From contig JALNWA010000005.1 in assembly GCA_023231115.1 (NCBI GenBank), positions 1 through 64,000 of the forward strand: a stretch of DNA of 64,000 nt, written 5' to 3'. A program made the translations under genes and the position numbers. This DNA is from Candidatus Altimarinota bacterium. Its GTDB lineage: Bacteria; Patescibacteriota; Gracilibacteria; UBA1369; LOWO2-01-FULL-3. Positions 1 to 64,000 of the stretch are shown here, piece after piece (the stretch's first letter is position 1; every line of letters begins with the position of its first letter). The notes under the pieces are model-generated. The model saw nothing but the letters and a program-made list of their open reading frames with translations. It ran no database searches and was not told the DNA's origin.

Positions 1-833
1 AGTTAAAATTAAAGACGATTCAGATGCGTAAGGATATCCTTTTGGCTACCCATTCAGCAGGATCAGGACACCCGGGCGGATCTCTTTCTGCAACAGAAAT
101 TATGACAGTTTTATATAACTGCATTTTGCGGCACGATTCATCAGATCCACAAAACGAAGACAGAGACAGATTTTTGCTTTCAAAAGCGCACATTACCCCT
201 GCTTATTACTCAATTCTTGCAAGAACCGGATATATTGATCCTGCGGAAATTCCAACATTTAGAAAATTTGGAAGTTTTCTTCAGGGACATCCAAAAAAAG
301 ATCTTAAACACGGAATAGAAATGGGCGGAGGTTCTTTGGGACAAAATTTCTCAGTGGCATGCGGAATAGCGCTTGGGATTAAACAAAAAAATAAAACATC
401 AATGGTCTATGATCTTTCAAGTGAAGGGGAGCTTCAAGAAGGATCAATGTGGGAAGCAATAATGGCCGCACCACATTTTAAATTGAATAATCTTTGCCTG
501 ATAATCGACTACAATAACCTTCAAATTGACGGATGTGCATCCGATATAATGGAAGTCGCACCGCTCGATAAAAAATTCGAAGCATTCAATTGGAATGTAG
601 TAATAGTAAACAATGGAAATGATATAAAAGAAGTTTACGAGGCATTTAAAAAAGTCGAAGAACTCTCAAAGACAACACAAAAACCGACAGTAATAATTGC
701 AAAAACAATCAAAGGATTTGGAGTTTCCTACATGGCAAATGTTTGCGGATGGCATGGGAAAGCGCCAAACAAAGAAGAATATGAAAAAGGAATTCAAGAA
801 CTTGATGAACAAATTAATCAGCTAAATAAATAA
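1..833 (+). CDS. Transketolase, N-terminal (TPP-binding) subunit, 5' end outside window
   Basis: N-terminal half of a split transketolase, which binds thiamine diphosphate and moves two-carbon units between sugar phosphates in the non-oxidative pentose phosphate pathway. Visible motifs are SAGSGHPGGSLSA near the start, KAHITPAYY, GGGSLGQ and WGAI-like GSMWEAIMAAPHF, followed by DYNNLQIDG. The reading frame is open upstream of the ATG at 24 back to the window edge, and the residues there (LKLKTIQ) match the family's usual N-terminal helix, so the true start lies outside. The usual GDGE of the TPP/Mg site reads SSEGE here, an Asp-to-Glu change. The C-terminal subunit follows 2 nt downstream, so the two are surely co-translated. 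Function is confident; the effect of the motif change is unknown. Confidence 0.93.
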   Translation, partial: LKLKTIQMRKDILLATHSAGSGHPGGSLSATEIMTVLYNCILRHDSSDPQNEDRDRFLLSKAHITPAYYSILARTGYIDPAEIPTFRKFGSFLQGHPKKDLKHGIEMGGGSLGQNFSVACGIALGIKQKNKTSMVYDLSSEGELQEGSMWEAIMAAPHFKLNNLCLIIDYNNLQIDGCASDIMEVAPLDKKFEAFNWNVVIVNNGNDIKEVYEAFKKVEELSKTTQKPTVIIAKTIKGFGVSYMANVCGWHGKAPNKEEYEKGIQELDEQINQLNK

Positions 834-835
834 TA

Positions 836-1783
836 ATGAGAAACTGGGAAATGAAATTAGTGAGACAAGGATGGGCGGATGCCCTAGTTGAATTGGGAGA
901 AAAAAATCCTAATGTTGCCGTATTTGACGCTGATCTTTCGAAATCAACGCTAACAAATTTATTCAAAGATAAATTCCCGACAAGATCTTTCAATGTTGGA
1001 ATTGCGGAACAAAACATGGTGAACATGGCGGCAGGATTTTCAACTGTTGGATTTATTCCTTTTTGTGCGACATACGGAGTATTTATGTCAGGTCGTGCAT
1101 GGGAGCAAATAAGAAATACTGTCTGCATGAATAAATTAAATGTGAAATTCGGAGGAGCTCACGGAGGGCTTTCTGTAGGGCCGGATGGCGCTAGTCACCA
1201 AGCTCTTGAAGAAATTGCGGTGATGAGATGTTTGCCATATATGACAGTTCTTGTGCCGGCAGATTATTCAGAAGCAAAAAAAGCGACTCTAGCGGCGGCG
1301 GAAATAGTGGGACCGGTTTATCTTAGATTTGGTCGCGAAAAACTACCTGTTGTTTCATCTGAGAACGATGAATTTATAGTAGGAAAAGCAAAAATTATGC
1401 AAGAAGGAAGTGACGTAACAATAGTTGCTTGTGGTGCAATGGTTGCGGAAGCTTTGGATGCGGCGGACACATTAAAAGAGCAAGGAATTTCAGCCGAAGT
1501 TATAAATTTACACACAATAAAACCGATAGACAAAGACACATTGGTTGCAAGCGCAAAGAAAACCGGAGCGGTTGTAACGGCTGAAGAACACCAAATAATG
1601 GGAGGAATGGGAAGTGCGGTTTCCGAAGTTTTATCTGCAAATTTTGCTGTACCAATGGAATTTGTCGGAGTTGATAACACTTTTGGAGAATCAGGTACTC
1701 CCGATGAATTGATGAAAAAATACGGATGCAAATCTTGCAATATAGTTGAGAAAGCTTTAGAAGTTTTAAAACGAAAAAAATAA
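836..1783 (+). CDS. Transketolase, C-terminal (Pyr and C-terminal domain) subunit
   Basis: Second half of the split transketolase (315 aa). It carries the pyrimidine-binding domain with the catalytic glutamate in FNVGIAEQNMVNMAAG (about residues 55-70), the FGGAHGGLSVGPDGASHQALEE segment that contacts substrate, and a C-terminal domain starting about residue 180 (DVTIVACGAMVAEAL). Length and order fit split transketolases of archaea, Firmicutes and CPR bacteria. The ATG at 836 directly follows the first subunit's TAA. CPR organisms with reduced metabolism often retain transketolase to interconvert sugars for ribose supply; here purine genes lie a few kb away, which is consistent but not proof of linkage. 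Confidence 0.94.
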   Translation: MRNWEMKLVRQGWADALVELGEKNPNVAVFDADLSKSTLTNLFKDKFPTRSFNVGIAEQNMVNMAAGFSTVGFIPFCATYGVFMSGRAWEQIRNTVCMNKLNVKFGGAHGGLSVGPDGASHQALEEIAVMRCLPYMTVLVPADYSEAKKATLAAAEIVGPVYLRFGREKLPVVSSENDEFIVGKAKIMQEGSDVTIVACGAMVAEALDAADTLKEQGISAEVINLHTIKPIDKDTLVASAKKTGAVVTAEEHQIMGGMGSAVSEVLSANFAVPMEFVGVDNTFGESGTPDELMKKYGCKSCNIVEKALEVLKRKK

Positions 1784-1818
1784 TAATAATCTAAAAAAAT
1801 CTTAACCAAAAAATCACA

Positions 1819-3018
1819 ATGAAATTCTCAAAAAGACTGGTAAATCTAGGGACAGAAGATGCTTTTTCAATTTTGAATATAGCAAAAAAATTTGAACAGG
1901 AAGAATTGACTCCACAAGGTAAAAGCCTTGTTTATATGCAAATTGGAGAACCTGCATTTGATACTCCTGAAAACATTAAACAGGCGGGAATCAAAGCGAT
2001 TCAAGATAATAAAACTCACTACACACCTACATCTGGACTTTTAGAGGTAAGACAGGCAGTTGCCGATTATTCGACAAAAGGAACGGGAACAAAATATGAA
2101 GCAACGGATGTAACGATTCACGCGGGAGCAAAACCGGGGGTTTTCTACACTATCAACGCAATAGTTGATGAGGGAGACGAAGTTATTATTTTTGATCCTA
2201 CATGGCCTATTCATTTTTCTCCTGTTAGGTATTTGGGAGGAAAACCTGTATTCATCGAACTCAAAGAATCACTAAATTTCCAACCTGATATTGAAGAAGT
2301 AAAGAAAGCAATAACACCAAAAACGGTTTTAATGATTGTAAACACACCGTCAAATCCAACAGGTGGAATTTTCTCAAAAGAAACACTAGAGGCTCTTGCA
2401 AAAATTGCTGTCGAACATGATTTATGGGTTATTTCAGACGAAATCTACGATAAAATTATTCATGAAGGAACGCACCTTTCAATAACAACTTTCCCTGGAA
2501 TGCCGGAAAGAACAATCCTTGCAAATGGAGTTTCAAAAACATTTGCGATGACAGGATGGAGGATGGGATGGACTGTTACAAAGAACAAAGAAATGCGCGC
2601 ACAGATTGAACAAATTCAATCAAACGACACATCTTCTCCTGCAACAATGAATCAATTAGCTGTTATGGAAGCCGTTTCAGGACCACAAGACAAAGTCGAG
2701 GAAATGAGAAAAGAATACTTAAAAAAGAGAGATATTCTAGTGGAATTGGTAAATCAAATCCCTGGATTCTCGGCAAAACCACCAAAAGGAGCCTTCTATC
2801 TTTTTGCTAATGTAAAACCTCTTTGCGAAAAATTTCAAATGAATTGTTCCGATCTTCAAAAGAAAATAATGAAAGAAGCTCATGTATTATTACTCCCTGG
2901 AACAGGCTTCGGACCTCACGGAGAAGGCTTTATTCGCTTCTCATATGTAGGAACTGAAGAATCACTAAGAGAAGGATGCAGAAGACTGAAAGAATGGGCG
3001 GAAAAAGTTATGGCGTAA
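1819..3018 (+). CDS. PLP-dependent class I/II aminotransferase (AspC-like)
   Basis: 399-aa fold-type I aminotransferase. Features are the substrate/PLP segments QIGEPAFDTPENI and HYTPTSGLLEVRQAVADY in the N-terminal arm, NTPSNPTGG near residue 175, SDEIYDKI near 210 (the Asp that contacts the PLP pyridine nitrogen), the Schiff-base lysine in GVSKTFAMTGWRMGW near 240, and the C-terminal Arg in GFIRFSYVG that binds the substrate carboxylate. Closest by eye to aspartate aminotransferase / AspB-type enzymes; amino-acid specificity cannot be read from the sequence. It lies 35 nt after the transketolase pair and ends just before a strong terminator, so it may be the last gene of that transcript. 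Confidence 0.92.
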   Translation: MKFSKRLVNLGTEDAFSILNIAKKFEQEELTPQGKSLVYMQIGEPAFDTPENIKQAGIKAIQDNKTHYTPTSGLLEVRQAVADYSTKGTGTKYEATDVTIHAGAKPGVFYTINAIVDEGDEVIIFDPTWPIHFSPVRYLGGKPVFIELKESLNFQPDIEEVKKAITPKTVLMIVNTPSNPTGGIFSKETLEALAKIAVEHDLWVISDEIYDKIIHEGTHLSITTFPGMPERTILANGVSKTFAMTGWRMGWTVTKNKEMRAQIEQIQSNDTSSPATMNQLAVMEAVSGPQDKVEEMRKEYLKKRDILVELVNQIPGFSAKPPKGAFYLFANVKPLCEKFQMNCSDLQKKIMKEAHVLLLPGTGFGPHGEGFIRFSYVGTEESLREGCRRLKEWAEKVMA

Positions 3019-3030
3019 ATAAAAATTTAA

Positions 3031-3060
3031 AAAGCTCTCAATAAAATGAGGGCTTTTTTT
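3031..3060. terminator. Bidirectional rho-independent terminator
   Basis: AGCTCTCA (3033-3040) pairs with TGAGGGCT (3047-3054) around a 6-nt loop with one G-U pair, and is followed by T7 on the + strand. On the - strand the same hairpin ends in T5-AAA-T5. It sits between the convergent aminotransferase and glycosyltransferase genes; the latter's stop codon lies inside the T tract. Confidence 0.85.
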
Positions 3061-3850
3061 ATTTCCATTTTAAATGATACTTGATGGCACTAGCCAAATG
3101 GTACCAAGAGATTTTTTTGAATATTAACTTGAAGAAAACGCCGTCGCTAAGCCGTTTGTGAAAGTGCATAGCTGAAGCTGAAGGATAATAAACGATTTTA
3201 TATCCAGCTTTTCTTGTCTTTCTGCAAAGATCAAAATCTTCCATGAAAAGGAAATATCTTTCATCAAATCCACCGATTTCATCAAAAACTTTTTTCGGCA
3301 TAACCATAAAAGCTCCGGTGATTAAATCGACTTCCTGCTCTTTATCATGCTCAAAATCGGACATTATATATTTGTCGTATCTCTTTTTAAACGGCCAGAT
3401 TTTTCGTAAAAAACTACGTTTTATAAACAGGTCAGAAAATCTAAAATCTCTTCTGCACGATTGTTGAACCTCACCGCTGTTATACATAAGTTTTGGTCCA
3501 ACCATGCCGATATTTTTATGCGCATCAAGATAATCCACGAGTTTTTGGAGAGTATCTTCTTCGACAGTAATATCAGTATTTAAAATCAAAAGATATTCAC
3601 CACTCGCGACTTTTGCCGCGAAATTATGACCACTGCCGTATCCAAGATTTTTTCCGGGTTCAACAAGTTTTATTTCTCCATTTGAAACAGCAGTTCTTAA
3701 ATATTTTAGACTGTCATCAGTCGAAGCATTGTCGCAAAAAATTATTTCGAATTCGAAATTTGTTTTGCTCTTCTTTAAGGCCTCCACGCAAAGTCTTGGA
3801 AAATATTTTTGATTGAAGTTTACTATTGTTACGGAAAGTTTCGGTGCCAT
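3059..3850 (-). CDS. Glycosyltransferase family 2 (WbbL/rhamnosyltransferase-like)
   Basis: 263-aa GT-A fold glycosyltransferase. It starts with SVTIVNFNQKYFP, followed by the nucleotide-sugar motif IIFCDNASTDDS, GKNLGYGSGHNFA (typical of the WbbL subgroup), the DxD-like NTDITVEE and the acceptor-side GGFDERYFLFMEDFDLCRKTRKAGY. The C-terminal part has a hydrophobic/basic segment that probably touches the membrane. Such enzymes add sugars to cell-surface polysaccharide or lipid carriers. The gene lies 13 nt downstream of a sugar-phosphate nucleotidyltransferase on the same strand, which fits a small surface-polysaccharide operon. Acceptor and donor are unknown. Confidence 0.9.
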   Translation of the reverse strand: MAPKLSVTIVNFNQKYFPRLCVEALKKSKTNFEFEIIFCDNASTDDSLKYLRTAVSNGEIKLVEPGKNLGYGSGHNFAAKVASGEYLLILNTDITVEEDTLQKLVDYLDAHKNIGMVGPKLMYNSGEVQQSCRRDFRFSDLFIKRSFLRKIWPFKKRYDKYIMSDFEHDKEQEVDLITGAFMVMPKKVFDEIGGFDERYFLFMEDFDLCRKTRKAGYKIVYYPSASAMHFHKRLSDGVFFKLIFKKISWYHLASAIKYHLKWK

Positions 3851-3863
3851 TTTTTTTGAAAAA

Positions 3864-5177
3864 TTATTTAATTTTTTTCTTCATTTCTCCGCGATCTATT
3901 TTGCTTATATCAACTTTATTTTCAGAAATTTTTAATTTTATTTCGCCTCTTACAAAACTTTTTTCAGGAATATTTTCGGCAATCACAAGCCCTGCGCCGA
4001 TGAAAGTATCGCTTCCGATTTTTACACCCGGCATGAAACTGTTATTTATTCCGATTCGAATATTATCTCCGGTAATCATTCCAAGTTTATTTTCCCCTGT
4101 CGGTGTTTTTTTGTCGTCACTGTTAACTGAAATTTCGCCTTCATCAAGCCTTAAATTGCCCGTCACAGTTCCTGCGCCGAAAGATACATTATTTCCAATT
4201 ACGCTGTCTCCGATATAGTTTGAATGAGTCCAGACATCGTCCCCAAGAAAACTTCTTGCGACTTCCGTGGAAAATCCGATCACACAATTTTTTCCGATAT
4301 TGCTTTCTCTTACTAAAGCATTAGTCGCGATTATGCTGTTGTCTCCAATGTAAACCGGACCATTAACAACTGCGCCCTCTAATATTTTTACATTTTCTCC
4401 AATAATCACATCGCCTTTTATTACAGCATTTTTCGAAATCTGCGCGCTTTTCGCAATAATTTTTTTTGCATTATCAAAGAAAAATTTGAAAACTTTATTT
4501 ACATGCCAAGGGAATTTTATCGGCTGCCAGAAGCCGTCATATTTAACTGCTTTCATCTTGATTCCGTCATTAATCATGTTCGCCAAAGCCACTTCGTATA
4601 GATCATCGCTGTCACTTTTTGCCTTTTCTAAATATGAAACCAACTTTGCAAAATCTTTATGAACATGCACAACCAAATTTACCAAATTGCTCGGCTCTTT
4701 TCCCTGCTCAGGCTTTTCAATAATATTTTTTATAAATCCATTTTCTGAAATTTCCAAATATCCACCGGGAAAATATTCATGAACAACTTTTCCAAGCAAA
4801 TATCCCTCGGCATCATCTTTCTCAAATGCATTTATTACGCTTTCAAATGCGGATTTTTCAACTACATCATTACTGCTGAAAATCAAAACACTCTCACTGC
4901 CAATCTTATTTTTCGCCGCCAAAATCGCGCCACACATTCCTGCATCAAGATCTTTTTGCTCTACCACGGAAACTTCCATCCCCAAGTGTTTCCCACATAA
5001 ATTAAGTTCCTCTAAATTGTGCTTTCCTCCAACAATAACCACCTCATCAAGTCCTGCATTTTTAATTAGCTTTAATTGATGTTCAATCAAAGGCTCACCA
5101 AGAAAATTCAAAAAATTCTTGTCCGTAATTGGCTTCATCCTTTTGCTCCTGCCTGCTCCGAGAAGTAATACTTTCAT
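3864..5177 (-). CDS. GlmU-like sugar-phosphate nucleotidyltransferase with left-handed beta-helix
   Basis: 437 aa. The N-terminal nucleotidyltransferase domain (about 1-235) opens with KVLLLGAGRSKRMKPITDKN, the NTP-binding loop, and has FSSNDVV and NIIEKPEQGKEPSNLVNL for sugar-phosphate binding. The loop is three residues shorter than in classical enzymes and lacks the usual PK pair, as in a subgroup with DKNFLNFLGEPLIEH. From about residue 245 there are hexapeptide repeats (KNAVIKGDVIIGENVKILEGAVVNGPVYIGDNSIIATNAL and onward, read in pieces) forming a left-handed beta-helix, as in GlmU or archaeal bifunctional enzymes, so a second acyltransferase activity is possible. Substrate unknown. Upstream partner of the glycosyltransferase gene. 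Confidence 0.85.
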   Translation of the reverse strand: MKVLLLGAGRSKRMKPITDKNFLNFLGEPLIEHQLKLIKNAGLDEVVIVGGKHNLEELNLCGKHLGMEVSVVEQKDLDAGMCGAILAAKNKIGSESVLIFSSNDVVEKSAFESVINAFEKDDAEGYLLGKVVHEYFPGGYLEISENGFIKNIIEKPEQGKEPSNLVNLVVHVHKDFAKLVSYLEKAKSDSDDLYEVALANMINDGIKMKAVKYDGFWQPIKFPWHVNKVFKFFFDNAKKIIAKSAQISKNAVIKGDVIIGENVKILEGAVVNGPVYIGDNSIIATNALVRESNIGKNCVIGFSTEVARSFLGDDVWTHSNYIGDSVIGNNVSFGAGTVTGNLRLDEGEISVNSDDKKTPTGENKLGMITGDNIRIGINNSFMPGVKIGSDTFIGAGLVIAENIPEKSFVRGEIKLKISENKVDISKIDRGEMKKKIK

Positions 5178-5252
5178 AATTTATAAATACATGTACCGCG
5201 ATTATACAGCGAAAAGGTGAGTTTTGAAAGGTTTTAAGGCTACTTCCTTGAT

Positions 5253-5280
5253 TTGACTTTTTGTTTTTTTTTGATATATT
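5253..5280 (+). promoter_or_regulatory. Sigma70-type promoter for candidate small RNA
   Basis: TTGACT (5253-5258), 16-nt spacer, TATATT (5275-5280). No + strand coding gene follows; instead a structured segment ending in a terminator begins a few bases downstream. Predicted start near 5287. Confidence 0.6.
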
Positions 5281-5286
5281 TACCAC

Positions 5287-5374
5287 GATGTTTGGAGGGT
5301 TCGCCCTCTCACGGCTTCCAAGCCGTAACCAAGCGTCAACAAAGAACCCGCTTCAATGCGGATTTTTTGTTTTT
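5287..5374 (+). ncRNA. Candidate structured small RNA (about 88 nt)
   Basis: Between a good + strand promoter and a + strand terminator lies a short segment with three consecutive hairpins: GAGGG-TTCG-CCCTC (a UUCG tetraloop), the 14-nt palindrome ACGGCTT/AAGCCGT around CC, and the terminator hairpin CCGC/GCGG followed by a T tract. No + strand ORF of useful size fits, and the flanking genes are on the other strand. It resembles no tRNA: no acceptor stem, no TPsiC arm. The RNA is inferred from sequence only; its 3' end overlaps the end of the convergent 158-aa gene by about 2 nt. Possible roles (regulatory RNA, decoy) are speculative. Confidence 0.45.
5348..5374 (+). terminator. Rho-independent terminator of the candidate small RNA
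   Basis: CCGC (5348-5351), loop TTCAAT, GCGG (5358-5361), then ATTTTTTGTTTTT. Four-pair GC stem with a long T-rich tail. Confidence 0.6.
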
Positions 5375-5849
5375 AATCTTCCTCCGGAATCCCTTCATGC
5401 AACATTCTACTCATTGTTTCCCTGTTCATGCCCCAAAATGGAATAATACTCCAAAAAAATTTACGACCATTCTCTATTTGTTTAATGATAACTCTAACTC
5501 GATTTCTTTTTATAATTGCAATAAATTCATAATATTTTACCGGTTTAAGTACAGTATCAGTTCGACTATGCACGCGTATTCGTTCAAACTTTTTGGTTTC
5601 CAATATTCCTTGTAAAGTATGGGATAACTTCAATATTTCCGGGACAAGATGTAAAAGCTTAAATCTCATATACTGGTCCTGCTCCAAGCGAGCCTTCTTG
5701 CGTTTCTTGAACTTAAGATGTTCGAGCCCGTGTAAGCCAAAAGATACTTTCTCCTTTAAGTAAGGACAATAAACGTCACAAAGCGATCTGTAAAATATCT
5801 CCCCACTTTCTTTTACTTCTTTAAATTGTTGCTTTGTAAAATTAAGCAT
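5373..5849 (-). CDS. Unknown 158-aa protein, possible BECR-fold (RelE/EndoU-like) nuclease domain
   Basis: Not firmly recognised. The N-terminal half is basic and helical (KKRKKARLEQDQYMRFKLL). The C-terminal third, FIAIIKRNRVRVIIKQIENG then KKFFWSIIPFWG (approximate reading), follows the pattern of small beta-sheet domains found in phage-linked and CPR proteins of the barnase-EndoU-colicin-RelE group, with an Arg-rich strand and a FWS(I/V)xP turn. The ATG lies 11 nt after the stop of a truncated hicA, so it is probably transcribed from the hicB promoter and occupies the toxin's place in that operon. The toxin idea is inference; the fold match is by eye. Confidence 0.5.
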   Translation of the reverse strand: MLNFTKQQFKEVKESGEIFYRSLCDVYCPYLKEKVSFGLHGLEHLKFKKRKKARLEQDQYMRFKLLHLVPEILKLSHTLQGILETKKFERIRVHSRTDTVLKPVKYYEFIAIIKRNRVRVIIKQIENGRKFFWSIIPFWGMNRETMSRMLHEGIPEED

Positions 5850-5860
5850 GACAAAAATTA

Positions 5861-5962
5861 TTAGTTAAAAATCGCATGACTTCCATTTTGACGCACAAAC
5901 AAAAAACCATTTTCATTCAAAAGTTTTATTAATTTTCTTGGAGTATAGTTATACTTTGACAT
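5861..5962 (-). pseudogene. hicA: Truncated hicA toxin remnant (33 codons)
   Basis: Starting at ATG 5962, inside the end of hicB, the frame reads MSKYNYTPRKLIKLLNENGF and continues LFVRQNGSHAIFN before TAA. This is the N-terminal half of HicA: the helix followed by the G-F-x-x-x-R-Q-x-G-S-H motif with the catalytic histidine. The rest (the strand with PVHxxxELxxGTLxxIL and the C-terminal helix, normally about 60-80 aa in all) is missing. The 14-nt overlap with hicB is typical of a translationally coupled pair. Presumably inactive as an mRNA interferase. It is short and easily missed by gene callers. Confidence 0.7.
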
Positions 5963-6149
5963 GTTGTTTTCTCTTCATAAGTGGACTGATGGTTTGTGAT
6001 TCCACTTCATCCTCTATGTAGAGAGAAACAGCGTTCTTGAGGTTTTTCATGGCCTCTGCCTTTGTGTCCCCAAACGTATGACAACCATTAAGCTCCTTAC
6101 AATAAGCATGAAATTTCTTGCCGTCTTTTTCGATCTTAAAGGTTAACAT
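5949..6149 (-). CDS. hicB: HicB-family antitoxin
   Basis: 66-aa HicB-like antitoxin: the partial RNase-H-like fold MLTFKIEKDGKKFHAYCKEL, then the conserved GCHTFGDTKAEAMKNLKNAV and LYIEDE. In an intact system it would neutralise HicA and repress its own operon, but no C-terminal DNA-binding domain is visible. I chose the start at 6149 rather than the in-frame codon at 6221, because a TATAAT box lies at 6175-6180 (- strand), giving transcription start near 6168 and leaving the upstream part untranscribed. Its partner hicA is truncated, so this may be an orphan antitoxin, or one serving the downstream 158-aa protein or the intact hicA at 59336. Confidence 0.8.
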   Translation of the reverse strand: MLTFKIEKDGKKFHAYCKELNGCHTFGDTKAEAMKNLKNAVSLYIEDEVESQTISPLMKRKQHVKV

Positions 6150-6353
6150 AGATATTTGAGATATTATCGTTTGCATTATAACATAGAGATTTATGGAATT
6201 AAACTGTCCTGCTTGTAACACATCGACATTAAATTTTTATTAAAAAAAGTTAAAATCTTTACTGGAAAGAAATAATTTGTAAATTTTGACAACAAGAAAT
6301 ACGACACGGAAAAAGATGATAAGACCTCGCTCGGCGAAATTTTGGACTATTCA

Positions 6354-6800
6354 TTAACGCGTAGTCCCTTCTTCATTAAAACTCTTTAAGGTTTTCGTAA
6401 AAGCCTCAAGTTCTTCGCTACGAAGCCTTGTGATTCTACTATCCGTATCAATTTCCCTAGATTGTAACTCAAATCTTTTAGCCAATAACTTTTGTCCCCA
6501 AGCAGGATACCCACGCATATTTTCATCAAGCATAGCACCGGGATCACCACAAAGTTCTCTAGTAAATGCTCCTGCCTCTCTAGCTTTATTATATGCTGAA
6601 TTAATAGACTCTCTTGTCGTTAATAAACCATAATCAATCTCTCCATTCAAATCGTCCAAAACTGTCTCATTCCTTTCAAGAGCAAATTCGCAACTGGCAA
6701 AATTCACGTCTGCTCCACCACAACCAGCCATAGCAGTCATAGCAAGCCCCATTATGGACATTTTACCAGATAATCCTTTTGGTGTTTCTCCTTTCGCCAT
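6354..6800 (-). CDS. Putative small lipoprotein, function unknown
   Basis: 148 aa starting MAKGETPKGLSGK, then a hydrophobic stretch MSIMGLAMTAMAGCGG with a lipobox-like A-M-A-G-C, so probably a signal-peptidase II substrate anchored outside the membrane. The mature part is polar and helical with two further cysteines (FASCEFALERNE, ELCGDPG), no known domain. The start at 6800 is fixed by a strong promoter at 6835-6862 whose transcription start would be about 6828; an in-frame ATG at 6830 would be upstream of it. Stands alone between hicB and purP, each with own spacing. About 150 nt downstream to hicB hold no further gene that I can see. Confidence 0.55.
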   Translation of the reverse strand: MAKGETPKGLSGKMSIMGLAMTAMAGCGGADVNFASCEFALERNETVLDDLNGEIDYGLLTTRESINSAYNKAREAGAFTRELCGDPGAMLDENMRGYPAWGQKLLAKRFELQSREIDTDSRITRLRSEELEAFTKTLKSFNEEGTTR

Positions 6801-6834
6801 ATAAATAGTGTTAACATTATCTTTAAGCAATCAG

Positions 6835-6862
6835 ATTATACTGGTAATTAAAAATATGTCAA
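6835..6862 (-). promoter_or_regulatory. Sigma70-type promoter of the lipoprotein gene
   Basis: On the - strand: TTGACA (6857-6862), 16-nt spacer, TATAAT (6835-6840). Near-consensus. It decides the start codon of the lipoprotein gene. Confidence 0.75.
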
Positions 6863-6875
6863 GCTAAACACATTC

Positions 6876-8066
6876 CTACGTCAAAATCTCTTTAAGCTTC
6901 CCTTGTTTTACAGCCTCTTTCACCTCCATTCCGATTCTTTCTCCGAAACTTACACTCTCGCCGTAAAGATAGGTTGTACAAGGCGTAAATCTCGTTCCAG
7001 GTGATCCGGGAATTCTCATTGAAACATCAAAAACTACAAATTCTTCTTTTCCTTCATACGCAGCGATGGCTCCTTGTAGAGCAAAAGCACCGATTATTCC
7101 GGGAGCGACTTCTTTCTTCAAAGTTGCCACAAATTTTTCACCTGCCTCGAAAGCTTTTTCGAGAATTGATTCTTTTGTAGTACAAGCCACATGTCCGGTT
7201 TCAATCATTGATGGAGTATATCCAGCTTCCAAAAGTTCCATCTGAGTTTTTGCATTTAATCTCAAAAATCCATCCAAAGAAGTCTGTCTTCGTAAATCAG
7301 TTCCCATTATTTCGAGCTCATCATTAAGCGGAGAATAGAAGAAATTGAAATTTATTTGTGCGCCGATGATGAATTCTTCTATAACGGAATTATCCAAATC
7401 TTTCTTATTTATTTTTCCTTCCTTAACAAATCTTTCACTATCAGAAAAATAATCAGCTGTGTTTGTAACAACAAAAAAAGCTCTTTCATATCCCCTTATC
7501 GCTTCATTCACTTTTACAATTAATGGTCCTCCTTTTTCAGTGATGAAGTGTTTATCCAACAATTTTTTAGTCTCTTCTTTATCCAATTTTTGTCCACCTT
7601 CTCTTATAATTTTCGGCATTCTTATTCCGGCTTTTTCAAGAAGATAATATTGGTTTTTCGGCTGATCCCTCTCCTCAAGTTTTACGCCTTCCCTAAGCCC
7701 AAAAACCGGCACTTTAAATTTATCTTCGAAGTCTTTAAAGTCTTTAAAATAAACCCAGAAATATCGATTATGAATGAAAATCGTATTCATTGCACGAAGC
7801 TTTTCTTGCACATCTTCATTGATAATATCGGAAAATTTATCTACCAAAATTATTTCATCAATACATCCTCGTCCGTCACCGCGTGTTTTATAATATTTGG
7901 AATATGTCTTGTCTCTGCCCTTTTGGCAAACAGCGACAGTTTTAAATCCATGTTTTTTTGCGCCACTGCAAACATCTAAAGCGCTATGTCCGCCAAGAAC
8001 ACCGATTGTAATATTTTTTAAATCGTAATTTTTTAAAATATCCAAAATGTCTTTTTGTCCGATCAT
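6876..8066 (-). CDS. PurP-like ATP-grasp ligase, divergent paralog
   Basis: 396-aa member of the PurP family (formate-dependent AICAR formylation in archaea). It retains the N-terminal ITIGVLGGHSALDVCSGAKK segment, the ATP-grasp core (GGPLIVKVNEAIRGYERAFF, EEFIIGAQINFNFFYSP, GTDLRRQT) and the C-terminal FDVSMRIPGSPGT. It differs from canonical PurP where PHGSF is replaced by HNRYFWVYF, and it is about 50 aa longer than its neighbour. Such a second, divergent PurP occurs beside the canonical one in some archaea; its exact reaction is not established to my knowledge. It lies 18 nt downstream of the canonical purP in one operon, which suggests a shared pathway or hetero-oligomer. Confidence 0.82.
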   Translation of the reverse strand: MIGQKDILDILKNYDLKNITIGVLGGHSALDVCSGAKKHGFKTVAVCQKGRDKTYSKYYKTRGDGRGCIDEIILVDKFSDIINEDVQEKLRAMNTIFIHNRYFWVYFKDFKDFEDKFKVPVFGLREGVKLEERDQPKNQYYLLEKAGIRMPKIIREGGQKLDKEETKKLLDKHFITEKGGPLIVKVNEAIRGYERAFFVVTNTADYFSDSERFVKEGKINKKDLDNSVIEEFIIGAQINFNFFYSPLNDELEIMGTDLRRQTSLDGFLRLNAKTQMELLEAGYTPSMIETGHVACTTKESILEKAFEAGEKFVATLKKEVAPGIIGAFALQGAIAAYEGKEEFVVFDVSMRIPGSPGTRFTPCTTYLYGESVSFGERIGMEVKEAVKQGKLKEILT

Positions 8067-8084
8067 TACTATAAAAGTTAAATA

Positions 8085-9110
8085 TTATCCAAGAACAGCT
8101 GAAAGCTTATCTTGTTCGATTGCCATTTTAATATCTCTTGCCAGTCTGCGTCCAGTGCTCATTGGTTCATTGTATTTTAGCCATGTATAAGGAGATCCGT
8201 TTATGTACGGATTTGTACCGGCTACAATTCTTGCTGAAATTTCAAAAACTGAATAATTAAGTTCAGGATCTATAACACCTTCAAGGCAGAAAGGACCAAA
8301 AAGCCCTCCATCAACTATCTTTTTCGAAGCATCTACAACGCGTTGTCCCATTTCAAAAATCTCAGGCAAAAGCGATTCTCTGATAACCAAAGGTACATTT
8401 CCTGTAATTGTATAAGTCGTGCGAATTCCTACTTCGACCTGATCTTTCGCGGCAATTCGTCCGACAGAATCGGCATTTGATTCATATCGTTTATCAAATC
8501 CCATTACTTCAAGTTCGCCTGTAAGTCTGCTATAAAAATAGTGTGTATATACGGGAACTCCGACGATATATTCTTGAATGGCATATTTATCCATTCCATC
8601 CACACCCTTATATTCCGCATATCTTTCATGAAATTCTTTAGGGGAATTAGCCAAAAAATACCCTTTTCCTCCGTGTGCTCCGTGAAATTTTACAATCACA
8701 GGTCTATCTATTTCTTCAGGAGTTTCGAAAATTTTTGGAATTCTAATATTCGCATTTAGAAGCCATTGTCTCTCTTTTGTTCTGTCAGATTCCCAATCCA
8801 AAATCGCTTTTGTTCCGTAATGCATTGCCTTTATATCCATCACCTTTTCAGGGCCTATATAAGCCACAAAAGAACCATGTGGAATAACAATCGCATTCTG
8901 TTTTATAAGTTCAGGTTCAATTTTGAAATAATCCTTAAATGAATCTACAGTAATAATCTGATCCGCAACCCCATAAGACAAATAAGGCCTTTCTTTGCCT
9001 TTTTCGCAAATACAGATTGTCTCAAATCCTTCATCCTTTGCCCCTTTCAGGATCTGAAGCGCCGTATGGCTTCCTAGTGTTGCAATTTTATAATCTTTAA
9101 TATTTCCCAT
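8085..9110 (-). CDS. purP: Formate-dependent AICAR ligase (FAICAR synthetase) PurP
   Basis: 341 aa, close by eye to archaeal PurP over its whole length: IATLGSHTALQILKGAKDEG, VIPHGSFVAYIGPEKV, WESDRTKERQWLLNANIRIP, VIVKFHGAHGGKGYF (ATP-grasp glycine-rich loop), IQEYIVGVPVYTHYFYS, MGFDKRYESN, FEISARIVAGTNPY. PurP uses ATP and free formate to convert AICAR to FAICAR, replacing the folate-dependent PurH transformylase. The family is chiefly archaeal, so presence in a bacterial-looking genome suggests ancient transfer. It precedes its paralog in the same operon; purH lies 6.8 kb away on the same strand beyond an inserted island. Confidence 0.9.
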   Translation of the reverse strand: MGNIKDYKIATLGSHTALQILKGAKDEGFETICICEKGKERPYLSYGVADQIITVDSFKDYFKIEPELIKQNAIVIPHGSFVAYIGPEKVMDIKAMHYGTKAILDWESDRTKERQWLLNANIRIPKIFETPEEIDRPVIVKFHGAHGGKGYFLANSPKEFHERYAEYKGVDGMDKYAIQEYIVGVPVYTHYFYSRLTGELEVMGFDKRYESNADSVGRIAAKDQVEVGIRTTYTITGNVPLVIRESLLPEIFEMGQRVVDASKKIVDGGLFGPFCLEGVIDPELNYSVFEISARIVAGTNPYINGSPYTWLKYNEPMSTGRRLARDIKMAIEQDKLSAVLG

Positions 9111-9214
9111 ATACTAAAAAATTTAGGTCTTTTGGCCATCGTACAAGAAACTTGAGCATTTGTCCACAGAAAAACTTTACTTTATCCAAGAATTTGCTAA
9201 AATAAGTACAGAAT

Positions 9215-9258
9215 AGGTTTTCGGCGGTGGTTTCAAGGCCACACGAAGCGGAAAACCT
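9215..9258. repeat. Imperfect inverted repeat (hairpin) next to the integrase gene
   Basis: AGGTTTTCGGC (9215-9225) pairs with GCGGAAAACCT (9248-9258) with one mismatch; inside, GTGG pairs with CCAC. T-rich sequence follows on the + strand, so it could terminate + strand transcripts, but none is evident; on the - strand, downstream of the integrase, there is no T tract. It could be an integrase-side recombination or structured RNA element. Function open. Confidence 0.5.
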
Positions 9259-9285
9259 TTTCTTTTTGAATGAAAAATTTGCATA

Positions 9286-10119
9286 TCAAAGCGGACTTTT
9301 AATATTTTGAATACTCGACACAGAAACCTGAGTATATCTCTGCGTAGTGCGGATATTTTGATGTCCCAAAAGAGTTTGGATGTAGCGGATATCCGTGCCA
9401 TTTTCCAGCAGATGTGTGGCAAAACTATGGCGAAGACTATGAAAAGTCGCGTCACAAAAAATCCCAGCCTTAGAAAGTGCATTGCTAAAGATTTTTTGTG
9501 CAGTCCGAGTAGTAAGTCGTCCGCCTCGTTCACTTTCAAAAAGAAAATCATTTTTATCTTTTCTTATGACAAAATTACTTAAATCAAAAATCAACTTTTC
9601 CGGTAAAATGGTAATCCTGTCTTTATTGCCTTTCGCCTGTCTAACATAGAGAATTTTTTCAGTAAAATTCAAATCTTTAACTTTGATTTTTACAACTTCA
9701 CTAACTCGAAGACCAGCTCCATAAGCCAAAGAAATCATAAGTCGGTGTTTTAAGTTTGTTATGGAATCAATAACTTTCAAAATGTCATTTTTCGCTAAAA
9801 CAACAGGAAGTTTCAGGGGTCGACGTGCAAATTTTATATCAATTTTGCAAAAGCATTTCATAACATCTCTATAAAAAAACTTAATGGCATTTAGATAAAG
9901 ATTCACAGTCTCAGGTGCATAATTTTTCAAATGTTTTTGTTCCAAAAAATCTTTCACGATTTCCGCATCCAAAGACGAAACATCTCCACCAATAAAATTG
10001 AAAAACTCCCTCAAACAAGCCAAATAAGCCTTCTTAGTCTTTGGACTGTAATTCCTGATAATAATTTCTCGTTCTGTCTGATTTAAGTGAAAAGAATAAT
10101 CCATATATCCCTTATACAC
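9286..10119 (-). CDS. Tyrosine recombinase (XerC/D- or IntI-like integrase)
   Basis: 277 aa. SAM-like core-binding domain (about 15-95: NYSPKTKKAYLACLREFFNF) and catalytic domain with the full set of residues: Arg in GAGLRVSEVV, Lys in KGNKDRITILP, H-x-x-R in FHSLRHSFATHLLENG, His in LLGHQNIRTTQRY and the nucleophile Tyr in RYTQVS. The tail ends IKSPL, as in many IntI-like enzymes, but the extra segment (IntI patch) before HSLRH that defines classical integron integrases is absent: DFLFESERGGRLTTRTAQKI runs straight on. Oriented away from a + strand array of small genes separated by attC-like palindromes, the geometry of an integron. An alternative start is ATG 10104. Whether it acts on those sites is inference. 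Confidence 0.9.
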   Translation of the reverse strand: MYKGYMDYSFHLNQTEREIIIRNYSPKTKKAYLACLREFFNFIGGDVSSLDAEIVKDFLEQKHLKNYAPETVNLYLNAIKFFYRDVMKCFCKIDIKFARRPLKLPVVLAKNDILKVIDSITNLKHRLMISLAYGAGLRVSEVVKIKVKDLNFTEKILYVRQAKGNKDRITILPEKLIFDLSNFVIRKDKNDFLFESERGGRLTTRTAQKIFSNALSKAGIFCDATFHSLRHSFATHLLENGTDIRYIQTLLGHQNIRTTQRYTQVSVSSIQNIKSPL

Positions 10120-10197
10120 TCCCGACTTAAAATATTCTTAAAATTTTCATAAAATCTCAAAACTAATGACACCTCCCCAGTGTTCGGATATACTACC

Positions 10198-10244
10198 TTC
10201 AACAGTTCCTATACGAAAACACTTCGTATAGAAACAAGTTAGCT
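10198..10244. repeat. Candidate primary recombination site (attI/attC-like), short palindrome
   Basis: CTTCAAC at 10198-10203 region, then CTATACGAA (10209-10217) and its exact complement TTCGTATAG (10223-10231) around AACAC, ending GTTAGCT (10238-10244). The end box followed by GAAAT matches the ends of the three longer palindromes downstream (GTTAnnTGAAAT). It lies between the integrase start and the first cassette, where an attI would sit. Confidence 0.5.
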
Positions 10245-10296
10245 GAAATAAATAAATTCTTTTCGGCTATGGCCGAAAAATTATTCAGACAAATTT
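10238..10296. repeat. Left arm of inverted repeats flanking the exporter cassette
   Basis: Two blocks are inversely repeated after the gene: 10238-10259 (22 nt, 20 matching 10945-10966) and 10280-10296 (17 nt, all matching 10912-10928). Between the blocks lies a perfect hairpin, TTTTCGGC/GCCGAAAA around TATG, which differs from the corresponding segment on the right. The arms bracket the LysE-like gene, so the whole cassette can fold back on itself. Confidence 0.75.
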
Positions 10297-10303
10297 AAAA
10301 AAA

Positions 10304-10912
10304 ATGTCACTATTACTTTCAAGCTTTATAATCGGTTTTAGCGCCGCCGCCTCCCCAGGTGTGATTCAAACAACAGTATTCCAAACTTCGCTTCTTGGTA
10401 AAAAACGCCAAGGAATTGTTTTGGCATCTGGTGTAGCAGCAATGAACTTCATTATTCTTGTATTGAGCTACTTTGGAATCAGTCAATTTATAAAAATTCC
10501 TTGGCTGTATTATGGTATCGGAATGGTCGGCGTCGGCTATATGTTATTCGTTGGAATAACTGGTTTGCTAAAAAGTCTTGGAAAGTTAAGTAATAGTGAC
10601 AACCCGATTGAAAAACAATCCTTTCTAAATGGAATGGTCCTCTGTGCGCTATCTCCTCTTACTTATGTTTATTTTATTGGAGTCGCAACTTCCTTTCTAA
10701 ACATAAAAGAGCATATCTTTCAAACAATCATAGCTAACTCACTATCATTGGCAATCGGATCATTTCTTTGTTTCGTTTTAGTCGCCTATCTAGGTTCAGC
10801 GATCAATAAAACCGGCAACAAAAAAATAATCGCTAGTTTCAATTTTCTGGCATCGTTAGTGATTATCATTTTTTCTGTTAGATTGTTTTTCAATCTTTTG
10901 GGATTTTTTTAA
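10304..10912 (+). CDS. LysE/RhtB-type small-molecule exporter (cassette gene 1)
   Basis: 202-aa polytopic membrane protein with about six hydrophobic segments. The N-terminal FSAAASPGVIQTTVFQTSLLGKKRQG corresponds to the P-G-P/N and G-x-R-x-G motifs of the LysE/RhtB translocator family, and the second half repeats the pattern (FLNGMVLCALSPLTYVYFIG). These proteins export amino acids or other small solutes; the substrate here is unknown. The ATG follows an A-rich leader with no clear Shine-Dalgarno. The gene fills the segment between the short palindrome at 10198 and the attC-like site at 10960, and its borders are inverted repeats, so it looks like a mobile cassette. Confidence 0.7.
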   Translation: MSLLLSSFIIGFSAAASPGVIQTTVFQTSLLGKKRQGIVLASGVAAMNFIILVLSYFGISQFIKIPWLYYGIGMVGVGYMLFVGITGLLKSLGKLSNSDNPIEKQSFLNGMVLCALSPLTYVYFIGVATSFLNIKEHIFQTIIANSLSLAIGSFLCFVLVAYLGSAINKTGNKKIIASFNFLASLVIIIFSVRLFFNLLGFF

Positions 10913-10966
10913 AATTTGTCTGAATAATATTCGCTTCGCTCATTGAATTTATTTACATCAGCTAAC
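10912..10966. repeat. Right arm of inverted repeats flanking the exporter cassette
   Basis: 10912-10928 is the exact complement of 10280-10296, and 10945-10966 complements 10238-10259 at 20 of 22 positions. It ends in the AGCTAAC box that begins the attC-like palindrome. The 16 nt between the blocks (GCGAAGCGAAT when read on the - strand) differ from the left arm hairpin. Confidence 0.75.
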
Positions 10967-11085
10967 AGCGTGTATGTGGCTACGGCTTGCTCCGTGCCTC
11001 CGCAAGCCTCCGCCCATATTTGCCACTGGTAAGCCTTCGGCATATTATACCAGTGGCAAACATCGCATACACGCGAACGTTATAT
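10960..11085. repeat. attC-like recombination site 1
   Basis: 126-nt imperfect palindrome. Outer boxes AGCTAAC (10960-10966) and GTTATAT (11079-11085) fit the RYYYAAC/GTTRRRY type; inner boxes GCGTGTATG (10968-10976) and CATACACGC (11066-11074) pair perfectly. The core stem TTTGCCACTGGTA (11019-11031) / TACCAGTGGCAAA (11048-11060) is a perfect 13 bp with CCTTCGG in the loop. A side hairpin GGCTTGC/GCAAGCC lies in the left half. Architecture (two pairs of simple sites, asymmetric spacing, variable middle) matches integron attC sites. Confidence 0.72.
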
Positions 11086-11106
11086 GAAATTTAAAAAATT
11101 ATTTCT

Positions 11107-11622
11107 ATGAAACACCCAGAAGACCCAATATCTCAAGACACTACGCCAGATGAGTCGCCTCGCGAAATAGAGGATTCGGAATTAACAATCTCGTTTCATT
11201 ATATGCGCGTTGATGATAATATAAAATTTAGCATTGAGGGGACAATAGACAAAAAATGTGATGTCACAATCATGGGAAATATTATTTTCTCCTCTCTGAA
11301 CACAGCAATAATAAATCATATTTTCGTAGAAGATATAATGCGCAAGAGAGGCTTAGGAAAAAAATTACTTACTAGACTGGAAGAGGAATTAAAAAAACAA
11401 GGTATTCAAACTATATATGCTTGTTTTACAAATCCAAAGACAGTAGATTTTTTCCTACATAGCCAATACAAGATAACTACCCCCGAATTTGAATCCTCGC
11501 AAAGGACGCGAGCAGATTTAACAAGGGTTTGGGATAAAAGAGTAAAAAGTGAAGAGGATTTTAGGAAATTAATGGCCGATCCAGAAGAACATTTTGGTGT
11601 AATCATTTTAGTAAAAAAATAA
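11107..11622 (+). CDS. GNAT-family N-acetyltransferase (cassette gene 2)
   Basis: 171 aa. The acetyl-CoA binding motif A is clear around residues 75-95: IFVEDIMRKRGLGKKLLTRL (R-x-x-G-x-G/A form), followed by the helix EEELKKQGIQTIYACFTNP and the motif B region with FFLHSQY. The N-terminal 30 residues are acidic and probably disordered. Substrate unknown; GNAT genes are common integron cassettes, acting on antibiotics, amino acids or peptides. The ORF starts 22 nt after one attC-like site and ends 14 nt before the next. The leader 11079-11104 and the tail 11617-11642 are inverted repeats of one another (22 of 26 positions). Confidence 0.82.
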   Translation: MKHPEDPISQDTTPDESPREIEDSELTISFHYMRVDDNIKFSIEGTIDKKCDVTIMGNIIFSSLNTAIINHIFVEDIMRKRGLGKKLLTRLEEELKKQGIQTIYACFTNPKTVDFFLHSQYKITTPEFESSQRTRADLTRVWDKRVKSEEDFRKLMADPEEHFGVIILVKK

Positions 11623-11635
11623 TTTTTCAAACTTC

Positions 11636-11761
11636 AAGTAACACAGAATATGCGGTTTCGTTCAGTCGCTACGCTCCTTCACTGCACCCATATTTGCCAG
11701 CGGTTGCCCTTCGGGCATATTATACCGTCAGCAAACATCGCTTATGCCAGAAACATTGTCG
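11636..11761. repeat. attC-like recombination site 2
   Basis: 126 nt, same length as site 1. Outer AAGTAAC (11636-11642) and ATTGTCG (11755-11761), the latter degenerate, but followed by GAAAT as in the other sites. Inner arms GAATATGCG and CGCTTATGC pair with two mismatches. Core: TTTGC...CGGT pairs with ACCG...GCAAA around GCCCTTCGGGC, with a 3-nt mismatch bubble. The shared words CCCATATTTGCC, CATATTATACC and GCAAACATCGC show common descent with site 1. Confidence 0.65.
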
Positions 11762-11812
11762 GAAATCGCAAAAAATATTAATATCTAAATACTTACTATT
11801 TAATACCCATAT

Positions 11813-12022
11813 ATGGAAAATACTGAAACAACTAAATCTACCATCGAGGTGTATGAAATGAAACAAGATACCACTCTAAAAGTTGCCCCCAAGGAAGAAA
11901 AACCAAAGCAGGAGGCAGCCACACCTCCGCCAAAACCTGATGACCCCGATGAAATAGCTGTGGCCGGATACGAAACTATCAATTACTTGATACAACGAGG
12001 ACTTTTAGAAAAAAGACTATAA
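11813..12022 (+). CDS. Unknown 69-aa protein (cassette gene 3)
   Basis: Small acidic/proline-rich protein: a low-complexity first two thirds (TLKVAPKEEKPKQE, TPPPKPDDPDE) and a short C-terminal helix ETINYLIQRGLLEKRL. No recognised domain and no membrane segment. It is the only ORF between attC-like sites 2 and 3, on the same strand as the other cassette genes. Small unknown ORFs are typical of integron cassettes. Low complexity makes it uncertain that it is translated, but ATG-to-stop coherence and position support it. Confidence 0.5.
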   Translation: MENTETTKSTIEVYEMKQDTTLKVAPKEEKPKQEAATPPPKPDDPDEIAVAGYETINYLIQRGLLEKRL

Positions 12023-12027
12023 CGGCC

Positions 12028-12158
12028 AAATAACAGCGGACAACAAAGGCTAAACGGTTCGCTTTTTTGAAGAAGCGCTCATCCATATTTTGCCCTGTTA
12101 AAGCACTCCGTGCTATATTGTAACAGGCCAAAACATCGTTTAGCCCGGACCGTTATCT
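12028..12158. repeat. attC-like recombination site 3
   Basis: 131 nt. Outer AAATAAC (12028-12034) and GTTATCT (12152-12158), followed by GAAAT. Inner boxes GGCTAAACG (12048-12056) and CGTTTAGCC (12137-12145) pair perfectly. Core TTTTGCCCTGTTA (12088-12100) pairs with TAACAGGCCAAAA (12121-12133) with one mismatch; AGCAC/GTGCT forms the apical hairpin. The left inner arm is separated from its outer box by extra bases, the asymmetry expected of attC. Confidence 0.72.
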
Positions 12159-12185
12159 GAAATATTTTTCCCCTCAAATTGCCTC

Positions 12186-12623
12186 ATGAAAAATACTACG
12201 CCATTAACCCTCTATCCAAGTAAAACAAAGATGTTAGTACTTTTACTAATGTCCATAGTTTTTGCCGCAGCGGGAATCGGAATGATATATAGCGGCGACC
12301 ACAAGGGATGGTTTGTGTTTATATTTTTTGGTCTTGGAATTGTGGTTTTTACAATAAATTTGTTCTCAAATTCTTCTTATTTGCGCATCACAAATCAAGG
12401 ATTGGAAATACGCTCACTGTATAAAAGCAGTTTTATTAAGTGGGACGAAGTTGAACAATTTGGAACTGGGCGTATCGGATTGAGAAAAATCGTGACACTA
12501 CATCTTAATCCAAATCATACAAAATTTAAAACAGGAGCATTGCCAGATACATATGGGAAATCAGCAGAAGAGTTGGCAGAATTGCTTAATGGACGGAAAG
12601 AAAAATATGATAAACACACATAA
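12186..12623 (+). CDS. STM3941-like membrane protein with PH-like domain (cassette gene 4)
   Basis: 145 aa. Two closely spaced hydrophobic segments (about 16-33 and 42-60: LVLLLMSIVFAAAGIGMIY, WFVFIFFGLGIVVFTINLF) precede a soluble domain with ITNQGLEIRSLYKSSFIKWDEV and the C-terminal LPDTYGKSAEELAELLN, typical of the STM3941 group of small membrane proteins of unknown function. The ATG is 28 nt after attC-like site 3, so it is the fourth cassette-like gene. No attC-like site follows; 13 nt after its stop the sequence switches to a fragment of another gene, so the 3' end of this cassette has probably been lost by recombination. Confidence 0.68.
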   Translation: MKNTTPLTLYPSKTKMLVLLLMSIVFAAAGIGMIYSGDHKGWFVFIFFGLGIVVFTINLFSNSSYLRITNQGLEIRSLYKSSFIKWDEVEQFGTGRIGLRKIVTLHLNPNHTKFKTGALPDTYGKSAEELAELLNGRKEKYDKHT

Positions 12624-12636
12624 GCAAAAAAATTAG

Positions 12637-12705
12637 CAAATCTCCGGAATTGCATTTTTTATCGGAGCATTGTTTTTGGTAGGGTGGTTGAAGAAAAAAC
12701 GCTAA
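12637..12705 (+). pseudogene. Fragment: last 22 codons of a membrane-protein gene
   Basis: The frame reads QISGIAFFIGALFLVGWLKK before the final KR and stop, matching the C-terminus of the intact 120-aa membrane protein encoded at 15146-15508 (I-for-V, F-for-L and end changes). No start or 5' part is present; similarity begins abruptly at 12637. It lies directly before a lone higA, whereas the intact copy lies after higBA, so it marks a recombination junction between related higBA/membrane-protein blocks. Confidence 0.75.
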
Positions 12706-12711
12706 CTGTCG

Positions 12712-12758
12712 TTACAGATTTGACAACACTTTTTTACAATCAAATCTTGTAAAGGAGG
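12712..12758 (+). promoter_or_regulatory. Probable promoter and strong Shine-Dalgarno of the lone higA
   Basis: TTACAG (12712-12717), 17 nt, TACAAT (12735-12740), then AAAGGAGG (12751-12758), the best ribosome-binding site in the window, 7 nt before TTG 12766. A hairpin AGATTTGA/TCAAATCT spans the promoter and may be an operator or fold in the leader. An alternative -35, TTGACA at 12720-12725, has no good -10. Confidence 0.45.
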
Positions 12759-12765
12759 TTTAATT

Positions 12766-13110
12766 TTGCTATTAAATAATATTGACTATAAAACAATGAC
12801 TAAAAAAATATCACCAATCACTCCCGGAGAAATTTTAATGGAGGAATTTATGAAACCCTTCGGGCTTTCTCAATACAAACTCGCAAAAGATATTGGAGTT
12901 TCAGCGAGAAGAATAAATGAAATAGTGCACGGAGAAAGGGTTATATCTGCGGATACAGCACTTCGTTTTAGCAAATATTTTACGACTTCGGCACAATTTT
13001 GGCTAAATCTACAATCCCGTTATAACTTGGAGATTGAATCTGAAAAATTATCAAAAAAACTGGATTTTGAAATAAAACCATTGGACACTTCAAGACTGGT
13101 TCTAGCATAA
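12766..13110 (+). CDS. higA: HigA-family antitoxin, lone copy without toxin
   Basis: Helix-turn-helix (XRE) antitoxin of the HigA/VapI group: ISPITPGEILMEEFMKPFGL, then SQYKLAKDIGVSARRINEIV (HTH) and TALRFSKYFTTSAQFWLNLQ. From ATG 12796 it matches the HigA at 14810-15124 at all but three of 104 residues, while many third codon positions differ, so both copies appear under selection. The TTG start at 12766 adds ten residues and is favoured by the Shine-Dalgarno 7 nt upstream; ATG 12796 equals the other copy's start. No higB precedes it. It may neutralise the neighbouring HigB in trans or act as a repressor. Confidence 0.85.
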   Translation: MLLNNIDYKTMTKKISPITPGEILMEEFMKPFGLSQYKLAKDIGVSARRINEIVHGERVISADTALRFSKYFTTSAQFWLNLQSRYNLEIESEKLSKKLDFEIKPLDTSRLVLA

Positions 13111-13159
13111 ATAATCAATTAAGAAGTATATGAAAATTTTTGTTCAATAACCCCACCCT

Positions 13160-14473
13160 ATGAAAAAAATAGTAAAAAATTCAATTAAAATTTTCAGTGC
13201 AATTATAATTATCGCGTTTGTATTTCTTATAAAAACAACTTCGGGAATAAACCCTTTCACAAATGGAACTAACGAAAGGAACATGATAGTTGTCTTAAGC
13301 GACCTTCATCTTGGTGCCGACCTTGCCTATGCGGAGTGCAACAAAAACCTTTCCTCTCTCCAAAAACTACTCAAACAAATAAGCGTCTCGCCAGATATCA
13401 AGGAGCTTGTTATCGCCGGAGATTTGATTGATGAATGGTTTGTGCCAGCCACAATAGACACTTATCAAGGAAAAGATCAGCGTGATTTTGTTCAGCGTAT
13501 TGCGAAGACAAACAAAGGCGTAATTGACGCATTTAATAGTATAATTCAAGAAGGAAAAATTTTAGTAACTTATGTTCCCGGAAACCATGATCTGACAATA
13601 ACTGCGGAAAATATTGACCTTATTCTTCCGGGAATAAATCAAGCGCGGGATAAAGAACAAGGCTTAGGCACGTACTCACCAGTTGATTATCCTAAAATAG
13701 CTATCGAGCATGGCCATCGTTACAATTTCTTTTGTGCGCCAGATCCGATTTCAAATCAAGACATAGCACCAGGAACAATAATGCCTCCGGGATATTTTTT
13801 CACAAGAATTGCCGCCCTCTATGTTGCCCAAGGTAGGCCATTACCGGGCGATGCTACACCGGTTGTTACCCCAAATCTTTCGGGCGGTGAGCAACAGGAT
13901 TTAATGTTTAGATATTGGAAGATATGGCAGATGACAGCGAATTTATTCCCGATAACTAATAAATTTGACGAGAATGTTATTTTAACAAATGTTGATGGAT
14001 TCACAGGGTCGTATTCCGTAAACGATCTTATTCCTCATCAATCAACTCTAGGCGGACTTATAGACGTGAATCTTTTCAAGGGAATTGAAGATAATTGGGA
14101 CGCAAGACAAACTATAAATAATGTCCCTGTACATAGTGCTACTTCTCACGCAATCGATTTTGTTAATTCAGCGACCGAGACCGACGATCAGGCAATTTTA
14201 CAGTACTTTATGAATCCTAAATCGGATAAAAGAATTGTTGTATTTGGTCATACGCACCAACCTAAAATCATTGCATCTCAAAATTATAATAATGAGAAAT
14301 CTATCTATGCAAATTCCGGAACATGGATTGATAAAAATCCAAAACAGACGACCATGAATTTTGTAGTCATAATACCACAAAACGCGGATGCGTCTTCACA
14401 AACCTATGTCAAACTTTACAATTTCGAAGGTGAAGTTGTAACAAAAATGGCAGAGGATTCATTGCGTTATTAG
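13160..14473 (+). CDS. Membrane-anchored calcineurin-like metallophosphoesterase
   Basis: 437 aa. An N-terminal hydrophobic helix (about 8-27, IKIFSAIIIIAFVFLIK) serves as signal or anchor, so the catalytic domain is extracytoplasmic. Metal ligands are all visible: VLSDLHLGAD (D-x-H), VIAGDLIDEW (GD), YVPGNHDLT (GNHD), EHGHRYNFF and VVFGHTHQP (GHxH). The family hydrolyses phosphomono- or diesters (nucleotides, lipids such as UDP-diacylglucosamine, or DNA); the substrate cannot be assigned. It sits between the lone higA and higBA in the accessory island, with its final codons forming half of the higBA operator. Confidence 0.85.
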   Translation: MKKIVKNSIKIFSAIIIIAFVFLIKTTSGINPFTNGTNERNMIVVLSDLHLGADLAYAECNKNLSSLQKLLKQISVSPDIKELVIAGDLIDEWFVPATIDTYQGKDQRDFVQRIAKTNKGVIDAFNSIIQEGKILVTYVPGNHDLTITAENIDLILPGINQARDKEQGLGTYSPVDYPKIAIEHGHRYNFFCAPDPISNQDIAPGTIMPPGYFFTRIAALYVAQGRPLPGDATPVVTPNLSGGEQQDLMFRYWKIWQMTANLFPITNKFDENVILTNVDGFTGSYSVNDLIPHQSTLGGLIDVNLFKGIEDNWDARQTINNVPVHSATSHAIDFVNSATETDDQAILQYFMNPKSDKRIVVFGHTHQPKIIASQNYNNEKSIYANSGTWIDKNPKQTTMNFVVIIPQNADASSQTYVKLYNFEGEVVTKMAEDSLRY

Positions 14474-14510
14474 TTGACTACGCCCTAATAACGCGCTACA
14501 ATAATAACGC
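14464..14510 (+). promoter_or_regulatory. higBA promoter and palindromic operator
   Basis: Promoter TTGACT (14474-14479), 17 nt, TACAAT (14497-14502). Around the -35, GCGTTATTAG (14464-14473) and CTAATAACGC (14485-14494) form a perfect 10-bp inverted repeat, and TAATAACGC recurs at 14502-14510 over the -10/start region. This is where HigA would be expected to bind to repress its own operon. The left half-site is also the end of the upstream coding sequence. Confidence 0.65.
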
Positions 14511-14521
14511 ACCACGTTAAT

Positions 14522-14806
14522 ATGATTAAGAATTTTAAAGACAAGGAAAGTGAGAAGATATTTAACAGAGAAATGTCACGAAAACTGCCTCCGGAAATTC
14601 AAAGAATATCGATGAGAAAGCTATGGATGTTGGATGCGACAATGTCAATAAACGACTTAAGTATCCCGCCATCAAATCATTTGGAAAAATTAAAAGGGGA
14701 TAGGAAAGGACAATATAGCGTAAGGATAAATGACAAGTGGAGAATTTGTTTCAAATGGAAAAATGGAGAAGCTTATGAAGTGGAAATAACAAATTATCAC
14801 AAATAA
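14522..14806 (+). CDS. higB: HigB toxin (RelE superfamily mRNA interferase)
   Basis: 94 aa, full length for HigB/plasmid-killer toxins: FKDKESEKIFNREMSRKLPP, LDATMSINDLSIPPSNHLEKL, then GDRKGQYSVRINDKWRICFKW and a final EVEITNYHK. The basic core residues and the Y-S-V-R-x-N-x-x-W-R-I motif expected for ribosome-dependent mRNA cleavage are present. The antitoxin gene follows 3 nt after the stop, in the toxin-first order of higBA. A self-repressed promoter lies directly upstream. Intact by eye. Such modules stabilise chromosomal cassette arrays, which fits the island. Confidence 0.9.
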   Translation: MIKNFKDKESEKIFNREMSRKLPPEIQRISMRKLWMLDATMSINDLSIPPSNHLEKLKGDRKGQYSVRINDKWRICFKWKNGEAYEVEITNYHK

Positions 14807-14809
14807 AAT

Positions 14810-15124
14810 ATGACCAAAAAAATATCACCAATCACTCCCGGAGAAATACTAATGGAAGAATTCATGAAACCTTTCGGAATTTCACAATACAAAATTGCAA
14901 AAGACATCGGAGTTTCGGCAAGAAGAATAAATGAAATAGTGCACGGAGAAAGGGTTATATCTGCTGATACGGCACTTCGTTTTAGTAAATATTTCACAAC
15001 CTCGGCACAATTTTGGCTAAATCTTCAATCCCACTACAATCTTGAGATCGAATCTGAAAAATTATCAAAAAAATTGGATTTCGAAATAAAACCATTGGAT
15101 ACTTCAAGACTTGTTTTGGCCTAG
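14810..15124 (+). CDS. higA: HigA antitoxin
   Basis: 104-aa XRE-type antitoxin paired with HigB. HTH in SQYKIAKDIGVSARRINEIV, followed by HGERVISADTALRFSKYF, the dimerisation helices of this family. It differs from the lone copy at 12796-13110 by L/I in the G(L/I)SQYK(L/I) stretch and R/H in QS(R/H)YNLE. Probably binds the palindrome at 14464-14494 and neutralises HigB by complex formation. Coupled to higB by a 3-nt gap. Confidence 0.92.
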   Translation: MTKKISPITPGEILMEEFMKPFGISQYKIAKDIGVSARRINEIVHGERVISADTALRFSKYFTTSAQFWLNLQSHYNLEIESEKLSKKLDFEIKPLDTSRLVLA

Positions 15125-15145
15125 ATTTTAAAATAAACACGGAAT

Positions 15146-15508
15146 ATGCCAAAAAAACTCAGCAAATTCATCTACTGGACACCACGCATTTTATCGATAA
15201 TTTTTATCTGCTTTTTAGCGCTGTTCTCTCTGGATATCTTTGATGGAAATTATGGATTCTGGGGGACGGTTTTAGGCCTTTTCATGCACAATTTGCCTTC
15301 GATCTTTTTGACAATTATTCTTATAATTTCTTGGAAATACGAAATAGTCGGAGGTATAGCATTTATTCTAGCAGGATTATTGTATATCGTCCTCCTGATG
15401 CAAAATAAATTCGAGTGGTACATGTTGGCTTGGGCAACACAAATCTCCGGAATAGCATTTTTTATAGGAGCATTATTCTTGATAGGGTGGTTTAAGAAAA
15501 GGAAATAA
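15146..15508 (+). CDS. Small four-helix membrane protein of unknown function
   Basis: 120 aa with four hydrophobic helices (about 12-30, 36-65, 67-85, 92-116) and a basic tail KKRK. The pattern WTPRILSIIFICFLALFSLD, W...LP, W(K)YE(I)VGG resembles an uncharacterised family of small bacterial/archaeal membrane proteins. It starts 22 nt after higA and is probably co-transcribed with higBA. A fragment of a related copy is at 12637-12705. No function can be assigned. Confidence 0.65.
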   Translation: MPKKLSKFIYWTPRILSIIFICFLALFSLDIFDGNYGFWGTVLGLFMHNLPSIFLTIILIISWKYEIVGGIAFILAGLLYIVLLMQNKFEWYMLAWATQISGIAFFIGALFLIGWFKKRK

Positions 15509-15522
15509 AGTGGCGTCTATAT

Positions 15523-15552
15523 TTGACAAAAAAAGACAAAAAGACCTAAAAT
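15523..15552 (+). promoter_or_regulatory. Sigma70-type promoter of the 105-aa gene
   Basis: TTGACA (15523-15528), 18 nt, TAAAAT (15547-15552); predicted start near 15559, 27 nt before the ATG. Confidence 0.65.
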
Positions 15553-15585
15553 AACATCCTTTTATCAAAAAAACCGCAAAATTCA

Positions 15586-15903
15586 ATGACAACAGAACCA
15601 AAAGAACCGGAATTATCTCCCCTAATAGACCTTCAAACAACCAGAATTCCGAGGGAGTGTTTTAAGTCTGAATGCGAGGGTTGTCCGGCAAATGATGGAG
15701 TGTTTTTTGATCTTGATACTAAAAGACATTCACTCTACTGTGCAGTTCAGGCGGCATTATTGACGGGGGAGCCAAGAAAGGCTAGCATTCTAAGTCTTCA
15801 GCTTAATGCCGGAGCAAATCCTCCAAAATGCCAACCGCTCGAAAGCGCGACAAAAATCAAACAATACTTGGATTATCTTGCACCTGACGATATGGCAATT
15901 TAG
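15586..15903 (+). CDS. Unknown 105-aa protein with Cys cluster
   Basis: Not recognised. Residues 23-32 contain C-x4-C-x2-C (ECFKSECEGCPAND), with two further Cys (LYCAVQ, PPKCQP), which could bind zinc or an iron-sulfur cluster. The rest is soluble with no membrane segment. It has its own promoter and ends 4 nt inside the convergent purH stop. Last gene of the accessory island on this side. Confidence 0.6.
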   Translation: MTTEPKEPELSPLIDLQTTRIPRECFKSECEGCPANDGVFFDLDTKRHSLYCAVQAALLTGEPRKASILSLQLNAGANPPKCQPLESATKIKQYLDYLAPDDMAI

Positions 15904-17438
15904 TGCTTAAAATACCTTCTTCCTGAAAACACCATCGCCAAGCCAAGTTCGTCAGCTTTTTTGATGACTTCTTCGTCGCTCACAGAGCCTCCCGGTTGAA
16001 TGATAGCCGAAATTCCGAGGTCATGCGCCATCTCTACGCTATCAGTGAAAGGAAAGAACGCATCTGAAGACATTACAGAGCCTTTTACGCGGTCGCCACC
16101 CTTGAAACCCGCTATCTTTATGCTATCGACTCGCGACATCTGCCCAGCCCCAATTCCAGTGACTACAGCACCCTTCGAAAAGACAATTGCGTTGGATCTC
16201 ACGTGCTTCACGACTTTTGTAGCAAAAAGCATCGATTTTAGCTCCTCATCGGTAGGTTTTGCCTTTGTTACGACCTTCAAATCGTCCAAAGTAAGGTCAT
16301 AAGTATCTTTTGTTTGTATCAAAATTCCGCCTGCGACTTTCTTGATATCTGTCTGAAATAAGTCCTTTTTAAGCTCTCCAGTCTCAAGAATTCGTAGATT
16401 TTTCCTTGTCATAAGCCTTTTTAGTGCGGCAGGGGAATATGAAGGCGCAATAATCAATTCCACGAACATATTTTCCGCTTTAATATGATCCAAAACAGCT
16501 TCGTTTACTTCTCTGTTTAATGCGATAATACAGCCAAAAGCGGACAATGAATCCACCTTGTAAGCCTGAATAAACGCATCTTCGATAGTGTTTGAGCAAG
16601 CCACTCCACAAGGATTATTGTGCTTAACAAAGACAACAGTTGGTTCTTTGAATTCCTTTACAAGCTCAAGTGCGCTATTTGCATCCACGATATTGTTGAA
16701 AGAAAGCTCTTTTCCGTGCAAAACCTTCGAATTTGTAACATTTGCATCATGATTCTCGGGATTTTTGAAAAATGCGGCTTTCTGCTGAGGATTTTCCCCA
16801 TATCTCAAGCTACAAACCTTTTCATAATGAAGATTGAGCAACTCGCTCTCACCAAGAATTTCTCTAAAATAATTATCAATTGCCTCATCATATTTATACG
16901 TAAAAGTGAAGGCCTTTCTCGCAAGTTTTTTGCGTGTTTCTAGGCTTGTTTCGCCATTCTCCTTAATTTCCCCCAATACTGCCTCATAATCGCTCGGATC
17001 AGTCAAAACAGTCACAAATTTGAAATTTTTTGCCGCGCTTCTAACCATGCTTGGCCCGCCAATATCTATGTTTTCAATTGCTTCTTCCTCAGTCACATCA
17101 GGTTTCGCAATAGTCGCCTTGAATGGATAAAGATTGATTACGACAAGGTCAATAAATTTTATTCCGTGCTCTTTTGCCGCAGAAACATGCTCTGCATTAT
17201 CTCTAACTGCCAAAATTCCTCCATGAACAAGAGGATGAAGAGTTTTCACTCTACCTCCCATCATCTCCGGAAATCCTGTGTAGTCGGATACGTCTTTTAC
17301 GCTTATCTTAGCCTCTTTTAAGGCCTTCGCAGTTCCTCCCGTTGAAAGAATTTCCACTCCATTCTTCTCAAGCTCTCGCGCAAATTCAACAATCCCAGTC
17401 TTGTCTGAGACGCTAATTAAAGCTGTTTTTAAAGCCAT
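15900..17438 (-). CDS. purH: Bifunctional AICAR transformylase / IMP cyclohydrolase PurH
   Basis: 512 aa, full length. The MGS-like IMP cyclohydrolase domain is residues 1 to about 195 (ALISVSDKTGIVEFARELEK, STGGTAKAL, GFPEMMGGRVKTLHP). The AICAR transformylase domain follows, with RYGENPQQKAAF and the catalytic KHNNPCGVA segment intact, and FSKGAVVTGIGAGQMSRVDS near the end. It catalyses the last two steps to IMP, using 10-formyl-THF for the first. As PurP is also encoded nearby, the formylation step seems doubly covered; PurH may mainly supply the cyclohydrolase. Same strand as purP, separated by the island. Confidence 0.96.
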   Translation of the reverse strand: MALKTALISVSDKTGIVEFARELEKNGVEILSTGGTAKALKEAKISVKDVSDYTGFPEMMGGRVKTLHPLVHGGILAVRDNAEHVSAAKEHGIKFIDLVVINLYPFKATIAKPDVTEEEAIENIDIGGPSMVRSAAKNFKFVTVLTDPSDYEAVLGEIKENGETSLETRKKLARKAFTFTYKYDEAIDNYFREILGESELLNLHYEKVCSLRYGENPQQKAAFFKNPENHDANVTNSKVLHGKELSFNNIVDANSALELVKEFKEPTVVFVKHNNPCGVACSNTIEDAFIQAYKVDSLSAFGCIIALNREVNEAVLDHIKAENMFVELIIAPSYSPAALKRLMTRKNLRILETGELKKDLFQTDIKKVAGGILIQTKDTYDLTLDDLKVVTKAKPTDEELKSMLFATKVVKHVRSNAIVFSKGAVVTGIGAGQMSRVDSIKIAGFKGGDRVKGSVMSSDAFFPFTDSVEMAHDLGISAIIQPGGSVSDEEVIKKADELGLAMVFSGRRYFKH

Positions 17439-17493
17439 TTTTGTGGGTTTTTACAATTCCTCACCCAGACGCCAAGTTTAATTGGATGAACAC

Positions 17494-17525
17494 AAAAAAT
17501 CAAGAGCTTATGAGGGCTCTTGATT
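17494..17525 (-). terminator. Rho-independent terminator of the MopE-repeat gene
   Basis: Perfect 10-bp stem AATCAAGAGC (17498-17507) / GCTCTTGATT (17516-17525); read on the - strand it ends in a T6 run. Lies just downstream of the gene ending at 17544 and upstream of purH. Confidence 0.85.
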
Positions 17526-17543
17526 AAATGATTCTTGTGCTAT

Positions 17544-18002
17544 TTATTTTTCATCATCCATTCTTCCAGTGCAATCCTCATCAACACCGTCGCAAGCTTC
17601 TTCGTGAGGTTTTACTCCAGGCTGCTTCACGCTGTAACGATCATACGTGCATGTTTGTATTTCTGCTCTGCAAATTCCGACGTCCATTTTAGACGGTTTT
17701 CCTGTATAAATAACTGCGGGCGTCAAGTCGTCATCCACAAGTCCGTCACAATTATCATCAACACCGTCGCAAGCTTCTTCGTGAGGTTTTACTCCATTCT
17801 TATTAATGTAGCGATCATCCACACTTTCAAATCGAAGTCTTTCTTCATTTATTAGAGTATCAGGTCTTGCTGTCATGACACTTCCATCTTTATCAAATGT
17901 GTTGGTTGTGTTCTCCAGAATCTCAGGTTTTTTATCTGCAATTGCGTCAGCATCACCAGTAGGTTTTTCTTCAGGGAAAGGTCTTTGAGTATCATTAGCC
18001 AT
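17544..18002 (-). CDS. MopE-type metal-binding-repeat protein
   Basis: 152 aa with two copies of the motif HEEACDGVD(D/E)(N/D)C(D/T)G (about residues 81-96 and 134-149), the Asp/Cys-rich element of MopE-like proteins that bind calcium or copper and occur in secreted proteins of myxobacteria and CPR. The N-terminal part is acidic with no obvious signal peptide, so location is unclear. Start 18002 (MANDTQRPFP) is chosen because the promoter at 18031-18059 would start transcription near 18024. The two motifs are encoded by a 42-nt exact direct repeat, pointing to recent duplication. Confidence 0.7.
   Translation of the reverse strand: MANDTQRPFPEEKPTGDADAIADKKPEILENTTNTFDKDGSVMTARPDTLINEERLRFESVDDRYINKNGVKPHEEACDGVDDNCDGLVDDDLTPAVIYTGKPSKMDVGICRAEIQTCTYDRYSVKQPGVKPHEEACDGVDEDCTGRMDDEK
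17578..17796. repeat. Pair of exact 42-nt direct repeats (17578-17619 and 17755-17796)
   Basis: Identical 42-nt blocks encode the two GVKPHEEACDGVDD-type segments of the MopE-like protein. The 135 nt between them show no such identity. Confidence 0.85.
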
Positions 18003-18030
18003 ATAAATATTTGTTAAATATAGGAAAACG

Positions 18031-18059
18031 ATTCTACTGTAAATAGTGCGAGGTGTCAA
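18031..18059 (-). promoter_or_regulatory. Sigma70-type promoter of the MopE-repeat gene
   Basis: On the - strand: TTGACA (18054-18059), 17 nt, TAGAAT (18031-18036). Near consensus; sets the start codon at 18002. Confidence 0.78.
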
Positions 18060-18069
18060 GTTTTAAATG

Positions 18070-18333
18070 TCAAACCTCATCCACCCCACCCTTACTCCAC
18101 GGATTGCATCTCAAAATTCGCCATCCAGCCTTAAGGCTTCCCCAAACTAGCCCATGTTTTTTCAAAGACTGTCGAGCATACTCCGAACAACTCGGCTTAA
18201 ATCTGCAATATCCATATGGAAAAAGAGGCTTAAACCAGCCATGATCAGGCGACAAAGTTTTTTGATAAATAACAACGAAAAAAGCCGCCGTATTTCTCGG
18301 CAGCTTCCAAATGTATAAGAATAACCTCCTCAT
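18070..18333 (-). CDS. yidD: Membrane protein insertion efficiency factor YidD
   Basis: 87 aa with the diagnostic YQKTLSPDHGWFK, CRFKPSCSEYARQSLKKHG and GSLKAGWRILRCNPWSKGG. The small, amphipathic YidD sits at the inner face of the membrane and assists YidC-dependent insertion. Starts 1 nt after the stop of the LysM/M23 gene (18335), so it is translationally coupled to it. The usual neighbours rnpA, rpmH and yidC are not adjacent. Confidence 0.95.
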   Translation of the reverse strand: MRRLFLYIWKLPRNTAAFFVVIYQKTLSPDHGWFKPLFPYGYCRFKPSCSEYARQSLKKHGLVWGSLKAGWRILRCNPWSKGGVDEV

Positions 18334-18334
18334 C

Positions 18335-19579
18335 CTAGTAATAATTTATAGGATTTTGCTTAACACCGTCTATCGTAACTTCCCAATGTAAATGTATTCC
18401 TGTAATACCGTAAACACGTCCTGTGTTACCCATAATACCGATCACATCACCTTGGTTTACAAACTGTCCAACTGAAACATTTACGCTATCAAGATGGGCA
18501 TATAGAGATTTAACTCCGTTTCCATGATCTATAATTACGTGATTTCCGTATCCGCCACCCCAAGTTCCTGAAGAAGCTTTGATTACTGTACCGCTAGCCG
18601 CAGACCAAATAGGTGGTTTGCTTCTATCGGCAATATCTATAGCATAATGTCCTCCGCGATATCCTTGTGTGATTTTACCTCTTGTAGGGAATATAAATAT
18701 CTTTCCAACTGATGGCACTGCGCTTGAAGGAGAAGCCGAAATCGCACGACTGTTTCTTGTAACTGAAGACACTCTATAAGTCTCTCCTGCGATCAAATCT
18801 CCTGCAATTGGTTTTGCATTAGGGATGAAAATCAACTGTCCTTTTGCAACCGTCTCAGTATCAAGCCCGTTTTGAGCAATAATAGTATCCTGTGAAATAT
18901 TGTATCTTGTCGCAATTTTATTCAAAGTATCTCCGGATTTAACGGTATAACTAACACCATCAACCGGCGGAACTCGAAGTGATTGTCCTATTCTAAGCGA
19001 ATTTGCATTAGCCAAATGGTTTTCCCACATAATAGTCTCTGTATTTAGCCCATATCTTGCCGCAATAACAGATAAAGACTCTCCGGACTCAACAACGTGA
19101 ACCGCATAATCGGTAAGACCGATTCTTGAAGAATTATCTGTAATAGGATTCATTTTTACAATATATCCGTTTTCGTCTGAAACAAGCACATCTCCGGGAG
19201 TGACATAAGACTCCATGTAGTTCTCTTGATACATCATTGATGCGGCCGTGAAATTACCTCCTGAAGTGAAAGAAGTTACAAGCAAAGCCATAAGTGAAAC
19301 AGTAGACGCCTGAAAAAGAAGTTTTTTCTGAGGAGCCGCAGGAATAGCCTTGCTAATGTACTTTTTAATATCATCCAGAAACGCAAAAAACCTTTCAGCG
19401 ACAGGATTCTTCAAAAGATAAGAAATAGGAGAGATTGTGAATTTAAGAAAATCAACCACATACATTTTCACAAGATATCCTTTTGAGAATATACGTAGAT
19501 GACGCATTCTTCTCGCAAACTTATTAACCTGTAATGTTGTTTCTAATATATCTATGGTAAGTTTGGTTAGTTTTTTCAA
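18335..19579 (-). CDS. LysM / M23-family peptidoglycan endopeptidase
   Basis: 414 aa. A cytoplasmic N-terminus and one hydrophobic helix (about 88-105, STVSLMALLVTSF) anchor it; then two LysM domains (HVVESGESLSVIAARYGLN and YTVKSGDTLNKIATRYNIS), a linker, and a C-terminal M23 domain (from about 310) with GGHYAIDIADR, NHVIIDHGNG, YAHLDSVNVSVGQ and HLHWEV, giving the H-x(n)-D and H-x-H zinc ligands. It should cut peptide cross-links in peptidoglycan. The first codon at 19579 is TTG, one base after the predicted transcription start, so either a leaderless message or a later start (ATG 19507) is used. Confidence 0.9.
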   Translation of the reverse strand: MKKLTKLTIDILETTLQVNKFARRMRHLRIFSKGYLVKMYVVDFLKFTISPISYLLKNPVAERFFAFLDDIKKYISKAIPAAPQKKLLFQASTVSLMALLVTSFTSGGNFTAASMMYQENYMESYVTPGDVLVSDENGYIVKMNPITDNSSRIGLTDYAVHVVESGESLSVIAARYGLNTETIMWENHLANANSLRIGQSLRVPPVDGVSYTVKSGDTLNKIATRYNISQDTIIAQNGLDTETVAKGQLIFIPNAKPIAGDLIAGETYRVSSVTRNSRAISASPSSAVPSVGKIFIFPTRGKITQGYRGGHYAIDIADRSKPPIWSAASGTVIKASSGTWGGGYGNHVIIDHGNGVKSLYAHLDSVNVSVGQFVNQGDVIGIMGNTGRVYGITGIHLHWEVTIDGVKQNPINYY

Positions 19580-19586
19580 GCAAGCG

Positions 19587-19615
19587 ACTATAACACGAGA
19601 TGCTTAAAATGTCAA
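19587..19615 (-). promoter_or_regulatory. Sigma70-type promoter of the LysM/M23-yidD operon
   Basis: On the - strand: TTGACA (19610-19615), 17 nt, TATAGT (19587-19592). Transcription would start near 19580. Confidence 0.75.
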
Positions 19616-19932
19616 CCTACAACAATATTCATTTAATTATGACTGATTTTGCCCCTATAAGACAATACCCCCTAGTTGACTTTCACTATAAAACATGGTG
19701 AGCGGATTGTTTGAAGAATTTTTAACACGCAAAAAACCTCTGGAATAAGCCCTAAATAAAGTCAAGAGCATTGTTGAAATATAACTGTCTAAGAAAATAA
19801 ATACTTGACTTTTTGACACAATCATTGTCTTTTTCTCTTGCAAAAAAATTGCCATTTTGGTAACTTCCGTCTGCTTTTATATTTCTGCTCTATCGTCTAA
19901 ATATAGATATAGGGCTATAATCCAAAGAATAT
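19616..19932. other. Intergenic region between divergent M23 and rpsF genes
   Basis: No ORF on either strand looks coding. A TATAAT at 19916-19921 lies 12 nt before rpsF and may be its -10, without a good -35. TTGACT and TTGACA occur 2 nt apart at 19805-19818, and ACAATCATTGT (11-nt palindrome) follows. No ribosomal-protein autoregulatory structure is evident to me. Confidence 0.4.
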
Positions 19933-20598
19933 ATGGATACACGACTCGCAAAATACGAGCTCATGGTGATTCTTATGCCGGATATGGGTGAATCCAAAAC
20001 GGCCGAAGAACTCCAAGAAGTTCGAGAACAAATCACCGCAACTGGTGGAGAGATCCTAGATGAGGATCTTTGGGGTGTTCGCAAACTTGCTTACCAAATC
20101 AAAAAGCAAGAAAACGGCTACTATGCAGTGTTTAATTTCACATTTGACACAAGCAAAGTACACGAATTAGAGACATCTCTTATTCTAAATCCACAAGTTA
20201 TAAGACAGCTTGTACTTAGAATTTCAGATTCATACACTTTAAAGAAACTTGCAGATTACGAAGAGCAGTGGGCAAAAGATGACCTTGAAAGCAAACAAAA
20301 AGAAGACGCTGAACAGGAAAGAAAAGATGAACTTAAAAAACCCGTAAGAAAGGTTGAAAAACCTCTTAAGAAAGAGGAAAAGGTCGTTGAAGTAAAAGAA
20401 GAAAAAGAAGAAGAAAAACCTAAAAAAGAAACAAAGAAAATAAAAGAAGAAGTAAAAGAAGAAAAAGAGGAGGAAGAAGAAAAGCCAAAGAAAGAAACAA
20501 AGAAGAAAAAAGAGGAAGAAACTGATTCAAGATCAAAACTTGATGAATTTGACGAAAAACTAAGAAGCCTTATAAACGATCCGGATATAACTTTATAA
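19933..20598 (+). CDS. rpsF: 30S ribosomal protein S6 with long charged C-terminal extension
   Basis: 221 aa. Residues 1 to about 100 form the S6 ferredoxin-like fold: YELMVILMPDMGESKTAEEL, EDLWGVRKLAYQIKKQENGYY and LRISDSY. The family is usually 95-135 aa; the remaining ~110 residues are Lys/Glu-rich with repeated EEKPKKETKK units, ending in a short ordered-looking tail SKLDEFDEKLRSLINDPDI. S6 binds S18 and 16S rRNA in the platform of the small subunit. First gene of rpsF-ssb-rpsR, the standard bacterial order. Confidence 0.95.
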   Translation: MDTRLAKYELMVILMPDMGESKTAEELQEVREQITATGGEILDEDLWGVRKLAYQIKKQENGYYAVFNFTFDTSKVHELETSLILNPQVIRQLVLRISDSYTLKKLADYEEQWAKDDLESKQKEDAEQERKDELKKPVRKVEKPLKKEEKVVEVKEEKEEEKPKKETKKIKEEVKEEKEEEEEKPKKETKKKKEEETDSRSKLDEFDEKLRSLINDPDITL

Positions 20599-20618
20599 TT
20601 TTTTAACGACGCCAAAAT

Positions 20619-21050
20619 ATGAGATCAATAAACAAAGTTATTATTGTCGGAAATCTTACGAGAGATCCTGAACTAAAACAAACGCAAAGCGGTCAGCCTG
20701 TAGCCACATTTGGCATTGCAACAAATCGCGAATGGGCGACAAGAGACAACGACAGAAAGAAATCTACGGAATTTCATGAAGTTGTTGCTTGGGCAAGGCT
20801 TGCGGAAATTTGCGCTCAGTATCTTCGAAAAGGAAAATTGGTATACATCGAAGGATATCTAAAAACACGAAGCTGGGAATCTGAAAGCGGAGAAAAAAGA
20901 TTCCGAACCGAAGTGGTCATGCAGGACATGATCATGTTGGACAAAAGAGCCGGTTCTCCTGAAGAGGAAAAGGAAATTCTCGATGCAGTATCTGAAAACT
21001 CAACAGACCTTCCAGTCTATGGAGACGACGAAGGAGAAAACGTATTCTAA
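20619..21050 (+). CDS. ssb: Single-stranded DNA-binding protein
   Basis: 143 aa. OB-fold with SINKVIIVGNLTRDPELKQT, ATFGIATNREW, STEFHEVVAWARLAEICAQY, GKLVYIEGYLKTRSWE and RTEVVMQDMIML. The usual acidic tip DDDIPF is replaced by GDDEGENVF, which keeps acidity and a terminal Phe. It protects ssDNA and recruits repair and replication partners. Lies between the S6 and S18 genes as in most bacteria. Confidence 0.96.
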   Translation: MRSINKVIIVGNLTRDPELKQTQSGQPVATFGIATNREWATRDNDRKKSTEFHEVVAWARLAEICAQYLRKGKLVYIEGYLKTRSWESESGEKRFRTEVVMQDMIMLDKRAGSPEEEKEILDAVSENSTDLPVYGDDEGENVF

Positions 21051-21074
21051 ATATCAACTTAAACTTAAAATAAC

Positions 21075-21287
21075 ATGCCAACATTTAAAAACAGAAAGTG
21101 TTACTTCCACTCAGAAGACATCAAACATATCGATTATAAAAATACAAGACTCCTAAGAAAATTTTTGACACAATATTTCAAGATTGTTCCAAGATATTAC
21201 TCAGGAACTTGTATAAAACACCAAAAAGAGATTTCAACAGCAATCAAAAACGCCAGAATAATGGGACTTCTCAGGTTCACAAGATAA
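21075..21287 (+). CDS. rpsR: 30S ribosomal protein S18
   Basis: 70 aa with the S18 core: IDYKNTRLLRKFLTQYFKIV, then PRYYSGTCIKHQKEISTAIKNARIMGLL (read in parts). An N-terminal Cys/His pair (KCYFHSE) stands where other S18 proteins carry a zinc-type motif. Binds S6 in the 30S platform. Last gene of the operon, followed by a terminator. Confidence 0.96.
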   Translation: MPTFKNRKCYFHSEDIKHIDYKNTRLLRKFLTQYFKIVPRYYSGTCIKHQKEISTAIKNARIMGLLRFTR

Positions 21288-21298
21288 ACTTGAATACT

Positions 21299-21327
21299 AA
21301 AAGCCCCTAGACGGGGGCTTTTTTTTG
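21299..21327 (+). terminator. Rho-independent terminator after rpsR
   Basis: AAAAGCCCC / GGGGGCTTTT stem around TAGAC (21308-21312), followed by T8. Strong. Confidence 0.9.
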
Positions 21328-21359
21328 TGCTAAAATTATATGAAAAAATAAAAACAAAA

Positions 21360-21914
21360 ATGATTTCAAGAATTGTATCTAATCTACGAAACAGGAAATT
21401 AAAAAAAATTCAAAACCGTGAAATGGAAACAAACACGGAATCTTCTTTCGAAGAAGAAGTTATTTCTTGGACAGCTCCGGAATCAGTAAAATACAACAGA
21501 GGAATGCTTTGGAAGGTGGTAGTTTCGCTTATTTCAGCGGGTTTAGTCGTTTTTGGATTTTTCTATAACGCATGGACATTTTCGTTGGCGGTAATCGTAT
21601 TCGCGATTGTATACGCAATCGTAAACAGAAAAGATCCAAAAGAAATAAAAGTAATAATTTCTGAAATTGGGATAAAAGCGGGATACAGAAAATATCCGTA
21701 TAGCGCGATAAAAGACTTCTGCATAGTTTACAATCCGCCATACGCTTCAGAGCTTCACTTAAGGGTTTTAAACGATATTGCTCACGAAATAATAATTCAT
21801 TTGTGGGGACAAAATCCCGCACAGTTAAGAAATTACCTTTTGACACATCTCAAAGAAAAAACGGATCACAGAGAATCGTTTTCCGATGCGATTTTAAGAT
21901 TATTTAAAATATAA
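21360..21914 (+). CDS. Membrane protein with PH-like C-terminal domain, unknown
   Basis: 184 aa from ATG 21360. Basic N-terminus, a two-helix hydrophobic hairpin (LWKVVVSLISAGLVVFGFFY and FSLAVIVFAIVYAIV), then a soluble domain (EIKVIISEIGIKAGYRKYPY, DFCIVYNPPYASELHLRVL) resembling small PH-like domains attached to membrane hairpins in many CPR proteins. Other possible starts are GTG 21327, which overlaps the rpsR terminator T tract, and ATG 21423. First gene of a large-protein block on the + strand; the next gene starts 3 nt after its stop. Confidence 0.65.
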   Translation: MISRIVSNLRNRKLKKIQNREMETNTESSFEEEVISWTAPESVKYNRGMLWKVVVSLISAGLVVFGFFYNAWTFSLAVIVFAIVYAIVNRKDPKEIKVIISEIGIKAGYRKYPYSAIKDFCIVYNPPYASELHLRVLNDIAHEIIIHLWGQNPAQLRNYLLTHLKEKTDHRESFSDAILRLFKI

Positions 21915-21916
21915 AA

Positions 21917-23476
21917 ATGACAGGTAAACCTGAAGAAAATTTGGGAGAACAATCACCTCAACAGGCTGTTTCTGCGCCAAGCGTAACAACACCTGCAAGA
22001 AGAGCTGAAAACGTTCCTCTTGCTCAGGGAATAGAGGAAAACAAAGCTAAAGAAGAAAAGGCGGCGGAAGAAGGGAAAAAAAATATACGCGAAGCTTTTT
22101 CCAAAGCTGGTGGAGTAGAGCCAAGATTGGAATATTCCGAATCTGTTTTGGAAGAAACATTACTTTCCCCAATCATAAATTTGGAAAAAGACTGGGAAAA
22201 GCTAAGGAACGATTTGTACGCAAGATCTCAAAACGGAGAAAACATAACAGTCGCAGAGTTAAATGCCCAAACATCAGAAATAGAAAAACAAATGCAAACT
22301 ACTGCCAAAATTATCAGTGCATATATTTTTAAAATGGCGGAAAAAACAGGCGGAAAACTTTCACCTGAAGCATTGGCTGAAATTATAAACAGCGTAAATA
22401 AAAGCGCAGTGAAAATGGCGGAGATAGCTCTTTTGCAAAAAGAAGCTCCAGCGCTTGCAGAAGCGATGAAACTGGCATTGAAAATTGAGAGAATTGATGA
22501 AAAAAAAGTATTCGAAGATCTCTCAAAAATTATTTTGGAAGGATCAAGTTTATGCAATTACGTGTGGACCGTACTTTCATTGATGGACGCTGAATTGCAG
22601 ATTAGATTTGGAAAATTTTATATAGAAAATAACAAATTAAATCCACAGGACGCACAAATATTTTTGGAAAAATGGAGCGTTCAAGGAAACATAAGCGTTG
22701 AAACAATGAAAAAAATTCTCGAAACTTCGGGAACATACACGCAAGAATTTGAAAAAAAAGCTGAAGAATTCGCTACAAATTGGAGAAAGAAAAATGATTT
22801 CATGAAGGCCGCAAAACTAATGATGCAGAAATCATACGGAGCAACCAATCAAGCGATGGAAAAACTTGAACCTTTGAATGTTTTGAAATTTCTTGGACAG
22901 GTTTGGTCGGTCGGTACGATAGGTCTAAATTTAATGACCGCAATGTTCTACGGAGGCAAACTTAATGATTTTGATTTCATATTGAAACAAATGATGAATC
23001 CATACGTTGGAGTGAGCACGGCTATTTTGGTTGGAACCTCAGGCGTTGCTTCGGGAGCTCCGGAAGAAGAAAGAAAAACAGCGGAAAGAGTTAAAGCAAA
23101 ACAAGAATTGAAAATACTTACTTCAAAACGTAATTTGGAAGTATTTTTGACATCAAACGATTTTGAAGGATCAAAAAAATTCTGGGAATTTTTGCAGGAT
23201 GTTCGCCAAAAATTTGGTGACGAAAAAACGCCATTTCCTGAAAACGCCATGACGAAAGAAACATTTATCAGCTGGTTAAAATTAAAATACAGCAAGGCAA
23301 ACGCTCAAGAGAAAGACAAAATTATAAAAGTGATCGCAGGATTGAGCGACAATGGAATAGCGGATGATCAGAAAATAACAGACGAAGATCTTTACAGATT
23401 ATCCCTGCCTTTTTCTACGTTTCAAATAGGCGGATCGCGCGCACAAGAAACTTACAATAACGCACTAAAAGCATAA
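21917..23476 (+). CDS. Unknown 519-aa helical protein of the VirB6-like block
   Basis: Not recognised. The first ~60 residues are low-complexity and charged; the bulk is alpha-helical (EKDWEKLRNDLYARSQNGEN, AEKTGGKLSPEALAEIINSV). Around residues 330-380 lie two moderately hydrophobic stretches (VWSVGTIGLNLMTAMFYGG, NPYVGVSTAILVGTSGVASG) that could insert in a membrane. Its last codon overlaps the start of the VirB6-like gene (ATG at 23476), so the two are translationally coupled and likely act together at the membrane. Confidence 0.6.
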   Translation: MTGKPEENLGEQSPQQAVSAPSVTTPARRAENVPLAQGIEENKAKEEKAAEEGKKNIREAFSKAGGVEPRLEYSESVLEETLLSPIINLEKDWEKLRNDLYARSQNGENITVAELNAQTSEIEKQMQTTAKIISAYIFKMAEKTGGKLSPEALAEIINSVNKSAVKMAEIALLQKEAPALAEAMKLALKIERIDEKKVFEDLSKIILEGSSLCNYVWTVLSLMDAELQIRFGKFYIENNKLNPQDAQIFLEKWSVQGNISVETMKKILETSGTYTQEFEKKAEEFATNWRKKNDFMKAAKLMMQKSYGATNQAMEKLEPLNVLKFLGQVWSVGTIGLNLMTAMFYGGKLNDFDFILKQMMNPYVGVSTAILVGTSGVASGAPEEERKTAERVKAKQELKILTSKRNLEVFLTSNDFEGSKKFWEFLQDVRQKFGDEKTPFPENAMTKETFISWLKLKYSKANAQEKDKIIKVIAGLSDNGIADDQKITDEDLYRLSLPFSTFQIGGSRAQETYNNALKA

Positions 23477-26091
23477 TGAAAAAAATACTACAAAAATCGA
23501 TTATCGTTCTGGTCACAGCATTTATGGCCATACTTTCGTTTGGAGGAACAGGCGTATCTCAAAAAGCATACGCGGACGAACCTGCAAAGACAGGAACAGC
23601 AACGACAACGGAAGCCCTTACAAACGAACAAGCGAAAGAACTTTGCACGAAAGCAAACGGAACTTATGAAGAATACAACAATACATGTTTCATTGCCGGC
23701 GCCAAGGATTGTACCGCATTGCCGGGATACGAAATATTGGGAACCCCAGCCACAGAAGGGGTAGCTTGTCAAAAATCCATAGCATCATCGACAGTAAATA
23801 CGGAGCAAGAAAAAGTACTTAAAGACAAAATATATGTTTTAATCCCGATACAAAGAGCCTTGAACACAATGCTATGGCCGGTGCTTGTGATGATTGGAGA
23901 TTTGATGAACAACAACATCCTTTTTGGAGCCGGAATGGACGAAAGATTGCGTGAAATATGGATTCCGGTAAGGAATTTGATAAATCTGTTCTTTGTCTTG
24001 GCGATGGTTGTAATAGCGATATACAACATTCTTGGAGTAGGTGACGACAATGATGCATATTCAATCAAACAGGTTTTACCGAAAATAATTATCGCAATAA
24101 TCGCGGTAAACTTTTCATTTACAGGAATAAAAATATTTCTGGATGGAATAAATGTACTTACGTCCTCGATTTTTGCGCTTCCTGATCAGGTAAAAGAAGG
24201 GCTGGCAAATATAAGTCAAGATCCGCCAACGGTGAAAAGGTTTTGCTTGGCAACGATGGGACAAACAATAGCGGATTTAAACCCTCTTAGTGCCTCGGAT
24301 GCAAAATTAGATTTGGCAACATATAAAATTGAAGCCATCAAAGTTATAGGTCAAGAAACTCCAGGATTGAAAGCAGCTACATCCAAAGAAGAAGTTGATA
24401 AATTAATTCCGGAAGATAAAAAAGACAAGTTTAAATCAGCAGTAACAGAAGCGGAAGACAACCGAGCATGTAAAAACAATGGTGAATTGACAGAGAGAGG
24501 AAAAGCGTTTTTATCAAGATATAACACACAAAACGCCGCACTTGCGATGGCATTAAATATGTCAAAAATAGTTTTCTATCCTGAAATAGACATAACGACA
24601 TTCACGTCGGCAAACATTTCAAAATTGTTTATAAATACAATTTTCTCAATGGTGATGTATGTCATATTTGTGGCATCATTCTTTATTCTTTTCGTGATAT
24701 TGGTGGCTCGTCTTGTGGTTCTATGGCTCGGAATAGTTGCATCGCCGGTTATTATAGTGGCGATGGTTCTGCCTGTATTCAAAGAAAAATTAGGGCTTGC
24801 GGATTTGCTCGGTAAATTTGTGAAAAACGCCGTGGCGCCTATTCTCATAGCCTTCGCAATGACAGTAGGATGGATAATGTTGAGAGCAATACAAAATGTG
24901 GAAAGCTTGGATGCAACAATTACATTGGGAAATGGAATTCCGGTTTCAGGATTAAACACAATTCAAGATTTGATAGTTGCTGTGGGCACGGTCGGAGTGC
25001 TTTGGTTCGCAGTAAAAGCCGCATCTGCAGGCACAATCGCAGAACCCGTCACAGGAGCTATTATGGGTGCACTTGGAAGCTCTGCGAAATGGATTGGAGA
25101 TCTTGCATGGAAACACACTCCTATTTTCCCTGTCCCAATTCCTGGACAGCCTGGACTTAAAGCCAGCGCCGGAATGATCGGACAAACTCTTAAAGACATG
25201 CAGGATGAATTCGAAAAAATTCCAGACGGAGAGTTTAAAGGTGAAAGAAAACAAGATCTCTTATCTTTGGCTACAGGACTTAAAAAACGTGGTCAAGGAA
25301 ACTTCGAAGACCTCAAAGATGCAGGTAGCGCAACCGCCGCAATAAATCGTCTTACAAGCAGCGTAAGGGATATAGAACGTGGAGGCGAGAATGTAAGTAA
25401 AGGTTTTCAAGACTTTAACAATCAACCTTTCGGAAAAAAACTAATACCCGCTCTAAATAGTGGAACTTTGGGTCGTGAGGAGGGAAAAGAACTTGGAGGT
25501 TTAATAGAAAAATCAGGAAACATGACTTTATCACCTGAAGACAGAGACAAGGCTCAGAAAGATTTAGTTAAATTTTTAGAAAATCAATCAAAAATGGGCA
25601 GAATCAGAACAGCCGCAGAAGATTGGGACAAAAGGTATGGACTTACACCAGCCACACCTGCACCTGAATACACTCCAAACGTATCGGCAACCGACAAGCT
25701 CGGTTCACAACAGCTTGGAGCTCAGGCTGAACAAATAAAAACCGCGACAAAAGATCTTGTCACAGCCTTACAAAATAAGAGTACAAGCAAAGGAGACGTG
25801 GAACAAATTCTTACCAGATTTACAGCTAATGGACAAAATGTAAAAGCTGACCAATTACTAAGATTCATAAAAGATCCAATAGCCGTTACTCAACTTAAAA
25901 AAATATTATCGCCAATAGCCGGAGGAACAGCATCAGATCAACAAATTCAAGCCGCGTTAAACAGAGTATTGGCGACACCAGCAACACCAGCGACAGCCGC
26001 TCCGGCCGCAGCACCAGCTCCGGCGGCACCAGCGGCTCCGACAGCACCGACAGCTCCTGCAACAACAACAACACCACCACCAACCACTTGA
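23476..26091 (+). CDS. VirB6/TrbL-like polytopic membrane protein with cytoplasmic tail
   Basis: 871 aa. Signal-like N-terminus (ILQKSIIVLVTAFMAILSF...AYADEP), a Cys-containing extracytoplasmic part, then about seven hydrophobic helices between residues 125 and 530, e.g. LINLFFVLAMVVIAIYNILG, SMVMYVIFVASFFILFVILV and VVLWLGIVASPVIIVAMVLP. The arrangement, with a conserved aromatic/Pro core (LWLGIVASPV), resembles VirB6/TrbL channel proteins of type IV secretion systems and their CPR relatives. The last 300 residues are hydrophilic, ending in an Ala/Pro/Thr-rich run. Flanked by unknown large proteins rather than VirB4 or VirD4, which are not in this window. Confidence 0.6.
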   Translation: MKKILQKSIIVLVTAFMAILSFGGTGVSQKAYADEPAKTGTATTTEALTNEQAKELCTKANGTYEEYNNTCFIAGAKDCTALPGYEILGTPATEGVACQKSIASSTVNTEQEKVLKDKIYVLIPIQRALNTMLWPVLVMIGDLMNNNILFGAGMDERLREIWIPVRNLINLFFVLAMVVIAIYNILGVGDDNDAYSIKQVLPKIIIAIIAVNFSFTGIKIFLDGINVLTSSIFALPDQVKEGLANISQDPPTVKRFCLATMGQTIADLNPLSASDAKLDLATYKIEAIKVIGQETPGLKAATSKEEVDKLIPEDKKDKFKSAVTEAEDNRACKNNGELTERGKAFLSRYNTQNAALAMALNMSKIVFYPEIDITTFTSANISKLFINTIFSMVMYVIFVASFFILFVILVARLVVLWLGIVASPVIIVAMVLPVFKEKLGLADLLGKFVKNAVAPILIAFAMTVGWIMLRAIQNVESLDATITLGNGIPVSGLNTIQDLIVAVGTVGVLWFAVKAASAGTIAEPVTGAIMGALGSSAKWIGDLAWKHTPIFPVPIPGQPGLKASAGMIGQTLKDMQDEFEKIPDGEFKGERKQDLLSLATGLKKRGQGNFEDLKDAGSATAAINRLTSSVRDIERGGENVSKGFQDFNNQPFGKKLIPALNSGTLGREEGKELGGLIEKSGNMTLSPEDRDKAQKDLVKFLENQSKMGRIRTAAEDWDKRYGLTPATPAPEYTPNVSATDKLGSQQLGAQAEQIKTATKDLVTALQNKSTSKGDVEQILTRFTANGQNVKADQLLRFIKDPIAVTQLKKILSPIAGGTASDQQIQAALNRVLATPATPATAAPAAAPAPAAPAAPTAPTAPATTTTPPPTT

Positions 26092-26122
26092 AGACCTGAA
26101 ATAAGGGTATAAAATACAATCA

Positions 26123-29100
26123 ATGACACAACAAAATTCACAAACAGGAAAAACACAAGAAGATATCGCAAGAGCGGAGGAAGCTCGTATTCTTGATCAA
26201 ATAAGAAATGCGGACGGAAAATCCGCAGAGTTTTCTCATTCAATGCAAATTGCACAAAAACTGGAAAAAGGTGAACTTGACTTGGATCGTGAACAAAGAA
26301 TTCAGATACGCGATGTGTTGAAAGATGCAAACAAAATGAAAAAAGATCCGTACAAACATTTTATGGCGGCTCTTGCCATGGGCAAATTTCCAAACAAAGG
26401 AAGACTTGCTATGAAATTTTTTGATGCCATTGAAGAACCGGACAAAGAAAAGAACAAAGAAAAAAAATTGCCGGGAGAAGAAGACAAAAAATTCCCTGGA
26501 GAAAAAGAAAAAGATTACGCGGAAAAATTTTTGGAAGATGCGGCCAAGGCTGAAAATCCACAAATTTCCGAAGGCGCTGAAAAAGACGCACTCGAAGATT
26601 TGGAAAAATTAAGATTGGAAGAACAAGCGGAAAGGATGGCGGGAGAAGCAAGAGGAAAAGAACAAACCTCAGGCATCCGTGAAAAAGTTCAAAGTGTTTC
26701 AACTGTAAACGAAAAAGAATTATGGCAAATTGATCGTCCGCCGGAAGGGCTTATAGAAAATCTTGAAGCGATAGAATTGAAAATGTTTGGTTTGATGGAA
26801 CAGTCAAATAAAGCATACAAAAAAGGACAATCAACTGAAAAACTCGACGCGGAAATAGACAGAATGGAATTCGAAAGAGACCCATTAAGAAAACAATATA
26901 TAGGTTATCTTACAAAAGCGGGAAAGCGTTATGAAGCCGTTCAAAAACTTGCAAGTCGTGCCGGAATGGACATGCAAGAAGTTTCAAGACTTATGATTTG
27001 GTCGATAGAACACGGCGGATCAAAAGGTGTGAAAGTGGATAAAAAAACAGGAAAAGCGGAAAAAATAAAAGACTCAATTCAAATAAAAAGTATTTATTTT
27101 AAACAAGGGAAAGAGGATACAGCTGCGGAATTTACGGGTGAATTATTTGTGGATTTTACAAACGATAAAGGTGAAATCGAAACAGCCGGATATACAAGAT
27201 TTTTGAAATTGGTGGATGCGCTCGAAATGCACAAGGACATAAGAACGATGGAAGATCTAAACAAAGAAGTGGCCAAAAACACAAGATACGAAGAGGTAAA
27301 AGAGGGACAAGTTTACAAAACACAAATATTAAAAGGGTTAGACGAAGAAGGAGAAAAAGTTTACGAAGAGGTCGAGTTCACAATTGAAAAAATAGAAACA
27401 TCGGGAGAAACTCCTGTTATTACGCTTAACCACACAGTGACAAAAACACCAAAACAATGGCTTTCTTTAGCCATAGAAAGCGAATTTTATTTCGACAGAA
27501 TTCAAAAAGAATTTTCACCGGGAGAATTTGCAAAACTTGTGAAACAACATAGATATTCGCGAGAAATAGAACAAGAAGAACTGCAAACAGTTCTTGATCG
27601 AATGGCAAAAGCAAGACGTGAAGAAGAAATAGCAATGAATGAAGCGGTAGCGGAGGCCCTTACAGGAAGACCTGCAACGGAAGTAAGCAAAAAAAGACTT
27701 GGAAGTACTTTCATGGCACCTCTTGCGGTAAGTGGAGCGGTAAGACTTCCGAGAAAGGGGGAAGTTTCATTCGCGGATTTTACTGATGAAGAAGCGGGGG
27801 GAATAAGAATTCCGGACGCAAAAGTCTCAGTAAAACCAAATCCAAAAAATCCTAGTGAAAATATAATCCAAATTTCATACGCATTAACTCCGGAGAATGT
27901 AGCAAATCGCACAGGCCTTTCAGGAATTCCGAAAGAAGTGGCGCAAGCAATTGGAGCTAACCAAGAAATTGAACCGCGTATTGTAATGCGCGATTTTTCA
28001 CCTTCCGAATTTTTGGAACGCGCGGAAAACGGGATGATATCAAGAGGACAACCTTCAGCGTCCCTTGAGCTTGAAGATAAAATGGATGTTTTGGGCGGCA
28101 AACAAGCGAATATACCCGAAGAAATCCCCGAGGAAGCTCCAGAACAAGAAATTCAGAAAGAAACGGACGAAAAAGAATCAACGACAGAGGATAAAGCGAA
28201 TAAACCATACAAAGAAGCGGTACCGTTTGATGAAGCGTATCAAACAGGATTACCATTACATGGAAAAGGACAATCTTATGTTCAAAAAGTATGGAACAAT
28301 ACGAGATTTTTAAGTTTGGACGATTTGTGGAAATTTGGAAAAACTTGTTATGACTATTACATAAGAAGGTTTGAACAAAGACAAAAAAATAGATATGGAT
28401 TGGTCGGAAAAGAACTTCCGTTCTTTGGTTCGGAAATGCAACAGATTTCTCAGGCGGCGAACAATGAACAAACAAGCCATTTCAAGGAAGCATTAGAGAA
28501 AAAAGGTGTGGTGACAATAAGGGACAGGTTAAGAGTAACAGAGAATAAAGAGGAATTTAAAGCCTGTATCATAGTTCTTGTCGAAAAAGGAATGATGAGA
28601 TGGGATGATGTACTTTTCTGGAAAAACGCAAATAAATTTGTAAAACCAGGTAAAGAAATACCAATCCCTCCAACCAACAATCCGTATACACACATAAGCA
28701 AGGATGATAATAGAACAGGAATGGATTTTATAGAAGGGGCAATAGACTCGGCATGGGGAGACGGTTACTACGGAGATTGGTACGCTGAAAACAAAAATCA
28801 CTACAATGGTAATGCAAAAAAATACTACGAAGAAGGTAAAGAGTTGGAAGGAGTCGACGGAGGTCACGCGGGACGTTTGGAAAAGATTTTACACGCTCAC
28901 AAAGAAGGGGAATGGGTAGATCCTATGGAATACGAAGGTTTGATATTACACTCAATAGAAGCCGGAAAAGGGGATATTCAAGACAAAATTTATTATCTTG
29001 TGGAAGGTGTCGCGGCGGAAAATAAAAAAGGAGAAACTATTTTGAGCTTGGATAGAATGGCCCATGTAAATTCAGAAATGTTAGGGAGATTTCCAATTAT

Positions 29101-29986
29101 GGAATACATGTGTGCGAGAGTTCCACGTAAGGGAGGAAAAAAAGTAACAAGATTTACATTGGCGGATTACCAAAGATGGATGCATTGGTTTGATGATGGA
29201 TATGAAAAACATGGACATCGAAATTGTAAGCCTACACAAGCCGTGGATGATTTTATGTGGGAATACGCAATTCCAAGTGAAGATACTTTAAATCGTATAA
29301 ATAAAGTTGCCAGATCCATTGAAAATGTGGATCACGATGATATGTACGCGTACATACCACCGGCCACTGAAGATGTACTTACAGATATCTGTAAAACAAA
29401 CGTAGGAAGTAGAAAAGGTGTGACCATCGAAGGATATGCGAATGTGTTTCCGGGATTCAGCCAATACATACGTTCATTAAGCCAACACGAACAAAAAGAC
29501 AAACTTGCGGAAGCAATCAAGTCATATGTTCGTTTCGAAGGTATTATGACAAACAAATTTGAAAGAAATGTAGAGGCTTCTCATGATGCATACCAAAGAA
29601 TGGGAGATAAGACTCTAAGAGGTAGGACAATATGTTCAAAAGAATCACCTTTAGCATTTATTACGCAAATGAACGCAATGGTAAAAGAAATTGTTGCGGC
29701 ATACGGAGGAGCAGATGGAGGCGAGGAACTAAGCTCGATATTAAGCGACATTCAGGATCTTCAAGTTGGAGACATGAGTAATCCTGATGAAAAGAAAAAG
29801 CAGGACAGAAAAAATTACGCATTTCATAGGTTTGGAAAAGTTTTGAACATGGTTGTCCAAAGCGATAAAGGAGCAAAAATGCTTGAAATAGTTCAAAATT
29901 CAAATCTTGCAGGTATGCCGTACTTGGACTCAAAGGCGAAAGCTCGTAACAAAGCGGAAATAAAGGATAATCTTACGCTCGAATAA
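26123..29986 (+). CDS. Unknown 1287-aa soluble protein of the VirB6-like block
   Basis: Not recognised. Residues 1-200 are highly charged helices and low-complexity (EKNKEKKLPGEEDKKFPGEK). Residues about 200-680 contain beta-rich stretches (FTGELFVDFTNDKGEIETAG, EVEFTIEKIETSGETPVITL). After an acidic linker (EEIPEEAPEQEIQKETDEKE) a second helical region (about 710-1280) is rich in Trp/Tyr/His: WNNTRFLSLDDLWKFGKTCY, WGDGYYGDWYAENKNHYNG. No signal peptide or membrane helix, so probably cytoplasmic. It starts 31 nt after the VirB6-like gene. A companion or substrate of the membrane protein is a reasonable guess only. Confidence 0.6.
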   Translation: MTQQNSQTGKTQEDIARAEEARILDQIRNADGKSAEFSHSMQIAQKLEKGELDLDREQRIQIRDVLKDANKMKKDPYKHFMAALAMGKFPNKGRLAMKFFDAIEEPDKEKNKEKKLPGEEDKKFPGEKEKDYAEKFLEDAAKAENPQISEGAEKDALEDLEKLRLEEQAERMAGEARGKEQTSGIREKVQSVSTVNEKELWQIDRPPEGLIENLEAIELKMFGLMEQSNKAYKKGQSTEKLDAEIDRMEFERDPLRKQYIGYLTKAGKRYEAVQKLASRAGMDMQEVSRLMIWSIEHGGSKGVKVDKKTGKAEKIKDSIQIKSIYFKQGKEDTAAEFTGELFVDFTNDKGEIETAGYTRFLKLVDALEMHKDIRTMEDLNKEVAKNTRYEEVKEGQVYKTQILKGLDEEGEKVYEEVEFTIEKIETSGETPVITLNHTVTKTPKQWLSLAIESEFYFDRIQKEFSPGEFAKLVKQHRYSREIEQEELQTVLDRMAKARREEEIAMNEAVAEALTGRPATEVSKKRLGSTFMAPLAVSGAVRLPRKGEVSFADFTDEEAGGIRIPDAKVSVKPNPKNPSENIIQISYALTPENVANRTGLSGIPKEVAQAIGANQEIEPRIVMRDFSPSEFLERAENGMISRGQPSASLELEDKMDVLGGKQANIPEEIPEEAPEQEIQKETDEKESTTEDKANKPYKEAVPFDEAYQTGLPLHGKGQSYVQKVWNNTRFLSLDDLWKFGKTCYDYYIRRFEQRQKNRYGLVGKELPFFGSEMQQISQAANNEQTSHFKEALEKKGVVTIRDRLRVTENKEEFKACIIVLVEKGMMRWDDVLFWKNANKFVKPGKEIPIPPTNNPYTHISKDDNRTGMDFIEGAIDSAWGDGYYGDWYAENKNHYNGNAKKYYEEGKELEGVDGGHAGRLEKILHAHKEGEWVDPMEYEGLILHSIEAGKGDIQDKIYYLVEGVAAENKKGETILSLDRMAHVNSEMLGRFPIMEYMCARVPRKGGKKVTRFTLADYQRWMHWFDDGYEKHGHRNCKPTQAVDDFMWEYAIPSEDTLNRINKVARSIENVDHDDMYAYIPPATEDVLTDICKTNVGSRKGVTIEGYANVFPGFSQYIRSLSQHEQKDKLAEAIKSYVRFEGIMTNKFERNVEASHDAYQRMGDKTLRGRTICSKESPLAFITQMNAMVKEIVAAYGGADGGEELSSILSDIQDLQVGDMSNPDEKKKQDRKNYAFHRFGKVLNMVVQSDKGAKMLEIVQNSNLAGMPYLDSKAKARNKAEIKDNLTLE

Positions 29987-30001
29987 CCACCCCTTAAACA
30001 G

Positions 30002-30030
30002 TTGACTTTTTAACTGTAAAGTGTTTTAAT
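30002..30030 (+). promoter_or_regulatory. Sigma70-type promoter before the 864-aa gene
   Basis: TTGACT (30002-30007), 17 nt, TTTAAT (30025-30030). ACAGTT/AACTGT forms a small inverted repeat over the -35. Transcription would start near 30037, 23 nt before the ATG. Confidence 0.6.
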
Positions 30031-30059
30031 TGTAGGCCGAAATATTTTAAAACGCGGAA

Positions 30060-32654
30060 ATGGGAAAAGGTCCAGAAATTAGAGAAGTATTTGGTCGTCT
30101 TATGGACGACATAGTTCAGCCATTTTTAGGTACATTGGCTGGAGTAACAGCGGACACCATCGACTACGCACACAGAAAAGGAAGAGAATCTGTAATAAAA
30201 ATAGCTGATAGAATAGACACCGCAAACGAACAACCTGATAAAACAAGAATAGGAAGAGCGCGACAAAAAATAGCAGAAGCCGCGCGCAATGCCATAGAAT
30301 CTGCAAAAGAAGTTAAAATTGTGGACAATGCAAATATTCACAGACTGCCAAGATTATTGGACGATGACGGAGAAAATTTTGAATTTAAAGCTATCATTTT
30401 TGATTCCTTAAATTCAGCAATCGGTACGATTTCGCCACTTTATGAACTGGTGGCTTTGGCCGCAAATAGAAGTTTGGAGAAGGGAATTCCCCAAGAGCGG
30501 GTTGTTGCATTTTTTGAATCTGAAAGAATATTAAAATTACTTTTACAAAAAGTTTTCAATGACAAAAAATCCAAACACAGATCTCCAAGCTTGGTTTCAG
30601 CGATAAGCTCAACCATGGATGCAACAACAGGAAATCTTAGAGCGTTTAAAAAGAAGACGGAAAAGACAACACAAGAAGTTGTTCAGAAAAAAGAAATAGA
30701 CGAAGAAACCAGAAAAAAATTGGAAAGAAAAATAAAAACTTTCAAAGATGAATACAAACCTGATGATTCATACAAATTTACCGACTTTATAACAGCATTA
30801 AAAAACGATTTTTCGGAATATGATTTAACTCAATGGCTCGAAGAAAAAACACCATTTTTTATAGAAATGCTGAGAGGATTCAGGATAGAAAAAGGACCGG
30901 ACGGGACAGAAATGAAAAAAATAACAGGAATACAGCATATTGAAAACATGGTAAAAAATGCATACGAAGAAAAAACGAAAAAACATAATTCACATGAAGA
31001 ATTCGCAAAAACGAACCTGGGAAAATTTTTCCATTTAATCAATCCGGAGCAAATGGTAACGCCGTGGAAAGAAGTCCGAGGAAAGCCATGTTTCATGATA
31101 GACATGGACGAATTAAATGAATTTTTTGAAGAATTAAAAACATTGGAAACAAAAGAAACAGGGGAAGGACAGCTGATAGCTATACTTATAAAAATTTGTA
31201 GAGATGAAATAAGCAAACAAGGGGATATGAAAAACGGAATAACGATAATGATCAAGAAAGGAAATACAGCGGAAATAACAACAATATCAAACGCTGAAGA
31301 TATTAACGGAAAAATAGCGGGAATAATAAATCAAGCCATAAAAGTCAGTTCTCCCCATGTAAATACGCAAAATTTGTTGGTGAATCCGGAAGGCACACCT
31401 GAAAAAATATTACGTGAACATGAAACAATTTTCGACAAAGACGGAAAAATAAAACAAAGAGAATACAACGCACTCTTGAGAAGTATATTTGAACATAGAG
31501 AAGAAGATAAACCTAGCGGAGAAAGAATGGATGCAATAAAAAAACGCATAGTTTCTTTATTCAAAGAAACGAATGCAACATTGGAATATGTTTTAACCAG
31601 CGCGTCTGTGGAAATGCCAAAAGAAGTTGAAGACATATTTGAAATTAATGAATATTCAGAACTTATAAAAATTGCAACGACGGAAAAAGACAAAAGGAAA
31701 AAATATGTGGCCAGATTGAAAATCGAAATTGCATGGCTTATTTACAGATGTTTTTACTCTCCAAGATTCGTCTTTAGAAAAAGTGACGCACGGAATGTAA
31801 AAGCAAAAATACAGGCGACAGAAGACGACATACAAATTGATAACAGCAGGGAGATAAGAGTTGTAAAATTCATTGATCATTCAGATGGAAATCCTGAAAT
31901 TTTGGATGAAGACAAAATAAATGAACACACATTGCCTCAAGATACAGAGACGGGAGAAATAAGATTAATCCCTGCAAAATTTTCCGGACAAAGTTGTTAT
32001 TTACTTTATAGCGGAGACTCACTTCAGGAAGGAGGTCAAAAAAACCAACAGGAATATATAAGCCTAAAATCTTTGAGAAGCATGGTTATAAAGAAAATTA
32101 TAGATAAACAAACAAACCCTGAAGACATTACAGACATGATCAGAATGACATTTGTTGTTAACAATATGGACGAATTAAAACAACTAAAAAATAATTTGGA
32201 AATAAATCATTCTCAAGGAGGTAGACTTATAAAATGGGAAGATACATACACGGACACACGCGAACACGGAATGTCTAATTTGAGGCAAAACAACAATAAA
32301 TCCAAGAAATATAAAACACTAACAGCAACTTCATATGTTCCGATTTTTGGAGACGACAAAATTTATGTCGTAAAATTGGAGATGAGGGTACTTTTACTCG
32401 AAGATGCGGTAAAAGAACGAAGTAATTATAATGAGATAGGGCATAAAGCCTATGAAGAAAGAAGAAGTATAGAATGCGCACCAACTATGACTCCAATAGA
32501 AATATTTCCTGAAAAATACTCTAAAGAGAAACATCCGGATAGTTATTCAGGAAGAACAACAATAAGAATTATACGCACGCCTGCTAATAAGGTTTCTTCA
32601 GCGTCTCAAGAGAAAGAAACGTCTCCAAGTCCATCACTTCCTGCTTCTTTGTAG
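30060..32654 (+). CDS. Unknown 864-aa protein, possible RelA/SpoT-like fold near C-terminus
   Basis: Largely helical and charged. In the last 200 residues, SLKSLRSMVIKKIIDKQTN, EDITDMIRMTFVVNNMDEL, KYKTLTATSYVPIFGDDKIY and VVKLEMRVLLLEDAVKE follow the order of the RelA/SpoT synthetase domain (basic helix, D-x-x-x-x-R strand, Y-K-x-x-x, E-x-R strand, helix with H-x-A-Y as HKAYEERR). The catalytic Asp and Glu positions are filled, but identity is faint, so (p)ppGpp synthesis is only a hypothesis. It has its own promoter and ends 71 nt inside the convergent thrS gene. The final ~25 residues are low-complexity Ser/Pro. Confidence 0.6.
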   Translation: MGKGPEIREVFGRLMDDIVQPFLGTLAGVTADTIDYAHRKGRESVIKIADRIDTANEQPDKTRIGRARQKIAEAARNAIESAKEVKIVDNANIHRLPRLLDDDGENFEFKAIIFDSLNSAIGTISPLYELVALAANRSLEKGIPQERVVAFFESERILKLLLQKVFNDKKSKHRSPSLVSAISSTMDATTGNLRAFKKKTEKTTQEVVQKKEIDEETRKKLERKIKTFKDEYKPDDSYKFTDFITALKNDFSEYDLTQWLEEKTPFFIEMLRGFRIEKGPDGTEMKKITGIQHIENMVKNAYEEKTKKHNSHEEFAKTNLGKFFHLINPEQMVTPWKEVRGKPCFMIDMDELNEFFEELKTLETKETGEGQLIAILIKICRDEISKQGDMKNGITIMIKKGNTAEITTISNAEDINGKIAGIINQAIKVSSPHVNTQNLLVNPEGTPEKILREHETIFDKDGKIKQREYNALLRSIFEHREEDKPSGERMDAIKKRIVSLFKETNATLEYVLTSASVEMPKEVEDIFEINEYSELIKIATTEKDKRKKYVARLKIEIAWLIYRCFYSPRFVFRKSDARNVKAKIQATEDDIQIDNSREIRVVKFIDHSDGNPEILDEDKINEHTLPQDTETGEIRLIPAKFSGQSCYLLYSGDSLQEGGQKNQQEYISLKSLRSMVIKKIIDKQTNPEDITDMIRMTFVVNNMDELKQLKNNLEINHSQGGRLIKWEDTYTDTREHGMSNLRQNNNKSKKYKTLTATSYVPIFGDDKIYVVKLEMRVLLLEDAVKERSNYNEIGHKAYEERRSIECAPTMTPIEIFPEKYSKEKHPDSYSGRTTIRIIRTPANKVSSASQEKETSPSPSLPASL

Positions 32655-34335
32655 CATAATCTCTGACTGTAAGATTTTTGTCTGCGACTTCTTTTTCGCC
32701 GACAACAATCATGTAAGGGACTTTGCTCATTTCAGCATTTCTGATTTTTTTGCCGAGAGTTTCATTTGACGCGTCAACTTCACAGCGAAGTCCGGCATCA
32801 AATAGCTTTTTATTTACCTCGTTTGCATAATCGTTGAATTTCTCTGAAACAGGCAAAATAACCACCTGCACAGGCGCAAGCCAAACAGGGAAAGCTCCGG
32901 CATAGTGTTCGATAAGAATTGCCATAAACCTCTCAAGCGAGCCAAGAAGCGCTCTGTGTACAACGACTGGAGTATGAGTTTTTCCGTCGCTTCCTTCAAA
33001 TTCCAATTCAAATCGTAGAGGCATTTGGAAATCGACCTGCACAGTCGCACATTGCCATTCACGTTTTAAAGAATCTTTAATCCTGAAATCAATTTTCGGT
33101 CCATAAAAAGCTCCATCTCCGGCATTGATAGTGAATGGGATTTTTGCTTTATTTAAGGCCTTTTCTAGCGCTCCCTCTGCACTTGCCCATTGTTCGTCAC
33201 TTCCCATAGATTTTTCAGGTTTTGTTGAAAGACAAACCTCATAAGTGAAATCAAAAATCTCCTCATAAATATATTTTGCAAAATCGATACAATTTAAAAT
33301 CTCTTGTTCAAGCTGTTCATGTGCAACAAATATATGAGAATCATCCTGACAGAATTTTCGAACTCTTGTCATTCCACCCAAAGCACCGCGAACTTCGTTT
33401 CTATGCAACATCGCAAAATCCGCAATTCTAAGCGGTAAATCGCGATAGCTATGAGGTGACATTTTATAAATCAACATATGTGAAGGGCAATTCATAGGCT
33501 TAAGTGAAGCCTCAATTCCATCCATATCAAGCAAAAACATATTATCTTTGTAGTGTTCCCAGTGTCCGCTTTGTTCCCATAACGCTTTATCATAAATCAG
33601 AGGAGTAATTACTTCTTTATAATCTCTTTTTCGATATTCACTTCTCAAAAACTTCAAAAGTTCATTGAAAATGATTGTTCCTTTTGGCAAAAAGAAAACA
33701 GATCCCGGAGAAATATCATGGAATTGAAAAAGTCCAAGTGCAGTGCCAAGTTTTCTGTGATCGCGTTTTTTTGCTTCCTCAAGCTGTTTTAAATATTCAT
33801 CCAATTCTTCTCTTGTCTCAAAACATGTTCCGTAAATTCTCTGTAACATTGGATTTTTTTCATCACCTTTCCAGTAAGCTCCGGCAATTTTCATCAATTT
33901 AAAAGCGCCGATTTGCCCTGTCTGATCAACGTGAGGACCACGGCACAAATCCACAAACATTGCTTTCCCGTCATTCGGCATAATATTCTCATAAAAAGAA
34001 ATTGCCTCACCAGTTTCTTTAAGTCCCTCCACAAGTTCGACTTTGTATTTTTGGCCTACGGACTGCAGAAATTCGATAGCTTTGTCAGCAGGTTCCTCTT
34101 TTCTGATAAATTTTTGATTCTGTTTCACAATATTTTTCATCTCTTTTTCAAGAAGAACAAGATCTTCAGGTATAAGAGTTCTCGGCAAATCAAAATCATA
34201 ATAAAATCCATTTTCGATGGTAGGTCCGATTGCAAGCTTAGCTTCCGGAAACATTCTTAGAACAGCTTGAGCCAAAACATGCGAGCATGAGTGCCTCATA
34301 GCGCCTATGTCGACTTTTTTCTCAATTTTAGACAT
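32584..34335 (-). CDS. thrS: Threonyl-tRNA synthetase lacking the TGS domain
   Basis: 583 aa. Begins directly with the editing (N2) domain: RHSCSHVLAQAVLRMFP and VDLCRGPHVDQTG carry its H-x3-H and C-x3-H zinc-like motif. The catalytic core has LKPMNCPSHMLIYK (zinc Cys), motif 2 HRNEVRGALGGMTRVRKFCQ, and motif 3 HRALLGSLERFMAILIEHY (zinc His and Arg). The anticodon-binding domain starts about residue 485 (VWLAPVQVVILPVSEKF). The ~60-aa N-terminal TGS domain of E. coli-type enzymes is absent, as in several CPR and other compact forms. Its 3' end overlaps the convergent 864-aa gene. Confidence 0.96.
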   Translation of the reverse strand: MSKIEKKVDIGAMRHSCSHVLAQAVLRMFPEAKLAIGPTIENGFYYDFDLPRTLIPEDLVLLEKEMKNIVKQNQKFIRKEEPADKAIEFLQSVGQKYKVELVEGLKETGEAISFYENIMPNDGKAMFVDLCRGPHVDQTGQIGAFKLMKIAGAYWKGDEKNPMLQRIYGTCFETREELDEYLKQLEEAKKRDHRKLGTALGLFQFHDISPGSVFFLPKGTIIFNELLKFLRSEYRKRDYKEVITPLIYDKALWEQSGHWEHYKDNMFLLDMDGIEASLKPMNCPSHMLIYKMSPHSYRDLPLRIADFAMLHRNEVRGALGGMTRVRKFCQDDSHIFVAHEQLEQEILNCIDFAKYIYEEIFDFTYEVCLSTKPEKSMGSDEQWASAEGALEKALNKAKIPFTINAGDGAFYGPKIDFRIKDSLKREWQCATVQVDFQMPLRFELEFEGSDGKTHTPVVVHRALLGSLERFMAILIEHYAGAFPVWLAPVQVVILPVSEKFNDYANEVNKKLFDAGLRCEVDASNETLGKKIRNAEMSKVPYMIVVGEKEVADKNLTVRDYATKKQEVMDLETFLSLETLKKPY

Positions 34336-34367
34336 AATACGTCTTGTTACAAATTAACTCTGGGAGA

Positions 34368-34396
34368 AATATAGAATGAAAATCACAAAACTTCAA
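34368..34396 (-). promoter_or_regulatory. Sigma70-type promoter of thrS
   Basis: On the - strand: TTGAAG (34391-34396), 17 nt, TATATT (34368-34373); start near 34361, 26 nt before the thrS ATG. It overlaps the first codons of recF. Confidence 0.6.
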
Positions 34397-35482
34397 TTTG
34401 AAAATTTCAGAAATTACGAAAATCATTCGTATGTTTTTCCAAGCGATAAAAATTTAATTGTGCTGACAGGAGAAAACGGGAAAGGAAAAACCAATTTCTT
34501 GGAAGGCATTTATATGCTTTCGCTAGGCCGTTCTTTCAGAAATTCAAAACTCGAAAGTTTGATAAAATGGGATTCTCCATTTTTGAGATGCACGGGAGAA
34601 ATTGAAGATGACGAACAAGAAAATCACACGCTCGAAGTTTTTTATTCTTCTTCACCAAAAAGAAAAAATCTTAAAAAAAATGATGTCAGCCTAAAAAATA
34701 GCGAATATATCGGAACTTTCACGACGGTTCTTTTCCATCCGGAAGACTTGAATATGCTTTATTTGAGCCCTTCTTTGAGACGAAAATATATGGACATAGT
34801 ACTTTCTCAAAGCGACAAAAGATATCTGTATGCGCTTATGCAATACAGAAAACTCATAAAACAAAGAGGATCTCTGCTTAAAGAAATTCATGAAATACAA
34901 AAAGGCAGAAGCAGTGGCGATGAAAAGTCACTCATGTCCGCACTAGACGCTTGGGACAAACAATTGGCGCAATATGGCGCGGAAATAATATCAAAAAGAC
35001 TTCAATTTATAGAATTTTTAAACGGGAAAGCAACCGAAATTTATAGAGAAATTTCAAAAGGCGACGAAATTGTGGAAGTGAAATACATGAGTCGAATAAA
35101 AGAAATAAATTTATATGAAAACATGCTTTTAGAAAGGCGGTATCAGGACATAAGAGATGAAAAAACATCAATCGGTCCGCACGTTGATGATATAAAATTC
35201 TTGATAAATGGCATAGATTTGGTCGAATTTGCTTCAAGAGGGGAGGCAAGAACCCTACTTTTGGCGGTAAAAATCTCAGAAATAGAATATTTGAAGCAAA
35301 AAACAAAAAAACACCCGGTTTTATTGCTGGATGATGTCTTTTCTGAGCTGGATTTTGGCAGGCAAACACACCTTCTAAACGCCATTTCAGGCTGTCAGGC
35401 GATAATCACCACAACAGACACCGAAAAACTGGAAAAACTCGCTAAGAATAAAGCAGATATTGAGTTTGTCATAGCGGCATAA
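34376..35482 (+). CDS. recF: DNA replication and repair protein RecF
   Basis: 368 aa. Walker A GENGKGKTNFLEGIYMLSLG at residues about 32-50 after KLQFENFRNYENHSY; the RecF-specific YIGTFTTVLFHPEDLNMLYL; signature-like FASRGEARTLLLAVKISE; Walker B HPVLLLDDVFSELD; and the final AIITTTDTEKL. RecF loads RecA at ssDNA gaps together with RecO and RecR, which are not in this window, nor is dnaA. GGGAG 9 nt upstream of the ATG is a plausible ribosome-binding site. Divergent from thrS. Confidence 0.96.
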   Translation: MKITKLQFENFRNYENHSYVFPSDKNLIVLTGENGKGKTNFLEGIYMLSLGRSFRNSKLESLIKWDSPFLRCTGEIEDDEQENHTLEVFYSSSPKRKNLKKNDVSLKNSEYIGTFTTVLFHPEDLNMLYLSPSLRRKYMDIVLSQSDKRYLYALMQYRKLIKQRGSLLKEIHEIQKGRSSGDEKSLMSALDAWDKQLAQYGAEIISKRLQFIEFLNGKATEIYREISKGDEIVEVKYMSRIKEINLYENMLLERRYQDIRDEKTSIGPHVDDIKFLINGIDLVEFASRGEARTLLLAVKISEIEYLKQKTKKHPVLLLDDVFSELDFGRQTHLLNAISGCQAIITTTDTEKLEKLAKNKADIEFVIAA

Positions 35483-35494
35483 GTGTGTTATAAT
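35466..35494 (+). promoter_or_regulatory. Sigma70-type promoter of the PrsW-like gene
   Basis: TTGTCA (35466-35471), 17 nt, TATAAT (35489-35494), located over the end of recF. Predicted start near 35501 supports the TTG start codon at 35520. Confidence 0.7.
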
Positions 35495-35519
35495 ATATAG
35501 AACAAATAAAAACAAAAAC

Positions 35520-36389
35520 TTGTCTGCGACAACATTGCAAATCATAGGATCAATTTTTTTGGCGCTCATCCCTGCATTCATATGGGGCTTCATTTTTTAC
35601 AGAAAATCGCCACAAAGAAAGTCTCTGACGGTCATAACCTTTATAGCAGGAGCTTTGGCTGTTTTCCCTATTCTGATTTACAAATTTTTATGGCAATTTT
35701 TCCCATGGATTAATGCATTTAGATTTGCAGAGGCGTACAAACAGGACTTTATAGGATTATCAAACCTTATAATATTGCCTCTAAGCGCGATTATTACTTT
35801 CATGATAGTTGGGGTTATCGAAGAATTAATGAAATATGTTTCGGTAAAAATCGTGGACAATAATGACAATAATGAATTTGACGATATAGATGACAGTATT
35901 GAGTTTTTCATAATCGCCGCGTTGGGATTTTCGTTTGTAGAAAACATCCTTTATTTTTACAGCATATGGTTTAGTCAAGGCGCGGATCATTTGCTTATGC
36001 CATTCCTATTTAGATCCTCATTTTCAACTCTCGCACATTTGATTTTTTCCGGAATTTTGGGTTATTACTACGGAATAGCACACTTCGCGACACCTATTTT
36101 GCAAGAAGAAATAAGGGAAAATAGATCACATTGGACGAAATGGTTGCCCAAACTTTTGAGCATCAGAAAAGAAAGATTATTTTATGAACAACACATCTTC
36201 GAAGGACTTTTGATTTCGATAGGACTTCATGCTATTTTCAACATTTTTCTGGAAATGAATTTAACTTTCATGATTGTCCCATTTTTAGTTGGCGGATACA
36301 TGAGTTTAAATTATCTTTTCAAGAAAAAAGAAAACCACAAGAAATACGGCAAACTTCTCCAGAAAGAAAGGAATACTCCAAAAGCTTGA
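35520..36389 (+). CDS. PrsW-family intramembrane metalloprotease
   Basis: 289 aa, about eight membrane helices. Conserved motifs of the PrsW/CPBP-like family are present: VGVIEELMKYVSVK (E-E-x-x-K, about residue 100), ALGFSFVENILYFYS (F-x-x-x-E-N), FRSSFSTLAHLIFSGILGYYYG (H-x-x-x-S-G-x-x-G-Y) and GLHAIFNIFL (H-x-x-x-N). PrsW cleaves anti-sigma factors in Bacillus; the substrate here is unknown. Start codon is TTG, the only start compatible with the promoter and the first helix. Last ~20 residues are basic and cytoplasmic. Confidence 0.88.
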   Translation: MSATTLQIIGSIFLALIPAFIWGFIFYRKSPQRKSLTVITFIAGALAVFPILIYKFLWQFFPWINAFRFAEAYKQDFIGLSNLIILPLSAIITFMIVGVIEELMKYVSVKIVDNNDNNEFDDIDDSIEFFIIAALGFSFVENILYFYSIWFSQGADHLLMPFLFRSSFSTLAHLIFSGILGYYYGIAHFATPILQEEIRENRSHWTKWLPKLLSIRKERLFYEQHIFEGLLISIGLHAIFNIFLEMNLTFMIVPFLVGGYMSLNYLFKKKENHKKYGKLLQKERNTPKA

Positions 36390-36420
36390 AAATCAGATGA
36401 ACTAAGCCTACAATTTTTGC

Positions 36421-38067
36421 ATGGAAAAAATTTGTAAACAATGCGGAGATAAATTCCTCATCAGAAAAGAGGATAAAATTTTTTTGGAAAATAATAAAAT
36501 TCCTGAGCCTACGCTTTGCGTGGATTGTCGCGAACAAAGAAGGATTGTGCACGGGAATCATATATATCTTTACAAAAGAAAATGTGATCTGACAGAAAAG
36601 GAGATTATTTCAAACTATCATCCGGACGCACCTCACAAAGTTTATGACCAGAATGTTTGGTATAGCGACAAATGGGATCCGATGGATTTTGGCAGAGAAT
36701 ATGATTTTTCAAAGACTTTCTTTGAACAATTCAAGGAGCTTTCTTTGGCCGTACCAAGGCCTTCCCTTCATCGCGGATTTCAATATGACGAAAATTCCGA
36801 TTACACAAATTATGCCGGTAAAAACAAAGATTGTTACATGATTTTTGATTCGGATGAAAATAGAGAATGTTATTACTCATATAGTATTAATTCATCCGAG
36901 AACTGTATGGATTGCTATCGCGTCAGAGGAAGCCAGCTTTGTTATGAAGCCACAGATTGTGAAAAATGTTACAACTCAGCCTTTTTACAGGATTGTGTTA
37001 ATTGCTCGGATAGTTATTTTTTACAAAATTGCGTCTCCTGCAAAAACTGTATTATGTGCAGTAACTTAAGGAATAAACAATATTGCGTTAATAATGTTCA
37101 AGTCTCAAAAGAGGAATATGAAAAACAAAAAGCAAAATGTTTTTCACGCAAAGACATCACATCAGGAAATAAATATTTCAATTCTTTCAAATTAAAATTC
37201 CCTAAAAAATCAATTCACGGAATCCAAAATGAAAATGTTGTAGGGGATTATCTTAGCGGATGTAAAAATGCATATTATTGTTTTGATAGTGCATCACTTT
37301 GGGATTGCAGTTATATCTTTCAAGGATTTAATCCACTGAAAAACTGCATGGACATACAAGAATGTGGTGACGCGGAATTATTATACGAAACGGCATTTAG
37401 CGGCTACGGCGCATATAATCTCAAGTTTTGCAGTCATTCTCTAGGAACAAGCTCGGACATGGAATATTGCATTCATAGCCAACACGCTTCAAATCTTTTC
37501 GGATGCATCGGAATTCAACACAAAAAATATTGCATATTAAACAAACAATATTCGGAAAAAGAATACAAGGAACTCGTCCCTAAAATTATTGAACAAATGA
37601 AAAAAGACGGGGAATATGGAGAATTTTTCCCTGCGGACATGTCACCATTTGCTTACAATGAAACTATTGCCCAAATTCAATATCCGCTTACAAAACAAGA
37701 AGCACTAAAACGTGGATATACATGGAGGGAAGAGAACAAAGAAGAATTCAAACCTGCAACATATAACCCGCCAAACACAATTCAAGAAGTAAAAGACGCT
37801 GTCCTCGAAGAACTTTTGAAGTGCGAAACTTCAGGCAGAAATTACAAGATAATAAAGGCTGAGTTGGATCTCCTTAGAAAATTAAATATGCCGTTACCGA
37901 CTGAATGTTTCTTTGAAAGAAACAAAAGAAGAAGCGCCATGAGGAACAAACGAAAACTCTACGACAGAAAATGTGCAAAAAATGGCGAAGATATAATAAC
38001 TACTTACTCTCCGGGCGATCCGGCGATAGTTTATTGCGAAGATTGTTATCTCGCAGAAACTTATTAA
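36421..38067 (+). CDS. Cys-rich zinc-ribbon repeat protein, CPR-type family
   Basis: 548 aa. Begins with a zinc ribbon (MEKICKQCGDKF ... LCVDCREQRR) and ends with another Cys pair set (YDRKCAKNGE ... YCEDCY). Residues about 130-240 are a run of aromatic/Cys units such as ENCMDCYRVRGSQLCYEATD and DCVNCSDSYFLQNCVSCKNC, in short periodic spacing, suggesting a beta-helical or zinc-stabilised repeat; a second set lies near 280-380. It belongs to a family I recall as common in CPR genomes and often mislabelled CaiB/BaiF; nothing here resembles a CoA transferase. Function unknown; no signal peptide or membrane helix. Confidence 0.75.
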   Translation: MEKICKQCGDKFLIRKEDKIFLENNKIPEPTLCVDCREQRRIVHGNHIYLYKRKCDLTEKEIISNYHPDAPHKVYDQNVWYSDKWDPMDFGREYDFSKTFFEQFKELSLAVPRPSLHRGFQYDENSDYTNYAGKNKDCYMIFDSDENRECYYSYSINSSENCMDCYRVRGSQLCYEATDCEKCYNSAFLQDCVNCSDSYFLQNCVSCKNCIMCSNLRNKQYCVNNVQVSKEEYEKQKAKCFSRKDITSGNKYFNSFKLKFPKKSIHGIQNENVVGDYLSGCKNAYYCFDSASLWDCSYIFQGFNPLKNCMDIQECGDAELLYETAFSGYGAYNLKFCSHSLGTSSDMEYCIHSQHASNLFGCIGIQHKKYCILNKQYSEKEYKELVPKIIEQMKKDGEYGEFFPADMSPFAYNETIAQIQYPLTKQEALKRGYTWREENKEEFKPATYNPPNTIQEVKDAVLEELLKCETSGRNYKIIKAELDLLRKLNMPLPTECFFERNKRRSAMRNKRKLYDRKCAKNGEDIITTYSPGDPAIVYCEDCYLAETY

Positions 38068-38087
38068 AAGATTTCTTCCCCAAAAGC

Positions 38088-38116
38088 TTGAATTTTTCAA
38101 AAAAGCGTGCTAGAAT
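38088..38116 (+). promoter_or_regulatory. Sigma70-type promoter of uvrA
   Basis: TTGAAT (38088-38093), 17 nt, TAGAAT (38111-38116). Transcription would start near 38123, so the in-frame TTG at 38123 cannot be the start and ATG 38144 is preferred. Confidence 0.72.
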
Positions 38117-38143
38117 CTCCGCTTGCGTAATTTAAAATATTTC

Positions 38144-41059
38144 ATGCAAAGAGATAAGATTATAGTTAAGGGTGCAAAATTGCACAATTTAAAGAATATA
38201 GACGTGGAAATTCCACGCGATAAATTCACCGTGATTACAGGGCTTTCAGGCTCAGGTAAGTCGTCTTTGGCATTTGACACAATATATGCGGAAGGTCAAA
38301 GAAGATACGTAGAAAGTCTATCAACATATGCTAGAAATTTTCTACAATTGATGGAAAAACCCGACGTCGAATCGATAGAAGGACTTTCTCCGGCAATTTC
38401 CATTGATCAAAAAAGCGCGCCGAGAAATCCAAGATCAACAGTTGGTACGGTAACAGAAATTTATGATTTTTTGAGACTTCTTTATGCGAAAGTCGGAACT
38501 CCACATTGTCCAGTTTGCGGTAAGCCGATAGAGAAACAAACCCCACAACAAATTATGGAGGAGGTTATTGCTATGCCTGAAGATACAAAAATATTAATAC
38601 TTGCTCCAATCGTCCGTGACAGAAAAGGTCAACACACTAAAGCGCTTGATAAAGCCAGAAAAGAAGGGTTCGTTCGTGTGCGAGTGGATGGAGAAGTGCT
38701 TTCAATTCTTGAAGTATCGGAATTGGATGAAAATAAAAAACATAACATTGAAATAGTTGTAGATAGACTTGTTGTAAAAGATTTGGGCAAAAAAGTACAA
38801 AAACTTTCATCAGGACAAGAAATAGATATGCCAAATCCAAACAGAACACGTTTGGCGGATTCAATAGAGACTGCGCTAAAGAACGGAGAAGGGCTTGTAA
38901 TCGTACTAAATCACGACACAGGCAAAGGAAAAATATATTCAGAACATTTCGCATGTCCGACTTGTCACGTAAATGTTCCGGAAATTTCTCCAAGAAGTTT
39001 TTCGTTCAATAATCCGCATGGAGCTTGTGAAGAATGTCACGGACTTGGAACAAAACTTGAAATAGACCCAGATTTGCTCATACCAAACAAAGGTCTGACA
39101 TTGGCTGAAGGCGCGATAATGCCATGGTCTGCAACAACTTCACATCTGACTTGGTATAATAAAATTTTGGCAAAAGTGGCTAAGGCAAACGGATTCTCAA
39201 TGGACACTCCGGTTAAGAAGTTATCAGATGAATCGATGAAAATTGTTTTGTACGGAGATAAAAGCAGAAAATACACGGTAACAATAGGGCATACCGACGA
39301 TGAAGATGATGATGATGTAGAAACAACAGGCAAAATGAAAGGAGCATATGAAACATCTTTCGAAGGAGTAATCCCAAATCTTGAAAGAAGATTTATGGAA
39401 ACGGATTCGGAATATGTAAGAAAAAAAATAGAGGAGTACATGAGAGTGCTTCAATGCCCTTCATGTAAAGGAAAACGTCTAAAGCCGGAAATTTTAGCGG
39501 TTAAAATAGAAAAACTTTCAATCATAGACATTACGGAATTTTCTGTGAAGAAAGCCATAAATTTCTTTAGCAATTTGTCTTTGAGCCCGATGAAACAGGA
39601 AATCGCGAGACAAATTCTTCAGGAAGTAAAAAACAGACTAAATTTTTTGGAAAATGTCGGACTTGCCTATCTCACATTGGAAAGAGCCGCAAATACTCTT
39701 TCAGGAGGTGAGGCGCAAAGAATAAGGCTTGCAACACAGATAGGATCGAAGCTCTCAGGCGTTATTTATGTACTTGATGAGCCAAGTATAGGTCTTCATC
39801 AAAATGACAATGATAAGCTCATTAAAACGCTTATCTCATTAAAAGAGCTGGGAAATACTGTGATTGTTGTTGAACATGACGTTGATACGATGCTGGCTTC
39901 TGATTACATCTTGGATATAGGGCCGGGAGCAGGAAAACACGGAGGATATGTAGTTGCGGAAGGAACTCCTCAAGAAATCATGAAAAATCCAAATTCTTTG
40001 ACAGGCAAATATCTATCAGGAAAGATGAAAATAGAAATTCCTAAAGAAAGAAGGAAGGGAAATGGAAAGTCATTGGTCTTGGTTGGAGCGACCGAACATA
40101 ACCTTAAAAATGTAACGGCGACATTTCCTCTTGGAACATTCGTAGGGGTAACCGGAGTTTCTGGATCAGGAAAATCAACCCTTATAAATGACATTCTTGT
40201 GCGTGCGGTAGCAAAAAATCTATATGGATCAAAAGCCATGCCTGGAGCGCACAAAGAAATAAAAGGAATGGAATATTTGGATAAAATAATAAGCATAGAT
40301 CAATCTCCTATAGGACGTACTCCAAGATCAAATTCGGCGACCTATACAGGAGTTTTCACTGAAATAAGAGACTTATTTGCTCAAACTCCTGAGGCAAAAT
40401 TAAGAGGATACAATTCCGGCCGTTTTAGCTTCAATGTTAAAGGCGGACGTTGCGAGGCTTGTAGTGGAGATGGAATAAAGAGGATAGAGATGCATTTTTT
40501 GCCTGACGTTTACGTTCCTTGTGAATCTTGTAAGGGGCAAAGATATAACGAAGAAGCTCTTGAAGTAAGATATAGAGGAAAAAACATACACGAAGTTTTG
40601 GAAATGACAGCTGAAGAGGCATTAGAATTCTTTAACGCAATTCCGGCCGTAAAATCAAAGCTAAAAACATTATGTGAAGTTGGATTGGGATATATCCATA
40701 TCGGACAATCGGCAACAACGCTTTCCGGAGGAGAGGCTCAACGTATAAAATTGGCTACGGAGCTATCAAAACGCTCAACAGGTAAAACTATATATATTCT
40801 TGATGAACCTACGACAGGACTGCACTTCGATGATGTAAGAAAATTGTTAAATGTGCTACAAAAGCTAGTAGATAAAGAAAATACGGTCATTGTGATAGAA
40901 CACAATCTGGATGTTATTAAATCAGTGGATCATATTATCGATATGGGGCCAGATGGAGGAGAAAGTGGAGGAGAAATTATAGCTGAAGGAACTCCGGAAG
41001 AAGTAATAAAAGCAAAAAATTCTCATACAGGCAGATGGTTGAAGAAAATTATGGGATAA
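38144..41059 (+). CDS. uvrA: Excinuclease ABC subunit A
   Basis: 971 aa from ATG 38144 ([20 protein letters not shown]), the same N-terminus as other UvrA proteins. Two ABC ATPase halves: Walker [13 protein letters not shown] and [14 protein letters not shown]; signatures [19 protein letters not shown] and [19 protein letters not shown]; Walker [14 protein letters not shown] and [15 protein letters not shown]. Zinc modules HCPVCGKP..., ACPTCHVN...ACEECHGLG and RCEACSGDG...PCESCKGQ are present. Damage-recognition subunit of nucleotide excision repair. uvrB and uvrC are not in the window. An acidic insertion DDEDDDDVE lies near residue 390. Confidence 0.97.
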
Positions 41060-41362
41060 ACTTTAAATATAGGAATAGTTTAATAAACTTTAATAAAGTT
41101 TAATTAACTTTAATGGAATTAAGGTAACTTCGTTCTTGATTTTTAAGTATAATAAAATAAAGATATGTAAATAAAATTGCCTAAAGTTTAACCAAATTAA
41201 GAAAAATTAAAAAAACTATTGAAAAATTAAAAGTAGTGTGCTAAATTTGTGTCGCCCTAGAAAAGTTGCTTAAAAACAAGGAGGATATTGTAAAGTTTCT
41301 CTAAAAATGGTACAATTTAATAAACTTTAATTAAATTTAATAAAGTTCATTAAACTAAAACA
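41060..41362 (+). promoter_or_regulatory. AT-rich palindrome cluster and promoter of the excisionase-like gene
   Basis: Gene-free 303 nt. A perfect 17-nt palindrome AAACTTTAATAAAGTTT is at 41085-41101; the half-site AACTTTAAT recurs at 41106-41114 and 41323-41331, and 41323-41347 is another imperfect palindrome with arms AACTTT/AAAGTT. The promoter TTGTAA (41288-41293), 17 nt, TACAAT (41311-41316) would start transcription at the last palindrome, so a repressor bound there would block it. Likely operators of the downstream regulator; an iteron-like replication or partition role cannot be excluded. Confidence 0.55.
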
Positions 41363-41617
41363 ATGGAAGAGAAATTTCTTACGACAGATCAGGTAGCACA
41401 AATCCTCCAAGTACATCCCTTCACGATATTAAAATTTTTGAAGGACGGAAAGCTGAACGGAATAAAATTAGGAAGAGTCTACAGAATAAAAAAGAGTGAT
41501 GTTGAAATGTTTATCGAAGAAAGGATGACGAATAAGCCAAAAAAAGCGAAAAAGGAAGAAGTGAAGGAAGAGGTGGAGATTGAAGAAGGGCCGGATGGGC
41601 ACTATTTCATAATTTAA
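41363..41617 (+). CDS. Excisionase/MerR-type helix-turn-helix DNA-binding protein
   Basis: 84 aa. The first 55 residues match the excisionase-family HTH domain: LTTDQVAQILQVHPFTILKF, then LKDGKLNGIKLGRVYRIKKS and DVEMFIEE. A basic/acidic linker (KPKKAKKEEVKEEVEIEE) follows and the tail ends GPDGHYFII. Such domains bind short AT-rich sites as transcription factors or recombination directionality factors. With repeated palindromes directly upstream, autoregulation is likely. No integrase is adjacent, so a regulator is more likely than a true excisionase. Confidence 0.82.
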   Translation: MEEKFLTTDQVAQILQVHPFTILKFLKDGKLNGIKLGRVYRIKKSDVEMFIEERMTNKPKKAKKEEVKEEVEIEEGPDGHYFII

Positions 41618-41626
41618 AAACTAAGA

Positions 41627-41800
41627 ATGATCATAAATTGTTTATCTTGCGGAAAATCAATGTCGAGCCATAGCACGGCTTGCCCTTACTGCTTCTGCGA
41701 GGTGACATCTATGACACTTGAAATGAATGGGATAAGAGAGCAGGAAGGAATGAAAGAGAAAATGATGAATTTGGTGTTTGGGTTCGTAAATAACAAATAA
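41627..41800 (+). CDS. 57-aa putative zinc-ribbon protein
   Basis: ATG 41627 to TAA 41800, 9 nt after the HTH gene, reads MIINCLSCGKSMSSHSTACP then YCFCEVTSM and a Met-rich helix. C-x2-C (residues 5, 8) and C-x2-C (19, 22) make a rubredoxin-like zinc knuckle. No Shine-Dalgarno visible, but strand, close spacing and paired cysteines suggest co-expression with the regulator. Too small to assign a function. Confidence 0.5.
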   Translation: MIINCLSCGKSMSSHSTACPYCFCEVTSMTLEMNGIREQEGMKEKMMNLVFGFVNNK

Positions 41801-41831
41801 AATATAATTATTTAAAAATCTTCAATTGCCC

Positions 41832-41856
41832 TTTAGTTCGTTGCCCGCGAACTAAA
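41832..41856. repeat. Inverted repeat
   Basis: TTTAGTTCG (41832-41840) and CGAACTAAA (41848-41856), 9-bp perfect stem, 7-nt loop, no T tract. Lies 20 nt before the terminator; perhaps an operator or part of a compound terminator. Confidence 0.5.
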
Positions 41857-41876
41857 CAAAGACCTAGAAAAGCCCC

Positions 41877-41905
41877 AAAAACCCTTTAGTACCTAAGGGG
41901 TTTTT
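41877..41905. terminator. Bidirectional rho-independent terminator
   Basis: AAAAACCCTTTAG (41877-41889) pairs with CTAAGGGGTTTTT (41893-41905) around TAC with one wobble pair; T5 at both ends. Serves the + strand zinc-ribbon gene and the - strand surface-protein operon. Confidence 0.85.
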
Positions 41906-41922
41906 GCTTATAACTTTAATAT

Positions 41923-43074
41923 CTATTCAGTTGCCGGACATTGTCTGCTATTAACTGTCTTTGTACATTCAAGCAGTTTTCCAAGAGGACTTAAACTATC
42001 AGACAAAGTTGTGACCAACTCTGTAAGACTTTGTACAAATATTCCAACGCTACTGTCGCTAACCTCCTTATATCTTACATAAAATTGAGAAGACATTTCC
42101 TGTCTAAGCAAAACGGTGTCATAAGCCTTATCTGTTTGTTCTATGGCATTTGCCGCTTTTTCTTGAGTTATTCCTCCACCGCTGACAGGCAAAGATTCCA
42201 ATAATCTATTCACTATTTGGTTATATCCCTCTTTTGCAGATAAATTATTTAAATCCATCGCAAAATGCACCGAAATATAATCCAATAATGTTTTATTTGT
42301 AACAGCTTCAACTATCTTTTCAGCCCTCTGAGCCATACTCTTTTTGACGGTCTTTACTGCAGGAGCCATGCCACCAACAGTTTCCAAGAATTCATTCCAT
42401 TTTTTTGAAACACTTTCCCATGCTGAATTTTCACATATTACATAAGACTCCCTGCGGGTTTTATACTTGGTCTCAAAACTTTCAAACAAAACATCAAATT
42501 CTGTTTCCGGTAAAATTTCGGAATCCATATATTTAGACTTCATTTCTGAGTACAATTTTGATTTTGGATAAAACAGCTCATCGGGATTTTGTAGCATCCT
42601 TGTGCTCAAAATATCGTAAGGCAAATTTATTGCCACTTTTTTATTTGTAATATTCCTTACATAATAAATCTCCGCTCCAAGCTTTTTGTAAGCCTTTTTC
42701 AATGCCGGAAGACTTGAAGTGTTACACATTGTAAAAGCATCTCGGATATAAGTCCTTAATTTATCTCTTTGGTTAATAAGTCCGGCAATATCTGAAGTTT
42801 GACATTTATTTCTATACAAAACGTCATTCCACATTTCCATAATTCCTCCGGAAATGCCATCTGCAAAAATAGAAGCCCTGAGGAAAGTTGTAAATTCCAA
42901 ATTTCCCTTAGCCAAACATTTTGCAGGGCTAAAATTGCCGCCCTGACTTGGCTCCAAATCGCTTTTATCCTCTGCGTACGACATAGTGCCGCCGCATAGC
43001 ATATTTAGCGTTAAAACGAGTAATATTGCGAAATTCCTTATTTTACATCGGGCTTTTTGCCCCATTCTTGGCAT
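41923..43074 (-). CDS. Exported protein of unknown function, last gene of the surface operon
   Basis: 383 aa. N-terminal signal peptide: basic KARCKIRNF, hydrophobic AILLVLTLNMLCGGTMSYA, likely cleavage after SYA. The mature protein is helical with scattered Cys (SPAKCLAKGN, RNKCQTSD, TMCNTSSL, LLECTKTVNSRQC) that may form disulfides or a helical bundle. No domain recognised. The start overlaps the previous gene's 3' end by 37 nt (ATG 43074; ATG 43065 also possible), so it is translationally coupled to it. The Cys pattern recurs in the other small companions of this operon. Confidence 0.65.
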   Translation of the reverse strand: MPRMGQKARCKIRNFAILLVLTLNMLCGGTMSYAEDKSDLEPSQGGNFSPAKCLAKGNLEFTTFLRASIFADGISGGIMEMWNDVLYRNKCQTSDIAGLINQRDKLRTYIRDAFTMCNTSSLPALKKAYKKLGAEIYYVRNITNKKVAINLPYDILSTRMLQNPDELFYPKSKLYSEMKSKYMDSEILPETEFDVLFESFETKYKTRRESYVICENSAWESVSKKWNEFLETVGGMAPAVKTVKKSMAQRAEKIVEAVTNKTLLDYISVHFAMDLNNLSAKEGYNQIVNRLLESLPVSGGGITQEKAANAIEQTDKAYDTVLLRQEMSSQFYVRYKEVSDSSVGIFVQSLTELVTTLSDSLSPLGKLLECTKTVNSRQCPATE

Positions 43075-44900
43075 ACGGTGTTGGTTTTTTCTAATAAATC
43101 TTTATAATTTCCAAATGTTTGTGTCATGAAATCAAGTTCCTTTATAAGTGCTTGAGCGTAAAGAGCCGTATTTGTAGCAGACTCGGACATCTCTATATCT
43201 CTAAGATTTTGTTTTGCCTCAGCGGTTGCAATATTTAATTCTGATTGGATGCTGTTAAAAAGCTGATCCTGTGTTACGTCTGAAGGAGCATTTTCTGTTT
43301 GAAATTTTGTAACGTCATCAACTTTCAAATATTCGAAAACAAGAGGTTGATATCTATCTACAAATTTTTTCCAACTTTCAGAAATATTTTTTCCGAAAAT
43401 AACATCATTATCGGTAGGAGTTGGAATAGGGGCTTCTATAAGAACAAATTTCATATCGATAAGAGGTACTTCAATTGCGCTTTTACACTTTGCACTTTCC
43501 ATCAAATTTCCAGTCACTTTATTTGGAATCAAAGAATGGCTCAAAGTTTTTTTCATTATTTCATTTATTTTTTTAACTTCGCAAAGCACGCAACTCTTCC
43601 CCGGATAATAACTTGAAATAGTTTTTTTAATTAGTTTTATTGTGACACAAACTGACGCTTGAGCCGACAAAGCCTTTGAAGAAAATCCGGCTCCAGCCCC
43701 TGTCAAAGTGCTGGAAGAATTATTTAAAAGTGAATTACCTGTGTCGCCAAGACTTGTAAATCCGGAGTCTCCAAATGTAGCTCCAAGCCCTCCATAAGAA
43801 TCGCCGCCACTTTGAACAGTAGGATCTTCGGGACACCAAGCTTCCATCCACTCGTCTTTTGGCGCAGGAGTAAGCGTTTCTTGTGTAACTTCTTTTTGTT
43901 GTGACTGTGTTTCGTTTTGGTTTGTCCCTGATAGTTCGCCATTTGTATTATCGGACTCACTGCCGACATAGATATTTTCGCCTACACCATTGCCATTGCC
44001 GGAAGATGTTCCTTCTGAAGCTTTGGAAATAGCTTCTTTTTCGTAATTATCAAGAGCCGAGAAAATTGTATCAGTCGTGACGCACACATCTTTCGAAACA
44101 ACATCTGCAACAACATTTTGATCTCCAAGTGACAAAGTTGCTTCCCCTGTTTTATTGCTTGCATCGGCAACGCTTCCGGAAGTTCCGGTTGTATTTTTAC
44201 CAGAATTTGTGCCGGCATTCTTAGGAAGATTTACTCTATACCCTGAAAATAAATCAACTTCGTTTGCAATATAATTTTCCATTTTCTGTGAATCCTGAGT
44301 GGGAACATAAGGTGTTTTTAAGGCCTCAACATAAGGTTTTCCTATTGTGTTTGGAACAACGTCAACAAACAAAACTTCTTCTATTCTCGAAAGATCATAA
44401 AGCAAATCAAATCCGGAATCGGAAAGATCATTGTTTGCAAAAATTTCACTTGGACGAATTGAAGCGTCAAGCTCTTGTTGTAGCTGATAAGATTCATTCA
44501 AAATTTGATAAGAATCTTGGACATCTTGCATTATTCGCATAGCTCTTTCCTGAGTCATTGCAGTGGAGTCATTGTAGCCGGTATTAAGCAAAGGAAATAT
44601 ACTTCCGCCAACAACACTTTTTGCTTCTGTTGTAGTAAGCCCGTAACTTTTTGCAATATCGGTCAAAGCGTTTTTCTCGGGTACTACAAAATGTTTTGAA
44701 TAAACCAAAGTATATAAATCTTGTCCGTTTGCAAAAGGGCCGAAAACATCTTTCCATCCAAAAGAATCACTAAAAGCTACAACCTCGTTCCACCAATTTA
44801 ATTGGCCGTAAGCCACATTTGCCTGATAGAGCTTAACTCCTGTCAGGGAAATTATTATTCCGGAAGCAATTCCTATGATGATTGGTAATGTTTTTTTCAT
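43038..44900 (-). CDS. Exported/anchored 620-aa protein of the surface operon
   Basis: One N-terminal hydrophobic helix (LPIIIGIASGIIISLTGVKL) without a clear cleavage site, so probably anchored outside the membrane. Residues about 30-190 are helical; a Ser/Thr/Asn/Gly-rich linker follows (TGTSGSVADASNKTGEATLS); about 395-600 carry Cys pairs (SVCVTIKLIKKTISSYYPGK, SCVLCEVKK) and further helices. No known domain. Separated by 3 nt from the upstream 223-aa gene. Shares with the two following and preceding small proteins the exported, Cys-containing helical style, suggesting a common complex with the giant protein. Confidence 0.65.
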   Translation of the reverse strand: MKKTLPIIIGIASGIIISLTGVKLYQANVAYGQLNWWNEVVAFSDSFGWKDVFGPFANGQDLYTLVYSKHFVVPEKNALTDIAKSYGLTTTEAKSVVGGSIFPLLNTGYNDSTAMTQERAMRIMQDVQDSYQILNESYQLQQELDASIRPSEIFANNDLSDSGFDLLYDLSRIEEVLFVDVVPNTIGKPYVEALKTPYVPTQDSQKMENYIANEVDLFSGYRVNLPKNAGTNSGKNTTGTSGSVADASNKTGEATLSLGDQNVVADVVSKDVCVTTDTIFSALDNYEKEAISKASEGTSSGNGNGVGENIYVGSESDNTNGELSGTNQNETQSQQKEVTQETLTPAPKDEWMEAWCPEDPTVQSGGDSYGGLGATFGDSGFTSLGDTGNSLLNNSSSTLTGAGAGFSSKALSAQASVCVTIKLIKKTISSYYPGKSCVLCEVKKINEIMKKTLSHSLIPNKVTGNLMESAKCKSAIEVPLIDMKFVLIEAPIPTPTDNDVIFGKNISESWKKFVDRYQPLVFEYLKVDDVTKFQTENAPSDVTQDQLFNSIQSELNIATAEAKQNLRDIEMSESATNTALYAQALIKELDFMTQTFGNYKDLLEKTNTVCQEWGKKPDVK

Positions 44901-44903
44901 GTT

Positions 44904-45575
44904 TTATTCACATTCTGCCGAAGTGGCATCAATAAATTTTCCAGGGAATTTAACTATTTGATTTCTAATTTTTATTAAAGCGATTTTATATTTAATCATG
45001 CCGTTCAAAACGCTTGTGTATTTTTTATGAGTTGGATACGCCAGCCTAAATTCATCATAAGCCATTAAAGTTGCCTCCATCGCAGTTCTGGCTTCTGTGT
45101 ACTCTTTATCAATCATTGAATCTCTCGAACTTTTTTGATTTAAAAGATTTTCTGCGGTCGGATTACTTGGAAGATTCTCCATTGGTAAAAATCCTTTCAT
45201 TTTATTTAGAGTATCAACATATGCTAGATAAATATCCATCGCTCCCATCGAAACACAATAAGTGCTCACATTTTTTTCTCCGCATTTAACGGAATAATTT
45301 ATAGAAGTGGCATCGTTTGGAGGATTAAAATTAACATTGTTATAAAAACTCTCACTCTCATCTGTCATTTCAGTAAGCGCGGCAAGTTTATCGTTGAAAT
45401 ATTCGTTCATAGATTCGTGATATTGTGCTTGTACAGTGTAAAAACTTGCGCTCGGATTTTTAAAGCTATAATAATCTTTTTTACCGGTTTCAGCATAAAG
45501 AACATAGCTTCCACCTATTAAGAAAGTTGTTATAATCGCGGAAACAAAACTAATTATTATATTTCTAAATTTCAT
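44904..45575 (-). CDS. Exported 223-aa protein of the surface operon
   Basis: N-terminal helix (IIISFVSAIITTFLIGGSYVL) followed by YAETG, a signal peptide or anchor. The mature part is helical with four Cys (VKCGEKNVSTYCVSMG, final AECE). No recognised domain. It starts 1 nt after the 199-aa gene and ends 3 nt before the 620-aa gene; this packing indicates one polycistronic message. Confidence 0.62.
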   Translation of the reverse strand: MKFRNIIISFVSAIITTFLIGGSYVLYAETGKKDYYSFKNPSASFYTVQAQYHESMNEYFNDKLAALTEMTDESESFYNNVNFNPPNDATSINYSVKCGEKNVSTYCVSMGAMDIYLAYVDTLNKMKGFLPMENLPSNPTAENLLNQKSSRDSMIDKEYTEARTAMEATLMAYDEFRLAYPTHKKYTSVLNGMIKYKIALIKIRNQIVKFPGKFIDATSAECE

Positions 45576-45576
45576 T

Positions 45577-46176
45577 TTAATTTGTGACGCATTTATTTAA
45601 GAATCCGGGCGATTTATTTTTGAATGTAGCGAAATACCCATACATCTGAGCCAGCTCAACATTCAAATCTTTAAGTCTATTGTCGATTGCTTTGTATTTT
45701 TCACTGAACATGGTGACTTTTTTTTGAACACTGTTGCTCCTTACATAATCCATGAGTTTTTGTTTAGCCAAAGCGATATAGGTATCAGTAAGCTCTCTAC
45801 ATCTGACATAATTTACATATTCGGTGCCTTGTAAATTCACGAGAACATTGGAATTTAAAGTGACCATTCCGAAATCAAGATTCATTCTGTTTTTAAATGC
45901 CATATATTGTGCAATCGCAGTATTTAAAAGCGTGGTATCGGAACTTTTATTTTGAAAATTTGTCTCCAAAAATTTTAAAAATCCCAAAGTTTCAATGTCG
46001 AAAAGGGGAGTGAGTCTTTGTCTGCATTGGCTCATTGGAGCGGATTTTATTGAAGCACTAAGATTATTTTTCATGTCGTTAAGCGCTTTTAACGCGGCAG
46101 TATCCTCAGCAAAAGACACATTGGAAATCAATATGCTTGTTATTAGAACTGAAATGAGGAGTGAGATTTTTTTCAT
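45577..46176 (-). CDS. Exported 199-aa protein of the surface operon
   Basis: Clear signal peptide (KKISLLISVLITSILISNVSFA, cleavage before EDTAAL). Mature part about 178 aa, helical, three Cys (MSQCRQRLTP, YVRCRELTD, FLNKCVTN). Unknown family. It starts 4 nt after the giant gene's stop, first of the four companions. Confidence 0.62.
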   Translation of the reverse strand: MKKISLLISVLITSILISNVSFAEDTAALKALNDMKNNLSASIKSAPMSQCRQRLTPLFDIETLGFLKFLETNFQNKSSDTTLLNTAIAQYMAFKNRMNLDFGMVTLNSNVLVNLQGTEYVNYVRCRELTDTYIALAKQKLMDYVRSNSVQKKVTMFSEKYKAIDNRLKDLNVELAQMYGYFATFKNKSPGFLNKCVTN

Positions 46177-46180
46177 AATT

Positions 46181-49100
46181 TTATTTTACAACATCAATTA
46201 TATTACTCTTAGAGAAAATATAACTATCATCTTTTGTTGAGATAATAGTGAAAAATTTATCGGTCGGAAGAATCATACTACTGTTTGAAACAGTTGATTT
46301 ACATGGGCATGTGTTGCACTCTCCGGGAATTATATATATTCCTGAAAAAGATTCTTTTTGCGTGAATTCGGAAGATTTAACAGGCAATTTATCGTCATTC
46401 GGATCAAAAATATTTGTACCGTTTTTTAGCTCTGTCGCATCGTCCGTGCCTCCGCCGTCTGAATCTTTATCTTTTGAGGGGTCTTTTATTATTGATTTAT
46501 CTTCAAAACAATTATAAACATCAAGAACTCTGCCCGCGAGAACAAACAAATCTGCGCGAGTCATAGCCTTTTCAGGAGTTTTTGCTTCTTCTTCGGTAAT
46601 AATAAAATTATTTTTTATGGCTTTGCCAGCAGATACATATTTCGTAAGATTTTGAGCGGCTTGCACAAAATTTATATACCAAGGATTACCAATTTGGACT
46701 CTATCAATATTTATTATGCTTCGCATTTGTAGCGCGCTAAGAATAATTTTTGCAGTCTCAGCCAAATTGATTGTGTTCTCAGGCTTGAAAGGATGTAGGT
46801 TGTTATAAGTCTCACCGCGATAGCCATCGATAAGCGAACGCAAAGCCGATTCTTTTATGTAAGGATAAAACCAATCCAAAGGATTTTTGAATTGAATATC
46901 AGAGAAACCGCCGTTCGCTTCGTTTGGAGAATAAGCCTTATATGCCTCAGGTCTAGGCTCGATACAAAGCATCTTCAAAAGTATTTTTATAAATTGACTT
47001 CTTGTAACCAAATCTTCAGGTTTCAAATAAATACCGTTTTCCGTTTGCACTCCTTCGATAATATCTTTTTCATAAAGATCATTCGCAATTTTCTTTAAGT
47101 CGGAAGATAAATTTCCAAAATCTTCAAAAGGAGAAACATATCCATTCGCAGATTTACTTAGAGTATTTGAGTTCGAAGGCGTAGAAACAGGGACATCTTT
47201 GAATCCGACAACTTTTGCTGAAACATTTATATTAACGTGCACCTCAGCAACAACTTTAGAGTCAACATTAAGATTTATAACGAGTGGATCTTTTGTATAA
47301 TCATTTGCTTTTTTCGTTGCGGTAAGCCTGTTATTCAAGATTGTTATATTTCCGGAAGGTTCAATCGCTCCAAAAGTTATATTATTTTTTTCATCAATAA
47401 TAATCGCACCACCAGGATTAAATTTATTATTTGCAGGTAAAACTTTTACATCAATTCCGTCACCAAGATTCAAATCTTTTACATTTGTCCCAATCGAAGT
47501 TGAAGAATTTACATCGGTATTTGTATCTCCAACTACATAAATTGTCGCCTCTATGTATCCGTTTTTATCAACGATAATAAGGCTTGTAGGAGCAATCACA
47601 GATGAATTTGAAGTGTTTACTTTTACAAAATATCCATCAGCGAGTTCTCCAATATTTCCAGTTTTTGGATTTATTTTTGCAATAACTTTTCCGTTTTCAT
47701 CTTCAATCAAAATTGTGTCATCTATTGAAAAATCATTGATAACATAAGCGCCATCATTATCTGTTTTATAAGTTCCATCTTTCTCGGCGGAAGGTGTTTT
47801 TATTTTTTCAATTTTTGGAACAAGGGTCAGATCTCCGCTTATAGATCTATAAGAATAACGTTCACGCATGAGGCTGAATGGAACTCCGGACAAAGAAGGA
47901 TCAACTTTACCTGAAGCGACAGGTGTTCTTTCAAGAGGCTGATCAAGAGAAATTGCCGGAGCAAAAACATTTATAATTATTTTTTGAGATGAAGAATTCC
48001 CCGAGGCATCAACAACGTTTAATATCGCGTAATGCATTCCAACATCTCCTTCATTTTCAAAAGGGCCGATGTTAAATTTTGAATTACTCTTGTCGTTAGT
48101 AAGATTCCCATCTCCATTTTCATCAACAGTTAAATCTGCATCGCTCCATATTAATTTAGGGAACTGTGTGACTTTTTTATCACCATTCTCAAAAGGAGAC
48201 ATCTCAATATAATACTCGGAGACTTTTCCATTCGGATCAAAAGAATTTCCGGCATCAAGTACAAAACTTTTGAATATCGGAACATTGAAAACAGTTTGAG
48301 AGACGGCAGGTAAAGGAGGTTCTTTATCGGAACATAAGGGGGCTTCATACATCGGATAATAAGAAGTGAAACCAACTCCGTCTTTCAAAACATAACTCGA
48401 AACAACGCTCTTTCCTGCGGAAATAAACACATCACCTCTTTCTGTCTTAGGAGTTTCTTTGTGATTTATTTTCATATAAACATCTCCACCCATTGAGAAA
48501 ATAATATCTTTATCAGTGTCGCTATCAACATCTGTGAAAATATTATTCGTGGCTCCTGCAAGTTCTGAAGTGTAATTTAAAATACTTTCATTTTCACCAC
48601 CCGCTAAAACGTAAAATCCTTTTGGCGCGGCTGATGACGCATCTGAAGAACCTGTTACTCCTGATGCAAGATCGGTTTTTGTCGGGACTGAAGGTTCATA
48701 CGCTATAAGCCTTTCCTTAGTCTCATCACTGAAAAGAGATCCTTTTATTTCTTCGTCAGCGGTGGATATATCTATTTTTTGCAAAGTATTTTCAGCGAAT
48801 AAAATATCTTTTTCATTGTTATTCTCTGCAATGTATTTCATGAATTCATCATAATTTTTTATCTCGGAAAGAACTTCATTCGCATCAGCTATGTCGTTTG
48901 TATAAGCCAAAAGACTATTTCTTATTGCATACATATTTTCCATTTCCGGATAATCGGCCAAAGAATCTATATCCAAATCTTCTATGCTGGAAAGCTCTTT
49001 GTTTAATGTCGGATCATTTTCGTCCAAAACGGATTGTGTGGCAGTAAGATAAAATTTTTCAGGATAATCTTCATCTGTTTCCAAAGAAGAAACATATCTT

Positions 49101-52100
49101 TCAATCTCACCGCTAAAATTATTTAGTTCATTTTTCAATTGAACAAAAGCTTCGGGAAGCGAAGTTTGTTTCTTTTCGACGGCGTCTTTAACTTCATTAA
49201 CAGTTTCTTCAATAGCATCAATAGAGGTTGAAGCGGCATCACCAACAGTTTCATTAGCTTTTTCGGCTAATTTCTTTAAAAGGTTATTAATGCCTGTTTG
49301 TAGAGGAAAACCGGTGTATTCATTTATACCTTTTACGAGTTTTTTAGTTTGTTCGTTAATTTTTTCCGCTCCAATTTTTCCAATGTAATAAATAAAACTT
49401 GTATCAATTCCGAAATTTAATTTCGCATCAACTTTTATTTGATCGACATAACTATATTCTATAGAAGGCATTTGCACCGAAAACTCTTTAAGGAAAGGCA
49501 AAACAGATTGTGCTGAAGGTTGAGTCAAGGTTTCTATTTCAGTCGCAAGACTGGATTCAGGAATTGGGATAAGACCCTTTTTCAAAAGACATAAAATTTT
49601 CACAACTTTTTTAAGACTGGTAACAACATTCAAAATGACATCTGCATTTGCCAAATCAGATAGGGCGGGAATCTTTGGCGGATGAGGTAAATCAGGTAGT
49701 TTTGGGAATGACAACGTTGGTAAATCCGGCAAATTAGGCATCGCAAATTCAGGAAAATTTAAAATCCAATCAGGGATATCAAATTTTGTTTCGATGCCAA
49801 AAGCCGCTGAAATATCGAGGTTATAATCATCGGGAAGGACCTCGGGAAGGGTAATTGTCGGAAGATTTGGTAAATTTATCTTCTCAGGCATAAAGACAAA
49901 ATCAGGCCATACAATATTTACGCCGGTTTTTATTTGCGAAATATCAAAAACTATATCCGGCCATTTTGGTAAAGGAATTACAGGAGGTTCCGGAATACTT
50001 GCAAAAAGCTCCAACAAAACATTAAGTTTGCTAAACCTGTCATTTTTATTACAGTCGTTACAAGATTTTTCATAATCAATCGAAATATCCAAAATAGCAT
50101 GCCATTCTTGAAATGTTTTAATAGCATCTTCAACAGCTTTCATCCACGATTGTGCAACAATATTTTGACGTTTTATATATCCGCCCATAAACTCCATTAT
50201 CGCATCCATATAACAAATAATCTGTGTCGCATATTTTGTTTCAAGACTTCTAAGTTTCAAAACTTCGGATGGTAATTTTGCAATTTTATCGAGTTTATCC
50301 ATTAAAATTTTGATGGAACCTATATAACTGTTCAAATCTACAGTGATTTTATCGCAGAGAGTTTTTCTATAATTATTTTCATCACAGCTCCAATATTCCT
50401 TAATTCTTTCAAGCTCACTTTTCTCATACTCAACCCACAAACTGGCTTGTCTCTTCCATTTTTCAATTTCAGACTGAGTTATCGCAGGAACTTTTATTAG
50501 AATTTCTTTTGACTCAATTTGAACAAAAGGAATTGAATTTACAGCTCGCAAGAAATCATTTACGCTTTTTATTTTTTTGAAATTTTTTCCGGCCGCCGCG
50601 AATTTTCCACCGAGTTCTCCAAAATCAGGAATTATCAAATATATGTCCGGGAAATCAAGAAGTTTATTGTAAATTTCATCAGCTTCCTTATCAAGCCAGT
50701 CAGTTATTACGCTTGGAAAGCCGGGAATTCGCACATTAACTTTTGTTGCGGCGGAAATCGGCAATGATGGATCCGAATAACTATCGCCCATGGAAATAGC
50801 ATCTGTGCCAGCCGAAGCATCTCCATCCGAAATGACAGTGGAAGTGCCGATATCAGGATCTGAATTTACATCTTTAGCATTCGCAATGGCATCACTTACC
50901 TCTTGAATGAAATTTGGACATCCACCAAGTAAACTAGGAGGAATTGCAGTTGCATAACAAACACCTGTAAGCCCATTTGCTCCTGTACAAACGGCCGTAC
51001 CAAGCCCCATAGTCAAAGTAGGAGAAATATATAAGCGTAAATAAGAAGGTAAATAAGACGACTGAAAAGGCATTACATAAGGTGGATTTGCAACCAAAGA
51101 AATAGCAGGATATCCGGGAGAAGTTTCAGTTTGAGCAAAAAAAGCGTAATTGTAAGGGATAGGCAAACATCCACCGGCCTCACATTTAAAATTACTAAAA
51201 GTCTGAATAGCGTTATAGATGGAATCTCCCATGTTACCGGCAGTAGTTTTGAATGATTCCCAACTGTCGGGACAACCGTTATTATCTTTATCCGAAAAAT
51301 TTGACGTTATAACATTTTGCAAAGCTTTCTTTATAGGGTCAGATAAACCAGGAGAGTCTATTGCATTCAAAAGTTCTTTTGCAGAAGGTAAATCATTCTT
51401 TTTAAATTCTTCATCATACTCGGCAGAAAGGTCATTCTTTACGCCGCTGACAATTTTCTTTTGATAGTTAACATAACTGTCGCCAATTCCGGTTGAATAC
51501 AAATAAATCAAATCTCCATTTGGATTTACGCTTGGACGAACACGAATATCAGGATAATTATCTTTTTCATATCCGCCAAAATCATATCCAAGATCAAAAT
51601 TTATCGACGGAATTATATCAACAGTTGAAGTGTATTTTATTGTTCGTTTGCCGTTTGCCGGAACTGAAATATTTTTAATTATTTTCGATCTCAAACTCAT
51701 TCCGGACTCTTCCCATTCAAGTTTATCCTTACAATTTGAATCTACACATCTCAAACTTTCATTTGAAATTGTCATTGTTGCAGGCGTCAAATCGGAAACC
51801 ATTACATTGTTCAAATTTGAGCCGGATTTATTTTGCAAAGTTATCGTAAACTCTATCTTGTCGCCTGAAGAAACCGTATTCCCGTTTACGTCTAAAGCCG
51901 TTTTTGTTGAAGAAGTCAGTTGAGAAATTTTAGAAACCGGCTGGAATTTATATTGTCCAACGCTTACAAAATCTTCTTTAAGATTTTCCATGCCCGACAA
52001 ATGAACAAAAACATTTTCTTTCATGTCAGTCTCGGCATTTATTCCATATCCAAAATTGAAAGAATTTCCATAATTTGTTTCAATTCCTTTACAAGATTTT

Positions 52101-55100
52101 CCATCGTTTTTATTGTAAAAAACGCGAACATTCGCACTTGCATCGGTCGCTACAAGATCATCGCATCCGTCCTTATTCATGTCATATCCCTTCATTTCAT
52201 AAATCTTTCCATCAATGTTCAAATTCAAACTCTGTCTTTCAAGTTTTGTCGCATTGTTAATAAAAAGAGAAACACATTTATCAGTAGCCTTACATGGCTC
52301 TTTTGTGCCAATAACAATATCGTCATAACCATCATTGTTTGAATCTATTTTTGCTATGCTATAAATTCCGCCGCTAACACTTAAAATATATCCTTTGTCT
52401 CTGAATTTTTTATGTCCACCCTCGTATTCCAAAAGTCTTACAAGTCCATCCTCATATGCCAATAAAATATCGTCTTTGCCGTCACCGTTAAAATCAAAAT
52501 TTATAAGTTTATAAACATCTTCATCTCCTTGGAAAATAGGAGTGCCTATATCTTTTGTATAACCGCTAAACTGACTAACCAAGTCTTTAAGCCAACTTTT
52601 ACCAACTCTTACATTTGGGTCTCCATAAATAATTCCATATTCTAATCCATAAGGAACGTTTGATTCACCAACGGAATTTCCCGCCGCGAAATAAAGCATT
52701 TGTTTATCTTTATACTCAAATCCGGCTCCTATTTTTTCTGAAAATTCAGCCTCCAAAGTATCTTTATCCAAAAGATAAAGGCCTTTAGGTTCGCTTGTTG
52801 AAGCGCGAGAAAAGAATTGTTCAAAGTCATATTTTGAGTCTCCTGAAATCAATGAGAATTTAACTTCTTTTTTCCCGTTGAACATAACCAACGCAATATC
52901 CTGAGAATTTTTTGTTATTATTAATGAAAATTCATGAACATCAAAAGCTTCATCTTTTTCAGGAAGTCTTAATGAAAAAGAATTATCATTAATAGAAATT
53001 TTTCCGGCATTGGAAATTTTTATTTTTGTTTCAAGTCCTTGAGTCAAATAAAATCCGTCAGACTTCGAGTCTATTTTATAACTTGAATTTTCTTCCAAAA
53101 TTTTCGCATCAATCTTTATATTCTCGGCGGTTTTTATGCTTGCTTCAGCCAAAATCTCCTGTGTGTTGATGTTTGAAAAAGAAACTTTTTGCGCATTTTC
53201 GTCAGCATCGCTCACAGGCAAAATTTTTGCCTCAATATCGTCAGACAAAACATTTATTTTTCCATATCCATCTATCGAAACAAGCTTTTTAGTTTCATTC
53301 GGAATTTCAGTGTCAGCGGAAACGGCCTGTACATAGCCATTTTGCAGGAATGCTTGAGCGGTGTTTTTTTCAGTTTCAGGATTTCCAAAATCTCCGCCAA
53401 GAAGAGAAACATACAAAGATTTTGTGTTAAATCCAGCTACTTTATCATATGAATATTTGTAAGAAGTATCTTTTTTAGCTTCCTCCTCTTTTACTTGCTC
53501 GGAAGTTTTTGGAATATTTATTTTTATAGAGCTTGAAGCAAATCCGGGAACATTAACATATATTTCTATGTCTCCATAGGCTGTGCTATAAGGCTGAAAA
53601 ATGGCATCTCCTGAAGTTCCATTCGTCATCTTTGTCGGAGCGGATGGAATAAATTTTCCAAGTTTTAAATCCAAAATTTTAAATTCAATAGGCCCGCCGT
53701 ATCCTGTAACGACTTCTCCATTTCTCGTAAGTTGTGCTTTTATGGAATAATTTTTCGCCGCAAGGGTAAGCGTCAAATTATCAACAATATTTATAATTTT
53801 TGCATTTTCACTGCCGCTTATTTTTTCAAAATTATCATCAATCAAATAAGCTGAAATTGTTGATGATCCAACTGAATTTTTTGCATAAACGTCAAAACTG
53901 ACAATTCCTTCAAAAGAAGAAAGCTGGATTCCGTCCACATTTTTAAATTCATCAATTGAAGAATCTACAGAAATTTTATCATCAAATTTTATTGTTGCTC
54001 TCGAATAAGTTGTGGCTTGTTTACCGTTTTTGTCTCGGAATATAACGTTGATTTTTGTCTTGGACTGGCCATTTGCGACAAGTACGGCAGAAGACGGAAT
54101 TATTTCCAAAGACACGCTGTCCAAAAATTCCATGCTGTCTCCGCTTAAAGCGTCCGCAATTCCTTTGTCTTCTGTTTTCTCTTTATCTCCGCCAATAATA
54201 GGATCTGGATTTACGCAGACATTTTTGAATTCAGGAGTGGAATTTAAAGTGAAAAAATTAACAAATTCATCAAGTTCTTTTTTAAATTGAGACAAATCAA
54301 CGAATTCATATTCAGGCTCCTTTTCATTTGTTTTTTCTTTTGTCGCGACATTTTCCGTACTGCTGGAAGCGCTTGAGGAAGGCTCAGTTGAGCCCGAACC
54401 GGAAGTCAAAACAGAGCTTTCACTCTTTTTAATTTCAAAGCCGCCGCTAGATGTTTTTATAAGACTTCCTTTTGAATCAAAATTTGTTTTGAAAGAATCT
54501 TTTTCGCTATTAAGTACAAAATAAGCCGCTTCATATCCGCTTGAACTGTCGCCGACGTAAGCATCTTTATCCGGATTTAAATATTTGGATAAAATATATT
54601 CATGTTTTTCGTCCATTCCAAGACTGCTCCACAAAAGTGAATCATAAACTTTTTGAGAAGACGCCGCATTCAAAACAAATCCATCAGGGCTGTCATCTTT
54701 TTGCGCATCTATAACAGGCGATAAATATTTATTGTAAACTTCATTATGTATAGAAACCAAATCTTTTTTTCCGCCGGTCAAGATTTCAGATCCGGGAATT
54801 TGCGCTATTTGCCACGCAATTTCATCAATCTTAACTTTTAACTGCGCAAGATTTTCCGTGTCAAAAACATTTGGATAATAAATTTTTTGAGTCGTCCCGT
54901 TTAAAGCTTTGTCTTTAGGAGCGCTCAAGAAAGCCACATAACGAGGGTTGTCGATAGGTAAGTCGGAAGTGCTTTGCGCATTAACCTGACTTAAAATAGT
55001 GTTATTCGTAGGCTCGTTATGTACGACAGCACTCGATAATTTTTTATCAGAACCATCTTTATTTTTATAATTTGAAACGGAAACATTCAAAGTAATATCG

Positions 55101-57763
55101 GCATTGTAAGAATTCCCGGAAAGATTTTTTGGTAAGACATAAGAGACGTTTTTTGAAAGCATTTTTCTCGAAATCTCGGAAAGATTTTTGCTTGGTATAC
55201 CATATTTAATATTTGCTTCGTCAAAATCGTCTATGGCTCCATCATTATCATTATCAATGCCATCAAAAAATCCATATCTGTCCGAGAAATCTTTTAATGT
55301 GACAATCTTCCCGTTAGAATTGTTTACAGTAATCTCACCTGCATCAAGTTTGTCTAGGTTAAGCCATGTTTCCTTCTCTCCAGGAGCAATTGTGATTTGA
55401 AGTTTCTTTGTCGGGTCGCTTAAGAAATTTTTAAAATTATCAATTAATTGGGTATAAAATCCGTTGCTGTAAGAAGTTTCCATTGAAGGATACGCGGCAA
55501 AACAAGAATTGAAATAAATTTCATCCAATTTGTTGAAATCAAAATTCTCGGGAAGTTGAAATATATCCATGCTGTTGTCGGGCGTTTCAGATTTTTCAGG
55601 GAACATTAATTTCCCGTCAACATTTTTTAGTCCGGTGCTTCCTGCGGGATCAAGAACAGGGATTGTAGCGATTGGATAAAAACATCTGTCGCTGTTTTTT
55701 AAGGTGTTTGTTGTGGTACATCCTGCCGCAAGATCATAAGCAGATTGAAGATCATACATAGAAAAAATTGCCCCATCTGAAAATCCGTCAAAAACATCTG
55801 CAGAAGGTGTTGCCTCAAATCCAAGGTCTGAAAGTAGCACATAAATACGTGGATTTCCGGAAGGTGCGGAATAAGAAGTCCCTCCGTTTTTATTTATGGA
55901 AAACGTGAAATTTTCTGTTTTTTTCTCGCCATTATGATAAAACTCAACACTTATATTTCCGGCCGCAGTCTGAATATTGCCAGCTTTTACATTTTCGGAA
56001 GAGGGGATTAAAAGTTTATATCCCAGTTGATCTATTTTGGACGAAGAACCAACATTCCCTTCAGCGATAACGTTTTTTACAGCACTATAAGCGGTTTCAG
56101 CGGCCTGATCGACAGTATAAGAAATGCCGATTTCCTTTCCATTTATTTTTGTAATAACATCACCTTCTTGCAAAGGGCCAAAGAAATAATTTTTATAATC
56201 AACGGTTGCCAAATTTGGATTTGGATAAAACGCAGGAACTCCATAATCAGCATTTGATTCTATTATTGCACCGCTGGAAACATTTCCATTTGTAAGTTTT
56301 TTTGCCTCAGTCTCGCCCAAAACTCGAGTGTTCACTCCGAAAGTATGTACAGGAATAGCTGTACTTGGATTGTCTGATCTTATAGAGCGGGTCAGGATTG
56401 AATAATCTTTGCTACCCGGAATATACGAACCCAAATAGGTTCCGCATTGTTTTGCATTTTTTAGTAAATCGTAATTAATTCCATTTAAATATTGGTTTCC
56501 GTTAGCGCCATTTGTGTAATTTGAAAGCTTGTATCCGTAATCAATATTTGTACTGCTAAAATTTTCGACTTTCTCTCCTTCTTTGAAATTACCGGAAAGT
56601 TTCACATTTGTAATAAGAGGAAGAGGGGACTGAATTTTTTCAACAATTTCATTTATTTTTATTTCAAGAGCGTCATTAACAGAACGAAGATATGTTTTTG
56701 CATATTCATCTTTTGCAGAGATAAGCACCCCTGCTATGTCTGCATCAGTAGAAGCATATCGGCCTGTATTATCGATAAAATCATGTGCCTGCCCGATATA
56801 AGAACTAACAATTTTGTAATATGGTGAAAGGAATTGATCGATAATTTGTTTGGAAAAAACATCCGGTAAATTATCCATTGAAGTATCTTCCTCATTGATG
56901 CCGGCTTCCGTATTTGCATCTTTAGAAAGGTCTTTTGCCCAATATTTATTGTATCGCATGTACGCCAAATCTTCCCAATATTTCAAATATTTTAAATATG
57001 AAGGATAAACATCAGAATTTATAGACTCTTCTTCGTTTACCAAATCTCCGTAAAATATTTTTTTATCAAAATTTGCATATTCGGGAACACCGGCATAATA
57101 CAAATGATTTTTATCAAAAAAAGTTGCAAGCTCTTCTTGCCCTGCTGTTCCGCCTACATCAGCTTTGATTACCCCACCCCAGATTTCCGGCTTTGCAAAG
57201 GCAACATTCGAGTCATATTCAAAATTCAAAGTCTTCGCGTCATACGAATAAGCTTTATTTTCAAAGTCAGTATAAGGATACATACTCACAAATTTTTCTC
57301 CGTTTTTATTTACAACCGGAAGCGGAACATTGCCGACCAATACAACTCCGGCAAGTCTGTTTTTCTTTTCGCCGTTGCCATTGAAATATAAATTTTCAAG
57401 TGCGCCAGCCAAATCATTCACACTTTCTTTTTCTTTATTAAAGACCAAAACCTGAACATCTGTATAAACATTGCTTGCGCGAAGGTCTTCTACATAACGA
57501 ACAATTCTTTCACCCAAAGTATTCTCTTTTAGATTGTTCAAATATTTTTCTTTCAAACCGAAATAAGAATTCAAATCTTTATCAATTTCAGAATCAACAA
57601 CAACGGTAATCAAATCATAAGTGTCCTCAAATTTTTCAGGCTTATCAACCTTATCGATTGTTGTTAGCGCATAGGCGATAGGCGCGGACAAGATTTCAGC
57701 ACAAACAAAAGACACTAAAACAAGCGCCGACAGCAATCTATTTTTTATAAGAATGAGGTTCAT
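46181..57763 (-). CDS. Giant (~3860 aa) multidomain surface protein with SLH-like C-terminus
   Basis: Start 57763 (MNLILIKNRLLSALVLVSFV) gives a proper signal peptide ending APIAYA and has GGAG upstream; the earlier in-frame codon at 57817 does not. In order (residues approximate): a gingipain-like beta/alpha stretch (LAGVVLVGNVPLPVVN, ~135); PDZ-like GDVITKINGKEIGISY (~535); Ca-loop GIDNDNDGAIDDFDE (~840); invasin/Ig-like VLVANGQSKTKINVIFRD (~1240); three FG-GAP units such as DFNGDGKDDILLAYEDG (~1755-1870); DUF11-like NTVSSGDKIEFTITLQNKSG (~1965); a Pro-rich stalk (PNLPTITLPEVLPDD, ~2640); PKD-like segment (~3170); SLH-like repeats (~3550-3700); thrombospondin-3-like DSDGGGTDDATELKNG (~3770). 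Probably a wall-attached adhesin or protease-like surface fibre. Confidence 0.8.
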   Translation of the reverse strand: MNLILIKNRLLSALVLVSFVCAEILSAPIAYALTTIDKVDKPEKFEDTYDLITVVVDSEIDKDLNSYFGLKEKYLNNLKENTLGERIVRYVEDLRASNVYTDVQVLVFNKEKESVNDLAGALENLYFNGNGEKKNRLAGVVLVGNVPLPVVNKNGEKFVSMYPYTDFENKAYSYDAKTLNFEYDSNVAFAKPEIWGGVIKADVGGTAGQEELATFFDKNHLYYAGVPEYANFDKKIFYGDLVNEEESINSDVYPSYLKYLKYWEDLAYMRYNKYWAKDLSKDANTEAGINEEDTSMDNLPDVFSKQIIDQFLSPYYKIVSSYIGQAHDFIDNTGRYASTDADIAGVLISAKDEYAKTYLRSVNDALEIKINEIVEKIQSPLPLITNVKLSGNFKEGEKVENFSSTNIDYGYKLSNYTNGANGNQYLNGINYDLLKNAKQCGTYLGSYIPGSKDYSILTRSIRSDNPSTAIPVHTFGVNTRVLGETEAKKLTNGNVSSGAIIESNADYGVPAFYPNPNLATVDYKNYFFGPLQEGDVITKINGKEIGISYTVDQAAETAYSAVKNVIAEGNVGSSSKIDQLGYKLLIPSSENVKAGNIQTAAGNISVEFYHNGEKKTENFTFSINKNGGTSYSAPSGNPRIYVLLSDLGFEATPSADVFDGFSDGAIFSMYDLQSAYDLAAGCTTTNTLKNSDRCFYPIATIPVLDPAGSTGLKNVDGKLMFPEKSETPDNSMDIFQLPENFDFNKLDEIYFNSCFAAYPSMETSYSNGFYTQLIDNFKNFLSDPTKKLQITIAPGEKETWLNLDKLDAGEITVNNSNGKIVTLKDFSDRYGFFDGIDNDNDGAIDDFDEANIKYGIPSKNLSEISRKMLSKNVSYVLPKNLSGNSYNADITLNVSVSNYKNKDGSDKKLSSAVVHNEPTNNTILSQVNAQSTSDLPIDNPRYVAFLSAPKDKALNGTTQKIYYPNVFDTENLAQLKVKIDEIAWQIAQIPGSEILTGGKKDLVSIHNEVYNKYLSPVIDAQKDDSPDGFVLNAASSQKVYDSLLWSSLGMDEKHEYILSKYLNPDKDAYVGDSSSGYEAAYFVLNSEKDSFKTNFDSKGSLIKTSSGGFEIKKSESSVLTSGSGSTEPSSSASSSTENVATKEKTNEKEPEYEFVDLSQFKKELDEFVNFFTLNSTPEFKNVCVNPDPIIGGDKEKTEDKGIADALSGDSMEFLDSVSLEIIPSSAVLVANGQSKTKINVIFRDKNGKQATTYSRATIKFDDKISVDSSIDEFKNVDGIQLSSFEGIVSFDVYAKNSVGSSTISAYLIDDNFEKISGSENAKIINIVDNLTLTLAAKNYSIKAQLTRNGEVVTGYGGPIEFKILDLKLGKFIPSAPTKMTNGTSGDAIFQPYSTAYGDIEIYVNVPGFASSSIKINIPKTSEQVKEEEAKKDTSYKYSYDKVAGFNTKSLYVSLLGGDFGNPETEKNTAQAFLQNGYVQAVSADTEIPNETKKLVSIDGYGKINVLSDDIEAKILPVSDADENAQKVSFSNINTQEILAEASIKTAENIKIDAKILEENSSYKIDSKSDGFYLTQGLETKIKISNAGKISINDNSFSLRLPEKDEAFDVHEFSLIITKNSQDIALVMFNGKKEVKFSLISGDSKYDFEQFFSRASTSEPKGLYLLDKDTLEAEFSEKIGAGFEYKDKQMLYFAAGNSVGESNVPYGLEYGIIYGDPNVRVGKSWLKDLVSQFSGYTKDIGTPIFQGDEDVYKLINFDFNGDGKDDILLAYEDGLVRLLEYEGGHKKFRDKGYILSVSGGIYSIAKIDSNNDGYDDIVIGTKEPCKATDKCVSLFINNATKLERQSLNLNIDGKIYEMKGYDMNKDGCDDLVATDASANVRVFYNKNDGKSCKGIETNYGNSFNFGYGINAETDMKENVFVHLSGMENLKEDFVSVGQYKFQPVSKISQLTSSTKTALDVNGNTVSSGDKIEFTITLQNKSGSNLNNVMVSDLTPATMTISNESLRCVDSNCKDKLEWEESGMSLRSKIIKNISVPANGKRTIKYTSTVDIIPSINFDLGYDFGGYEKDNYPDIRVRPSVNPNGDLIYLYSTGIGDSYVNYQKKIVSGVKNDLSAEYDEEFKKNDLPSAKELLNAIDSPGLSDPIKKALQNVITSNFSDKDNNGCPDSWESFKTTAGNMGDSIYNAIQTFSNFKCEAGGCLPIPYNYAFFAQTETSPGYPAISLVANPPYVMPFQSSYLPSYLRLYISPTLTMGLGTAVCTGANGLTGVCYATAIPPSLLGGCPNFIQEVSDAIANAKDVNSDPDIGTSTVISDGDASAGTDAISMGDSYSDPSLPISAATKVNVRIPGFPSVITDWLDKEADEIYNKLLDFPDIYLIIPDFGELGGKFAAAGKNFKKIKSVNDFLRAVNSIPFVQIESKEILIKVPAITQSEIEKWKRQASLWVEYEKSELERIKEYWSCDENNYRKTLCDKITVDLNSYIGSIKILMDKLDKIAKLPSEVLKLRSLETKYATQIICYMDAIMEFMGGYIKRQNIVAQSWMKAVEDAIKTFQEWHAILDISIDYEKSCNDCNKNDRFSKLNVLLELFASIPEPPVIPLPKWPDIVFDISQIKTGVNIVWPDFVFMPEKINLPNLPTITLPEVLPDDYNLDISAAFGIETKFDIPDWILNFPEFAMPNLPDLPTLSFPKLPDLPHPPKIPALSDLANADVILNVVTSLKKVVKILCLLKKGLIPIPESSLATEIETLTQPSAQSVLPFLKEFSVQMPSIEYSYVDQIKVDAKLNFGIDTSFIYYIGKIGAEKINEQTKKLVKGINEYTGFPLQTGINNLLKKLAEKANETVGDAASTSIDAIEETVNEVKDAVEKKQTSLPEAFVQLKNELNNFSGEIERYVSSLETDEDYPEKFYLTATQSVLDENDPTLNKELSSIEDLDIDSLADYPEMENMYAIRNSLLAYTNDIADANEVLSEIKNYDEFMKYIAENNNEKDILFAENTLQKIDISTADEEIKGSLFSDETKERLIAYEPSVPTKTDLASGVTGSSDASSAAPKGFYVLAGGENESILNYTSELAGATNNIFTDVDSDTDKDIIFSMGGDVYMKINHKETPKTERGDVFISAGKSVVSSYVLKDGVGFTSYYPMYEAPLCSDKEPPLPAVSQTVFNVPIFKSFVLDAGNSFDPNGKVSEYYIEMSPFENGDKKVTQFPKLIWSDADLTVDENGDGNLTNDKSNSKFNIGPFENEGDVGMHYAILNVVDASGNSSSQKIIINVFAPAISLDQPLERTPVASGKVDPSLSGVPFSLMRERYSYRSISGDLTLVPKIEKIKTPSAEKDGTYKTDNDGAYVINDFSIDDTILIEDENGKVIAKINPKTGNIGELADGYFVKVNTSNSSVIAPTSLIIVDKNGYIEATIYVVGDTNTDVNSSTSIGTNVKDLNLGDGIDVKVLPANNKFNPGGAIIIDEKNNITFGAIEPSGNITILNNRLTATKKANDYTKDPLVINLNVDSKVVAEVHVNINVSAKVVGFKDVPVSTPSNSNTLSKSANGYVSPFEDFGNLSSDLKKIANDLYEKDIIEGVQTENGIYLKPEDLVTRSQFIKILLKMLCIEPRPEAYKAYSPNEANGGFSDIQFKNPLDWFYPYIKESALRSLIDGYRGETYNNLHPFKPENTINLAETAKIILSALQMRSIINIDRVQIGNPWYINFVQAAQNLTKYVSAGKAIKNNFIITEEEAKTPEKAMTRADLFVLAGRVLDVYNCFEDKSIIKDPSKDKDSDGGGTDDATELKNGTNIFDPNDDKLPVKSSEFTQKESFSGIYIIPGECNTCPCKSTVSNSSMILPTDKFFTIISTKDDSYIFSKSNIIDVVK

Positions 57764-57885
57764 AAAAAAATGGTTCTCCAACAGAAAAATATACCATAAA
57801 AAACACAACAAAAACAATTACCCAAAGCCAAAAAATCGACTTTTTGAAAAACTTTCAGTTGACGAATTTTCCTAAGGTTTTTTAC

Positions 57886-57916
57886 CACCAAAAAAGGCCC
57901 CGATTTGGAGCCTTTT
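57886..57916 (-). terminator. Terminator of downstream pilin gene
   Basis: AAAAGGCCCC (57892-57901) pairs with GGAGCCTTTT (57907-57916), one wobble on the - strand, which ends in T6. Confidence 0.8.
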
Positions 57917-57937
57917 GAAAGTAAATTTAGGAAAAAA

Positions 57938-58486
57938 TTACTGAATCAAAGCCAAGTAGCATCCATAAACTCCATTGGCAGGGTCTATTCCTACGACTTT
58001 TCCTGGAGTAAGCACTGGAACCTTTGTCGGAGCTATGCCAGAACATAAGATATTAGCTTTGTCCTCGCCCTCGACCACAGCAAAAACACCAGCTCTATAT
58101 CCTTTTATCCCTTCAAATTTTAAATAGCCATATCCTGCATAATCCCCAAAACATCCAGGCAATGCCCCACCACCAGCAGTATTATCAACAGTTTTTGGGT
58201 CAGAAGGAAAGACACCTCCAAAGTCTGCAAGACTAGCTTTAATAAATTCGCTAACATTCAAAACATTAGTATCCTTAGCCGAAATACAGCTGGATCGCGG
58301 CAACTTTGCGGGATTTGTTAGCGCCGTAGAAATCATAAAAGTTTGAATTTTGCTAACTTGTTCTACTCTTGTTGCATCCCTTCCTTTCGCAGGTGCTCCA
58401 AGAAGACTTGGTAAAAATGCGACAGCCAAAATACCGATGATTGCGATAACAATCAAAAGCTCAATGAGCGTGAAACCTTTTTTCAT
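57938..58486 (-). CDS. Type IV pilin / pseudopilin, copy 1
   Basis: 182 aa from ATG 58486. Class III signal KKG|FTLIELLIVIAIIGILAV with Glu5, cut and methylated by PilD, then FLPSLLGAPAKGRDATRVEQ, typical of CPR pilins. The C-terminal globular part has Cys in pairs (SSCISAKD, GCFGDYAG, LCSGIAP, YGCYLAL) that may form disulfides, and ends in GCYLALIQ. The earlier in-frame codon at 58570 lies upstream of the promoter and is rejected. Copy 2 immediately upstream is nearly identical for the first 45 residues and shares the ending GCYxALIQ. Own promoter and terminator, so each pilin is a separate transcription unit. Confidence 0.92.
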   Translation of the reverse strand: MKKGFTLIELLIVIAIIGILAVAFLPSLLGAPAKGRDATRVEQVSKIQTFMISTALTNPAKLPRSSCISAKDTNVLNVSEFIKASLADFGGVFPSDPKTVDNTAGGGALPGCFGDYAGYGYLKFEGIKGYRAGVFAVVEGEDKANILCSGIAPTKVPVLTPGKVVGIDPANGVYGCYLALIQ

Positions 58487-58526
58487 AGGATATAAGTTTA
58501 TTATAAATAAGGAATTTCTGCCCTTC

Positions 58527-58554
58527 AGTATAGGCTCACCGCAAAAAAACTCAA
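58527..58554 (-). promoter_or_regulatory. Promoter of pilin copy 1
   Basis: On the - strand: TTGAGT (58549-58554), 16 nt, TATACT (58527-58532). The same layout, including CCTATACTGA, precedes pilin copy 2. Confidence 0.72.
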
Positions 58555-58555
58555 C

Positions 58556-58584
58556 AAAAAAGGCCTCCAAGAGGAAGCCCTTTT
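58556..58584 (-). terminator. Terminator of pilin copy 2
   Basis: On the - strand AAAAGGGCTTCC, loop TCTT, GGAGGCCTTTTTT, one bulged G. It abuts the promoter of copy 1. Confidence 0.78.
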
Positions 58585-58604
58585 GAAAATAAACTTAAAT
58601 CAGA

Positions 58605-59132
58605 TTACTGAATCAACGCGGCATAGCAACCAAAAGTCGCAGATTGATCAGGAACTGGAGCCACAGCACCAGGAGTCAAATCAGGTTTAGTGTCAGCTTT
58701 CAAATCTTTACACGCAATATTTGCTTTATCAAGATTTTCAACGACAGCATAAACTGCCGCAGTATATCCAATATTATCACCATATCTAATATAACCATAT
58801 TTACCAGCACATCCTCCTTCATTTGCAGAAGCAAGAGGCGATGGATCTGCAGGGAAAACTCCACCGAAATCAGCAATCTTGTCAGAAATTAGCTTGCTAA
58901 TAGTGTTAGCATCAGTAATTGCAGGATCAATACAACCACTTGTCGGTAATCCTGAAGGATTCGTCAAAGCCATAGAAACCAAATATGTCTGAATCTTCGT
59001 GATCTGTTCTACTCTAGTAGCATCTCTTCCTTTCGCAGGTGCGCCAAGAAGACTTGGTAAGAAAGCGACAGCCAAAATACCGATTATCGCAATGACAATC
59101 AGAAGCTCAATGAGCGTGAAACCTTTTTTCAT
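58605..59132 (-). CDS. Type IV pilin / pseudopilin, copy 2
   Basis: 175 aa. Same prepilin leader and helix as copy 1 (MKKGFTLIELLIVIAIIGIL, then GAPAKGRDATRVEQITKIQT). The globular part differs more: PTSGCIDPAITDANTISKLI, GGCAGKYGYIRYGDNIG, IACKDLKAD, FGCYAALIQ, but the Cys positions are conserved. Tandem duplication followed by divergence of the exposed part is the likely history. Pilus assembly genes lie just beyond the hicAB module. Confidence 0.93.
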   Translation of the reverse strand: MKKGFTLIELLIVIAIIGILAVAFLPSLLGAPAKGRDATRVEQITKIQTYLVSMALTNPSGLPTSGCIDPAITDANTISKLISDKIADFGGVFPADPSPLASANEGGCAGKYGYIRYGDNIGYTAAVYAVVENLDKANIACKDLKADTKPDLTPGAVAPVPDQSATFGCYAALIQ

Positions 59133-59173
59133 AGAGAATGAGTTAATTATAAATAAAGGGATTTCTATTTCTC

Positions 59174-59201
59174 AGTATAGGCGTACTGCCAAAAAACTCA
59201 A
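59174..59201 (-). promoter_or_regulatory. Promoter of pilin copy 2
   Basis: On the - strand: TTGAGT (59196-59201), 16 nt, TATACT (59174-59179). Confidence 0.72.
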
Positions 59202-59274
59202 GATTATTTATATTTCATGAATATTTTAAGAAAATTTCACGATTATTTAATGTCAGTCATATATGGTTCCTATG

Positions 59275-59320
59275 TTTTGATAGAGCCTCATTGACATAGT
59301 GCTATCAAAAATGATATCAT
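59275..59320 (+). promoter_or_regulatory. hicAB promoter with flanking inverted-repeat operator
   Basis: TTGACA (59291-59296), 18 nt, TATCAT (59315-59320). TTTTGATAG (59275-59283) and CTATCAAAA (59302-59310) form a perfect 9-bp inverted repeat bracketing the -35, a likely HicB operator. Confidence 0.65.
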
Positions 59321-59335
59321 TTAATCAAACAAGAA

Positions 59336-59560
59336 GTGAACACTATAAAAAACAGGATAAAGCAATTGTTTAATAAGAAAGAATCTCGTTTTATCGAGAT
59401 AAAAACAATCCTTAATTCTGTCGGCTATGAATTGGAAAGAGTAAGAGGAAGTCATCATATTTTTAAGCACAAAAATGGAGATGTAATTGTTTTTCCGGTT
59501 CACGGCAACCTCATAAAAAGATGTTATATAAAAGAAATAATTAAAAAAATTAATTTATGA
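59336..59560 (+). CDS. hicA: HicA mRNA interferase toxin
   Basis: 74 aa from GTG 59336. The dsRBD-like HicA fold is complete: FIEIKTILNSVGYELERVRG, SHHIFKHKNGDVIVFPVHGN and LIKRCYIKEIIKKINL, with the catalytic His in RGSHHIF. HicA cleaves mRNA/tmRNA. About 15 extra basic residues precede the usual start. hicB follows 4 nt after the stop. Unlike the remnant at 5861-5962, this copy looks intact. Confidence 0.9.
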   Translation: MNTIKNRIKQLFNKKESRFIEIKTILNSVGYELERVRGSHHIFKHKNGDVIVFPVHGNLIKRCYIKEIIKKINL

Positions 59561-59564
59561 TATT

Positions 59565-59900
59565 ATGAAAAAATGTCCTTATAGCTACTTGGTAGTTCCA
59601 ATCGGTGAAGATGGAGAGGAAGCTTACAAAGCCATTATCCCAAAGTTTAAAAATTTACATGTCATGGCGGATTCACCTGAAGAATTGCATGAATTGGTGG
59701 TGGAATTGGTTGAGGAAGATATTGTGCGTAGAAAAAAAGAAAAAGAACAAATTCCGGAACCGGACTATAAAGGCAAATTTAATGGACAAATTCTAATTCG
59801 TACTGAGCCAAAGATTCATGAAAAACTTTATTTTGAGGCTCAAGCAAGCAATTTAAGCTTGAACAAATATATAGAAAACAGGCTACAGCAGGAGATGTGA
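59565..59900 (+). CDS. hicB: HicB antitoxin with ribbon-helix-helix-like C-terminus
   Basis: 111 aa. N-terminal HicB fold (YSYLVVPIGEDGEEAYKAII, FKNLHVMADSPEELHELVVE), a linker, then GQILIRTEPKIHEKLYFEAQ and ASNLSLNKYIENRLQQ, which is the HicB-type DNA-binding domain (MetJ/Arc-like). It should neutralise HicA and repress the promoter at 59275-59320. It ends 4 nt before the convergent pilC stop codon, so the module is tightly inserted in the pilus gene cluster. Confidence 0.88.
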   Translation: MKKCPYSYLVVPIGEDGEEAYKAIIPKFKNLHVMADSPEELHELVVELVEEDIVRRKKEKEQIPEPDYKGKFNGQILIRTEPKIHEKLYFEAQASNLSLNKYIENRLQQEM

Positions 59901-59904
59901 AAAT

Positions 59905-61176
59905 TTATATCGCTCCTGCGATATCTGAAAGTTGCATGATTGGAAGCATGATTGCGGCAACAACTGTTCCGACGGTTACACCAATGAAAATCAAGATTAC
60001 AGGTTCGATGATTTTTGAAATTCCGGCAACAGCCGTATCAAGTTCACTTTCGTAAAAATCCGCTACTTTTGCCATAATTTTATCAAGTTGCGCAGTCTTT
60101 TCTCCGACATCAACCATACTTATAAGCATCGGAGGGAAAAGATCATTATCGCTTAGATTTTCAGCGAGCGGAATACCTTGTTTGATGTCTTCCATCGCAA
60201 GTAGAAGCTTTTTTCTGAATACTTCGTTACCTATTGAATTCGCTGTAATTTCCATAGTTTTCACAATCGAAATATTACTATCCATAAGATTACTCAAAGA
60301 TCTCGCAAACCTTGCAAGATAAGCTTCTCTGAATAATTTTCCAAAAATAGGAATTGAAATTTTTGTTTTATCAATCGCGTATTTACCAAAATCAGTCTTA
60401 CTTACAAGAACAAAAGCTCCAACCAAAATCAAAATTACGGCAATCAAAATAAATTTCTGCTCTATAAAGAAGTCGCTTAACGCAACAACAATTCTTGTTA
60501 CAAGAGGAAGTTGTGCTCCGCTGGAAGCAAAAAGTTCTTCAAGTTTTGGTATTACGAAAACCAACATGGCAACGACAACACCTATAAGCAAAGTAAAAAT
60601 TACAATAGGATACATCATCGCGCCCTTAACTTTACTTGCAATTGAATGAGCTTTTTCCACATCTTTTGCCAGATTATCCAAAACTCGCGAAAGCTGTCCT
60701 GAAGCCTCTCCGGACTCAACCATTCCTATTTCCTGATCGGCAAAAACATCTGAATAATCAAGCATTGATTCCGACAAACTTTGTCCGGATTCAATATCAT
60801 TCGCGATACCATTTATAATCATTTGAAGTTTAGGTTCTTTGTCACTTTGAGAAACAAGCGAACGCAAAGCCTTCACCATAGGCATTCCGGCATTTATCAT
60901 AACTGAAAGAAGATGATAAAAATTCGCTTTTGCCTCAAGACTGACAGATGAGTGGCTGACAAAATAATGATTTATTTTTCTAAAAGTATCCACAATCGGA
61001 TTTCCTGTAAGAGCAATATCTCCAAAAGTTTTCTTTTCAAGAGAGATAATTCCACCCTTTTCTTCTTGAATATTCAAAACCACTTTCTCGGCTTTGCTAA
61101 CCTCTTTTTTGCCTTCCGAAAGTTTAAAAGACTCAGTCCCTTCTGTAGCGAAATTTGTTTTTGCGATTTCTGCCAT
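59905..61176 (-). CDS. pilC: Type IV pilus inner-membrane platform protein PilC (GspF family)
   Basis: 423 aa. Two GspF domains: about 85-205 (FYHLLSVMINAGMPMVKALR, ESGQSLSESMLDYSDVF, GMVESGEASGQLSRVL) and about 285-410 (LARFARSLSNLMDSNISIVK, ISMVDVGEKTAQLDKIM), with three membrane helices (GAMMYPIVIFTLLIGVVVAM, FILIAVILILVGAFVLV, PVILIFIGVTVGTVVAAIML). Docks the assembly ATPase to extend the pilus. Follows pilB with a 1-nt gap. Confidence 0.94.
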   Translation of the reverse strand: MAEIAKTNFATEGTESFKLSEGKKEVSKAEKVVLNIQEEKGGIISLEKKTFGDIALTGNPIVDTFRKINHYFVSHSSVSLEAKANFYHLLSVMINAGMPMVKALRSLVSQSDKEPKLQMIINGIANDIESGQSLSESMLDYSDVFADQEIGMVESGEASGQLSRVLDNLAKDVEKAHSIASKVKGAMMYPIVIFTLLIGVVVAMLVFVIPKLEELFASSGAQLPLVTRIVVALSDFFIEQKFILIAVILILVGAFVLVSKTDFGKYAIDKTKISIPIFGKLFREAYLARFARSLSNLMDSNISIVKTMEITANSIGNEVFRKKLLLAMEDIKQGIPLAENLSDNDLFPPMLISMVDVGEKTAQLDKIMAKVADFYESELDTAVAGISKIIEPVILIFIGVTVGTVVAAIMLPIMQLSDIAGAI

Positions 61177-61177
61177 T

Positions 61178-62473
61178 TTATTCTGATTTACGTGCTACAC
61201 GATATACTTCTTCGAGTGTTGTTTTTCCTTGAAGAGCCTTGATAATGCCGGCCTGTTCAAGTGTTACCATTCCGTTTTTTAAAGCGGCTTCTTGAATTTG
61301 AATCATTGTCCCGTTTGCTGAAAGCAAATTTCTTATTTCATTATTCATTCGTAAAACTTCATAAAGACCGATACGTCCTTTATATCCGATATGATTACAT
61401 TCATCACATCCGACCGCCTCATAAAATTTCATACCTTTTACAAGTTCAGGCTCTATTTCTCCCTCGGCTTTTAGTTCAGACATGGCTTTTTTTATCATTT
61501 CGAGCATCTCAGTAGTGACGGCAGTTTCTTTTTTACATTTCGGACAAACCTGACGTACAAGCCTTTGCGCGATAATAAGTTCGAGAGAAGATGTCAAAAG
61601 ATAAGGAGCGACTCCCATATTTAAAAGACGAGTCAAAGATTCAACCGCACTATTTGTATGCAATGTTGAAAATACGAGATGTCCCGTAAGTGAAGCCTCA
61701 ATAGCAACGTCGGCCGTTTCTTTATCACGGATTTCTCCGACCATTATAATGTTCGGATCTTGACGAAGTGCGGCTCTCATACCCATCGCGAACGAATAAT
61801 TTATGTCGTGATGGACCTGACTTTGATTAAGTCCGTCCAGCTGGATTTCAACCGGATCCTCAATAGTAAGGATATTTACTTCGGTTTTATTCAATTTTGT
61901 AAGACACGAATAAAGTGTGGTTGTTTTACCTGATCCCGTAGGACCTGTATTAATTATAATTCCATTTGGAGCCGAAAGAGCGGCATTAAGATTTTTTAAT
62001 GATGTTCCCGTAATTCCAAGTTCTGAAAGATCCGGAATTTTCCTTGATTTGTCCTGAATACGCATAACAATCTTTTCTCCATTTACCGTAGGCAAAGTAG
62101 AAATACGAAGATCCATTTGTTTTCCTTCTTTTGTAGTCACATCCGCACGTCCGTCTTGAGGAATACGTTGTTCATCGATTTTTAAATTAGACATAATTTT
62201 AATTCTCGAAACGACTGCGGGATGCAGATTTGTAGGATATTCCACAACATGTCGCAAAACTCCATCAATTCTATATCTCAAACGAACCCTGTTTTGCAGA
62301 GGTTCAATATGGATATCACTGGATCTCAAATCAAGCGCATACGAAATCGCAACCATTACCATCTGCGGAATATTTGCCGCTAAAATGGCATCCTTAAGCT
62401 GTTTTAGCTTCTCATTCTCAATCGGTTGAGGAGCAACTGCGGGGACTGGTTGTTGATTGTTTGTATTCTCCAC
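61178..62473 (-). CDS. pilB: Type IV pilus assembly ATPase PilB (GspE family)
   Basis: 431 aa. Walker A IINTGPTGSGKTTTLYSCLT (about 155-170), Asp box/Walker B DPNIIMVGEIRDKETADVAI and His box GHLVFSTLHTNSAVESLTRL. The CPKCKKE ... CDECNHIGYKGRIGLYEVL zinc module marks PilB/GspE rather than the retraction ATPase PilT. About 130 residues shorter than typical PilB at the N-terminus; N1 is absent and only a short Pro-rich lead precedes SSDIHIEP. Powers pilin polymerisation. Confidence 0.93.
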   Translation of the reverse strand: MENTNNQQPVPAVAPQPIENEKLKQLKDAILAANIPQMVMVAISYALDLRSSDIHIEPLQNRVRLRYRIDGVLRHVVEYPTNLHPAVVSRIKIMSNLKIDEQRIPQDGRADVTTKEGKQMDLRISTLPTVNGEKIVMRIQDKSRKIPDLSELGITGTSLKNLNAALSAPNGIIINTGPTGSGKTTTLYSCLTKLNKTEVNILTIEDPVEIQLDGLNQSQVHHDINYSFAMGMRAALRQDPNIIMVGEIRDKETADVAIEASLTGHLVFSTLHTNSAVESLTRLLNMGVAPYLLTSSLELIIAQRLVRQVCPKCKKETAVTTEMLEMIKKAMSELKAEGEIEPELVKGMKFYEAVGCDECNHIGYKGRIGLYEVLRMNNEIRNLLSANGTMIQIQEAALKNGMVTLEQAGIIKALQGKTTLEEVYRVARKSE

Positions 62474-62475
62474 TT

Positions 62476-63093
62476 TTATTGGAAATATGCGTTAATTTGT
62501 ACTGAGAAATTTATAATTTCCTCTTTTTTGCCGGAAAGATCACTCGTGTTTTCAAAATTTAATCTGATTGAAGAAACATCCATAAGTCTTATTTTTCCTG
62601 CCAAAGATCCTGAAGTTTCTACATAATGTAAAAACTTTTCGAAATTTTCTTTGGAGCCTTTTATGCTCATTCTGACAGGCAAAACAGAATAATTACTTTG
62701 AGTTACAACATTCTGATATTCAATGTTTGAAATCTCAAAAACACTATCCCTGCTGGAAAGATTTTCTTCGAATTCATCAAACTTCATAGTAAGCTCCGTA
62801 TAAGCATCTGCAGGAGGAAAAACTTCTGTTAAGTTTGATTCTATTTCTGTTTTTAAAGTATTTATAGACTCTTTTTTTGTATCAAATGCGGCTGTTTCAC
62901 TTGCTCCTTGTTCTTGTAGAGCGGCAATGTATGCCTTATTTTTTTCTGCAATAGTGTTCAAGTCGGAATATTCTTTCCATTTCGTATAGGTGAAAAGGCC
63001 GAAGGCTATAAGCAAAACTCCGCATAGGATAGCGTAGGATTTTATTTGAGTCGATTCTCTTTTTGATGCTATTAAATAAGATAGATTTGGCAT
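62476..63093 (-). CDS. PilO-like pilus alignment protein
   Basis: 205 aa. Short basic N-terminus, one membrane helix (YAILCGVLLIAFGLFTYTKW), a coiled coil (about 40-75: TIAEKNKAYIAALQEQGASE) and a ferredoxin-like domain at the end (NFEKFLHYVETSGSLAGKIR). This is the PilO layout. PilO pairs with PilN to link the inner-membrane platform to the periplasmic part. Lies between the pilN-like gene (2-nt gap) and pilB (2-nt gap). Confidence 0.72.
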   Translation of the reverse strand: MPNLSYLIASKRESTQIKSYAILCGVLLIAFGLFTYTKWKEYSDLNTIAEKNKAYIAALQEQGASETAAFDTKKESINTLKTEIESNLTEVFPPADAYTELTMKFDEFEENLSSRDSVFEISNIEYQNVVTQSNYSVLPVRMSIKGSKENFEKFLHYVETSGSLAGKIRLMDVSSIRLNFENTSDLSGKKEEIINFSVQINAYFQ

Positions 63094-63095
63094 AA

Positions 63096-64000
63096 TTATT
63101 TTTTATCTTTTAGGTTTAATGAAATTCTTAGACTTGCTGTATATCCGTCATCAAGCGAGCCGGATTTTGAGAAAGAACGCATCTCGGCATTTTCGAAAAG
63201 AGCGGATTTATTTAGCTCCTCTATAAGTTTTGTAATTGTCGTAAAATTTGTCGTACCAAAGATTTTTGTTTCTCCATTTATGGAAATTTTCTTTGATTCA
63301 CTATCGAAATCATAGCTTGTATATCTTATTCCTCCTGCATCGTTATAAAAATCAGGATCATAATAACTGTCGACTCCTATTGTCGCTAAATTTATTTCAT
63401 TAATTACATCCGACCATTTTATTCTTTTGTCTTTGATTTGCTGAATAACATTCAAATCATTCACGACGATTGAATTTATTTTATTAACAAGTTGGTACAA
63501 ATCCTCATCTTTAAGCGAGTCAAAATCAGTTGATTGAACAAGAGATTTTATTTCAGTATTTGGAATAAGGGCAACAATTTGCATGTAATTTTTATAATCT
63601 CTTTTGGCTTGTGGGTCCGTTGAATCTTTAAGGGCGACAGCTTTTGCGTTAAATTTATCAACAAGTTTTTGTTGAAAAAGAGCCTTAGTATCGGCATTAT
63701 CGACTGTGGAAATTGCCGAAACAAATTCTTTTGAATAAATATCTTTTATCGCAACAAAATTCTTTTTAAGCTCGGGTTTTATTGAATCTATTTTTTCAGA
63801 TGCGGCGGTTTTTTCTGTTGCCGAAGCGGTATTCGTATTCAAAATTTCATAATTTTGCGCAAACGAATCGCCGTAATATCCAAACTCATCAAGATATCCT
63901 TTTAACAAAAGATATCTGGTGAAATTAAGGTCGGTTTTAAGAGCAATGATGTCGGTATTGTCAGTTGCGATTTGAGACGTAAGGCTTGTATATCCCAAAC
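63096..64000 (-). CDS. PilN-like pilus assembly protein, 5' end outside window
   Basis: At least 300 aa, open to the window edge; the first in-frame start is a TTG at 63998 and the frame is open before it, so the true start and probably a membrane helix lie beyond. The visible part is periplasmic: helical (YLLLKGYLDEFGYYGDSFAQ, LNVIQQIKDKRIKWSDVINE) with a C-terminal ferredoxin-like fold (SSKKISINGETKIFGTTNF in approximate reading, FTTITKLIEELNKSALFENA, LRISLNLKDKK). Position before the pilO-like gene supports PilN; sequence identity is weak. Confidence 0.58.
   Translation of the reverse strand, partial: LGYTSLTSQIATDNTDIIALKTDLNFTRYLLLKGYLDEFGYYGDSFAQNYEILNTNTASATEKTAASEKIDSIKPELKKNFVAIKDIYSKEFVSAISTVDNADTKALFQQKLVDKFNAKAVALKDSTDPQAKRDYKNYMQIVALIPNTEIKSLVQSTDFDSLKDEDLYQLVNKINSIVVNDLNVIQQIKDKRIKWSDVINEINLATIGVDSYYDPDFYNDAGGIRYTSYDFDSESKKISINGETKIFGTTNFTTITKLIEELNKSALFENAEMRSFSKSGSLDDGYTASLRISLNLKDKK

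What the first reader, a model, noticed from the sequence alone, without database searches (positions are those of the whole stretch)
9286..12623. Integron-like gene-cassette array in a CPR-type genome
Seen: a tyrosine recombinase on the - strand faces away from four small + strand genes (exporter, GNAT, 69-aa ORF, STM3941-like). Three ~126-131-nt imperfect palindromes at 10960-11085, 11636-11761 and 12028-12158 separate them. Each has outer boxes close to RYYYAAC/GTTRRRY, complementary inner boxes, a core stem with shared words (CATATTTTGCC, CATATT, GCAAACATCG) and one short ORF per unit starting 22-60 nt after the GTT box. A shorter palindrome at 10198-10244 sits where attI would be. Known: this is the architecture of integrons, which are well described in Proteobacteria and others. 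An active or degenerate cassette system in CPR bacteria would be new or little described. Inference: sites and recombinase form one system.
Basis: partly seen in the sequence, partly recalled or inferred. Interest (0 to 1): 0.9.

Follow-up and report, generated by a model that had tools for sequence, protein, structure and literature searches.

The report
Gene-capture integron in ultra-small bacteria
A little-studied group of ultra-small bacteria carries a gene-capture platform that looks and apparently works like the integrons of other bacteria, but its recombinase lacks the part thought to be needed for that job.

Summary
Window 9286-12163 carries a divergent tyrosine recombinase, an attI-like site and three attC-like sites with one ORF each. 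The closest relative found (88% recombinase identity, same chromosomal slot) shares recombinase and attI through GTTAGCYGAAAT, then has a different array of 10 cassettes, three with restriction-modification pairs. In 28 scored units of four arrays, the 5' end matches the unit's own 3' R'' box (mean 8.7 of 9 bases; 0 of 100,000 permutations as good), the signature of cassettes exchanged at G|TT. The sites show heavy compensatory change, and 26 of 28 fold better on the bottom strand. Sites and recombinase co-occur in two CPR classes (Fisher p 5e-21 and 2.5e-17, not corrected for kinship); in the second, 35 of 35 sites sharing a contig with the recombinase lie upstream on the opposite strand. The recombinase forms its own clade, differs from the Xer found in the same genomes, and lacks the integron-integrase insert (I2). 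So it works like an integron but fails the strict IntI definition: an I2-less integron class widespread in CPR bacteria. The window's array is partly decayed. Recombination chemistry is inferred, not shown.

The parts
9286..10119 (-). tyrosine recombinase of the CPR integron clade, 277 aa (272 aa from the ATG), no I2 insert; R138 K163 H227 R230 H253 Y262 (catalytic roles recalled) invariant in all 16 sequences of alignment A2
10195..10249 (+). attI-like site: palindrome followed by GTTAGCTGAAAT; crossover G|TT at 10238/10239
   Evidence: conserved with relative G113 up to window 10250
10304..10912 (+). cassette 1 gene: LysE-type exporter
10958..11090 (+). attC 1 (R'' TCAGCTAAC, matching the cassette's own 5' end 9/9; R' GTTATAT)
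   Evidence: 87.8% identical to a site in G113 beside other genes
11107..11622 (+). cassette 2 gene: GNAT acetyltransferase
11634..11766 (+). attC 2, decayed: weak fold, crossover triplet ATT instead of GTT
   Evidence: not in the model's training set
11813..12022 (+). cassette 3 gene: 69-aa ORF of unknown function
   Evidence: no family
12036..12163 (+). attC 3 (R'' GGACAAC, R' GTTATCT)
12186..12623 (+). gene of a fourth unit (STM3941 family); no attC found after it
15900..17438 (-). right-hand conserved flank (looks like purH, name recalled), same neighbour in relative G113; the left conserved flank is 4859-9172

Best explanation
This is a sedentary chromosomal integron-type platform of a Peregrinibacteria-like CPR bacterium. 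Shown by comparative sequence: cassettes are exchangeable units bounded at G|TT, end in attC sites that form conserved hairpins best folded on the bottom strand, and lie beside a divergent recombinase and attI. Inferred: the recombinase binds double-stranded attI and the folded bottom strand of attC, cuts that strand at 5'-A|AC-3' and inserts circular cassettes at attI, the junction being resolved by replication as in integrons. It does so without the I2 insert; site polarity is proposed to come from the usual 1-nt/4-nt asymmetry between R and L boxes and a conserved A.C mismatch that is a T.G wobble on the bottom strand, instead of the extrahelical bases that I2 reads in classical attC. The window's array is partly decayed.
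For: Recombinase plus attI conserved to 12 nt from the GTT with G113, arrays then unrelated but for attCs. In 28 scored units of four arrays (of 11 scanned) the 5' GTTRNNYGA matches the unit's own R'' (27 of 28 at 8/9 or better, 22 perfect; 0 of 100,000 permutations). Grammar R''-1 nt-L''(about 11 bp)...L'-4 nt-GTT in 25 of those 28. Covariation 0.526 vs 0.153 shuffled, at most 0.086 slid; 27 of 37 pairs with change on both sides. Bottom strand more stable in 26 of 28 sites, control 41 of 100. Model hits in 80 loci: 41 of 42 lie upstream of and opposite to the recombinase, 24 of these not in training. Co-occurrence: sites in 69 of 86 genomes with recombinase vs 43 of 202 without; 24 of 29 vs 23 of 256 in a second class, 35 of 35 same-contig sites upstream and opposite. 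No insert in 25 of 25 aligned clade members; insert in 4 of 4 proteins above the NCBI integron-integrase cut-off. A true IntI in 1 of 288 genomes.
Against: No recombination was seen experimentally. 17 of 86 and 5 of 29 recombinase genomes gave no attC hit, and 43 and 23 genomes had attC hits without recombinase (fragmented MAGs could explain both; not tested). Only 12 candidates per genome were scored in those scans, and Fisher tests ignore kinship. In L013 only 5 of 10 cassettes have purely + strand ORFs. Window site 2 is decayed and unit 4 lacks an attC. The model was built here from 28 sites and its E-values are rough. A sister relation to IntI is not rejected (AU p 0.133), so loss of I2 rather than primitive absence is possible.
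Confidence: 0.85

Rival explanations
1. Cassettes are real, but the adjacent recombinase acts only on double-stranded DNA (Xer-like), with attC recognised as extruded or plain duplex; single-strand folding plays no part.
For: The recombinase lacks I2, which the literature holds necessary for cassette capture (PMC7790495, passages); close structural relatives include XerA.
Against: Compensatory change over the whole hairpin and bottom-strand stability bias in 26 of 28 sites point to selection on one folded strand.
Confidence: 0.12
2. The sites are mobilised in trans by a canonical IntI elsewhere; the adjacent recombinase is the chromosome-dimer Xer or a bystander.
For: One genome of 288, G237, holds a true IntI with the insert.
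Against: Only 1 of 288 genomes has it while 112 have sites; in 17 CPR genomes chosen because they have the recombinase, 8 also gave a second, different recombinase gene; an exact attI motif lies 72-160 bp upstream of the recombinase in 8 CPR loci.
Confidence: 0.03
3. The palindromes are transcription terminators, REP/MITE-like repeats or RNA elements spread between genes, not recombination sites.
For: They are intergenic, palindromic and mostly follow + strand genes.
Against: The match of each cassette's two ends, divergence from the GTT onward and fixed orientation relative to the recombinase are not expected of such elements; no Rfam family matched at gathering thresholds.
Confidence: 0.02
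4. The window's platform is a fossil: the recombinase is intact but its array no longer moves. (Compatible with the best explanation for the class.)
For: Site 2 has a mutated crossover triplet and weak fold; unit 4 has no attC; 3 kb of other genes with duplicated fragments follow.
Against: Recombinase open with all residues that are invariant in A2; cassette 1 ends match 9/9.
Confidence: 0.35

Closest known systems
Integrons with IntI (class 1, Vibrio and other chromosomal integrons)
   Same: divergent tyrosine recombinase, attI, attC hairpins with R''/L''/L'/R' boxes, AAC/GTT crossover, cassettes mostly in one orientation, cassette 5' end matching its own R'' (classical anatomy from PMC4792948 passages and recall)
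   Different: recombinase lacks the I2 insert and forms another clade; L stem of about 11 bp aligned without bulges in 27 of 28 sites; R-L spacers 1 and 4 nt in 25 of 28; R box extended to GTTRNNYGAAAT; hosts are CPR bacteria. No classical attC was examined here
Archaeal integrons (Ghaly 2022, PMC9668308)
   Same: integron platform in lineages known from metagenome-assembled genomes
   Different: their integrases carry the IntI-specific additional domain (passage); the words CPR and Patescibacteria do not occur in that main text
XerA / XerC-XerD recombinases
   Different: these resolve chromosome dimers (recalled); here a different, Xer-like gene is also present in several genomes and the recombinase sits beside attI and attC arrays
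CTXphi integration by host XerC at a folded single-stranded phage site (PMC4792948 and PMC7790495, passages)
   Same: an I2-less recombinase using a folded single strand
   Different: the phage hijacks the host enzyme; no dedicated recombinase, attI or cassette array

Membership tests
Integron (strict, IntI-based) | IntI with the integron-specific additional (I2) domain | tested here: not met
   insert absent in the window and 24 other clade members; present in L062, L066, L073, L081, all four above the TIGR02249 cut-off; HMMER alignment to IntI4 2A3V skips about 43 residues
Integron (strict, IntI-based) | recombinase above NCBI integron-integrase cut-off | tested here: not met
   TIGR02249 199.1 bits, cut-off 265; L013 199.3
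Integron (functional) | attI beside the divergent recombinase | tested here: met
Integron (functional) | attC sites: R and L boxes, AAC/GTT crossover, conserved fold of the bottom strand | tested here: met
Integron (functional) | cassettes as exchangeable units with breaks at G|TT | tested here: met
Integron (functional) | cassette promoter Pc | tested here: inconclusive
   one 10/12 sigma-70-like match at 10166-10194 pointing into the array; consensus only, 3 matches in all vs 0.9 expected
Integron (functional) | recombination activity on attI x attC | not testable with these tools
   needs experiment
Housekeeping Xer/dif recombinase | the chromosome-dimer recombinase of its genome | tested here: not met
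   of 17 CPR genomes chosen for having this recombinase, 8 show a second, different recombinase gene at E <= 1e-20; two scanned score best with XerD (257 and 259 bits, under cut-off 329.6); five form a clade of their own. dif sites and function were not tested; 9 genomes showed no different second gene at that cut-off

The most novel reading that the evidence does not exclude
CPR bacteria (with hints in DPANN archaea and a Spirochaete) carry a second class of integrons whose recombinase uses folded single-stranded attC without the I2 domain, reading a spacer asymmetry and a conserved wobble instead. It would be either the missing intermediate before I2 was gained or an independent invention of cassette capture, and it shuttles whole defence systems among CPR lineages.
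Probability: 0.55. Interest if true: 0.95.

Novelty: new variant of a known kind. Interest (0 to 1): 0.88.

Why it matters
The integron papers seen here treat I2 as the innovation behind single-strand cassette recombination, say it is known from no other protein, and name a chicken-and-egg paradox (PMC4792948) and a lack of intermediates (PMC7790495) (passages). A natural integron class with structured attC sites but no I2 makes that question directly testable. It also points to a general gene-capture route in CPR bacteria, whose small genomes are usually discussed as reduced (recalled), with cassettes carrying restriction-modification systems. Searches that require the IntI domain would be expected to miss it (inference).

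Tried and rejected
Rfam at gathering thresholds: nothing. Viral contigs: one distant hit only, 20% identity, not pursued. Control for classical attC in four IntI loci: my generic finder found no convincing array there, and R1 gave 0 hits in those four genomes; this does not show that R1 rejects classical attC, because those genomes may lack arrays. Of the 14 genomes, three had hits: a DPANN archaeon (4), the Spirochaete (1) and L037's genome (1, E 0.007, unexplained). Free-energy ranking of GTTR sites was noisy and was replaced by a box-grammar finder, which also gave false calls (for example W 390 and 758, G113 3855), dropped by a score cut of 12 before the permutation test. That finder missed window site 2, so the second window row (5/9) joins sites 1 and 3 and is not a true cassette; it was kept in the count. 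Only four of the 11 arrays were used there. In one search the boundary of window site 2 was typed 3 nt too far right; the ORFs are not affected. L020, L026, L031 and L034 were left out of the alignment; L026 was checked later and also lacks the insert, the other three were not checked. The four IntI were first picked by length, then confirmed by TIGR02249. Considered and rejected: terminators or MITEs; housekeeping Xer; trans-acting IntI. Sister relation of the CPR clade to IntI: not on the best tree but not rejected (p 0.133). Literature: ten searches of open-licence PMC papers; no title or abstract start in the listings describes CPR integrons; listings were capped, and bioRxiv and most subscription journals are not held, so absence from print is not established.
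Full report
What is in the window. The recombinase 9286-10119(-) matches NF040815 (217.8 bits, cut-off 220) and TIGR02249 integron integrase (199.1 bits, cut-off 265), the latter in two pieces. On the other strand, leading away from it, follow an attI-like palindrome and three attC-like sites that separate an exporter, a GNAT, a 69-aa ORF and an STM3941-family gene. Sites 1 and 3 and the attI palindrome fold far better than shuffled sequence; site 2 does not.

The same system elsewhere in CPR. In 8 CPR loci the exact motif GTTANNTGAAAT lies 72-160 bp upstream of the recombinase on the opposite strand, where attI should be, with near matches in others (36 loci examined, some with under 160 bp upstream). 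Beyond it, in several loci, lie arrays of hairpins with one grammar: R'' (TCRNNYAAC), one base, an L'' arm of about 11 bp, inner hairpins, L', four bases (mostly GRAC), then GTTRNNYGAAAT; the 1/4 spacing holds in 25 of 28 scored sites. Many CPR contigs end just upstream of the recombinase, as repeats would cause (inference).

Cassette turnover at the crossover. G113 (recombinase 88% identical) has the same neighbours on both sides (long matches 81-87% identical) and the same recombinase and attI, but homology stops at window 10250, twelve bases after the start of the attI GTT. From there to the right flank the window has 5.6 kb and G113 18.4 kb, and at blastn E 1e-3 only attC sequences are shared: window site 1 is 87.8% identical to a G113 site that ends a type III restriction-modification cassette. 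One attC is 98% identical outside the R boxes between G113 and L013, another Peregrinibacteria genome, whose recombinase is only 51% identical to the window's.

Circular-cassette signature. In an integron the 5' end of a cassette and its 3' R'' box derive from one circular site. In G113, L013, L011 and the window, 28 scored units have a mean match of 8.68 of 9 between own 5' end and own R'' (22 perfect, 27 at 8 or better) against 6.79 for R'' and R' of the same site; no permutation of 100,000 reached the observed sum (243; best 223). The one poor row is an artefact of skipping the decayed window site 2.

Folding. On 28 aligned sites (A4) the structure has 90.7% of cells paired, 27 of 37 pairs with changes on both sides and a covariation score of 0.526 (shuffled 0.153; slid at most 0.086). 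The L stem is 97.5% paired and 9 of its 10 pairs covary; it aligns without a bulge in 27 of 28 sites, the L009 site having a one-base gap. The bottom strand is more stable in 26 of 28 sites by a mean 3.6 kcal/mol (Wilcoxon p 5e-6), against 41 of 100 control stretches of the window. One A.C mismatch on the top strand (columns 78 and 141; A in 26 of 28, G in 2) is a T.G wobble on the bottom strand. This points to the bottom strand as the working form, as in integrons.

Link between recombinase and sites. A covariance model (R1) finds 42 matches in the 80 loci (1.04 Mb); 41 lie upstream of, and opposite to, the recombinase in 13 CPR loci and one Spirochaete locus, 24 of them not used to train it; the other match is marginal (L037, E 0.049). 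In 288 genomes of the class of L013, 86 have the recombinase (E <= 1e-40), 112 have sites (E <= 1e-3), 69 both (p 5e-21). In 285 genomes of the class of L009 the numbers are 29, 47 and 24 (p 2.5e-17); 35 of 35 sites sharing a contig with the recombinase are upstream and opposite (33 within 20 kb), and 23 of 23 contigs with several sites have one orientation. This linkage was counted in the second class only, since the list of the first was cut. Discordant genomes: 17 and 5 with recombinase only, 43 and 23 with sites only. The tests ignore kinship.

Cargo. Taking ORFs of at least 50 aa, they run with the array in 3 of 3 window cassettes, 10 of 10 in G113 (14 ORFs) and 6 of 6 in L011; in L013 5 of 10 are purely so, one is mixed, three opposite, one empty. 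G113 cassettes carry a type III restriction-modification pair, an EcoRI-type pair with an AriA-like ATPase, a TdeIII-type pair and an HNH protein.

Literature. I saw passages of Escudero 2016 (PMC4792948), the abstract and passages of Escudero 2020 (PMC7790495), and passages of Ghaly 2022 (PMC9668308) and of an aquifer defensome paper (PMC12259885; it used IntegronFinder and kept complete integrons only). The Escudero papers hold that I2 is necessary for cassette capture and known from no other protein. Ten searches of open papers listed no description of CPR integrons. The comparison with classical attC extrahelical bases rests on those passages and recall, not on a classical site examined here (one search was inconclusive).

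Verdict. It works like an integron; by the strict IntI definition it is not a member, since that feature was tested and not met. The novel content is an integron class in CPR bacteria with an I2-less recombinase.

Noticed in passing
window 12637-12697 / 15440-15500 and 12773-13072 / 14787-15086: Duplicated fragments of a DUF7670 gene end and of a HigA-like gene (86-90% identical) flank a metallophosphatase-like gene (name recalled) and a HigB/HigA pair downstream of the array; perhaps a decayed end of the array.
   Followed up: partly
L035 (Nanoarchaeota archaeon) and its genome G593: I2-less recombinase in a DPANN archaeon, with four R1 matches (best E 2e-8) in the same genome.
   Followed up: partly
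L027 (Spirochaetes bacterium GWE1_32_154) 1349-1482 and 2263-2404: I2-less recombinase with attC-like sites outside CPR.
   Followed up: partly
L022, L024 and other genomes: The recombinase gene carries many in-frame TGA codons (7 and 11), so it is resident in hosts that seem to read TGA as an amino acid.
   Followed up: partly
L119 5153-20000, L120 1-2879: Integron cassettes of 3-5 kb carrying restriction-modification pairs, including an EcoRI-type pair.
   Followed up: partly
G009:C1:176809-177808: A second pair of attC-like sites about 58 kb from the recombinase, with no recombinase hit beside it.
   Followed up: no
L130 1468-2451 (G237): A true IntI with the additional domain (TIGR02249 461 bits) in a genome of the class of L013; could be contamination.
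   Followed up: partly
window 46181-57817: One 3878-aa ORF, not examined.
   Followed up: no
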